A stretch of DNA of 36,069 bases, taken from assembly GCA_016872715.1 (NCBI GenBank), contig VGZD01000031.1:1-36069 (forward strand), written 5' to 3'. Shown piece after piece: positions 1-36,069 of this stretch (the first letter of the stretch is position 1; each line of letters begins with the position of its first letter). The notes under the pieces were generated by a model. That model had not been told where the DNA came from. It searched no databases and saw only the letters and a list, made by a program, of their open reading frames with translations. The translations under genes and the position numbers were made by a program. The DNA comes from Planctomycetota bacterium (GTDB taxonomy: Bacteria > Planctomycetota > UBA1135 > GCA-002686595).

Positions 1-1706
1 CCTGACGAAGCGACGAGCGCCGCGTCGATGCGCGGACCGCCGACGAGCGTCTGGGGCGTCTTGTAGGGAGACTCGAGCAACCGCAGCTTCCGCTGCAAGC
101 GCGCCAAGGCCAGCATGCCGTCTTGCCTCAGGGCGGAGGCGAACTCCTCGGATGCGAGGCCGTCGACCTGATGTCCGCCGTAGGTGATGAAGTTGAAGAC
201 GAAGCCGAGCTTCCCGAGCTCTTCCGGGAAGCGCTTCATCTGTTCGTCGGTCATTCCGGTGGTGTCCCAGTTGAACGATGGCGACAAGTTGTACGCGAGC
301 ATCTTGTCTGGGAATTCCGCGTGGATCGCCTCGGCGAATTCGCGCGCCTCGTCGAGATTCGCGGTAGCCGTCTCCATCCAGAGGATGTCGGCGAACGGCG
401 CCGCGGCCAGCGACTTGGCGATCGCATAATGCAGGCCGTCTCGCACCTGATAGTACCCGTCCGGCGTCTTGGCATGCTCGGCGTCCCACGCGATGGTGAT
501 GCCCAAGGAAGCGGCGGCGGCCTTGGCCGCGAACCACGACGCGTGCTCCGCGAACGCCGCCCACTGTCCGGAAGTCATGGCGAGCGTCTCGCCCTGACTC
601 GCTCGGAACGCGATCACGTCGCCGACGGCCTGCCCATAGGTCTTCAGCCCAGCAGCGTGCTGCCACACATCGACGAAGCGGCTGCTGATCTTGTCGAGCA
701 GCGCCTCGGCGTTCGTGCCCTTGCCGTTCTCGTAGGCCTGCACCTCGTTCTCGAGGGCCGCCATGAGGCCGGTCGCCTTCAGCCACTCCTCGGCCGCGGC
801 GAATTCCTCGTTGGACAGCTTGACCATCTGATGGCCATTGATGTCCGCGATGCCGAGCGCGTGAATCCGCCGCATGATCGCGAACGTCGCGGCACGGTAC
901 GTCGGCACGCCGAGGTTGGTCGAGCCGAGCACGAACGGCTGATCCCTTTCGTCGCCACACCCGTCGAGGAGGTTGGCCGCCTCGGCATCCGTGCGGGCGA
1001 CGATGATGCCGGGCACGCCCATGACGTCGAGCTGAAAGCGCGCGGCGTTCAGCCGCATGATCTGCTCCTGCTCGGCGACGAGGACCTTCCCGCCCTGATG
1101 CCCGCACTTCTTCACGCCCGGCTTCTGGTCTTCGATGTGGTAGCCGGTGACGCCGACTTCCACGAAGCGGCGAATGAGGTTGCGGACGTGGGCATCGCCA
1201 CCGTGGCCCGTGTCGGCATCCGCGATGATGAAGGGCCGGTAGTCGATCTCGGGCGTCGCCGCGCGCTGCTCTTCGCTCATGCGCGCGCGCGCGAACTGCT
1301 GGTTCTTGTCGGCCGTCAGCAGCGCGCGGACGATCGCGGAGGCTTCGTCCGGCACCTGATTCAGCGGGTAGCTCGCGAGGTCGGCACCGGGGTCCTCGGT
1401 GATGCTGCCCTTGGCCGACGTGGCCCATCCGCCGAGGTAGATCCCCTCGATGCCCATGCGCTTGATGTTGACCGCCTGACCCGGTGAGTACGGGCCGAAC
1501 GTCGTGATCGACTTGCGGGCGGCGAAGAGCTCGCGCAAGCGGTCGTAGAAGGCCTCGGCGCACGTTCTGGCGACGGCGTAGTCGGGCGCGATGCGTCCGC
1601 GCTGCTCGGCGACCTGCCGAGCCGAGTACAGGCGGATCAGCCCCTTGAAGCGGGGCTTCGCGAAATACTGGCCGATGTCCTTGATCTGCTGATCGAGTCC
1701 GCTCAT
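1..1706 (-). CDS. aceA: Isocitrate lyase, C-terminus cut by window edge
   Basis: Cleaves isocitrate to succinate and glyoxylate, the first step of the glyoxylate shunt. I translated it from the ATG at 1706 down to base 3 without a stop, giving 568 residues; the C-terminus lies outside the window. The catalytic signature KKCGH is present with the cysteine at residue 201, preceded by the ADADTGHGG substrate/metal loop and followed by the VARTDAEAA strand. Already at 568 residues it is longer than the short E. coli form (about 430), so it belongs to the longer eukaryote/Mycobacterium-AceA2-like class. A GGGAAG ribosome site sits 8 nt before the start. It follows malate synthase by 12 nt on the same strand, so the two form a glyoxylate shunt operon. 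Function is secure; the subclass is from memory. Confidence 0.95.
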
Positions 1707-1718
1707 GTGTTGACTTCC

Positions 1719-3653
1719 CTAGTGCGCAGCGATCGGGAGCTCCCGATCGAAGTCGAGGTTTTCCGTGATTCGGGTGCCGTCGCGAAGGAACGCCTCCGCC
1801 AGCATCGAAATGCGCCGCTCGGCCTCGGCGAGATTGGCGTTGTTCAAGTTGATGTTGAGCAGGTCGATGTACCACGGCAGCTTCGTGTCGAGCGTGACGT
1901 ACCTCTCGACGATCGCGCGCGCGATCGGCAGCGTCGTGGCCTTCGACCCATTGTGCACGTCGCGGTGGCCCGCCTTCAGCAGCTTGCCGTACTCCTCGAT
2001 CAACAAGCGTGCGAACAGCGCCGCACGGAACTTGTCTCCCGCCGCGACTCCGATCGGATCGGCTTCGGTGAGCGCGGCGCCCTTGTGCAGCCATTCCCAC
2101 AGGATGCTGAGCCGGATTTCGCCGGTCGCCATGTCTTCCATCAGATACAGCACGTCATCGTTGCCGAAGTGGTCGGCCGGTTTCAGCGCCGCGGCTTGCA
2201 TGCCTTGACCAAAGGCGTTGCCGTACTGCAGGGCCACGCTCAGCAGGTCGCGCGCTCCGCGAATGGTGCGCGCGGCAGGCTCCAGCAGCGTCAGTCCGTC
2301 CGCATCGGCCTGCGTGTAGGTGAGGGCTGGAAATGCGCGGCCGAGCTGGTTGGCCGCGCCCGCCTTTTCCCACACGGGCCGGACGATGTGGACCATTTTC
2401 CAGTGCGCGACCCACTTGCCGCTCGCCCCTTCGCGTTGCTCGCGCTCGGCACCGGCGACCGCGCGCTTCATGCTGGCCGCGACCCCGGCCTCGGAGCCGA
2501 CCGGGATGTTCGGCTCCATTCCGCCTTGCCACAGGGCGCAGTAGCCCGACTGCTCGGGAGTGTTCACGGCTCGGCGAACGCGGTCCTCGTAGTTCCGCAT
2601 GTAGCCGTAGGTCATCGTGATGGTGTCGATGTTCGGATTGATGAACGAGGGGTCCCACGCCATCGCGTCGGACACGCTGTTGATGTAATCCCAACGGCCG
2701 GTGTTGAAGCCGACGAAGTGCTGGCCGAGCGCTGCGCGGATCTCCATCAGTTGGAAGCTCGCCTCGAGCTGCTCCACGAGCACGTAGGCCTTGATCGTGC
2801 CGCCGACCAACCCCAGGTGCCGCTCGAGCGCATCGAGGATGTCGCCCCACAGCGCGGCCTCTTCCGCGGTCTGGATTTTCGGGAGATAGAGCACCAGCGA
2901 GGCGCGCGCCGCCCGCAGCGCGTGATGATTGTTCACGACGTAGAGCGTCGCATCGACGATCGAGGCCGAGAAGCTGGTGCCGTCGCCAAAGCGGATGTGA
3001 CGGTCGTCCAGATGCAGTCCGCGGGCGCGGAAGATCTTGGTGGTGAATCCCAGCTGCCGCTTCCAGTCGTCGATGATCGGCCGCCCCAGAAACCCGCGCG
3101 CCCACGCGTTCATTTCCCCCGCGACGAGCTGTGCGACCGCCGTGAAGGCCGGGTCACCATGGATCGCGAGCTTGAGGTTGCGCTGGTTGTCGAGCGACAT
3201 CGTGCCCGTCTGGCCGAGGGCATCCTCGCCGTCGAACATCCAGCCGTCGGCGCCCGAGAGCAGCGCGTACGCCACGTTCCGAATGCTCGATTCGAGGGGC
3301 GCTAGGGGCTTGGCCGCCGGTCCGGTGCCCTGAATCCACTGACGCTGCAGGTCGGGGGGAATCGCGCTGCCGGAAAAGCGCCCCGCGCGGGCGTCGCGCA
3401 CCGTGAGCTTGGTGCGGCCGATGGTCGCGGCCGGATCGAGGAACGAGATCCGCGCACCGCTCTTGGCCCGTTCGATCCGGCGCCGGATGCGAGCGGCCAT
3501 GAGGGCCTTGCGGTCGGCGTCGAGCCCGGACAAGGCCTGAAGTGCCGCGAGCGCCTCGGGCGTCAGCACGTCGGGGTAGGCCGCGCACAGGCCCCCTCGA
3601 ACCACCAAGGACCGAGGGGCGTTCCCGGTCGGTCGTGTCTGGTCAGCGCTCAT
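1719..3653 (-). CDS. aceB: Malate synthase (A-like, extended)
   Basis: Condenses glyoxylate with acetyl-CoA to malate, the second step of the glyoxylate shunt. The 644-residue product carries the malate synthase landmarks in order: GWMFDGEDALGQ, a long central barrel, IKAYVLVEQLEA (catalytic arginine region equivalent), GFNTGRWDYI, and near the C-terminus MEDMATGEIR with the probable catalytic aspartate. It is about 110 residues longer than E. coli AceB (about 530), with most of the surplus after the MED motif. I chose the ATG at 3653. The frame stays open to 3947, but that extension is arginine/proline-rich and unlike a malate synthase N-terminus. The GAGGG Shine-Dalgarno lies in the arm of a strong hairpin (separate entry). 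Isocitrate lyase follows 12 nt downstream. Confidence 0.93.
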   Translation of the reverse strand: MSADQTRPTGNAPRSLVVRGGLCAAYPDVLTPEALAALQALSGLDADRKALMAARIRRRIERAKSGARISFLDPAATIGRTKLTVRDARAGRFSGSAIPPDLQRQWIQGTGPAAKPLAPLESSIRNVAYALLSGADGWMFDGEDALGQTGTMSLDNQRNLKLAIHGDPAFTAVAQLVAGEMNAWARGFLGRPIIDDWKRQLGFTTKIFRARGLHLDDRHIRFGDGTSFSASIVDATLYVVNNHHALRAARASLVLYLPKIQTAEEAALWGDILDALERHLGLVGGTIKAYVLVEQLEASFQLMEIRAALGQHFVGFNTGRWDYINSVSDAMAWDPSFINPNIDTITMTYGYMRNYEDRVRRAVNTPEQSGYCALWQGGMEPNIPVGSEAGVAASMKRAVAGAEREQREGASGKWVAHWKMVHIVRPVWEKAGAANQLGRAFPALTYTQADADGLTLLEPAARTIRGARDLLSVALQYGNAFGQGMQAAALKPADHFGNDDVLYLMEDMATGEIRLSILWEWLHKGAALTEADPIGVAAGDKFRAALFARLLIEEYGKLLKAGHRDVHNGSKATTLPIARAIVERYVTLDTKLPWYIDLLNINLNNANLAEAERRISMLAEAFLRDGTRITENLDFDRELPIAAH

Positions 3654-4003
3654 CGTTGTCGAACCCTCGCCTTCGGCAGGCACGGCCGCGGGGCCGAAGC
3701 GAGGGGGTGATCCTCGATCCGGCCGACGCCGCGCAGCCACCACTCGCCCCCACGAACAGGAACTCCGAGCGGATGGCGTCCGCCGGAGGCGGTCGTGCTC
3801 GACCGCGGCGTGGAGGGTCGCTACGGCGGACCCGTCCGTCAAGTGGCTTCCAGCGTCCGGCGCGGGCCGCGGACGAGGCGCCACTTCGGCCGCGCGGCGG
3901 CGGTTGACGCCCGCCGGTCTCGCACGAAGATGGCGGACATGCCGCACGCCCGACGTGACGGTCGCGCGCAGACGTCGTCTCGACTTCAGACTCAGGAGGT
4001 CCC
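3654..4003. other. Divergent intergenic region, aceBA / secreted protein
   Basis: 350 bp between divergent starts. It holds the malate synthase leader hairpin at 3664-3706 and, at its right end, a strong AGGAGG ribosome site (3994-3999) for the plus-strand gene at 4004. Open frames here are arginine/proline-rich and look non-coding. No recognised operator or tRNA was seen. Confidence 0.5.
3664..3706 (-). promoter_or_regulatory. 5' leader hairpin sequestering the malate synthase RBS
   Basis: In the mRNA sense (minus strand) CCCTCGCTTCGGC is followed, after a 15-nt loop, by GCCGAAGGCGAGGG. This gives 13 base pairs with one bulged G. The 3' arm contains the only good Shine-Dalgarno (GAGGG, 10 nt before the ATG at 3653), so folding would hide the ribosome site. 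It may be a translational control element for the glyoxylate shunt operon. The structure is read directly; the regulatory role is inference. Confidence 0.5.
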
Positions 4004-5137
4004 ATGAGAGCCCTGCCCCTGTTCCTCGCTGGCTTGATGTTCACAGCGCTCGCTGCGCCTGCACGAGCGCAGGGTTGCTCGCAGCCCGGCCTGTACTTCC
4101 TCAAGAACGACAACCTCGCCGACGTTCCCGGCACGGCCAGTGTCTCGATCATCCCCGGCCTGTGCGAGGGCGAGGCGATGGGCTGCGTGTTCGACGTCTC
4201 CGGCCAGCAGTTCTCGAGCGAGGTCCGCGTCGCATCGGTCGCGGGCGCGTTCATCAACAACGTCAACGCCGCCGGAATCTCGGCCATCGTCAACCTGAAG
4301 CTCTACGACGGCGTGACGTGGGCCGGCACGACGCCCGTGCTCGGCACCGAGGTGCTCGATTTCGAGAGCGCCACGGGCGCGAGCCTGCAGTTCAACTCCA
4401 GCGGCATCAACACCGTCGACCTCTCGAACCTCAACGTGCGCGTCACGTCGGGCAAGCTCGTCGTCGCGTTCTTCATGGAGATGAACAACGGCGGCGGCTC
4501 GTGCGCGACGGGCTACACGACGAACTTCGCGACGGACAACGCGCTGCCGCCGTGCAGCGGTTCGTGCTCGCCCGCGCGCAAGAACCTGATCTTCATCCAA
4601 GGACAGGGCTGGCGCGACGCGACCAACGCCACGGTGTCGGGAATTCCCATCTGCTCGTGCTACTACGCGGGCAATTGGATCATCCGCTCCTGCGTCGAGC
4701 CGATCGGCTTCCCGCGCACCTACTGCACGGGCAAGCTCAACTCGGCCAACTGCGTTCCCGCGATCGGCTGGACCGGCACGGCAACGCTGACGAGTGGCCC
4801 GGACAACTTCCACGTGCGCTGCACCAACGTGATCAACAACCGCTCGGGCCTCTTCTATTGGGGCACGAGCTCTTCCGCCGCGCCGTTCCTCGGCGGGACC
4901 CTGTGCGTCGCGCAGCCCGTGCGCCGCACGGGCGTGCAGAACTCCGGCGGGAGCTCGACGGGCCTAAACTGCAACACCGGCGCCTACGACTACTACTTCA
5001 CGCACGCCTACGCCGCGGCGAACGCCGTGGCGCCGGGCATCGACTACTACGGCCAGTACTGGATGCGTGATCCGCAGAATTTCGACGGCACCGGGGCCTC
5101 GCTCTCCAACGCCATCCGCTTCCGCTTCGCACCGTGA
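4004..5137 (+). CDS. Secreted protein with shared YCT-type C-terminal domain
   Basis: No assigned function. The 377-residue product begins with a clear Sec signal peptide (hydrophobic residues 4-18, cleavage expected near ARAQG at 21-24). The mature N-terminal part (about 25-235) is rich in Asn, Gly, Ser and Cys and looks like a beta-sandwich extracellular domain. Residues 240-377 form a separate module starting YCTGK and ending in the FRFRFAP-like tail; a clear homologue forms the end of the convergent M28 peptidase next door. The start is well fixed: AGGAGG lies four nucleotides before the ATG. Likely exported to the periplasm or cell surface, possibly disulfide-bonded. It stands alone on its strand, converging on the peptidase with a 42-bp gap. 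Confidence 0.85.
   Translation: MRALPLFLAGLMFTALAAPARAQGCSQPGLYFLKNDNLADVPGTASVSIIPGLCEGEAMGCVFDVSGQQFSSEVRVASVAGAFINNVNAAGISAIVNLKLYDGVTWAGTTPVLGTEVLDFESATGASLQFNSSGINTVDLSNLNVRVTSGKLVVAFFMEMNNGGGSCATGYTTNFATDNALPPCSGSCSPARKNLIFIQGQGWRDATNATVSGIPICSCYYAGNWIIRSCVEPIGFPRTYCTGKLNSANCVPAIGWTGTATLTSGPDNFHVRCTNVINNRSGLFYWGTSSSAAPFLGGTLCVAQPVRRTGVQNSGGSSTGLNCNTGAYDYYFTHAYAAANAVAPGIDYYGQYWMRDPQNFDGTGASLSNAIRFRFAP
4721..5134 (+). other. Shared C-terminal domain, copy A
   Basis: Residues 240-377 of the secreted protein. Landmarks shared with copy B at 5183-5590: YCT.K at the start, C.PAI, a NNRSGL/NQRSGL block followed by an FYWG/FYGY-type aromatic stretch, GG..C, a second SGG block followed by C, a Y..Q.W.RD block and a final RFR tail. 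Four cysteines align between the copies. The rest of the two proteins is unrelated, so this is a mobile module. Confidence 0.75.
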
Positions 5138-5179
5138 GGCTCCTCGCCGCTGCCGCGCTCGTGCGCGGGACCCATCGCG

Positions 5180-7852
5180 CTACGGGCAGACACGGAAGCG
5201 CACCGCGTCCGTGATGCCGATCCCGCCCGTCGAGGCCGAGTCGCGGTACCAGAACTGCGCGTAGACATCGACGCCGATCGAGAGGGCCTGATCGACGCCG
5301 CCCTGAATGCGCGAGTTGAAGTCGTACGCAAACGTGCCGCTGCAGTCGTCGGGGCCAACGTTGCCGCCGCTCGAGGGGAGGCCGACGCGAAGCACGGGAC
5401 TGGCGGTGCACTTCACGCCACCGGCGAACGCCGTCGCGGCCGCGGAGTAGCCGTAGAACAGTAGACCGCTGCGCTGGTTGAGCAGTTGAGTGGCCGTGAG
5501 CAGGAACGGTGCGGGAGCGCTGAGGCTCGCGCTGCCGAGTGCGGCGATCGCCGGCGTGCATCCTTGGCTGTTCGTCTTCGCCGTGCAGTACACGACCGGC
5601 AGCGGACAATTGAACGTGCCCGGCGTCGTCTCCACGAGCCGCAGGTCGTCGATGTTCCAGCCGCCGAACGCGATGCCTGCGTCGGATTGCAGGCTGAACT
5701 CGACCTGCACGGCGGGATTGCCGGCGGCGAGAGCGCTGATGTCGAGGCTGACGGGCACCCACGAGGTGTCCACATGGTCGGCCGCGGCGGAGTTGGACCA
5801 CACGAGCGTGCCGTTGACCTTGATGCGAGCCTTGTCGTGCAACGCAGACTCGACGGTCAGCCAGCGCCGGAACTCGAGCTGCACGCGCGTGGCCAGGCTG
5901 CAGTCGATCGGCGGCGAGCGCAGCCAGCAGTGGGAGCTGTTGGAGTAGTCGCCGTACCAGCCGAGCGAGCCGGCGAGATCATTGCCCCAGCAGCGGTTTC
6001 CGGAGAAGGCGGCCCCCGGATCGCCCGACAGTCCGCCGGGCTGCCAGCGCTGCCAGTCGTTCTGCCCGGCGATCGCACCGCTCGTCCAGCCGTTGTGCGT
6101 CGCTTCCTCGAACTGCGTGGCGTAGAGGATCGTGCGCGTGCCGACGAAGAACTTGTGCGGCGGAACGCCCGCGCCTTGCCCCTCGGGGGACACCTCGTTC
6201 GCGCCCGAGCTGTCCGTCGCCTCGATCCAGTACCACACTTCGAGCGGCGATCCGAAGGTCGGCAGCGAGGCGCTCCAGATCGAGCCGCTCGCGCTCATCG
6301 CGCGCGAGTGCCAGCTCAGCCCGAGGTCGCCGCTGTAGTGCAGCGTCGCGCCCGTGACGGTGGCCCCGTTCGAGCTCGTGATCGTCGCGCTCACGAGGTA
6401 CGGCCCCGTCGCATCGGTCGTGTTCGGGAGCGGCATGTGGGAGATCGTCATGTCGACCGGCTCCGCGAGCGTCGCGCCACAGGCGACCACGCCACTGGTG
6501 ATCATGTGCGCGAGATCGAAGTCGTTGGTCGAGGCGGGATAGGCGTCGCTGGGCGTGTGAATCTGCGAGAAGTACTGCTGCAGGTCCTCGAAGAAGAACG
6601 CGGCGGGAAAGCCCAGCGCATTGAACGAAGCGTGGTCGGAGCTCCCGGCCGCGAGAATGCCGGTCTTGGCGGTCCAGTTCGGCACGTACAGGGGCGCGGT
6701 CTGGAGGCAGAACGAGGTCAGCAGGCCCGACGTGTTGTTGACGCACAGGTCGGCGTCGCGCGTGTCGCCCGCGGCGCGGTACGCGATCATGTCCAGATTG
6801 AGCATCCCGACGACCTCGCGCCCCTGCGCGACCAGTTGCTGCGCCTGAGCGGCGGAACCGAGCAGTCCGTACTCCTCGCCCGAGAACCACACCAGTCGGA
6901 TCGAGTTCTCGAACGGACCGGCGAGCGCGAGCACGCGCGCGATCTCGAGCACGCCCATGCTGCCGCTGGTGTTGTCGTCGGCGCCGGGAGCGGAGGCGCT
7001 CGTGCCGGAGCTGTAGTTGCGCGTGTCGAAGTGCGCGCCGAACACGACGAAGCGGTTGGGGTAGCGCACGCCGGGAATGTCGACCACCACGTTCGCGCCG
7101 TGCTGCGCATCCCACGTGTGGGTCGTCGGCGCATAGCCGAGCGCTTGCAGCCGCGCGACCAATTGGGCGCGGCCCGCGCCGAAGTTGGCGAGGTTGCGCG
7201 AGTCCCGGTTGGTCCACGAGGTCGCGAAGAGCTGCGTGGTCGCCTGCAAGTTGGCCTTCGAAACGGAATTGACGAGCGTCTGGATGCGCGGATCCGCACC
7301 GAGCAGCGCGGCGACGCCGCCCGCGGGCGCCAGCAGCGGTCCCGCGGAGAGCGACGCAGCCATGGCGGCGAGGGGCGAGCCCGGAGGAGGCGGGGCGGCG
7401 GGGAGGATCGCGCGCCGCGCGATCGCGGTGTGACCGGCGTGGCACGTGCGACCGGGTCGCAGGCTCTCGGGATACTCGTCGAGGTCGACCGGCACGCCGA
7501 CGAGCGCGAGCCGGTCCTTGCGGAAGTGGATGCGACCGGCGGAGTCGACATCGGCGCTCACATCGGCGTGCGCGAGGTCGACGAGGAACAGCGGATCCTC
7601 CGCGCCGAGCGCCGCGAGCTCCGTCACGGCGATGCCGCGCTCGTTCAGCGCCGCCACGTCCGCGCGCGTCAGCGCGCCGACGGCGAACGTGCCAGCGTCG
7701 TGCCAGAGCTCGCCCGCGCGTGCGATGCGCTCGATGAGCTGCGCCTCGCCCTCGTGTTCGACGACCACCGGAACTCGACGCTCCGCGGGCGGGCCGGACA
7801 CGGATTGGACGAGGGACGCCGTCGCGGTGCACAGAAGGGCGAGTTGGATCAT
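5180..7852 (-). CDS. Secreted M28-family zinc aminopeptidase, multidomain
   Basis: Predicted secreted metallo-exopeptidase of 890 residues. Order: signal peptide (1-19), a propeptide-like region (about 20-190), an M28 catalytic domain (about 195-460), an Ig-like domain (about 465-565), a jelly-roll/MAM-like domain (about 570-745) and the shared C-terminal module (755-890). Zinc ligands and catalytic residues of the family are visible: H274 in GAHFDT, D292 in GADDNTSG, E326/E327 in FSGEEYG, D354 in LDMIAY and H432 in IHTPSD. So it should be active on peptides outside the cytoplasm. I chose the ATG at 7852 because it begins a good signal peptide; the frame is open to 7990 and no clear Shine-Dalgarno is seen. 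Substrate specificity cannot be read from sequence. Confidence 0.9.
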   Translation of the reverse strand: MIQLALLCTATASLVQSVSGPPAERRVPVVVEHEGEAQLIERIARAGELWHDAGTFAVGALTRADVAALNERGIAVTELAALGAEDPLFLVDLAHADVSADVDSAGRIHFRKDRLALVGVPVDLDEYPESLRPGRTCHAGHTAIARRAILPAAPPPPGSPLAAMAASLSAGPLLAPAGGVAALLGADPRIQTLVNSVSKANLQATTQLFATSWTNRDSRNLANFGAGRAQLVARLQALGYAPTTHTWDAQHGANVVVDIPGVRYPNRFVVFGAHFDTRNYSSGTSASAPGADDNTSGSMGVLEIARVLALAGPFENSIRLVWFSGEEYGLLGSAAQAQQLVAQGREVVGMLNLDMIAYRAAGDTRDADLCVNNTSGLLTSFCLQTAPLYVPNWTAKTGILAAGSSDHASFNALGFPAAFFFEDLQQYFSQIHTPSDAYPASTNDFDLAHMITSGVVACGATLAEPVDMTISHMPLPNTTDATGPYLVSATITSSNGATVTGATLHYSGDLGLSWHSRAMSASGSIWSASLPTFGSPLEVWYWIEATDSSGANEVSPEGQGAGVPPHKFFVGTRTILYATQFEEATHNGWTSGAIAGQNDWQRWQPGGLSGDPGAAFSGNRCWGNDLAGSLGWYGDYSNSSHCWLRSPPIDCSLATRVQLEFRRWLTVESALHDKARIKVNGTLVWSNSAAADHVDTSWVPVSLDISALAAGNPAVQVEFSLQSDAGIAFGGWNIDDLRLVETTPGTFNCPLPVVYCTAKTNSQGCTPAIAALGSASLSAPAPFLLTATQLLNQRSGLLFYGYSAAATAFAGGVKCTASPVLRVGLPSSGGNVGPDDCSGTFAYDFNSRIQGGVDQALSIGVDVYAQFWYRDSASTGGIGITDAVRFRVCP
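5183..5590 (-). other. Shared C-terminal domain, copy B
   Basis: Last 136 residues (755-890) of the M28 peptidase, homologous to copy A. The module starts YCTAK and ends FRVCP. Its position at the extreme C-terminus of both proteins suggests a sorting, anchoring or surface-attachment role, but nothing in the sequence proves this. Confidence 0.75.
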
Positions 7853-7882
7853 CGGAGAGGTTGGCGGACAGGCAGTCCGTTC

Positions 7883-7909
7883 GAGGCGACCGAGGCGACC
7901 GGGGCGACC
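7883..7909. repeat. Three 9-bp tandem repeats upstream of the peptidase
   Basis: GAGGCGACC, GAGGCGACC and GGGGCGACC in direct tandem, 30-57 nt before the M28 peptidase start. May be a leader or a protein-binding direct repeat, or a chance short repeat. Confidence 0.5.
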
Positions 7910-8024
7910 ATCCCAGAGAAGTTCGCCGCGCCGCGGCGATCCGTCAAGTTGCTCCTCTCGACCAGCGACCGGCGCCCCCGCGCGACCCACCGCCGCGCGC
8001 AGACGTCGAGCGCCCTGTCACGGC

Positions 8025-8049
8025 GAGCGCGCACCCGCTGCCCGCGCTC
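8025..8049 (-). terminator. Stem-loop at the stop codon of the thioredoxin-like gene
   Basis: GAGCGCG and CGCGCTC form a 7-bp stem with an 11-nt loop. The stem starts within the TGA of the gene that ends at 8048. There is no U-tract, so termination is uncertain; it could also stabilise the 3' end. Confidence 0.35.
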
Positions 8050-9130
8050 AGCGCAGGAGCGTTTCGAGCGCCGCGACCGCGTCGGCCACCTCCCGGCCAC
8101 AGTGCACCAGCCGACCATCGGCGTCGAGCACGGCGATCGCCCACCGTGTGCCGTACAGCGCATTTGCGTCGCTGTAAGGCGGCGGATGGAAGATCGGGAA
8201 CAGCTCCTCGACCACCGGAGCCTGTGGGACGACGCCCGTTCGCTGCTCTGGTGGGCGCATCGAGGTGTCGTACAGCACGACCGCGAACTCGCTGCGTCGC
8301 GCGTGGCTCGCCAGCGCGGCCAACGCCGGTCGGACGCGCGAGCCCGCGACGATCGGCCCGCCCCACTCGTCGAACGCGAGCAGCAGCGGCCTGCCCCGGA
8401 ACTTGGCCGCGCTGATCTGATCCGGCGGCGACTCTGCGCCGAGATCCGAGGGCCAGTCCGGCAGCAGCTCGCCGATCAGATCGAGGGGCTTGGGCGGAAC
8501 CGTCACCGGTCCGATGTCGAAGGCGTCGCGCCCCGCGGGCACGAGGAGCGTCCGCCGCTCCGCGGTTCCGTAGCCATAGCGGAACGTCCATTGGCAGGTC
8601 CCAGAGGGCAGCGGCAGGCTGAAATTCGGCGCTTCGACTTGCATCGAAATGCCGTGCAGCGACGCGGGCCGCTCCGGATGCGCGCGAAAAACTCGGACCG
8701 CGAGCGCGCGCGGCGGAGGCTCCACGGTCGTGCGCAAGCGGCCCTCCACACTCACCGCGGGAGCGAGCACGATGTCACCTCGCAAGTAGGACTCGCGCGT
8801 CGTCGGATGCACCGATGCGAAGGCGAACGCGACCAGCCGACGATCCGCCGAATAGCCGAGCAACGGCTCGTTGAACGGACTCTCGATCCACACTCCCCGC
8901 AGGCGCCCCTGCGCGTCGCTGCGCAACGGTTGTCGGTGGCCCGACGCGCCGCACGTCATCGAGCCACGCCAGCGTCCCTCGCTGAGGGTCCAGCTGTCCG
9001 CGAACTCAGCCTCCGCCACCGTGTGGCCGCTCACATCGACCACTCGCGCGTCGACCTGAACTTCCACCGTCGTCTGACACCTCCACCACGACGACGCCGC
9101 CAACACCGCGCCAACAGCTTCGAGCAACAT
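8048..9130 (-). CDS. Exported thioredoxin-fold-like protein lacking active cysteines
   Basis: Function unknown. 360 residues with a short hydrophobic N-terminus (residues 2-15), possibly a signal or anchor. The middle (about 120-215) looks like a beta-sandwich. The C-terminal third (about 215-360) resembles the AhpC/TlpA thioredoxin fold: an LPDW element, then FRGRPLLLAF and the site WGGPI at 256-260, exactly where WCGPC is expected. Both catalytic cysteines are therefore replaced, and a disulfide role is unlikely. The start at 9130 is supported by a TACGAT element six nucleotides upstream and no Shine-Dalgarno, suggesting a leaderless message. The frame is open further upstream to 9775, but that part runs antisense through the Crp gene and is rejected. 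Same strand as the M28 peptidase, 195 bp away. Confidence 0.7.
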   Translation of the reverse strand: MLLEAVGAVLAASSWWRCQTTVEVQVDARVVDVSGHTVAEAEFADSWTLSEGRWRGSMTCGASGHRQPLRSDAQGRLRGVWIESPFNEPLLGYSADRRLVAFAFASVHPTTRESYLRGDIVLAPAVSVEGRLRTTVEPPPRALAVRVFRAHPERPASLHGISMQVEAPNFSLPLPSGTCQWTFRYGYGTAERRTLLVPAGRDAFDIGPVTVPPKPLDLIGELLPDWPSDLGAESPPDQISAAKFRGRPLLLAFDEWGGPIVAGSRVRPALAALASHARRSEFAVVLYDTSMRPPEQRTGVVPQAPVVEELFPIFHPPPYSDANALYGTRWAIAVLDADGRLVHCGREVADAVAALETLLR

Positions 9131-9136
9131 GAACCG

Positions 9137-9144
9137 ATCGTAGC
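9137..9144 (-). promoter_or_regulatory. GCTACGAT -10-like element
   Basis: GCTACGAT in the minus sense with the TAnnnT hexamer at 9142-9137, six nucleotides before the ATG at 9130. At this distance transcription would start at or next to the start codon. One of six such elements in the window. Confidence 0.45.
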
Positions 9145-9338
9145 CGGTCCCTGCGAGCGGGCAGCCAGTCCTGTGCCACGAGCTCCGTCCAACTTGGTGG
9201 CGACAGCTCGAGAACCGCGACTTGGAGACGTGTGCGACCGCGAGACCGACTTCGCCGGCGGACTGCGGTAGCGGGAGAGTCCGACGGATGCGGGCAGGCG
9301 CTGCGCACACGGGCGCGATGGACTCGAAGGTGTTGGGC

Positions 9339-9346
9339 GCTATCGT
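9339..9346 (+). promoter_or_regulatory. GCTATCGT -10-like element before the Crp/Fnr gene
   Basis: TATCGT at 9341-9346, 15 nt before the ATG at 9362, with no Shine-Dalgarno between. Reads as an extended -10 for a short-leader transcript. Confidence 0.4.
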
Positions 9347-9361
9347 CCTGCGCCACCCGAC

Positions 9362-10093
9362 ATGGCCCACCCACAACTGACCGAAGCCATCGCTTCGATC
9401 CCGCACTTTCACTCGCTGCCTCCCGACCTCGTCGAGAAGCTCGCGGAGGGATCGCGCATCGTGAGATTGGCGCCGCACGAGGTGCTGTTCACGCAGGGCG
9501 AGCCCGTGCGCGGCTTCTACATGGTGCTCTCCGGGGCCGTGCAGCTGTACCGCTCGACTCCCGACGGCCGCGACCAGGTGCTGAACTCCATGAAGTCGGG
9601 GCAGACGTTCGCCGAGGCCGCGGCGTTGACGATGCTCCGGACGCCAGCGAGCGCGCGCACACTCGACGAGAGCGCCGTGCTGATCGAGGTGGGCGCGAGC
9701 TCGCTCGCGGCGCTGATGCACTCCGATCCTCGGGTGGCTTCCTCCGTGGTCGTGTCGCTCTCGCTGTGGCTGCACACGCTGATGGAGCGCGTCGAGGAGT
9801 TGCAGATCGACAGCGCTCCCGCGCGCCTCGCTCGCTACCTGCTGCGCCTGCCCGGCCGTTCCGACGGCGAACGCACCGTGCTCGAGCTACCGATGCCCAA
9901 GAAGGACCTCGCCGCGCACCTCGCGCTCGCGCCCGAGACGCTCTCGCGGCTCCTGCGGCGCTGGCAGAACGAGGGCGTCATCGAGTCGAACGGTCGCGAG
10001 CTGGTCGTGATCGACGCACGCGCGCTCGAAGCCATCGCGGACCGCGACGAACTCCGCGCGCGCAAGGCGCGCGAGGCCGCGCAGGACGATTGA
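9362..10093 (+). CDS. Crp/Fnr-family transcription regulator (Dnr/Nnr-like)
   Basis: DNA-binding regulator of 243 residues: cyclic-nucleotide-binding-type sensor domain (about 15-125), long dimerisation helix (about 125-155) and a winged helix-turn-helix. The recognition helix reads PETLSRLLRRW with E192, S195 and R196. This is the E..SR triad by which Fnr and Dnr read TTGA half-sites. It has no cysteine at all, so it cannot carry the oxygen-sensing [4Fe-4S] cluster of Fnr; a Dnr/Nnr-like role in sensing nitrogen oxides or redox is more likely (inference). It converges on the nitrate/HAO operon with a 117-bp gap. A matching TTGAC-N4-GTCAA site lies in that operon's promoter region, so the operon is the likely target. 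Confidence 0.9.
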   Translation: MAHPQLTEAIASIPHFHSLPPDLVEKLAEGSRIVRLAPHEVLFTQGEPVRGFYMVLSGAVQLYRSTPDGRDQVLNSMKSGQTFAEAAALTMLRTPASARTLDESAVLIEVGASSLAALMHSDPRVASSVVVSLSLWLHTLMERVEELQIDSAPARLARYLLRLPGRSDGERTVLELPMPKKDLAAHLALAPETLSRLLRRWQNEGVIESNGRELVVIDARALEAIADRDELRARKAREAAQDD

Positions 10094-10167
10094 GGATCCG
10101 TCCGCGATCGCTGCGGCGGCGCGTTCGGACCGAGCCGCGGGCCGCCGTCCGCCGAGTTGGAGCCACG

Positions 10168-10197
10168 CTCGTCCAAGCCGCCTTCGGGCCGGACGAG
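10168..10197. terminator. Stem-loop between convergent napB and crp-type genes
   Basis: CTCGTCC and GGACGAG form a 7-bp stem around a 16-nt GC-rich loop. It sits 13 nt beyond the napB stop and 75 nt beyond the regulator stop, where a bidirectional terminator is expected. No U-tract. Confidence 0.35.
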
Positions 10198-10210
10198 ACG
10201 CACCGCGAGA

Positions 10211-10768
10211 TCACAGACGGCTGAAGGAGCCGTCCTGCTGCTGCGCTACGTGGCACTGCTCGCAGCGCGCGCGTTCGGGGTGGGAGCAGCGCAGCTCCTC
10301 TCTAGCGGCGGGCCCGTCGTGGCAGGCGCCGCAGTTTTCGCGCATCGCGGTGCCGTGGGGCATCACGGGCGGCGCGCCGTCGTAGAGGCGCTCGCCCCGC
10401 CGAAGATCCTGAGCGAGGCCGACGAACGTGTTGGCCACGAACTCGCCACCGTCGATGGCGTGGACGTGACACTGGTTGCAGCGCGAGAGCGCGGACATGC
10501 CGGGCGTTTCGGCGTGCGGCGAGGGCGGCGCGAAACCGAGGTCGGGAACGTCCATTCCGCGCGCGTTGTGGCACTGGACGCACGCCGCGCCGAGCGGTGG
10601 GTGCGGGATCACGGGCGGCGCGCCGTCGAACAGCCGCCGCGTCGCGCGCACGCTGGCGCTGGACTTGAGCGCCCCAGCGCGGCCCGGCACGGCGAGCTTG
10701 CCAGCCTCCGTCGACGCCTCGCCGCAGGCAGCGAACATGCAGAGCGCGAGGCTCGCGAGTCCCCTCAC
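10211..10768 (-). CDS. napB: NapB-like nitrate reductase cytochrome c, duplicated to tetraheme
   Basis: Electron-transfer subunit expected to pass electrons to NapA outside the cytoplasmic membrane. The 185-residue product has four CxxCH heme sites, at residues 63-67, 97-101, 146-150 and 169-173. Ordinary NapB has two. The NapB pattern (DGAPPVIPH, CxxCH, a further Pro-His pair, CxxCH) occurs twice: residues about 44-104 and about 124-176, the second with DGAPPVMPH. So it is an internal duplication of the diheme unit. The N-terminus is hydrophobic and ends in FAAC, a possible lipobox, so it may be a lipoprotein. I chose GTG at 10768 because it overlaps the napA stop as GTGA and gives the signal peptide; an ATG at 10738 is the alternative. 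Last gene of the operon. Confidence 0.82.
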   Translation of the reverse strand: MRGLASLALCMFAACGEASTEAGKLAVPGRAGALKSSASVRATRRLFDGAPPVIPHPPLGAACVQCHNARGMDVPDLGFAPPSPHAETPGMSALSRCNQCHVHAIDGGEFVANTFVGLAQDLRRGERLYDGAPPVMPHGTAMRENCGACHDGPAAREELRCSHPERARCEQCHVAQQQDGSFSRL

Positions 10769-13128
10769 GATCCCTGCTCCACGAGTTCGATCCGCACCGC
10801 GCACTTCTTGTAGTCGGGCTCCTTCGAGATGTTGTCCAACGCATCGAGCGTCAGCTCGTTGATGAGCTTGGACTCGTCGAAGAACGGCACGAACACGCTG
10901 CCTCGCGGCGGCTTTCCGCGTCCATCGACGCGCGCCTCGAGCGTGAGCTTGCCGCGCCGCGAGCGCAGCCGCACCAGATCGCCTGACTTCACGCCCAGAT
11001 CGAGCGCATCCGCGCGATTGAGCTCGACGTACGCGCGCGGAACGGCCTGATGCAGTTGGCGAACGCGCCGCGTCATCGAGCCGGTGTGCCAGTGTTCGAG
11101 CACGCGTCCGGTGCACAGCCACAGCGGAAACTCGGCGTCGGGTTCCTCGGCGGGCGGGTGGTACGGCCGCAGCCAGATGGCCGCACGCTCTCCATAGCCC
11201 TTGGCCTTGTAGAAGTGCACGTCGCGTCCCGCGGCGACGTAGGGATCGTGCCCGCCTGCGTAGCGGTAGCGCGTTTCCTTGCCGTCGACCACCGGCCAGA
11301 GCAGGCCGCGGGTGGCCTGAAGCTGCTTGTAGCTCGCGATGTCCTTGCCGATTCCGAGCGTGAACGAGCGGTACTCCTCGAACATCGCTTCGTGCCAATC
11401 ACCCTCCCACGGGAACAGGTGTCCCAGCCCCATGCGTCGCGCGACCTCGACGATCTGCCACGCATCCTCGCGCGCCTCGCCGGGAGGTTCGACGAGCTTG
11501 TTCCACTGCTGCGTGCGACGCTCCGAGTTGCCGAACACGCCCTCGCGCTCGACCCACATCGCGCTCGGCAGGATCAAGTCGGCCTGATCGGTCGTCGGCG
11601 TCGGGTAGACGTCGCTCGCGATCAGGAAGCGTCCGTCGCCGGGCCGACGCTCGAAGCGGTGGAGATTGGGGAGCGAGACCCACGGGTTGGTGGTCTGCAC
11701 CCACAGGCAGGTGACGTCACCACGCTGGAAGGCGCGGAACATGTCGACGGCGTGATGCCCCGGCTTGTCGGGAATCGTGCCCGCGGGGAGCTTCCAGAGC
11801 TTTTCCGCCTTGGCGCGGTGCTCGGGATTGGTCACCACCATGTCGGCCGGCAGGCGGTTGGCGAGCGTGCCGACCTCGCGCACCGTGCCACAGGCCGAGG
11901 GCTGGCCGGTCAGGCTGAACGGATTGTCGCCGGGCCGACAGATCTTGCCCGTGACGAGGTGCAGGTCGGTGATCAGGTTGTTCATCCAGGTGCCGCGCAC
12001 GTGCTGATTCACGCCCATGCACCACAGGGACAGCGTCTTGCGCTTGTTGTCACCGTAGATCGACGCGAGCAGCTCGAGCTGCTGCACGGAAATGCCCGAG
12101 ATCTCGCTCACGCGCTGCGGCGCATAGTCCTCGAGGAACTGCTTGAATTCCTCGAAGCTAGAGTCCTTGGGCGTGTCGTTGAACGTGTAGCGCTCCGCCT
12201 GTTCGCCCGAGCAGCCGTAGCCGATCTTCGCGAAGTCCTCCTCGCCGCGTCTGAAGACGCAGTTCTTGTCGATGAAGCTCTGCGCGACCTTGCCCTGCTT
12301 GACGAGCAGGTGCAGGATTCCGTTGGCGATCGCGAGGTCGCTGCCCGGACGGAACTCGACGTACAGATCGGCGTAGTCGCTCGACGGCGTGCGGCGCGTG
12401 CCGATGTCGATCAGGCGCACCGTCCCTCGCCGTCGCTTGCTCTCGAGGATGCGGCTGAAGAGCACGGGGTGCATCTCCGCCATGTTCGCGCCCCACAGCA
12501 CGACGTCGTCGGCGAGCTCGAGGTCCTCGTAGCAGCCCATCGGCTCGTCCGACTGGAACTGCGCCATGAAGCCCGTCACGGCGCTCGCCATGCACAGGCG
12601 AGCGTTGGGATCGAGGTGGTTCGAGCGCAGCCCACCCTTGACCCATTTGAGCGCGGCGTAGCCATCGAAGACGGTCCACTGGCCGGAGCCATACACGGCC
12701 ACCGAATCCGGGCCGCGCTGGTCGAGCGCCTCGCGATATTTCGAGGCGATGAGGTCGAGCGCCGCATCCCACGAAATGCGCTCGAGCGTGCCGTCGGACC
12801 GGCGGAGCTGCGGGTACTGCAGGCGATCGGCGCCGTAGAGGATCGCGGGCAGGTGATAGCCCTTGACGCACAACAGCCCCTTGTTGACCGGGCTCTTCTC
12901 GTCTCCGCGCACGGCGACGACCTTGCCGTCGCGCGTTCCGACCTCGACTCCGCAGCCCGTGCCGCAGAAGCGGCAGGGGGCCTTGTCCCAGCTCTCCACC
13001 GCGGGCGACGGAGCTCCGAGCGGCGCCTCGAGCGTGGCGGCCTCGGCGCGATCTCCCTCGGAGAACGCGACGCAGCCGGTGCCGACGCCCAGCACCTTGA
13101 ACAGCGTCCTGCGATCGAGCGCCGCCAT
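10765..13128 (-). CDS. napA: Periplasmic nitrate reductase catalytic subunit
   Basis: Molybdenum bis-MGD enzyme reducing nitrate to nitrite. 787 residues, close to the family norm of about 800-830. A Tat-type leader is present (DRRTLFK at 5-11, then a hydrophobic stretch), predicting folded export. The [4Fe-4S] cysteines are C52, C55, C59 and C87 with Cx2Cx3Cx27C spacing, followed by the conserved lysine of CVKGYH. The probable Mo ligand is C179 in NARLCMASA. This argues for NapA rather than formate dehydrogenase (which uses SeCys/Cys in a different context) or NarG (Asp ligand). It starts two nucleotides after the HAO-like gene stops and overlaps napB by four. No napD chaperone gene is in the window, and napC and napG are absent too. 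Confidence 0.9.
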   Translation of the reverse strand: MAALDRRTLFKVLGVGTGCVAFSEGDRAEAATLEAPLGAPSPAVESWDKAPCRFCGTGCGVEVGTRDGKVVAVRGDEKSPVNKGLLCVKGYHLPAILYGADRLQYPQLRRSDGTLERISWDAALDLIASKYREALDQRGPDSVAVYGSGQWTVFDGYAALKWVKGGLRSNHLDPNARLCMASAVTGFMAQFQSDEPMGCYEDLELADDVVLWGANMAEMHPVLFSRILESKRRRGTVRLIDIGTRRTPSSDYADLYVEFRPGSDLAIANGILHLLVKQGKVAQSFIDKNCVFRRGEEDFAKIGYGCSGEQAERYTFNDTPKDSSFEEFKQFLEDYAPQRVSEISGISVQQLELLASIYGDNKRKTLSLWCMGVNQHVRGTWMNNLITDLHLVTGKICRPGDNPFSLTGQPSACGTVREVGTLANRLPADMVVTNPEHRAKAEKLWKLPAGTIPDKPGHHAVDMFRAFQRGDVTCLWVQTTNPWVSLPNLHRFERRPGDGRFLIASDVYPTPTTDQADLILPSAMWVEREGVFGNSERRTQQWNKLVEPPGEAREDAWQIVEVARRMGLGHLFPWEGDWHEAMFEEYRSFTLGIGKDIASYKQLQATRGLLWPVVDGKETRYRYAGGHDPYVAAGRDVHFYKAKGYGERAAIWLRPYHPPAEEPDAEFPLWLCTGRVLEHWHTGSMTRRVRQLHQAVPRAYVELNRADALDLGVKSGDLVRLRSRRGKLTLEARVDGRGKPPRGSVFVPFFDESKLINELTLDALDNISKEPDYKKCAVRIELVEQGS

Positions 13129-13130
13129 GG

Positions 13131-14747
13131 CTACTTGGGCTCTTTGCCGCGCTCGGCGCGCATTTTCGCGAGGTCGCGCTCGTACCACTGGTGCTCGGGT
13201 CGGGCGAGGATCTCGTTCACGAGCGCCAAGACGATTTCGGCCTCGGCCGCCTTGCCGTGCTCGCGACCGTGCTCCGCGAGCTCGCGCACCTGCGGAATGA
13301 GCTCCATGTAGAAGCGCTCCGCCACTTCGAACATGCCGTGCCAGTGCGCGTAGTCCGGCGCCATCATCGACGCGCCGTGGCGCGCGCGACGACCTTCGTG
13401 GTGCCACAGGTAGTACCAAGTCCACTCGACCTCCTCGTCGAAGTCGGCCTTGGTGCGCAGGCCGTTCTCGACGAGCGCCTTCATCATGCGCAGGCCGGGC
13501 TTGGCGAATTTCTCGTTGTAGAGCACGACGAAGTCGTCGTACTGCTTGTAGAAGCCGTTGATGTACTCGGTGGAGTGGCACACCGAGCAGACCTCCTGCA
13601 TGCGCGTGCGCTTGGCCTCCCACGTGTCGTGGACCAGCGCGCGACGCTTCTCGGGATCGGTTTCTCCGACGATCTTGTGGTCGAGGTCGGTGTCCATCGC
13701 GAGGCTGATGGCGGGGCGGTTGGTCCACGAGATGCGCTCGCCCGGATCGTGCGTGATGCGCCCGCCGTTGCGGACGTTGCCCGACATGTGGCAGCTCGCG
13801 CAGGTCGGCGCGCCGGTGTAGTCCTTGCCGAGCACCCACTCGTCGGCGTCGAGGTTCATCTCGCCGAGCAAGTCGCGGAACGCGACGCCGTGCTTGGATT
13901 CCTCGTAGATTTCCTTCTGCGGATGGTCGGGACCGAGGTGGCACTTGCCGCAGTTCTCCGGCTGGCGCGCGCGCCGCGGCGAGAAGTCGTGGCGGCTGTG
14001 ACAGGCCGAGCAGGAGCCGAGGGAGCCATCGAGGTTGATGCGCCCGATCCCGGTGTTCGGCCAGGTGCTCGACGAGAATTTCGGGCGACCGTTCTGGTCC
14101 TTGACGACGCGTGCGACCGCATCGAGGTTGGTCGGCTTGCCGTCGAGGCCGGGCTTGAAGTCATCGACGGTCAGGATCTTGCCGTCGCTCGACTCGAGGC
14201 CGACCTTGGCTCCGTGGCACTGCTGGCAGCCTGTGTTGGCGCTGGCCATGCCATTGGCGTGCACGAACGCGCGCCCCGGCGTCGGGGAATGGAGCCCGAC
14301 CGGGCCGCGGTTGCCCTCGACGACCTCCGCGAGGAAGTTGTCGAGCGAGGCGAGGATGTTGCCACCCTTGGCGTGGTGGCTGCGACCGAACTCGGCGGCG
14401 ACGTCCGCGTGGCAGCGCCCGCAGTCGTTGGGCGTGACGACGGTCGCAACGTGCGCTCCGTAGTGGTCGAACCCATCGACGTCGCCCTTCTGCGCCTCGT
14501 GGCACTCCAGGCAGCCGACGCCGCGCTCGGCGTGCTTGCTGCCGGTCCAGTGCGCGACGAGGCCCGGGGTCGACTGCGCGTGGCAGTCGACGCACGCCAC
14601 GGAGGTCGCCGGGACGTTGATGTGCGGCTTGGAGTGGCCGCTTTCTTCGGCGCGCCGCGAGACTTCGCGCCATTGGACGAAGAGCAGCGAGACGAGGAAG
14701 GCCGCGCTGAGGAAGGCGATCACGCCGCGCTTGAATTCGAGAGTCAT
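13131..14747 (-). CDS. Octaheme HAO-like cytochrome c, N-terminally anchored
   Basis: Multiheme oxidoreductase of the hydroxylamine oxidoreductase family, 538 residues. Eight CxxCH sites, with first cysteines at 52, 79, 109, 174, 246, 266, 316 and 387; the fourth is where the family carries its catalytic heme. No CxxCK site, which argues against NrfA or octaheme tetrathionate reductase. The family C-terminal helical block is present (YLWHHEGRRARHG, PDYAHWHG). Residues about 8-25 form one uncleaved-looking membrane helix. Whether it oxidises hydroxylamine or reduces nitrite depends on the heme-crosslinking tyrosine, which I cannot align by eye. Its place between a Rieske/cytochrome b module and napAB favours a reductive role on nitrite. 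An AAGGAAA ribosome site lies about seven nucleotides before the ATG. Confidence 0.87.
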   Translation of the reverse strand: MTLEFKRGVIAFLSAAFLVSLLFVQWREVSRRAEESGHSKPHINVPATSVACVDCHAQSTPGLVAHWTGSKHAERGVGCLECHEAQKGDVDGFDHYGAHVATVVTPNDCGRCHADVAAEFGRSHHAKGGNILASLDNFLAEVVEGNRGPVGLHSPTPGRAFVHANGMASANTGCQQCHGAKVGLESSDGKILTVDDFKPGLDGKPTNLDAVARVVKDQNGRPKFSSSTWPNTGIGRINLDGSLGSCSACHSRHDFSPRRARQPENCGKCHLGPDHPQKEIYEESKHGVAFRDLLGEMNLDADEWVLGKDYTGAPTCASCHMSGNVRNGGRITHDPGERISWTNRPAISLAMDTDLDHKIVGETDPEKRRALVHDTWEAKRTRMQEVCSVCHSTEYINGFYKQYDDFVVLYNEKFAKPGLRMMKALVENGLRTKADFDEEVEWTWYYLWHHEGRRARHGASMMAPDYAHWHGMFEVAERFYMELIPQVRELAEHGREHGKAAEAEIVLALVNEILARPEHQWYERDLAKMRAERGKEPK

Positions 14748-14828
14748 GGACGTTTCCTTGCGATTCGCAGTTGGCGCTTGTGGTGTGAGAGGCGCTGTGT
14801 TGGCGTTGGTTTGTTGGGGGGGTGTCGA

Positions 14829-14848
14829 GAGCCCGCGGCGGCGGGCTC
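14829..14848 (-). other. Intercistronic stem-loop at the cytochrome b stop
   Basis: GAGCCCGC-GGCG-GCGGGCTC, an 8-bp perfect stem with a 4-nt loop overlapping the TGA (14849-14847) of cytochrome b. It lies before the HAO-like gene, with 99 bp between the two reading frames. With no U-tract it may be an mRNA-processing or stability element that sets different levels of the membrane and heme subunits. Confidence 0.45.
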
Positions 14849-15899
14849 AGTGAGCCACGGAGGCTTCCCAGACGGTCAAGGCGATGATCGCGAGCGCACC
14901 GACGATGCCGATCCACACGCTCGCTTCGCTCTGGGGCCTGAACTTGCGGATGCGCGCGTCGATGAACGGCCACGCGTACATCAGGAACACGATCAGGCCC
15001 ATGGAGAGCACCGCGAGCGTGCCGCTGAAGAGCTTCAGCCAGCGGAACGCGACGTAGAAGAACCACTCGGGCTTGATCACCTCGGGCGTCGAGAGCGGAT
15101 CGGCCTTCGGCCCCATCTCCGCCGGCAGCACCGTGGCGAGAACGCTGAGCAGCACCATCAACACCAGACCGATCGAGAGCTCGGTCAGCAGGTGATCGGG
15201 AATGAAGTTGAAGAAGGCCGGCTGCTTGCGATCTTCATCGCGGAAGTGGAATTCGGTCACGCCCTGCAACCGGATCAGCGTCACGTGCAAGGCGATCAGC
15301 GCCGCCATCGTCACCGGCAGCACGGCCGCGTGCAGGATGAAGAAGCGCGAGAGCGTGTTCTCGTTGTAGACCTCGCCGCCGAGTAGGAGCTGCTTCAGAT
15401 ACACGCCGACGATCGGCACGTTGTCGGTGATGTTCGCGCCCACCGTCGCACCCCAATACGAGAGTTGCTCGTACACGAGGCTGTAGCCTGTGAAGCCGAC
15501 GATCAACGTCAGGAGCAGCAGACACATGCCGACGAGCCAGTTCAGCTCGCGCGGCTTGCGGTACGCGCCGGTGAAGTACACGCGCATCTGGTGCAGCACG
15601 ACCGCCGCGACCATCAGCGTCGCGGCCCATTTGTGTAGGCCGCGCAGGAACCAGCCGAAGCTCGCCTCCTCGGTGATGTAGCGCACCGACTCGTAGGCGG
15701 TCTGCGGCGACGGCTTGTAGTAGAAAGCGAGCAAGATGCCCGTGACGATCTGCACGACGAACAGGTAGGCCGGCGTGCCGCCGAGACACCACCACCACTT
15801 CTTGAGGTGGTTGGGTACGGGCTCGTTGGTGAGCTCGCGCAATTGCTCCGGCCCGACCGGCACGCGTTCGCGGATCCAAGTGAGCGGTGAGAAGCTCAC
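14847..15899 (-). CDS. Cytochrome b, b6-type fused with subunit-IV-like part
   Basis: Membrane quinol-oxidising subunit of a Rieske/cytochrome b complex, 350 residues, about seven to eight membrane helices. Heme ligands are H89/H103 and H190/H205, spaced 14 and 15 as in chloroplast and cyanobacterial b6. C38 in WWCLGG matches the cysteine that binds the extra heme c-n in b6f. The C-terminal part has the Qo motif PEWF at 277-280, as in subunit IV, so b6 and subunit IV are fused, here with extra C-terminal helix sequence. The frame is open to 16586, but the Rieske gene occupies that region; GTG at 15899 overlaps the Rieske stop as GTGA and gives a normal N-terminus. Operon partner of the Rieske and HAO-like proteins. 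Confidence 0.9.
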   Translation of the reverse strand: MSFSPLTWIRERVPVGPEQLRELTNEPVPNHLKKWWWCLGGTPAYLFVVQIVTGILLAFYYKPSPQTAYESVRYITEEASFGWFLRGLHKWAATLMVAAVVLHQMRVYFTGAYRKPRELNWLVGMCLLLLTLIVGFTGYSLVYEQLSYWGATVGANITDNVPIVGVYLKQLLLGGEVYNENTLSRFFILHAAVLPVTMAALIALHVTLIRLQGVTEFHFRDEDRKQPAFFNFIPDHLLTELSIGLVLMVLLSVLATVLPAEMGPKADPLSTPEVIKPEWFFYVAFRWLKLFSGTLAVLSMGLIVFLMYAWPFIDARIRKFRPQSEASVWIGIVGALAIIALTVWEASVAH

Positions 15900-16492
15900 A
15901 GCGGCGCTCCAGCGTCCAAACACGGATCGTGCCCCTCGCGCTGCGCGGCCGCGTCGGCGACCTCGAGCGACTTGGTCGGCACTTCGATGTACAGGAGCCC
16001 GCCTTCGACGCGCAGCGGGTAGCGCGGCAGCGATTGTCCGGCATCGCCGGGCGGCCCGCTGATGCCCTTGCCCGACTTGTCGAAGGCGCCGTTGTGACAG
16101 GGGCAGAAAAAGCGCTGGTTCTGCGCCTCCCAGTGCACCTGACATCCCAAGTGCGGACAGGTGCTCGACAACGCGACGAAGTCCTCGGCGGTGCCGGTCG
16201 ATCCGCCCCGCGCCAGCGTGACCCGCTCGCCTGCGGGAGTCGTGTAGCTCAGGCTGCCGCCGACGGCGACATCCGCGAGGCGCGCGAGGAACATCCACGC
16301 CTTCTCGCGGGGCTTGGACGGGTAGAGGTACCGCGCGGCGTAGAAACCGGCCGTGCCGTAGCTCGCTCCGAGTCCGGCGAGCATGCCTAGCGACGAGGCG
16401 CTGGCTAGGAAACTGCGGCGGTCGGTCGGGTTGCCGGAGTCCTGACCCTCGTGCTCGGACTGCGGCGGGGAAGGGCGTTGGGGGGGGTGCAT
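15896..16492 (-). CDS. Rieske [2Fe-2S] protein
   Basis: High-potential iron-sulfur subunit that takes an electron from quinol at the Qo site. 198 residues. N-terminal twin-arginine anchor TDRRSFL (23-29) followed by a hydrophobic helix (about 30-52), as in membrane-anchored Rieske proteins exported by Tat. Cluster box 1 CPHLGC (112-117) and box 2 CPCH (130-133): ligands C112, H114, C130 and H133, with C117-C132 as the stabilising disulfide. I chose the ATG at 16492 (GAGG about 8 nt upstream); the frame is open to 16591. First gene of the five-gene operon, 85 nt downstream of the Fnr/Dnr-type palindrome. Confidence 0.92.
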   Translation of the reverse strand: MHPPQRPSPPQSEHEGQDSGNPTDRRSFLASASSLGMLAGLGASYGTAGFYAARYLYPSKPREKAWMFLARLADVAVGGSLSYTTPAGERVTLARGGSTGTAEDFVALSSTCPHLGCQVHWEAQNQRFFCPCHNGAFDKSGKGISGPPGDAGQSLPRYPLRVEGGLLYIEVPTKSLEVADAAAQREGHDPCLDAGAPL

Positions 16493-16887
16493 GACGAGCC
16501 TCGCGGCGCACCGAAGGGTCCCGATGACCCTCACACGGCGCTCGCTCGGAGCTTGGTCGCCCCGAACCCCTCGCTCCTTGACGCAAGTCAAGCGCAGGGC
16601 CGTCTACGCCCTAGCCGTAGATCGCCTACGACAAAGTGCGCATCCGTCGGCGTACTTCATGTCCCGCGCCGGGGACGCGCGGCGGTGCTCGCGCCCGAGA
16701 GCTGCCCACGCCGACGCGCTTCGCCGGTTTCGCGAGCCCGCCCCTCCGAGGACCGTGCTGCGCTCTTTGGCGCAATTGACGGATGGCCGCGCCGCGGCGA
16801 ACCTCCCTATCGCGGTCGAGGTGACCGTCTCCAGCGGACCTGCGCCGCATGGAGTCTTGGCTGAGTCCCTCGACGAGGTAGATCCGT
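16493..16887. other. Divergent promoter region, respiratory operon / NapH-like gene
   Basis: 395 bp without a credible gene. It holds the TTGAC-N4-GTCAA operator at 16578-16591, a weak minus-strand -10 candidate (CAAGCT, 16555-16550) at the spacing expected for a class II Fnr-type promoter, and the GAGGTAG ribosome site of the plus-strand gene. Open frames here are arginine-rich shadows. Confidence 0.55.
16578..16591. promoter_or_regulatory. Fnr/Dnr-type operator, perfect palindrome
   Basis: TTGACGCAAGTCAA, extended by one pair on each side to CTTGACGCAAGTCAAG (16577-16592). It matches the TTGAN-N4-NTCAA architecture of Fnr/Dnr/Nnr boxes. Its centre is 31 bp from the centre of a weak CAAGCT -10 candidate on the minus strand, class II activator geometry. 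It precedes the Rieske start by 85 nt and the NapH-like start by about 297 nt. The Crp/Fnr gene at 9362-10093 has the matching E..SR recognition helix. Confidence 0.75.
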
Positions 16888-17877
16888 GTGAAGATGATCG
16901 CGCTCCCCACCGCGTCCGGCCGCCGCTGGTGGTGGACGGCCCAGATGATCGGACTCGCGCTGACCGGTGTCCTGCTGGTCGAGCTGCTCGCCGCGCCCCA
17001 GCCGACCCTGCACGTCCTGTGGGACATGGTGATCCCGCTGTTGCCCGCCGTATTTCTCGTGAATCCGTTGGTGTGGAGGAGCGTGTGTCCGCTGGCGACC
17101 ATCAACGAATACACCGGAAATCAAGCCGGGCGCGGTGCCGTGCCGCCGCGCGTGCTGCGCGTGGCCTGGGTCATCGGCATCGCGCTGCTGTTCGCGATGG
17201 TGCCCGCACGCCGTTTCCTGTTCAACGAAGACGGTGCTGCGCTCGCGATCACGATCTCGCTCGTGGCCCTATTGGCGCTGCTCGCGGGGCTGACCTTCGC
17301 CGGCCGCGCAGGATTCTGCAACGCGATCTGCCCGGTGCTGCCGGTCGAGAAGCTGTACGGGCAGGCACCGCTGCTCCCGCTCTCCGGCGCGCGCTGCGCG
17401 TTCTGCACGGTCTGCACACCGGCTGGGTGCATCGATCTGGCCGCGGACAAGACGATGGCGCAGACGGTCGGTCCGCTCCGCAAGCACAGCGGCTGGACGG
17501 CCACCGGATTGGGCGTGTTTGCCGCGGCTCTGCCGGGCTTCATCATCGGCTACTTCACGACATCCAACCAAGGCCTCGATTCGGCGGGAGCCGTCTATGC
17601 GTGGGTGCTCGGGCTGGCCGTGGTGAGCTACGTCGTGGTCGCGCTGATCGCCCGGACGGTCAACGCGCGCGCGCAGATTGCAATGCCCGTGCTCGGCGCC
17701 GCCTCGCTCGGCCTCTACTACTGGCATGCTTCGCCGTCACTCGCGGCTTCGTACGCATTGGCCCCAGGCGGCGCGTGGGTGCTGCGCGCCGTGATGGGCG
17801 CGACGCTGGCGTGGTGGCTCTGGCGCACGCTGCGACGAACGTCGTGGCGAAACGCAACGACTCCCGCGGACTCCTGA
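16888..17877 (+). CDS. NapH-like polytopic iron-sulfur membrane protein
   Basis: Probable membrane electron-transfer protein of 329 residues with several hydrophobic helices. Motifs of the NapH/NosR/CcoG-type family: a first cysteine-proline (C67-P68), C144-x3-C148-P149, and one ferredoxin-like motif C170-x2-C173-x2-C176-x4-C181. NapH proper has two ferredoxin clusters ending in CP; only one is visible here and its last cysteine is not followed by proline, so the exact family is uncertain. I chose GTG at 16888 because GAGG (16875-16878) is well placed; an ATG at 16894 is the alternative. It diverges from the Rieske-HAO-Nap operon and shares its operator region. It might feed or drain quinol electrons, or serve a maturation role. 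Confidence 0.72.
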   Translation: MKMIALPTASGRRWWWTAQMIGLALTGVLLVELLAAPQPTLHVLWDMVIPLLPAVFLVNPLVWRSVCPLATINEYTGNQAGRGAVPPRVLRVAWVIGIALLFAMVPARRFLFNEDGAALAITISLVALLALLAGLTFAGRAGFCNAICPVLPVEKLYGQAPLLPLSGARCAFCTVCTPAGCIDLAADKTMAQTVGPLRKHSGWTATGLGVFAAALPGFIIGYFTTSNQGLDSAGAVYAWVLGLAVVSYVVVALIARTVNARAQIAMPVLGAASLGLYYWHASPSLAASYALAPGGAWVLRAVMGATLAWWLWRTLRRTSWRNATTPADS

Positions 17878-17914
17878 GCGGATAGCGTCTCACCTCGTGC
17901 TGTACGCGCGGAGT

Positions 17915-17939
17915 CGGCTCGAGGACCGGCCCCGAGCCG
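17915..17939 (+). terminator. Stem-loop after the NapH-like gene
   Basis: CGGCTCG and CGAGCCG, a 7-bp stem with an 11-nt loop, 37 nt beyond the stop codon. No U-tract. Probable 3'-end hairpin. The remaining bases to 18087 show nothing recognisable. Confidence 0.35.
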
Positions 17940-18087
17940 CGGCAAACGTTCCTCTCGCGCCGGTTCGTCGGCTGCTCGGCGGCACGTCGCAGGGCGCGGC
18001 ATCGTCCATTCGCGCGCCAGTTGCCGATTGCTCACGCGCGTTGCGGAGAATGCGCGCGCTGCGACGTGGAGACGCGGATGGAGAGGG

Positions 18088-19260
18088 TCAGCCCACTCGG
18101 ACGGAGTAGATCGGCGGGAGGTTGTGGCTGACGGTGGTCCAAGTCTCACCGCGGTCCTCGCTCAGGTAGAGGTTGCCGGTGGTGGAGCCGAAGACGACGA
18201 GGTCGTCGCGATTGTCGAGCGCATGGCGGTAGACGATGTCCCAAGCGCCTGTTTGCGGAAGGCCCTTGCGCAGTTGGCGCCAGGTGGAGCCACCGTCGTC
18301 GGTGCGGGCGACGAACAGCCCTCCGTCGATGGCCATGCGCTGGCTGTCGGCGCGGCCGGGGACGAGCCAAGCGACGCGACCGTCCTTGTCATCGGCGCTG
18401 ACGGGGAAACCGAAATGCACGCCGACGTCCGGCACGCTCACCTTGCGCCAGCGCTCGGCTCCGTCGGTGCTGTAGAAAACGCCCGCGTGGTTCTGCTGCC
18501 AGACGTGGTCGGGGTTCGAGCTGCACAGGTCGATGACGTGCGGGTCGTGACCCCACTCGGCCTCCGGTTCGGGGCTGTGGTCCATGGTCATGCCGCGGTT
18601 GCGGCTGCGCCAGGTCTGCCCGCCGTCGCGCGTCTCGAGCACGCCCGCGGTCGAGATCGCGATCAGCACGCGGCGCGGATCGCGCGGATCGACGACGATC
18701 GAGTGAATGCCCGGCGCGAACTCGCCCCCCTCCGAGGCCGGCGTGCCAAACCACTTGGTCTCGCCGGTGCCGTCGCCCTCGAACAGGTCGCCGCCGCGCG
18801 ATTCGTGGTTCCACAGCGCTCGATTGAGCTCGAACGAGGCGCCGCCGTCGCGGCTGGAGAACAGGCCGCCGGGGATCGTGCCGATCCAGATCGTGCCGTC
18901 GGCGCCGAAGGCGATCGTCCACAGCTTCTGCAGCGTGGCCTTGCGCGTGACGACGCGCCAGCCGACGCCGAAGTCGCTCGCGGCATCCTCGAACATGTCC
19001 TGTCCGATGTAGCGCGCTCCGTCCGGGAACTTGACCTGCGCCGCGTTGTCGCGCCAGCTCGCGCCGCCGTCGTCCGACACCGAGAGTTTGGCGCCCCAGT
19101 GGCCGTGGCCGAGCAACGCCCACAGGCGGCCCGAGCTCGGGTCGCGCGCGACGTAGTTGACGCCGGTGCCGGCGTGACCAGCGAGCGTCGCCGTCCAACT
19201 GCCGCCCTGCTGTTCGACTCGGAACGTGCCCTTGCGCGTCGCAACCCAGATCTTCGTCAT
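18088..19260 (-). CDS. Asp-box beta-propeller protein paired with a MoaD-like protein
   Basis: Function unknown. 390 residues, no signal peptide, so probably cytoplasmic. Six Asp-box repeats of the SxDxGxxW type (for example SDDGGASW, TRDGGQTW, TDDGGSTW, SEDRGETW) predict a six- or seven-bladed propeller of the BNR/YCF48/sortilin kind. It lacks the N-terminal RIP arginine motif of true sialidases, so I do not call it a sialidase although databases often label it so. It starts two nucleotides after the MoaD-like gene stops, and I recall this gene pair recurring in other bacteria; the pair probably acts together. Confidence 0.8.
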   Translation of the reverse strand: MTKIWVATRKGTFRVEQQGGSWTATLAGHAGTGVNYVARDPSSGRLWALLGHGHWGAKLSVSDDGGASWRDNAAQVKFPDGARYIGQDMFEDAASDFGVGWRVVTRKATLQKLWTIAFGADGTIWIGTIPGGLFSSRDGGASFELNRALWNHESRGGDLFEGDGTGETKWFGTPASEGGEFAPGIHSIVVDPRDPRRVLIAISTAGVLETRDGGQTWRSRNRGMTMDHSPEPEAEWGHDPHVIDLCSSNPDHVWQQNHAGVFYSTDGAERWRKVSVPDVGVHFGFPVSADDKDGRVAWLVPGRADSQRMAIDGGLFVARTDDGGSTWRQLRKGLPQTGAWDIVYRHALDNRDDLVVFGSTTGNLYLSEDRGETWTTVSHNLPPIYSVRVG

Positions 19261-19262
19261 CG

Positions 19263-19541
19263 CTAGCCTCCGCTCAGAGCCTGCAAGATCGACAACTTGT
19301 CTCCGGGCGCAACCGCGTCGGAGAGCGTGCGGCGGTCCTTGACCATCGCGTTGCCGATGAAGAGGTTGACGTGCGGGCGCAGGCGGCCCCGCTCGTCGCA
19401 GATGTAGAAGCCAATGCCGGGGGCGAGCCGCTCGAGCTCGGCCACGGCTCCCGCCACGCTGGCGGCCTCGACCTCGAGCACGCGCCCCTCGAGCTGGGGG
19501 AAGAACGCGAACAAATGGCGCGTGAGATGGACTTGGATCAC
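19263..19541 (-). CDS. MoaD/ThiS-family ubiquitin-fold protein
   Basis: Small sulfur-carrier-type protein of 92 residues ending in Gly-Gly (ALSGG), the tail that is adenylated and thiocarboxylated in MoaD and ThiS. Beta-grasp features: FFPQLEG near the start, a helix in the middle, LFIGN and a DKLSILQALSGG end. It starts with GTG (19541), with a G-rich stretch upstream. Its operon partner is the propeller gene, not moaE or thiG, so a role in molybdenum cofactor or thiamin synthesis is not shown; NapA 6 kb away is the only molybdenum link. It could be a carrier for sulfur transfer or protein modification. Confidence 0.82.
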   Translation of the reverse strand: MIQVHLTRHLFAFFPQLEGRVLEVEAASVAGAVAELERLAPGIGFYICDERGRLRPHVNLFIGNAMVKDRRTLSDAVAPGDKLSILQALSGG

Positions 19542-19747
19542 CGGCGAACCCCCGCGGCCAGCCCCGCGGCCAGTCTCGCGGCGCGCAAGACGCTACGTTC
19601 AGAATCGGGTCGCGAGTCCTAGGGGGTGTGAGCCTGAAATCGAAGCGCGGGTCGGTCCCGCGACGGACGGGGCGGGTTCGGCAGCGCGCGATCAGCGCTG
19701 GAAAGAGGGTGGTGGCGCGCGGGCAGGGGACGGACACTTGGGCGACC

Positions 19748-22150
19748 ATGTCGCTGCACGTTTCGGCCGTCCTCGCGCTGCTCGTCACCACGGCCCCCGC
19801 GCAGGTGCGCGTGCAGCAGGGAGCGGAGCTGCCTGCGCTCCCGGATCCCGTTGGGCGGGCCGGCATGGCAGCCGTGCCGGTGCGCGGGCCGGACGGATCG
19901 CGTGCGGTGCTCGCGGCAGGCGGCGCCAACTTCCCGGGGTCGATGCCTTGGGACGGAGGCATCAAGGTCTTTCATCGAGAGCTCTGGTCGCTGGAGCAGG
20001 GCGAGGATGGCTGGACGTGGCGAGCGGTGGCTCAACTGCCGGAGCCCGTCGCCTACGCAGCCTTCGCGCCGCATCCCGAGGGCATGGTGCTGGCCGGCGG
20101 CGCGAACGCCACGGGCCATCTGCGCAGCGTGCGCCTCGTGCGCTTGGACGGCTCCACGCGGGACCTCGCCGCGCTGCCCTCGACGCTCGCCTATGCGGCC
20201 TTTGCCACGACGCGCAACCGTCTGTGGATCGCCGGTGGTCAGGAGACGCCCACTTCACCGCGCGCGCTGCCGCAACTGCTCTCGCTCGACCTCACGCGCG
20301 ATGACGCTGCTTGGGATGCGCATGCATGGCCCGCCGCGGACCGCATCCTCGCCACGGCCGGAGTGGTCGACGACGTCTTTCACCTGCTCGGCGGCTGCCG
20401 ACTCGAGCCCGACGCGGCGGGAGCACCTGCGCGCACCTACCTGCAAGACGTGCTGTCCGTGCGCCTGTTGGATCTCGAGGTCGGCGAGCGGGTCCGCGAC
20501 GCCGAGAGCGGCAGGCTGCCGTGGCCGATGGCGGCGAGCGCCGGCCCCGCGATCGCGCGCGAAGGCGCACTCGTGCTCGGCGGCGCCGACGACGGCTCCC
20601 ACCGCGGCAAGCCGCCGAGCGAACATCCCGGACAACGTGCGACCATCCTGAGCTTCGACCCGCGCACGGGCACGACCACCGAGCTCGGCGCGCTCGGCAC
20701 CGGCGTGGTGACCGCGCCGCTCGCTGTCGTCGACGACCTGTGCATCGTGGTGAGCGGCGAGTTGCGTCCGGGCGTGCGCACGCCCGCGACCCAGACGTTC
20801 GAGCTCGCGTACGAGCCCGCCTTCAGCTGGGTCGACGTGCTGATGCTCGCACTGGGAGTCGTGGCGCTCGGCGCGACGGCGCTCCAGCGCAAGTCGAGAT
20901 CGGCCATGGCGGCTCCCACCGACCGCCCCGGGCGAGCAGCATGGGTTGCCGTCGGACTGCTGTTCGTAGTCGCGGCCCTCAACTACCTCGATCGGCAGCT
21001 CCTCTCGACCATGGCCGCGCCGATCCAGCGCGACATCCCGCAGACGAGCGCGCAATTTGGCCTGCTCACCTCGGTCTTTCTGTTCGTCTACTCGGCGTTG
21101 AGTCCGGTGGGCGGCATCCTCGCCGACCGACACAGCCGCCGGATCGTCATCCTCATCTCGCTGGTGGTGTGGTCCGCCGTGACGTGGCTCACGGGCCACG
21201 TGGCCACGTGGGAGCAACTGCTACTCGCCCGCGCGCTCATGGGTGTGAGCGAGGCCTTCTACATTCCCGCGGCCCTCGCGCTCATCACGGATTTCCATCG
21301 CGGCCGGACGAGATCGCTCGCCACGGGCCTGCACATGGGCGGCATCTACACGGGTCAGGCGCTCGCGGGGCTCGGCGGGCACGCAGCCGAGGCGCTCGGC
21401 TGGCGCACGGCGTTCGGCGCCTTCGGAGTCGTGGGCGTCGTGTACGCGCTCGTGCTGGTCGTGTTCCTGCGCGAACCATCGGAGAGCCAACCGACCGTCG
21501 CAGCCACCGCGCCGAGCGCCCCGCGCCCCGCATTGCGCACGATCCTCTCCAGCCTGTTTCGAGTGCGCTCGTTCTGGCTGCTGCTCGCGATCATGGGCAC
21601 GGCGAGCATCTCCAACTGGTTCGTGCTGTCGTGGCTGCCGAAGCTGCTGCAAGATCGCTTCGACCTGTCGCTCGGCGATGCCGGCACGCTCGCGACCGTT
21701 CCGACCACGCTGGCCAAGTACGCGGCCGTGCTGCTGGGCGCACTCGCGGCCGACCGGTGGGCCGCGCGCGACCCGCGCGGTCGCGCACGCCTCGCCGCAC
21801 TCGCGATGCTCGCCGCTGGCCCGATGATCGCGTGCACGACGCTGCTCCCCGGCGACGCCATCGCGCTGTTCGTGGCGCTGGTCGCCTTTCAGGGCATCGC
21901 GCAAGGCGTGCTCGACGCGACGCTCATGCCCATCCTGCGCACGCAGATCGACGAGCGGTTCGCTGCCTCCGGATACGGCTTCATCAACCTCGTCGGCGCG
22001 GGTTGCGGAGGACTCTCCGTCCTCTACGGCGGCGCCTTGAAAGACGCTGGCATCCCGCTCGACGCCACGCTGGCCCTCTCGGGCGGCGGTCTGGTGGTCT
22101 GTGGCGTTGCGCTGCTGGCGCTGCCCGCTACCGTGGCGCGCCATGAGTGA
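19748..22150 (+). CDS. Sialic acid epimerase (NanM-like) fused to MFS transporter
   Basis: Predicted bifunctional sialic acid uptake protein of 800 residues. Residues 1-19 are a signal peptide; about 20-355 form a kelch-type propeller with the NanM/mutarotase signature GGANFPGSMPWDGG and GGxxD/GGxx repeats. A single helix (about 360-381) leads into a major facilitator domain (about 397-800, about 12 helices) with LNYLDRQLLS and an RhsRR-type loop between helices 2 and 3. Topology fits: propeller in the periplasm, one helix inward, MFS domain starting in the cytoplasm. The epimerase would convert alpha- to beta-N-acetylneuraminate and hand it to the carrier. I chose the ATG at 19748 (the frame is open from 19628) because it begins the signal peptide. 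Overlaps nanA by eight nucleotides. NanM and transporter are normally separate. Confidence 0.85.
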   Translation: MSLHVSAVLALLVTTAPAQVRVQQGAELPALPDPVGRAGMAAVPVRGPDGSRAVLAAGGANFPGSMPWDGGIKVFHRELWSLEQGEDGWTWRAVAQLPEPVAYAAFAPHPEGMVLAGGANATGHLRSVRLVRLDGSTRDLAALPSTLAYAAFATTRNRLWIAGGQETPTSPRALPQLLSLDLTRDDAAWDAHAWPAADRILATAGVVDDVFHLLGGCRLEPDAAGAPARTYLQDVLSVRLLDLEVGERVRDAESGRLPWPMAASAGPAIAREGALVLGGADDGSHRGKPPSEHPGQRATILSFDPRTGTTTELGALGTGVVTAPLAVVDDLCIVVSGELRPGVRTPATQTFELAYEPAFSWVDVLMLALGVVALGATALQRKSRSAMAAPTDRPGRAAWVAVGLLFVVAALNYLDRQLLSTMAAPIQRDIPQTSAQFGLLTSVFLFVYSALSPVGGILADRHSRRIVILISLVVWSAVTWLTGHVATWEQLLLARALMGVSEAFYIPAALALITDFHRGRTRSLATGLHMGGIYTGQALAGLGGHAAEALGWRTAFGAFGVVGVVYALVLVVFLREPSESQPTVAATAPSAPRPALRTILSSLFRVRSFWLLLAIMGTASISNWFVLSWLPKLLQDRFDLSLGDAGTLATVPTTLAKYAAVLLGALAADRWAARDPRGRARLAALAMLAAGPMIACTTLLPGDAIALFVALVAFQGIAQGVLDATLMPILRTQIDERFAASGYGFINLVGAGCGGLSVLYGGALKDAGIPLDATLALSGGGLVVCGVALLALPATVARHE
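22127..22134 (+). promoter_or_regulatory. GCTACCGT -10-like element inside the fusion gene
   Basis: TACCGT at 22129-22134, eight nucleotides before the nanA ATG at 22143. It lies in coding sequence and could be an internal promoter or coincidence. Confidence 0.25.
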
Positions 22151-23063
22151 ATTCCGCATCCGCGGCATCTGTGCCGCGACCCACACCCCCTTCTCATCCG
22201 ACGGATCGATCGACCTCGCCGCCGTCGACGCGCAGCGCGATCACCTGCTCGCGCGCGGCGTCGACCAAGTGTTCATCGGCGGCAGCACGGGCGAGAGTCA
22301 CTCGCTCGGCATCGACGAGCGGCGGAGCCTCACCGAGCGCTGGGTCGCTGCCGCGCGCGGCACGGGATTGCACGTGATCGTGCACGTGGGATCCAACTGC
22401 CTCACCGACGCCGCGGCCCTCGCCGCGCACGCTCAGCGGCAAGGCGCCGCGGCGGTCTCGATGCTCGCGCCGTCGTACTTCAAGCCGCGCTCGCTCGCGG
22501 ACCTCGTGGCCTGCTGCGAAATGGTCGCGTGCAAGGCGCGCGAGCTGCCCTTCTACTACTACGACATCCCGGTGCTCACGGGCGTCCACTTCTCGATGGA
22601 GGAGTTCCTCGAGCTCGCGCCGGCGCGCATCGGCAACCTGCGCGGCATCAAGTTCACCAATCAGGACCTGATGGCCTACCAGTTGGCGCTCCGCGCCTCC
22701 GGCGGCCGCTTCGACCTGCCGTGGGGCTGCGACGAGTTCTTCCTCGCGGCGCTCGCTCTGGGCGCGCGCGGCGCCGTGGGCAGCACGTTCAACTTTGCGC
22801 CCGGCGTCTACCAACGCATGCAGGCGGCCTTTGCGCGCGGCGACCTCGAAGGCGCGCGCACCGAGCAATTCCGCTCGGTGCAGCTCGTCAAGGTCCTCGC
22901 GAAGCGCGGCTACATGGGCTGCGCCAAGGCGCTGATGGTCCACCTTGGCGTGCCGGTCGGACCCGCGCGGCTGCCCAACGCCAACCCGGATGCCGCCGCG
23001 GTGAAGGCGATGCTGGCTGAGTTGGAGCAGATCGGCTTCTTCGACTGGAGGGACGCGCGATGA
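22143..23063 (+). CDS. nanA: N-acetylneuraminate lyase
   Basis: Splits N-acetylneuraminate to N-acetylmannosamine and pyruvate. 306 residues, TIM-barrel class I aldolase of the DapA/NanA family. GGSTGES (46-52) is the pyruvate-carboxylate loop; Y140 before DIPVLTGV is the catalytic tyrosine; K170 in GIKFTNQDL is the Schiff-base lysine. The GxKFTxxDL context resembles animal and Bacteroides lyases more than E. coli NanA. Context separates it from DapA: it lies between an epimerase/transporter fusion and a sialidase, overlapping both (8 nt, and ATGA). I chose the ATG at 22143; the frame is open to 22101. Cytoplasmic. Confidence 0.9.
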   Translation: MSEFRIRGICAATHTPFSSDGSIDLAAVDAQRDHLLARGVDQVFIGGSTGESHSLGIDERRSLTERWVAAARGTGLHVIVHVGSNCLTDAAALAAHAQRQGAAAVSMLAPSYFKPRSLADLVACCEMVACKARELPFYYYDIPVLTGVHFSMEEFLELAPARIGNLRGIKFTNQDLMAYQLALRASGGRFDLPWGCDEFFLAALALGARGAVGSTFNFAPGVYQRMQAAFARGDLEGARTEQFRSVQLVKVLAKRGYMGCAKALMVHLGVPVGPARLPNANPDAAAVKAMLAELEQIGFFDWRDAR

Positions 23064-24208
23064 TCCTCGTGCTGCGCAACTTGGCGATCCTCCTGCTCGC
23101 GGCCGCCACGCCCCTCGACGAGCCTGACTACGTCACCGTGTTCAAGGCGCCGGGGTCCACTGGGCAGCCCTCGATTCGCATCCCGGCCCTGTTGTGCACG
23201 ACCAAGGGCACCTTGCTCGCCTTCGCGGAGGGCCGCAACGGGCACGCCGACCAAGCGAGCAACGACCTCGTGCTCTCGCGCTCCACCGACGGGGGCAAGT
23301 CGTGGTCGAAGGCGAAGGTCGTGGTCGCCGAGGGCGAGGGCTCGGTCAACAACCCGACGGTCGTACAGGACCGCAAGTCGGGCCGCATCTTCCTGCACTT
23401 CCATGTGTTTCCCACGGGCGCGAAGGAGTTCGACAAGCTCGCTCCTGGCCCCAAGGGCGCCACGCGCATGGGTTGCGTGACGTCCGATGACGACGCTCGC
23501 ACGTGGTCGGATCCCATCGACCTCAACGCCGCGCTCAAGCCCGACAACGCGACCACCGTGGCGCAAGGTCCCGGCATCGGCATCCAGCTCGAGCGTGGGC
23601 CGCATGCGGGCCGCCTGCTGGTGCCGTGCAACTCCCAAGACGAGCACAAGGCGTTCGTCAACTGGATGGCGATCAGCGACGACGGCGGCGCGAGCTGGCG
23701 ACGCGGCCAGAACGTCCCGCAGGAAGGCATGCAGCTCAACGAGGTGCAGGTCAGCGAGACGCGGGACGGCTCGGTCTACCTCAACTCACGCCAGTGGCGC
23801 GGAACCGGCGGTCGCAAGGCCGCGTGGTCCACGGACGGCGGCGAGACGTGGTCGCAGGCGATCGAGGACCAGCAGTTGCCCGAGCCGGTGTGTCAGGGCA
23901 GCCTCATTTCGTGGCACGAGAAGGACCGCCACTGCACGCTGTTTCTCAACCCCGAGGGCGAGCCCCCCGGCAAGGGCCGCAAGCGCGGCACCGTGCGCCT
24001 CTCGCTCGACGGCGGCAAGACTTGGCCCGTGTCGAAGCCGCTCGTGCCCGGGCCGTTTGCCTACAGCTCGATGGCGCGCCTGAAAAACGGCCGCATCGGA
24101 GTGCTCTACGAACCCGCGGGCGACACCGAGATCCGCTTCCTCACGTTCGACATGGCGTGGCTGGAGAAGGCCGAGCGAGAGACGGCTCCGGGCAGCGCGA
24201 AGAAGTAG
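23060..24208 (+). CDS. Exo-alpha-sialidase (GH33-like)
   Basis: Releases terminal sialic acid from glycans. 382 residues with a hydrophobic N-terminus (about 4-17), probably exported. The RIP motif with catalytic-triad arginine R40 is present, as are five Asp boxes SxDxGxxW at 75-82, 142-149, 206-213, 257-264 and 315-322; D64, E228 and Y335 are the plausible acid/base, glutamate and nucleophilic tyrosine. Start ATG overlaps the nanA stop (ATGA), so translation is coupled. Last gene of the operon, followed at once by a strong hairpin. Whether it removes sialic acid from host or algal material cannot be told. Confidence 0.9.
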   Translation: MILVLRNLAILLLAAATPLDEPDYVTVFKAPGSTGQPSIRIPALLCTTKGTLLAFAEGRNGHADQASNDLVLSRSTDGGKSWSKAKVVVAEGEGSVNNPTVVQDRKSGRIFLHFHVFPTGAKEFDKLAPGPKGATRMGCVTSDDDARTWSDPIDLNAALKPDNATTVAQGPGIGIQLERGPHAGRLLVPCNSQDEHKAFVNWMAISDDGGASWRRGQNVPQEGMQLNEVQVSETRDGSVYLNSRQWRGTGGRKAAWSTDGGETWSQAIEDQQLPEPVCQGSLISWHEKDRHCTLFLNPEGEPPGKGRKRGTVRLSLDGGKTWPVSKPLVPGPFAYSSMARLKNGRIGVLYEPAGDTEIRFLTFDMAWLEKAERETAPGSAKK

Positions 24209-24247
24209 CGCCGAGCGCGTTGCCCCGCCGAGTTCACGCGCTCGGCG
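24209..24247 (+). terminator. Strong hairpin ending the sialic acid operon
   Basis: CGCCGAGCGCG and CGCGCTCGGCG, an 11-bp perfect stem with a 17-nt loop, beginning at the first base after the sialidase stop codon. No U-tract, so it may terminate or protect the 3' end. Confidence 0.55.
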
Positions 24248-24419
24248 TCGGGATCGTCGGTGCCTCGGCGGTCGAGGAGTTTCAGCGTGGCGCGCAGGGC
24301 CCCGATGAGCTCGGCTCTGGGCTCGCCCGCGGGGCGCGTCGCCCCACGTCCGGAGGCGAGCGCGGTGTTGAGCGAGTGGAGGGATCGCGTCGCGAGGCTG
24401 CACGCGCGCGTGGGCGAGC

Positions 24420-24427
24420 GCTACAGT
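24420..24427 (+). promoter_or_regulatory. GCTACAGT -10-like element before the POT transporter
   Basis: TACAGT at 24422-24427, six nucleotides before the ATG at 24434, no Shine-Dalgarno. Implies leaderless transcription. The rest of 24248-24433 shows nothing else. Confidence 0.45.
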
Positions 24428-24433
24428 CGCGCG

Positions 24434-26002
24434 ATGAGCTCGCACCAAGCGCCCCGAATGCCGCGGCAAATCCCGTTCATCATCGCGAACGAGGGCTGCG
24501 AGCGCTTCAGCTTCTACGGGATGCGCAACATCCTGACGATCTTCCTCGCCTCGACGTTCTTCGCGACGTTGCCCTCGGCGGAGGCGCAGAGCGAGGCGAA
24601 GGAGATCTTCCACGTCTTCGTCGCGGGCGTGTACTTCTTCCCGCTGCTCGGCGGCTGGATCTCGGATCGCTTCTTCGGCAAGTACCTGACGATCCTGTGG
24701 GTGTCGGTCGTGTACTGCATCGGGCACGCACTGCTCGCCATCTACGAGAGCGAACCGACGGGCTTCTACGCGGGGCTATTCCTGATCGCGCTCGGCTCTG
24801 GCGGCATCAAGCCGCTGGTGTCGACCTTCATGGGCGACCAGTTCGATCAGTCGAACAAGCAGCTCGCGAAGGTCGCGTTCGACGCGTTCTACTGGATCAT
24901 CAACTTCGGCTCGTTCTTCGCGTCGCTCTTCATGCCCAAGCTGCTGCAGGGCGCGGGGCCCGCGCGCTGGTGGGGTTGGCCGGCGGCTTCGGTGGCGTTC
25001 GGCATTCCCGGCGTGCTCATGTTGATCGCCACGGTCTTTTTCTGGGCCGGACGCAAGCGCTACGTGAGGGTCCCGCCCGCGCCGAGGGATCCGCATTCGT
25101 TCGCGAACGTCATCCGCACGGCGCTGACCGCGCGCGGCGGCATGACGGCGGGCCTCGCGCTCGCCATCGCGGGCTGCGTGCTGGCCGTGGGGTCGGTGGC
25201 GATGATCTGGGTGCTCGCCTGGAAGCTCGTGATCGCGCTGTGCCTCGCGCTCGTGCTCGTGTTGCTCGGCGTGGGACTCGGCGCGTGGATCGAACTCGAA
25301 AACGCGCGCGGAAAGCACCCCGACGAAGCCGTCGACGGCGTGCGATCCGTGCTGCGCGTGCTGGTGATCTTCGCGCTCGTCACTCCGTTCTGGTCGCTCT
25401 TCGACCAGAAGGCATCGACATGGGTCTTCCAAGCGGACGCGATGACCAAGCCCACGTGGTTCAGCCCGGCGCAGATGCAGGCGCTCAATCCGGCGCTCGT
25501 GATGCTGATCATCCCGTTCAACAACCTCCTCGTGTATCCGTGGCTGCGCAAGCGCGGCGTGGAGCCGAGCCAGCTCGGACGCATGGCGCTGGGCATGGCG
25601 CTGGCGGGTGCGTCGTGGATCGTCGTCGGAGCGATGCAGCTCATGATCGACGGCGGCGAGGCCATCTCGATCGCGTGGCAGGTGCTGCCCTACATCCTGC
25701 TGACCGCGGGCGAGGTGCTGCTCTCCGCAACGGGTCTCGAATTCGCCTACAGCCAAGCTCCCGCCTCGATGAAGGGCGTGATCATGAGCTTCTGGAGCCT
25801 CGCGGTGACGGTCGGCAACCTGTGGGTCCTGATCGTCAACGTCAGCGTCAAGAACGACACGGTGCTCGGCGCCATCGAACGCTCGGGCATGGGCTCGATC
25901 GCGTTCCAGATGTTCTTCTTCGCGCTCTTCGCGCTGGCGGCAGCGCTGGCGTTCCACTGGGTGGCGAAGCGCTACCGCGTGGTCGACAACTATCGGAGCT
26001 AG
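24434..26002 (+). CDS. POT/PTR-family peptide-proton symporter
   Basis: Imports di- and tripeptides or related solutes with protons across the inner membrane. 522 residues with 12-14 helices. The family signature ExxERFxFYG is present as NEGCERFSFYG (19-29), and the FWSLFDQKASTWVFQA segment in the second half matches the POT substrate-binding helix 7-8 region. I chose the ATG at 24434; the frame is open from 24260, but the extra residues are arginine-rich, and the -10-like element directly before 24434 supports the shorter form. Transcribed alone; a convergent gene follows after 48 bp. Confidence 0.9.
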   Translation: MSSHQAPRMPRQIPFIIANEGCERFSFYGMRNILTIFLASTFFATLPSAEAQSEAKEIFHVFVAGVYFFPLLGGWISDRFFGKYLTILWVSVVYCIGHALLAIYESEPTGFYAGLFLIALGSGGIKPLVSTFMGDQFDQSNKQLAKVAFDAFYWIINFGSFFASLFMPKLLQGAGPARWWGWPAASVAFGIPGVLMLIATVFFWAGRKRYVRVPPAPRDPHSFANVIRTALTARGGMTAGLALAIAGCVLAVGSVAMIWVLAWKLVIALCLALVLVLLGVGLGAWIELENARGKHPDEAVDGVRSVLRVLVIFALVTPFWSLFDQKASTWVFQADAMTKPTWFSPAQMQALNPALVMLIIPFNNLLVYPWLRKRGVEPSQLGRMALGMALAGASWIVVGAMQLMIDGGEAISIAWQVLPYILLTAGEVLLSATGLEFAYSQAPASMKGVIMSFWSLAVTVGNLWVLIVNVSVKNDTVLGAIERSGMGSIAFQMFFFALFALAAALAFHWVAKRYRVVDNYRS

Positions 26003-26050
26003 CAGCGCGTCGAACGACTAGGAGCGCGGTCGCGAGCAGCCGCGGTGGCG

Positions 26051-26989
26051 CTACGGCGTCTCGCGCGTGAACTCGAAGCGGCGCGGTGTGCCGCCCTTCA
26101 TGTAGCCCGTGGTGGCGCTCAGCACGCCCGCGGCGGAGAGCTCGTAGACGATGCGCTTGGGGTAGTCGTGCCGCGGGTTGTCGAACACGGCGCGCGAAGC
26201 AGAAACCTCGGTCAACACGAACTCGGTCGCTGTCTTGCCGCCGGGTTGGGCGACGTACACCAGTCCGCCGTCGCGCTCGACGATGCGCAGGTACTCGAAA
26301 CCGACCATCTTCCCGCTGGCGTTCACCGTGCGCGACACCGCGAGCAGCGCTCCGCCGCGCGGCGGGCTCCAGCGTTCCTCGATCGAAGAGCCAGAACTGC
26401 GAGTCCCGACCCAGTCGCCCGCCAGCCACGCCAAATCGCCGATCGCGGCCTTGGCGAGCGGTGGCATCGCGATGTCTTCGACATGGCGATAGAGCCCGAT
26501 CGAGAGCGAGCCCGCGGGCGGATCCACGGCGACCGTGACGAGCAGTCCGTCGGGGGTGGGACGAAACGACCTTCGAATGAGGCCAATGCCCGAGCCCGCA
26601 TCGCCCTTGGGGCGCTCGAAGGCGACCTCGTACTCGAACACTCCGTCCTTCCAGCCGCCGTGATAGCGCACGACTCGATCCGCCTCTGGAAGTTCGGTCG
26701 GCGAGCCATCGAGTGCGACGCGCACGTCCTTGTGTCCCGAGCCATGGCCATTGAGCACCACGGCATCCTGCTCGACTCGCAGCGTGAACTTCGACGACAT
26801 GGGCGGGCCGAGTTGCTCGAGCGCGCGTTCCGCGGTGCGATCCTCGACGAAGACCCACTCGCCGTCGAGCGCGCGCAGCTCGACCGAGGTCGACACAGCT
26901 GGGTGTGGCGTGTCTTGCACGCGAGCCGTGGCGAGCGGGAGCGCCGCGAGGAAGGCCACAGCCGCTGCCAGCGAGTTTCGATCGATCAC
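26051..26989 (-). CDS. Secreted protein with DUF6265-like C-terminal domain
   Basis: Function unknown. 312 residues with a signal peptide (about 5-23). The N-terminal half (about 35-175) looks like a lipocalin-type beta domain (LDGEWVF at the start). The C-terminal half (about 185-300) matches the DUF6265 pattern LAWLAGDWVG, IEERWSPPRGG, FEYLRI and FDNPRHDYPKRIVY. Both halves begin with a GxW motif, so it may contain two related small-molecule-binding barrels. Starts with GTG at 26989 with GGAG about ten nucleotides before it. Likely periplasmic. Confidence 0.78.
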   Translation of the reverse strand: MIDRNSLAAAVAFLAALPLATARVQDTPHPAVSTSVELRALDGEWVFVEDRTAERALEQLGPPMSSKFTLRVEQDAVVLNGHGSGHKDVRVALDGSPTELPEADRVVRYHGGWKDGVFEYEVAFERPKGDAGSGIGLIRRSFRPTPDGLLVTVAVDPPAGSLSIGLYRHVEDIAMPPLAKAAIGDLAWLAGDWVGTRSSGSSIEERWSPPRGGALLAVSRTVNASGKMVGFEYLRIVERDGGLVYVAQPGGKTATEFVLTEVSASRAVFDNPRHDYPKRIVYELSAAGVLSATTGYMKGGTPRRFEFTRETP

Positions 26990-27155
26990 GGTGTCGATTC
27001 TCCGATGGTGGTTCGAGCGGCGCGAAGTCTAACAGCGCGGCGGCGCGGTGAAGGGAAACGACGGAGCCCTCGAACGCGCGGCACGCGACGGCGTGCCAGT
27101 GACGTGTAGCTGTGACGGAAGCGGGGAGCGCGTCGGCTCGCGTGGCGCGCGGACT

Positions 27156-28322
27156 TCAGCGCACGCTCAGGTGCACGCGGATGTCGTGCCGGGGAAGCTC
27201 CTCGAAGTAGCGCAGCGCGGGGACGCTCTGCTCGAGCGGACGGGCGCCGGGAGGGACGAGGCCGCGAGCCTGCGTGTGCGCGACGAGCGCGGCGGGAAAG
27301 GCGGTGGTGCGCTCCATCGCGGTGAAGCCGGTCTGGGCGTCGTGACGGTCCATGAGGTCGTAGCGCAGCTCGAGCGGCCGGCCCGCGTGCGTACCGCGCA
27401 CGCAGACGCGCAGCAGCACGACGTCGCGCATTGCGGGGAAGGCGAGGCGTTGTTCGAAGAGCTCCTGCGTGAGGCGCAGCGGCGCGAGCACGGTGCCGTC
27501 GCGCGCGCCGAGCCGCTCGTCCATGAAGCCGAGCTCGAACAGCGTGCGGATCTGCGCCCAGTGACCGGGATAGCGGATGGTCTTGTAGTCGAAGGTCTCG
27601 AGCGCGCCCTTCCACGTCCGCGGGCAGGTGCTCGTGCCACCGCTCGTGACGCTGGCCTCGAGCGGACCTAGCTCCGACGACGTGAACGACTCGAGCTCGG
27701 TCAGGGTCGGCACGCGCACGAGCTTGCCGCCGCGCAGGAACTCGGCCTCTCCGCGGTACTCGTTCCACAGGCCGCGGAAGTTGAACACGAGCTTGTAGCC
27801 GAGCGGGCCGACGGGGCGCTCGGGGAGGCCGCCGCAGCGCACGTGCACGTGCCGCGCTCGGTCCATCGCCGCGATGCCGTGGGCGGCGAGGTGGTTGCCG
27901 AGGCCGGGCGCGAGTCCGCAGTCGGGCACGACGCTCGCGCCGACTTTCCGCGCGCGCGCGTGCAGCGCGAGCTCCGCCCGCACGACCGCCGTGTTGCCGC
28001 CGAGGTCGAGGAACGAGACGCCACGCTCGATCGACCACGCGGCGAGCTGCGCGTTGAAGCGGTACGGCACCGCCGACAGAGCGACCTGCGCGTCCGCGAG
28101 CGCCGCACGCACGTCCGCGCGTCGTGCGACATCGCAACGCACAGCCTCCAGCCTGCACTTGGCGCGCGGCAACAGCTTTCTCACGCGCGTCACCGCTCGT
28201 CGCGCCAACGTCGCGTCACTGTCGACGACGCGCACCAGCTCCGCATCGCAGTTCTTCGCCAGATCGTAGGCCAGCGCGACGCCCTGCCGCCCCGCGCCGA
28301 GCACCGTGTAACGATGTCCCAT
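27156..28322 (-). CDS. Saccharopine dehydrogenase-family oxidoreductase
   Basis: NAD(P)-dependent dehydrogenase of 388 residues. The N-terminal Rossmann fold has GAGRQG at 9-14 (GxGxxG) and a VVDSD acidic end of beta-2 (about 33-37). The pattern LDLGGNTAV, then PDCGLAPGLGN matches the saccharopine dehydrogenase / lysine-6-dehydrogenase / carboxynorspermidine synthase superfamily. The GLAPG segment is the conserved substrate-side loop. The true substrate is unknown. I chose the ATG at 28322 (GGGGA just upstream; the frame is open to 28460). It diverges from prolyl-tRNA synthetase with a 118-bp promoter region. Confidence 0.82.
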   Translation of the reverse strand: MGHRYTVLGAGRQGVALAYDLAKNCDAELVRVVDSDATLARRAVTRVRKLLPRAKCRLEAVRCDVARRADVRAALADAQVALSAVPYRFNAQLAAWSIERGVSFLDLGGNTAVVRAELALHARARKVGASVVPDCGLAPGLGNHLAAHGIAAMDRARHVHVRCGGLPERPVGPLGYKLVFNFRGLWNEYRGEAEFLRGGKLVRVPTLTELESFTSSELGPLEASVTSGGTSTCPRTWKGALETFDYKTIRYPGHWAQIRTLFELGFMDERLGARDGTVLAPLRLTQELFEQRLAFPAMRDVVLLRVCVRGTHAGRPLELRYDLMDRHDAQTGFTAMERTTAFPAALVAHTQARGLVPPGARPLEQSVPALRYFEELPRHDIRVHLSVR

Positions 28323-28440
28323 GTCCCCCACTATCGGCCGCTGGCGGGCGCGCGGCCAGTCCTCTACGCTGCCCGCCCTTTCCGCGCTCCGGAGGGCCCG
28401 AATGGGCGGGTCCTCGCGGCGCGCACGACTCGAGCGCCCC

Positions 28441-29928
28441 ATGTCAGAACAGCACATCACGCCGCGCGCGAAGGACTACGCGCAGTGGTATCAAGACGTC
28501 ATCGCCGCCGCGCAGCTCGCCGAACCCGCCAACGTCGTCCGCGGCTGCATGGTCGTGCGCCCGCACGGCTGGGCGATCTGGGAGAAGCTGCAAGCCGAGC
28601 TCGATCGGCGCTTCAAGGAGACGGGCCACCAAAACGCGGCCTTTCCGCTGCTGATTCCGCTCTCGTTCCTGCAAAAGGAGGCGCAACACGCCACCGGCTT
28701 CGCGATGGAGTGCGCGGTCGTGACGCACGCGGGCCTGCGCAATGTCGATGGCAAGATCGAGCTCAAGGGCGAGCTCGAGGAACCCTACGTCGTGCGCCCG
28801 ACGAGCGAGACGATCATCGGTCACTTCTTCTCGAAGTGGATCGACAGCTACCGCGACCTGCCGATGCTGCTGAACCAGTGGTGCAACGTCATGCGCTGGG
28901 AGCTGCGCACGCGGCTGTTCCTGCGCACCGGCGAGTTCTGGTGGCAGGAAGGCCACACGGCGCACGCCTCGCACCAAGAGGCGATGGAAGAAGTCATGCG
29001 CATGCTCGACGTGTACCGCGAGGTCTACCACGACGTGCTCGCGGTGCCCGTGATCCGCGGCCGCAAGACCGCGAACGAGCGCTTCGCCGGCGCACTCGAG
29101 ACGTTCTGCGTCGAGGCCATGATGCAGGACGGCAAGTCGCTGCAGGGCGCGACGAGCCACGACCTCGGGCAGAACTTCGGCAAGGCCTTCAATGTCACCT
29201 TCCAAAACAAGGAAGGCGTGCGCGACTTCGTGTGGCAGACCTCGTGGGGCTCCTCCACGCGCATGATCGGCGCGCTGATCATGGCGCACTCCGATGACGG
29301 CGGCCTCGTGCTGCCGCCGAAGCTCGCTCCGATCCACGTCGCGATCGTTCCGATCTGGAAGAGCGATGCGGAGAAGGCGCAGGTGCTCGAGGCGAGCGAC
29401 AAGCTCGCGCGCGAGCTGCGCGCCGACGGCCTCTCGGTGAAGCTCGATGACCGCGACGCGATGCGCCCCGGCGAGAAGTACTACGAGTGGGAGCGCAAGG
29501 GCGTGCCCGTGCGCCTCGAGGTCGGTCCGCGCGATGTCGCGAGCGGAACGGCGATGGCCAAGACGCGCATCTCCGACTCCAAGGACAAGGTCAAGCTGCC
29601 GTTCGATGAGATCGGCGTGCACGTCGGCAAGCTGCTCGACCAAGTGCAGCGCACGCTGTTCGAACGCGCGCTAGCGTTCCGGCAGTCGAACCTGACCAAG
29701 GTCGATGCGTGGAGCGACTTCGAGGCCGTGTTCGCGGAGCAAGGCTCCAAGTTCGTGCTCGCCCATTGGGATGGCACGACCGAGACCGAGCTCGCGATCA
29801 AGGAAGCGACCAAGGCCACGATCCGCTGCATTCCGCTGAGCGACGAAGGCCTCGACGACGGCCCTGGCAAGTGCGTCAAGACCCTCAAGCCGAGCGCGCA
29901 GCGCGTGCTGTTCGCCAAGAACTACTAG
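28441..29928 (+). CDS. proS: Prolyl-tRNA synthetase, archaeal/eukaryotic type
   Basis: Charges tRNA-Pro with proline. 495 residues, the short class without the bacterial editing insertion. Class II motifs visible: motif 2 (RWELRTRLFLRTGEFWWQEGHTAH) and the RPTSETII loop, followed by an anticodon-binding domain (PIHVAIVPIWK) and the extra C-terminal domain ending in the KNY tail typical of the archaeal type. I chose the ATG at 28441; the frame is open from 28321. This class is common in some bacterial phyla, so it is no proof of transfer. Cytoplasmic. Confidence 0.93.
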   Translation: MSEQHITPRAKDYAQWYQDVIAAAQLAEPANVVRGCMVVRPHGWAIWEKLQAELDRRFKETGHQNAAFPLLIPLSFLQKEAQHATGFAMECAVVTHAGLRNVDGKIELKGELEEPYVVRPTSETIIGHFFSKWIDSYRDLPMLLNQWCNVMRWELRTRLFLRTGEFWWQEGHTAHASHQEAMEEVMRMLDVYREVYHDVLAVPVIRGRKTANERFAGALETFCVEAMMQDGKSLQGATSHDLGQNFGKAFNVTFQNKEGVRDFVWQTSWGSSTRMIGALIMAHSDDGGLVLPPKLAPIHVAIVPIWKSDAEKAQVLEASDKLARELRADGLSVKLDDRDAMRPGEKYYEWERKGVPVRLEVGPRDVASGTAMAKTRISDSKDKVKLPFDEIGVHVGKLLDQVQRTLFERALAFRQSNLTKVDAWSDFEAVFAEQGSKFVLAHWDGTTETELAIKEATKATIRCIPLSDEGLDDGPGKCVKTLKPSAQRVLFAKNY

Positions 29929-29967
29929 CGCTCGCCCCGCCACGTTGCGCGCGGCCGTGCGCTGTTC

Positions 29968-29981
29968 TGGCTCTAGAGCCA
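29968..29981. other. 14-bp perfect palindrome at the phospholipase D stop
   Basis: TGGCTCTAGAGCCA contains the stop codon of the minus-strand phospholipase D gene (TAG at 29975-29973). It is in the 44-bp gap between convergent genes plus the last codons. With no loop it is more likely a coincidence or a protein site than a terminator. Confidence 0.3.
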
Positions 29982-31289
29982 CCACGCGAAGAGGTGCGAG
30001 AGTGCTTCGCGCAATCGTGAGAACCACGATCGTCCACGCCACTGACCGAGCTCGACGCGCTCGCAGCTCGCTAGGTCACGCTCGAACTGCGCGGCGAGCC
30101 GCGCGGCGAAGTCGCCGTCTTCCACTCGCACTCCGGCCTCCAGATTGTGGCGGAACGAGCGGTGGTCGAGGTTGAAGGAGCCGACCGTGGCCCACGCATC
30201 GTCGATGACGGCCGCCTTCGCGTGCATCATCGACCCGACGAACTCGTGGATCTCGACTCCGGCGACGAGCAGCTCGTCGTACACGTAGCGACTCGCGTGA
30301 TAGACGATGCGAACGTCGGGGTCTTTCGGCACGATCACCTGCACGCGGACACCGCGCTCCGCGGCCTGACACAAGGCGAGACGCAGTTCCGCATCCGGCA
30401 GGAAATAGGCATTGGCGATGCGCACGCTCGCCACCGCGTCCCAGATCTTCTCCAGGTATGCGGAGCGCATCCACAGGCGCTTCATCCTGCGAAAGCGCCC
30501 CTTCGTCGCGTCCCACTCGACGTTCGCGCACACGGCGAGGCGCACGGGGCTTTTCTCGCAGCGACCCTTCGCCGTGCCCGGCATCGGTACGCCACCGCTG
30601 CGATTCCAGGCGCCGCGAAATGCGTTGCCGAGCTCGACGGCCGCCGGTCCCTCGACGCGCACGTGCAGGTCGTGCCAGCCGCGCACGGCTCGCCCATCGA
30701 CCTCGCGATCGAGGTACTCGTCGCCGATGTTGATGCCGCCGGTGAATGCGACGCGATCGTCGACGACGAGGATCTTCTGGTGGTTGCGGCGGTGGAAGCC
30801 CCAGAAGTCGGGCGTAAAGGGGGAGGGAGGGCGCGGCTTGCGACCGCGCGCGATCTCGTAGCGCGCGTGCAGCTCCTGCAAGCGCTCCTGCAGCCGACGG
30901 CGCGCCGGCAGGATCGGGTGGTAGATGTGGACCTTGACGCCCGCTTCGACGAGGCGCAGCAAGTAATCCTCGGACACGGTGCCGAAGGAACCGACGGCAT
31001 CGAACATGAGGCGGACGTCGATGCGGCCATCCATGGCGGTGGCGCGCTCCGCGAGCGCCGCCGCGAAGCGCTCGCCCGTCGCGTCGGAGTGCAGGATGTA
31101 GGTCGTGAGCTGGATGCTCCGCTCGGCGGCGGAGATCGCCGCGAGCATCGCGGCGTAGGTCGCCTCGCCGCCGACGAGCAGCTCCACGCGATTGCCGCCG
31201 CACAGTTGATCGGTTCCTCGAGCGTCGGCCGTGCGCCTGTGGGCGCCACGGGGAGAATCGCGCGGGGACGGGTCGCTGAGGGAGCTCAT
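29973..31289 (-). CDS. Phospholipase D-family cardiolipin synthase-like protein
   Basis: Probably transfers phosphatidyl groups to make cardiolipin, or is a PLD-type hydrolase. 438 residues with two HKD motifs: H170-x-K172-x4-D177 in HQKILVVDD and H356-x-K358-x4-D363 in HAKAAVIDD, each followed by GG/GSFN-type phosphate loops. No N-terminal transmembrane helices, so closest to the ClsB-type of cardiolipin synthase. The start at 31289 lacks a clear Shine-Dalgarno, and the first 28 residues are polar; a downstream start is possible. Confidence 0.85.
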   Translation of the reverse strand: MSSLSDPSPRDSPRGAHRRTADARGTDQLCGGNRVELLVGGEATYAAMLAAISAAERSIQLTTYILHSDATGERFAAALAERATAMDGRIDVRLMFDAVGSFGTVSEDYLLRLVEAGVKVHIYHPILPARRRLQERLQELHARYEIARGRKPRPPSPFTPDFWGFHRRNHQKILVVDDRVAFTGGINIGDEYLDREVDGRAVRGWHDLHVRVEGPAAVELGNAFRGAWNRSGGVPMPGTAKGRCEKSPVRLAVCANVEWDATKGRFRRMKRLWMRSAYLEKIWDAVASVRIANAYFLPDAELRLALCQAAERGVRVQVIVPKDPDVRIVYHASRYVYDELLVAGVEIHEFVGSMMHAKAAVIDDAWATVGSFNLDHRSFRHNLEAGVRVEDGDFAARLAAQFERDLASCERVELGQWRGRSWFSRLREALSHLFAWWL

Positions 31290-31396
31290 GGCTGCGTGGG
31301 CTTAGCCGATGCGCTCGCCACCCTCAAGGCGTAGCTACTTCGGCCAGTGCTGGCTGCTCGCAGCTCGTGCCGTGCGACCTCACCGGACGATCGGCC

Positions 31397-31942
31397 TCAC
31401 GCACTCGGCGCGGGCCGCAGGACAGCGATGCGATCGCCGACGCTCAGCGCGCCCTCGCGCACCACGTTGCACAGCACGCCGCGGCCGCGCCTGCCGGTGC
31501 GACAGGCGCGCGCGATGCGTCGGGTCTGCAGCTCGCCGAAGCGGGCGATGAAGCTCTTGCACGGCCGGTGCGGATAGGCCGTGACGATCAGGACCGCGCT
31601 GCCGATCTCCAGCAGCGTGCCCGGCGGGAGGTTGGACTCGGACAGGTCGAGGTCGACCTGCAGGTTGTCGCCGGTGAGCGGGGTGCGGCTCTCGTCACCG
31701 TCCGCGACGGCGCGCGCGACATGGATGTTGATCAGCGAGACCTCGCTCTCCGGCACGCTGTGGACGTGCACGGCCCAGCTGTCGCCCGTGACGCCCTTGC
31801 CGACGCGCACCTCGATCGAATCCCTCGTCGCACGCTGACCCCGGCCGCTGCGAATCACGCAGCGAACGACGCGTCCGTCGTCTTGCGGCGAGCGTGGCAG
31901 CGCGTCGTACCACGCATCGAGCTCGTGCGTCGGATCCAGCAT
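31397..31942 (-). CDS. MOSC-domain protein
   Basis: 181 residues, a single MOSC domain as in YiiM, YcbX and the C-terminus of molybdenum cofactor sulfurase. HRPCKSF carries the conserved cysteine C128 of the family, near GTLLEIGSAVLIV and preceded by GDNL(x)VD. Such proteins handle sulfur or bind molybdopterin and reduce N-hydroxylated compounds, but the substrate here is unknown. Start at 31942 with a TATGCT element nine nucleotides upstream and no Shine-Dalgarno. A TYR-rich or iron-sulfur extension is absent. Divergent from the ATP-grasp gene by 79 bp. Confidence 0.82.
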   Translation of the reverse strand: MLDPTHELDAWYDALPRSPQDDGRVVRCVIRSGRGQRATRDSIEVRVGKGVTGDSWAVHVHSVPESEVSLINIHVARAVADGDESRTPLTGDNLQVDLDLSESNLPPGTLLEIGSAVLIVTAYPHRPCKSFIARFGELQTRRIARACRTGRRGRGVLCNVVREGALSVGDRIAVLRPAPSA

Positions 31943-31951
31943 CGACGCGCG

Positions 31952-31959
31952 AGCATAGC
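31952..31959 (-). promoter_or_regulatory. GCTATGCT -10-like element before the MOSC gene
   Basis: TATGCT at 31957-31952 in the minus sense, nine nucleotides before the ATG at 31942, no Shine-Dalgarno. Confidence 0.4.
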
Positions 31960-32001
31960 GACGCGCCGAGAGCGCGCCCTCGCATCGGCCCCTGACGCTG
32001 C

Positions 32002-32009
32002 GCTACAGT
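32002..32009 (+). promoter_or_regulatory. GCTACAGT -10-like element before the ATP-grasp gene
   Basis: TACAGT at 32004-32009, twelve nucleotides before the ATG at 32022, no Shine-Dalgarno. Same sequence as before the POT gene. Confidence 0.42.
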
Positions 32010-32021
32010 CTCGCTCGCCGC

Positions 32022-32999
32022 ATGCGCATCACCGTTCTGATCGACCAGTGGTCCGACAAGACCGAGGACCACGATCCCGTCGCCGACCAGGTGACCGCCG
32101 CGCTGCTCGAAGGCGAGCACGACGTGGCGTACGTTGGAGTGCACGGCGACCTGCACGCGCTCGTCGACGACCTCGAGCGCTCCAAGCCCGAGCTCGTGTT
32201 CAACCTGAGCGAGAGCTTCCGCGATCACCTCTTCGGCGCGGTCGGCATCGTCGGCGTGCTCGACCTGCTCGAGCTCAAGTACACCGGCGGCGGCCCCGGC
32301 GAGTTCTACATGCAGCAGGACAAGGCGCTGACGAAGAAGCTGCTCGCCTTCGACAAGATCAAGTACCCGGAATTCGCGGTTTTCTCGCAAGATTCGGACT
32401 TCGAAACCGGCGGCAACCTGCGCATGCCGCTGTTCGTGAAGCCGCTGCGGCAGGACTCGTCGATCGGCATCGGCAAGGACGCGCTGGTCGACAACTTCCG
32501 CGACATGATGAAGCGCATCCTGGCGATCCACGACAAGATCAACGACGCGGCGCTGGTCGAGGAGTACATCGACGGTCGCGAGATCTACGTCGGCGTGTTC
32601 GGCAACTCGATGCCGACGGCGCTTCCGCCGATCGAGATCGACTTCTCCGGCCTGCCGGAAGGCGCGCCCAAGATCATGTCGAGCCGCGCCAAGTGGAATA
32701 CGCGCAGCGCCGAGTACAAGGGCACCAAGGCCGTGCTCGCCGACCTACCCGACGAGCTCAAGGCGCGCCTGCAGAAGGTGGCTCTCGATGCCTACCGCGC
32801 CCTGCGCGTGCGCGACTACGGCCGCGTCGACATGCGCCTCACGCCCTCGGGCGACATCTACGTGCTCGAGGTCAACGCCAGTTGCTACCTCGAGAAGGAC
32901 AGCGAATTCGCCACCTCGGCGCGCGTCGCCGGCATGAGCTACGTCCAGCTCATCAACGAAATCGTCGACCTCGCCGTCGAACGCCACGGCATCCGCTGA
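32022..32999 (+). CDS. ATP-grasp ligase related to D-Ala-D-Ala ligase
   Basis: ATP-dependent carboxylate-amine ligase of 325 residues. N-terminal Rossmann-like domain ending in LVFNLSESFRD, which resembles the D-Ala ligase NLxEG loop; ATP-grasp core with K140 in LFVKP, the EEYIDGREIYVG hinge (about 180-191) and the metal-binding end RVDMR...VLEVNAS. It is probably not the housekeeping Ddl: substrate residues differ and it stands apart from cell-wall genes. It converges, with 15 bp between stops, on a zinc metallopeptidase, suggesting a peptide-making/peptide-cutting pair. The substrate is unknown. Confidence 0.85.
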   Translation: MRITVLIDQWSDKTEDHDPVADQVTAALLEGEHDVAYVGVHGDLHALVDDLERSKPELVFNLSESFRDHLFGAVGIVGVLDLLELKYTGGGPGEFYMQQDKALTKKLLAFDKIKYPEFAVFSQDSDFETGGNLRMPLFVKPLRQDSSIGIGKDALVDNFRDMMKRILAIHDKINDAALVEEYIDGREIYVGVFGNSMPTALPPIEIDFSGLPEGAPKIMSSRAKWNTRSAEYKGTKAVLADLPDELKARLQKVALDAYRALRVRDYGRVDMRLTPSGDIYVLEVNASCYLEKDSEFATSARVAGMSYVQLINEIVDLAVERHGIR

Positions 33000-33014
33000 C
33001 CGAGCGCTTGCGTC

Positions 33015-34028
33015 TCAGGGCAGGTAGCTGCCTTGGTGGACGTGGTTCATGCCGAGCGCGGCGACGAAGGTGGTGAGCGCGAGGGTGGCCTCGCGTTCGC
33101 GGGCGGGGTCGAGGGTGAGGGCGAGGTCGTCGGAGCGTTGGGCGAGGTGGCGGACGAGGGCGCGGGTGCGCTCGGGGAAGTGGCCGGTCCAGCGATAGAC
33201 GTAGGCCATCAGCTCGCGTTCGAGGGAGCGCACGAGCTTCGAGGCGCTCATGGCCTCGCGGTCGGGCTCGGGGGCGAGGTCCTCGAAGATCGAGCGCAGG
33301 GCGCCGTCGAGTCCGTGCGGGAACTCGCTCTCGGGCTGGGCCATGTGCCCGTAGTACTCCTCGAGCGAGAAGCCGAGCTCGCCGACGTCTTCCTCGGTGG
33401 TGGTCTCGACGACGAGCGGCTCGCGGGTGCGCAGCTCCCCCATCACGCGCTCGCAGTACTCGAGCTTGGCGAGCGCCTGCGGCTGGTCGGAGTATTCGTC
33501 GCGCCAGTCGTGGCCGGGCAGCATCCACACCGCGAACGTCTCGGCCCAATCCTCGTCGGGGTGCTTCTGCGCGTACCAGCCGGGCAGGTGCCGCACGTAG
33601 CGGCGAGAAAACGGCGACGGTCGGTAGTCCTCGAGGTAGGGCTGCGTGATCGGACCGAATAGCCGCACCCACTCGCCGTCGTCGTAGAGCTTGTAGGCGT
33701 AATTGATCACGTGGCCGAGCTCGTGACGCAAGTAGCGCAGCACGTCCTGCTTGCCGTTGCCCTCGAGCATCAGGCCCTTCTTCGCGTGCAGGTCCTTGAG
33801 CGGATCCTCGGCGAGATAGAACGGGATCGCGATCGCGATCGTGCCGGTGACCACGCCCCACTCCGTCGAGAGGTACAGGCGCGGCCGCACCATCAGCGCG
33901 AGACCCTCGACCTCGCGCTGGAACTCCGCCACGACCGGTTCGAGCGGCGTGCCCTCGATCTTGAGCCCCAGATCGCGCACCGGCCGGTTCGACCAGTTGT
34001 GCTCGCGGAAGCGGTCGTCGCTCGCCAT
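33015..34028 (-). CDS. Putative zinc metallopeptidase (gluzincin-type)
   Basis: 337 residues, no signal peptide, so cytoplasmic. Zinc motif HELGH at 102-106 with a downstream glutamate E163 in WAETFAVW, the gluzincin arrangement HExxH...E. This resembles the uncharacterised zinc-binding metallopeptidase families rather than a named enzyme. Six nucleotides separate it from the TrpD-like gene, so the two form an operon; it converges on the ATP-grasp ligase. The start at 34028 has no clear Shine-Dalgarno; translation may be coupled to the upstream stop. Confidence 0.78.
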   Translation of the reverse strand: MASDDRFREHNWSNRPVRDLGLKIEGTPLEPVVAEFQREVEGLALMVRPRLYLSTEWGVVTGTIAIAIPFYLAEDPLKDLHAKKGLMLEGNGKQDVLRYLRHELGHVINYAYKLYDDGEWVRLFGPITQPYLEDYRPSPFSRRYVRHLPGWYAQKHPDEDWAETFAVWMLPGHDWRDEYSDQPQALAKLEYCERVMGELRTREPLVVETTTEEDVGELGFSLEEYYGHMAQPESEFPHGLDGALRSIFEDLAPEPDREAMSASKLVRSLERELMAYVYRWTGHFPERTRALVRHLAQRSDDLALTLDPAREREATLALTTFVAALGMNHVHQGSYLP

Positions 34029-34034
34029 CGTGCG

Positions 34035-35099
34035 TCAGGCGAGCTCGCGCAGCTGCGTGAGCACGCGCCGCGCGGCGCCGGAATCGAGGGCCTCGGATGC
34101 GGCCGACACGCCATCGGCCAGCGTCGGGGCGCGACCGGCCGCCCTGAGCACGAGCGCCGCCGAGAGCAACGCGGCACAGCGCGCGGAGCCGAGCTCGCCC
34201 GCGAGCACCTGCGACGTGAGATCGCCCGCCGCCGCGACGAGCGTCTTGTTGTCGCCCGTGCCGTAGCCCTCCTCCGGCGGCCCGAACATCGGCAGCTCCG
34301 GCTCGCTCTCGCAGTCGAGCCCGAGGTCCGCGGGCTCGACCGAGAGCGGCACCTGGAAACCCTCGGCCAGCTCGATCCCGCGCGTCTTGCGCCGCACGGA
34401 CGGAACGACGCCGCCCTCCGGTCCCTGCACGGCGATCGCGCGCGGATGGCCGAGCGCGGCGAGCACCTCGACCGCGGTTCCGAGCACCGGTCCCTGCTGG
34501 GCGCCGATCACGATCGAGCACTTGGGCGGAGCGATGAGCTTCTCGACCGTGGCGAGCGGCGTGCGCACGCCGATCTCGGCGCGCACGCGCCGCAACCCCA
34601 ACAGTCCGGGCAGGAGCCCCGACGCGGAGACGGCCGCGAAGCGCGTCTTCTCGATCCACATCTGCGCCTCGGCGGCGTCCCACGTCATCTCCACGCCGAG
34701 GTGCTCGAGCACGCTCGCGCCGGTGAGGCCGCGCTTGGGCGGCACGCATCGATCGGTCACGAGCAACACGTGCGCGCCGGCCGCCGCCGCGATCAAGCAG
34801 CCCGCCACGTCGAGCGGCGGAAACGAATCCGAACCGTCGAGCGGCGCCGAGACGCACACGAGCTCCTCCATGCCAACGCAGGGCAGGGTGGCTTGGTCGC
34901 GCGCCGCCTTGGCGAAGGCCGCGAGCTCCTCGACCGTCACGCCCTTCCAACGCAGGGCGATCAGGAAGGCCCCGACTTGGATCTCGCTCTGGGTGCCCGA
35001 GACGATCAGCTCGAACGCCCGGTAGGCCTCGTCCGGCGTCAGGTTGCGGCCATCGCGCTTGGCGGAGCCGAGCAGTCGCAGGAGGTCGCGGAGGAGCAT
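34035..35099 (-). CDS. TrpD-like glycosyltransferase-family-3 protein, degenerate active site
   Basis: 354 residues with the anthranilate phosphoribosyltransferase fold: helical N-terminal domain (LTPDEAYRAFELIVSG, AFLIALRWKGVTVEELA) and an alpha/beta body. The catalytic loops are altered: the GDGxxTFN loop reads APLDGSDSF (85-93), and the KHGNR...SS loop reads VTDRCVPPKRGLTG (114-127), lacking the HGN core. So it is unlikely to be the tryptophan enzyme; it resembles the TrpD2/YbiB type. No trp genes are nearby. I chose the ATG at 35099; the frame is open to 35198. A TAGGGT -10-like sequence lies about 75 nt upstream. Confidence 0.72.
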   Translation of the reverse strand: MLLRDLLRLLGSAKRDGRNLTPDEAYRAFELIVSGTQSEIQVGAFLIALRWKGVTVEELAAFAKAARDQATLPCVGMEELVCVSAPLDGSDSFPPLDVAGCLIAAAAGAHVLLVTDRCVPPKRGLTGASVLEHLGVEMTWDAAEAQMWIEKTRFAAVSASGLLPGLLGLRRVRAEIGVRTPLATVEKLIAPPKCSIVIGAQQGPVLGTAVEVLAALGHPRAIAVQGPEGGVVPSVRRKTRGIELAEGFQVPLSVEPADLGLDCESEPELPMFGPPEEGYGTGDNKTLVAAAGDLTSQVLAGELGSARCAALLSAALVLRAAGRAPTLADGVSAASEALDSGAARRVLTQLRELA

Positions 35100-35276
35100 G
35101 GGCAGAGCGGGGTGCGAGCAGGAGTCGGGGCCGGTCCGACGGGATGGTGGCCCATCCGAGAGGACAGGGTACCCTACCGGCACAGGCACGGTCGGCAAGC
35201 GGACCGCCGGAGGGTCCCCGCGCGCTGGGAACAGGCGTTAGGCCGACGTCGGGGCAGCCTGTGGAAAGCGACGTAA

Positions 35277-35310
35277 GAGCCAGCGCCGCAAGGACTTATG
35301 GCGCTGGCTC
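35277..35310 (-). terminator. Stem-loop after the amidohydrolase
   Basis: GAGCCAGCGCC and GGCGCTGGCTC, an 11-bp perfect stem with a 12-nt loop, 60 nt beyond the amidohydrolase stop. On the minus strand it is followed by TTACGTCGCTTTCC, weakly T-rich. Likely the terminator of the gene ending at 35371. Near-identical TGTGGAAAGCG and TGTGGAAAAGCG stretches flank it (near 35260 and 35313). The rest of the 271-bp gap shows only the TrpD-like promoter candidate. Confidence 0.55.
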
Positions 35311-35370
35311 GATGTGGAAAAGCGGTGGGTCGAGGCGGGGCGAGCGGTGGGCAGAGCGCCTGCGAACGGC

Positions 35371-36069
35371 TCAGCCGTCCGCGGGCTTGTCCGCGGGCTT
35401 GTCCGCGGGCTTGTCCGCGGGCTTTTCTTCGGGCTTCTCTTCCGGCTTGGGTGACTCGGTGGGCTTGTCGCCCGGGGTCGCCTTGGAGCCCTCGACCGGC
35501 TGCTCGTCGCTCTCGCCCTTGTCCTGTCGCGCCGGTGGCGCGAGCTGGTCGCTCGGGCGCGGGCGGATGTGGGCGTAGAACAGCTCGGCCGACTTGTCGT
35601 AGGCCAGCTTGCCTTCGACGACCGTGTACTGGACCAGCGACTGGTAGTGCATCACGTCTCCGTCGAGCACGATCAGATCGCAGTCCTTGCCCTTCTCGAG
35701 GCTGCCGACCCTGTGCGACACGCCGAGCAGGCGCGCGGGCACGATCGTGATCGACTCGAGCGCCGCCTGATCGGACAGGCCGCCGCGCACCGCGAAGCCC
35801 GCCTCGATCGGCAGGTGCAGGATGTCGCGACCGGCGATGCCGCCGAGATCGACACCGGTGGCCGAGGGGATCACGCACACCTGCACGCCGGAGCGGTGCA
35901 GGATGGCCGCGTTCTCGATGCTCGAGCCGCCGTCGCGGACGAACTGCTCTTCCTTGTCGCGGCGGTCGCGCGGAGTGACCACGGCGTAGGCGCCGGCGCG
36001 GCCGAGCTCATCCGCCACCGTCCAACCCTCGACGCAGCCGTCGATCACCGGACGGAAGCCAAAGCGCTG
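35371..36069 (-). CDS. Amidohydrolase-family protein, N-terminus cut by window edge
   Basis: C-terminal 232 residues of an imidazolonepropionase/dihydroorotase-like metal-dependent hydrolase. I read the frame past 36048 to the last base (QRFGFRPVIDGC...), so the gene continues outside. Visible: GFRPVIDGCVEGWTVADEL, a VVTP/RRDKEE segment and the end-of-barrel motif with GVSHRVGSLEKGKDCDLIVLDGD, the typical closing strand of the composite domain. It then has a tail of about 50 residues rich in Lys, Pro, Glu and Asp with four KPAD repeats. The tail is probably disordered. Substrate cannot be told from this part. Confidence 0.85.
   Translation of the reverse strand, partial: QRFGFRPVIDGCVEGWTVADELGRAGAYAVVTPRDRRDKEEQFVRDGGSSIENAAILHRSGVQVCVIPSATGVDLGGIAGRDILHLPIEAGFAVRGGLSDQAALESITIVPARLLGVSHRVGSLEKGKDCDLIVLDGDVMHYQSLVQYTVVEGKLAYDKSAELFYAHIRPRPSDQLAPPARQDKGESDEQPVEGSKATPGDKPTESPKPEEKPEEKPADKPADKPADKPADG
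35377..35424 (-). repeat. Four perfect 12-bp tandem repeats
   Basis: GTCCGCGGGCTT four times in direct tandem on the plus strand, coding (minus) for a repeated KPAD. Two diverged copies precede it in the protein (KPEE). Inside the C-terminal tail of the amidohydrolase. Short exact repeats like this change copy number easily. Confidence 0.85.

Follow-up and report, generated by a model that had tools for sequence, protein, structure and literature searches.

Here we report that a 36,069 nt stretch of Planctomycetota DNA (the window) carries a minus-strand operon in which a Rieske protein and a b6-type cytochrome b are encoded together with an octaheme HAO-like cytochrome, the nitrate reductase NapA and a tetraheme NapB. 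Protein families, motifs, gene order and conservation, the link between a membrane anchor on the HAO-like protein and the presence of Rieske/b genes, and the lack of NapC, NrfH and NrfA matches can all be read from the sequence. From these features we give a probability of roughly 0.64 to an electron route from quinol through the Rieske/b module to nitrite reduction by the HAO-like protein, with NapAB sharing the supply. The idea itself is already known, near-identical proposals having been made for Caldithrix and Nitrospira (PMC5317091, PMC6606698, PMC12342949), and the operon is a real, widespread and compact variant of it.

We infer a direction of electron flow that would begin with the oxidation of quinol, probably menaquinol, at the Qo site of a dedicated Rieske/cytochrome b complex, with the octaheme HAO-like protein standing in for cytochrome c1/f. 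One electron would pass through the Rieske domain into the anchored HAO-like subunit and its hemes. That subunit would reduce nitrite, probably to ammonium, and might also reduce hydroxylamine or NO; the second electron would go to the b hemes and heme c-n, a process that could conserve energy, presumably with proton translocation. NapA and its tandem tetraheme NapB, probably lipid-anchored, would be co-expressed with the complex, fed by the same Rieske/HAO hemes, and would supply the nitrite.

The five genes, all on the minus strand, encode the Rieske [2Fe-2S] subunit (15896..16492; 198 aa; PF00355), a cytochrome b6-type subunit with fused subunit IV (14847..15899; 350 aa; PF00033 and PF00032), the octaheme HAO-like cytochrome c, likely a nitrite (NOx) reductase subunit (13131..14747; 538 aa; PF13447; eight CXXCH), the periplasmic molybdenum nitrate reductase NapA (10765..13128; 787 aa; NF010055 and TIGR01706) and the tetraheme NapB, a probable lipoprotein with a GTG start (10211..10768; four CXXCH; PF03892). 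They are joined, in this order, by a 4-nt overlap, a 99-nt gap, a 2-nt gap and a 4-nt overlap, so that the co-directional block described in an earlier note on this DNA is confirmed, with Pfam/NCBIfam support for each gene. The range given in that note also took in a divergent “NapH-like” gene (16888-17877, plus strand); we have dropped it, as it has no Pfam/NCBIfam match and was found near the operon neither in the 94%-identical relative L052 nor in the rest of the 80 loci. The true extent of the operon is consequently about 10211-16591, rather than up to 17877.

A palindrome, TTGACGCAAGTCAA, forms an FNR/CRP-type site at 16578..16591, 86 nt 5′ of the Rieske start and the single match in 36 kb against 0.02 expected. 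The same palindrome occurs at the same distance from the Rieske gene in L052, which adds little weight since L052 and the source genome are close kin. A CRP/FNR-family regulator (9362..10093, plus strand; PF00027 and PF13545) is a candidate regulator of the operon; an 84% identical copy lies downstream of the operon in L052, an arrangement that is not general. Elsewhere in the window we noted by eye a sialic-acid use cluster (19526-24208, plus strand), comprising a kelch protein joined to an MFS transporter, a DapA/NanA-type lyase and a sialidase-like BNR protein, and adjoining isocitrate lyase and malate synthase genes of the glyoxylate shunt (3-4040, minus strand).

The Rieske subunit has a Tat-type N-terminus (DRRSF) and the motifs CPHLGC and CPCHNGAFD. 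Both in the window and in most relatives with a readable motif (CPCHNGxFD), Gly and Phe occupy the Ser/Tyr tuning positions, which makes a lower Rieske potential, and menaquinol as the donor, likely. In the yeast Rieske protein, loss of the potential-raising Ser and Tyr costs about 130 and 65 mV, respectively, and Kustd1480 illustrates that sequence-based predictions of Rieske potential can fail (PMC12954380). A second Rieske protein of the same genome has CTHLGC and CPCHGSGF, with the Ser kept. The cytochrome b contains the four heme-b His in b6 spacing (H-x13-H and H-x14-H), the motif WWWCLGG with the heme c-n/c-i cysteine, and PEWF replacing PEWY, all of which are kept in relatives. There is no cytochrome f/c1 in the usual place: the gene after cytochrome b is the octaheme HAO-like one in the window, and likewise in the 94 loci where cytochrome b directly precedes HAO.

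The N-terminus of the HAO-like protein is an uncleaved hydrophobic helix, MTLEFKRGVIAFLSAAFLVSLLFVQW, at about residues 3-35, modelled at pLDDT 80-87 within a whole-protein model of 55.4. In a first set of loci, all 94 HAO-like proteins with an adjacent cytochrome b gene were anchored and 20 of 21 without one were unanchored. The exception (L127) is an anchored protein with no Rieske/b nearby; at this locus an apparent [NiFe]-hydrogenase large subunit and HypB are encoded upstream of the anchored HAO-like gene (L127:5715-10599). A blind test was then made on genomes chosen solely by the start of the HAO match, either at residue 1 or around residue 40-50; Rieske and cytochrome b genes lay immediately upstream in 31/31 anchored cases, and 5/5 unanchored ones had neither gene. 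The 31 are partly the same genomes as the named loci of the first set, one being a repeat (L247), and are thus not wholly independent; one further locus (L248), with Rieske and cytochrome b present and a frameshifted HAO gene, was left unscored. Since the genomes also share ancestry, the result is a strong association and not 36 independent events. The correlation (31/31 and 5/5) argues for the HAO-like protein as a fixed subunit of the Rieske/b complex that replaces cytochrome c1/f, and the simplest meaning of the anchor would be that it docks the protein into that complex.

The best solved relative of the HAO-like protein is 4qo5, the octaheme cytochrome of Ignicoccus (2e-42 for the single sequence, 4e-62 for a profile); its closeness to the reductive IhOCC/eHao type is judged by solved structures. 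The Tyr of the NDATY motif in anammox hydrazine dehydrogenase is residue 462 of the 582-aa precursor, the number of the Tyr that is cross-linked to the catalytic heme. As MAFFT misplaced hydrazine dehydrogenase in the Tyr region and hhalign was indecisive, the cross-link column was anchored on D-x5-G; by this sequence alignment, the column holds His468 in the window and Trp in HAOr-like paralogues, and Tyr466 lies two residues away. We lean towards a reductive enzyme, a view supported by genomic context, as a sister HAO clade and the genome G040 both combine HAO with Nap and quinol modules. The sister clade (L194-L197, L051 and L198) is without Rieske/b, and various members among L194-L197 lie near genes for NrfD, an FeS protein, a tetraheme cytochrome, NapGH-like proteins and NapAB; its NrfCD-type module appears to be a parallel quinol dehydrogenase for the same reductase, so that this HAO type would occur with two kinds of quinol dehydrogenase. 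G040 has Rieske-b-HAO together with a different NapA, a diheme NapB and NapGH-like genes.

Membership of the HAO family, the Tyr466 near the cross-link position and the Rrf2-type regulators near some loci would also suit an oxidative protein that feeds electrons from hydroxylamine or NO into Rieske/b as a detoxification route. We consider this highly improbable, given the His at the D-x5-G anchored column, the Ignicoccus protein as nearest solved relative, and the fact that HAO is coupled to NapA and, within the sister clade, to quinol modules of the NrfCD type. It is unlikely, if less so, that the HAO-like protein reduces nitrite only as far as NO, like anammox HAOr, and that the operon makes NO from nitrate. 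NO formation has been reported for anammox HAOr (as cited in PMC12758564) and Kuste4574 has been proposed as an NO maker (PMC12954380), but HAOr paralogues are only distant relatives of the protein described here, at about 110 bits against more than 1000, and for both the eHao-type systems and Nitrospira ONR the link is to ammonium (PMC5317091, PMC6606698). A point against our main reading, like L127, is that the anammox HAO-like relatives that we examined sit away from Rieske/b, among them a close HAO relative (about 570 bits) in several HDH-bearing anammox genomes (L182-L187 and L193), which is also away from Nap. The exception is L181 (G396:C31), from a hydrazine dehydrogenase genome, with Rieske-cytb-HAO in the same order and without Nap.

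NapA scores 966.6 bits with NF010055 (cut-off 904) and 935.8 with TIGR01706 (cut-off 930.6). It has a Tat signal (RRTLFK), the [4Fe-4S] cysteines in CRFCGTGC...LCVKG and the Cys ligand to Mo in ARLCMASA, as aligned with 2nya, its closest solved chain. The downstream gene had been described as a NapB-like cytochrome, which its PF03892 match (26.5 bits against a cut-off of 25.1) and the match of a profile of six homologues to the NapB structures 1ogy_B and 1jni_A bear out, although it has four CXXCH motifs instead of two. These lie in two blocks, each with PPV[IM]PH and two CXXCH, the second of the pair being CXQCH, and the protein is apparently two NapB units in tandem. Homologues of this NapB turned up downstream of related NapA genes in 31 cases; all have four CXXCH, and many start with a lipobox-like LAAC. 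Neither the structure model of NapB (pLDDT 37.5) nor that of the whole HAO-like protein was good enough for a fold search.

No PF03264 or PF02335 match was found in the 92%-complete genome, in agreement with the earlier observation that NapC, NrfH and NrfA are missing. The same holds for NapGH, with none in the block and no recurrent NapGH-like neighbour of this lineage in 88 related loci. The nearest relative, G004, carries NrfA and an NrfH-type match. Also present in the source genome are a second Rieske/b complex, an ACIII-like cluster and two heme-copper oxidases, and the five-gene block is therefore probably an alternative to aerobic respiration. The second Rieske/b complex (L206, G000:C3:58000-68500) has separate b6-like and subunit-IV-like genes, with a 1189-aa frame containing eight CXXCH at the same locus. 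ten Brink and colleagues have reportedly reviewed multiple Rieske/cytochrome b complexes in BBA.

The Rieske-cytb-HAO order recurs in Planctomycetota, Acidobacteriota, Gemmatimonadota and Myxococcota, and in single records titled as other phyla, and with this recurrence in several phyla the five-gene order is far beyond chance. The prediction that other genomes would share it thus held for the first three genes, with NapAB less constant. Cytochrome b lies directly before HAO in 87 of the 108 loci with at least 2.5 kb of upstream sequence, most of the remaining 21 being sister or anammox paralogues fetched on purpose; the named loci are the nearest 80 of more than 577, mostly metagenome bins, and not a census. 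Five loci fetched twice are included in the raw locus counts and were removed for the NapA count. Of the 74 distinct loci that extend far enough downstream, 26 have NapA as the very next gene after HAO, which rules NapAB out as an obligatory part, and 14 gains or losses on the HAO tree are required to account for the presence of NapA. Among 392 evenly drawn Planctomycetota genomes, an HAO-like match at E <= 1e-150 occurs in 48 and the window's NapA lineage (at least 70% identity) in 13; in 11 of these 13 that NapA lies directly downstream of the HAO-like gene. Of the other two, G148 has this NapA at a contig start and the HAO-like gene on a separate contig, and G067 has a 5′-truncated NapA and no HAO-like gene at E <= 1e-150. 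Because NapA comes and goes, yet NapA genes of the window's lineage are found almost exclusively at HAO loci, Rieske-b-HAO is the core and the window's NapAB a specialist partner of it.

Clustering of neighbours revealed no further constant gene, and many clusters were reverse-strand shadow ORFs. An alginate-export-type outer membrane porin family (PF13372) occurs near the core in 21/88 loci (for example L052:8193-9590) and is not adjacent to it in the window. Rrf2-family regulators occur in 12/88 (for example L063:4770-5240) and hemerythrin-like proteins in 5/88, with NO or nitrite sensing a possible role for both.

The earlier note had proposed that Rieske/b feeds both NapAB and the HAO-like protein within a supercomplex. 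The shared feed is favoured by the conserved order, the tie between Rieske/b and HAO and the failure to find another Nap or Nrf quinol dehydrogenase. Against it, most Rieske-b-HAO loci are without adjoining NapAB, which loosens the tie of NapAB to the complex and leaves quinol-to-nitrite as the primary route. The anchor correlation covers the HAO-like protein alone, and we hold a supercomplex that contains NapAB to be less probable than the electron route. Doubtful in its full form is a single membrane assembly of Rieske, b, HAO, NapA and tandem NapB in which quinol electrons would take nitrate to ammonium (eight electrons) with Q-cycle energy conservation, and in which the HAO-like protein would be both cytochrome c1/f equivalent and terminal reductase. 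The 14 changes on the HAO tree, together with the ACIII-like cluster and second Rieske/b complex, could also reflect two systems in one operon, with Rieske/b-HAO reducing nitrite and NapAB served by a different donor, which might be a quinol dehydrogenase that has escaped recognition or else a soluble cytochrome belonging to ACIII or to the second bc complex. We regard this as rather unlikely, since the NapA lineage of the window occurs hardly anywhere but at this type of locus and is without a NapC/NapGH-like partner; we infer instead that NapB would draw on the Rieske/HAO hemes.

The closest precedent is Caldithrix abyssi, whose Nap cluster likewise includes Rieske and cytochrome b genes, next to the gene for an octaheme HAO-like nitrite reductase (eHao), with no NapC and no NrfAH; as early as 2017 this electron route was put forward for it (PMC5317091). 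Caldithrix has NapM instead of NapB, plus NapG and NapH (PMC5317091), whereas the operon described here has a tetraheme NapB, no NapGH or NapM in the block and a compact five-gene order. Nitrospira resembles it, by description, in having Rieske and cytochrome b genes upstream of an octaheme nitrite reductase (ONR), to which they are proposed to be the quinol-linked donor (PMC6606698, PMC12342949). On nitrite as nitrogen source the genes are co-expressed with ONR (PMC6606698), but the proposed role is assimilatory and no NapAB is described (PMC6606698, PMC12342949). Anammox Kuste4569-4574 shares a b6-type cytochrome b, a Rieske protein and an HAO-like octaheme subunit, reported to co-migrate; it differs in an NAD(P) oxidoreductase and an extra multiheme cytochrome, neither of which is encoded in the window block, and in a Rieske protein that keeps Ser and Tyr (+303 mV) where the window has Gly/Phe (PMC12954380). 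In Campylobacter jejuni a Rieske/b complex supplies NapAB, as shown by deletion, but this is a standard Qcr with diheme QcrC, NapGH is present and the complex has no HAO-like subunit (PMC6195509). For Planctomycetota, a Phycisphaerae paper, in the passages covered, notes an octaheme protein without Rieske/b context (PMC11266412), and a study of Planctomycetota bins, again in the passages covered, names hao, napAB and Rieske/b genes as separate items (PMC10732223). In the literature searched, mostly outside subscription journals, neither the five-gene order nor the tandem NapB nor the anchor rule was found described.

When electrons reach Nap through NapC or NapGH, the quinol step is usually regarded as not energy-conserving (PMC6195509); a Rieske/b complex with a built-in terminal reductase would make nitrite reduction electrogenic. 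The core occurs in many uncultured planctomycetes, acidobacteria and gemmatimonads, and so bears on whether nitrite is kept as ammonium or lost as gas. An “HAO” annotation can be misread as nitrification or anammox, clouding the fate of nitrite, and the N-terminal anchor offers a simple marker in the sequence for telling HAO-like proteins linked to Rieske/b from the other forms.
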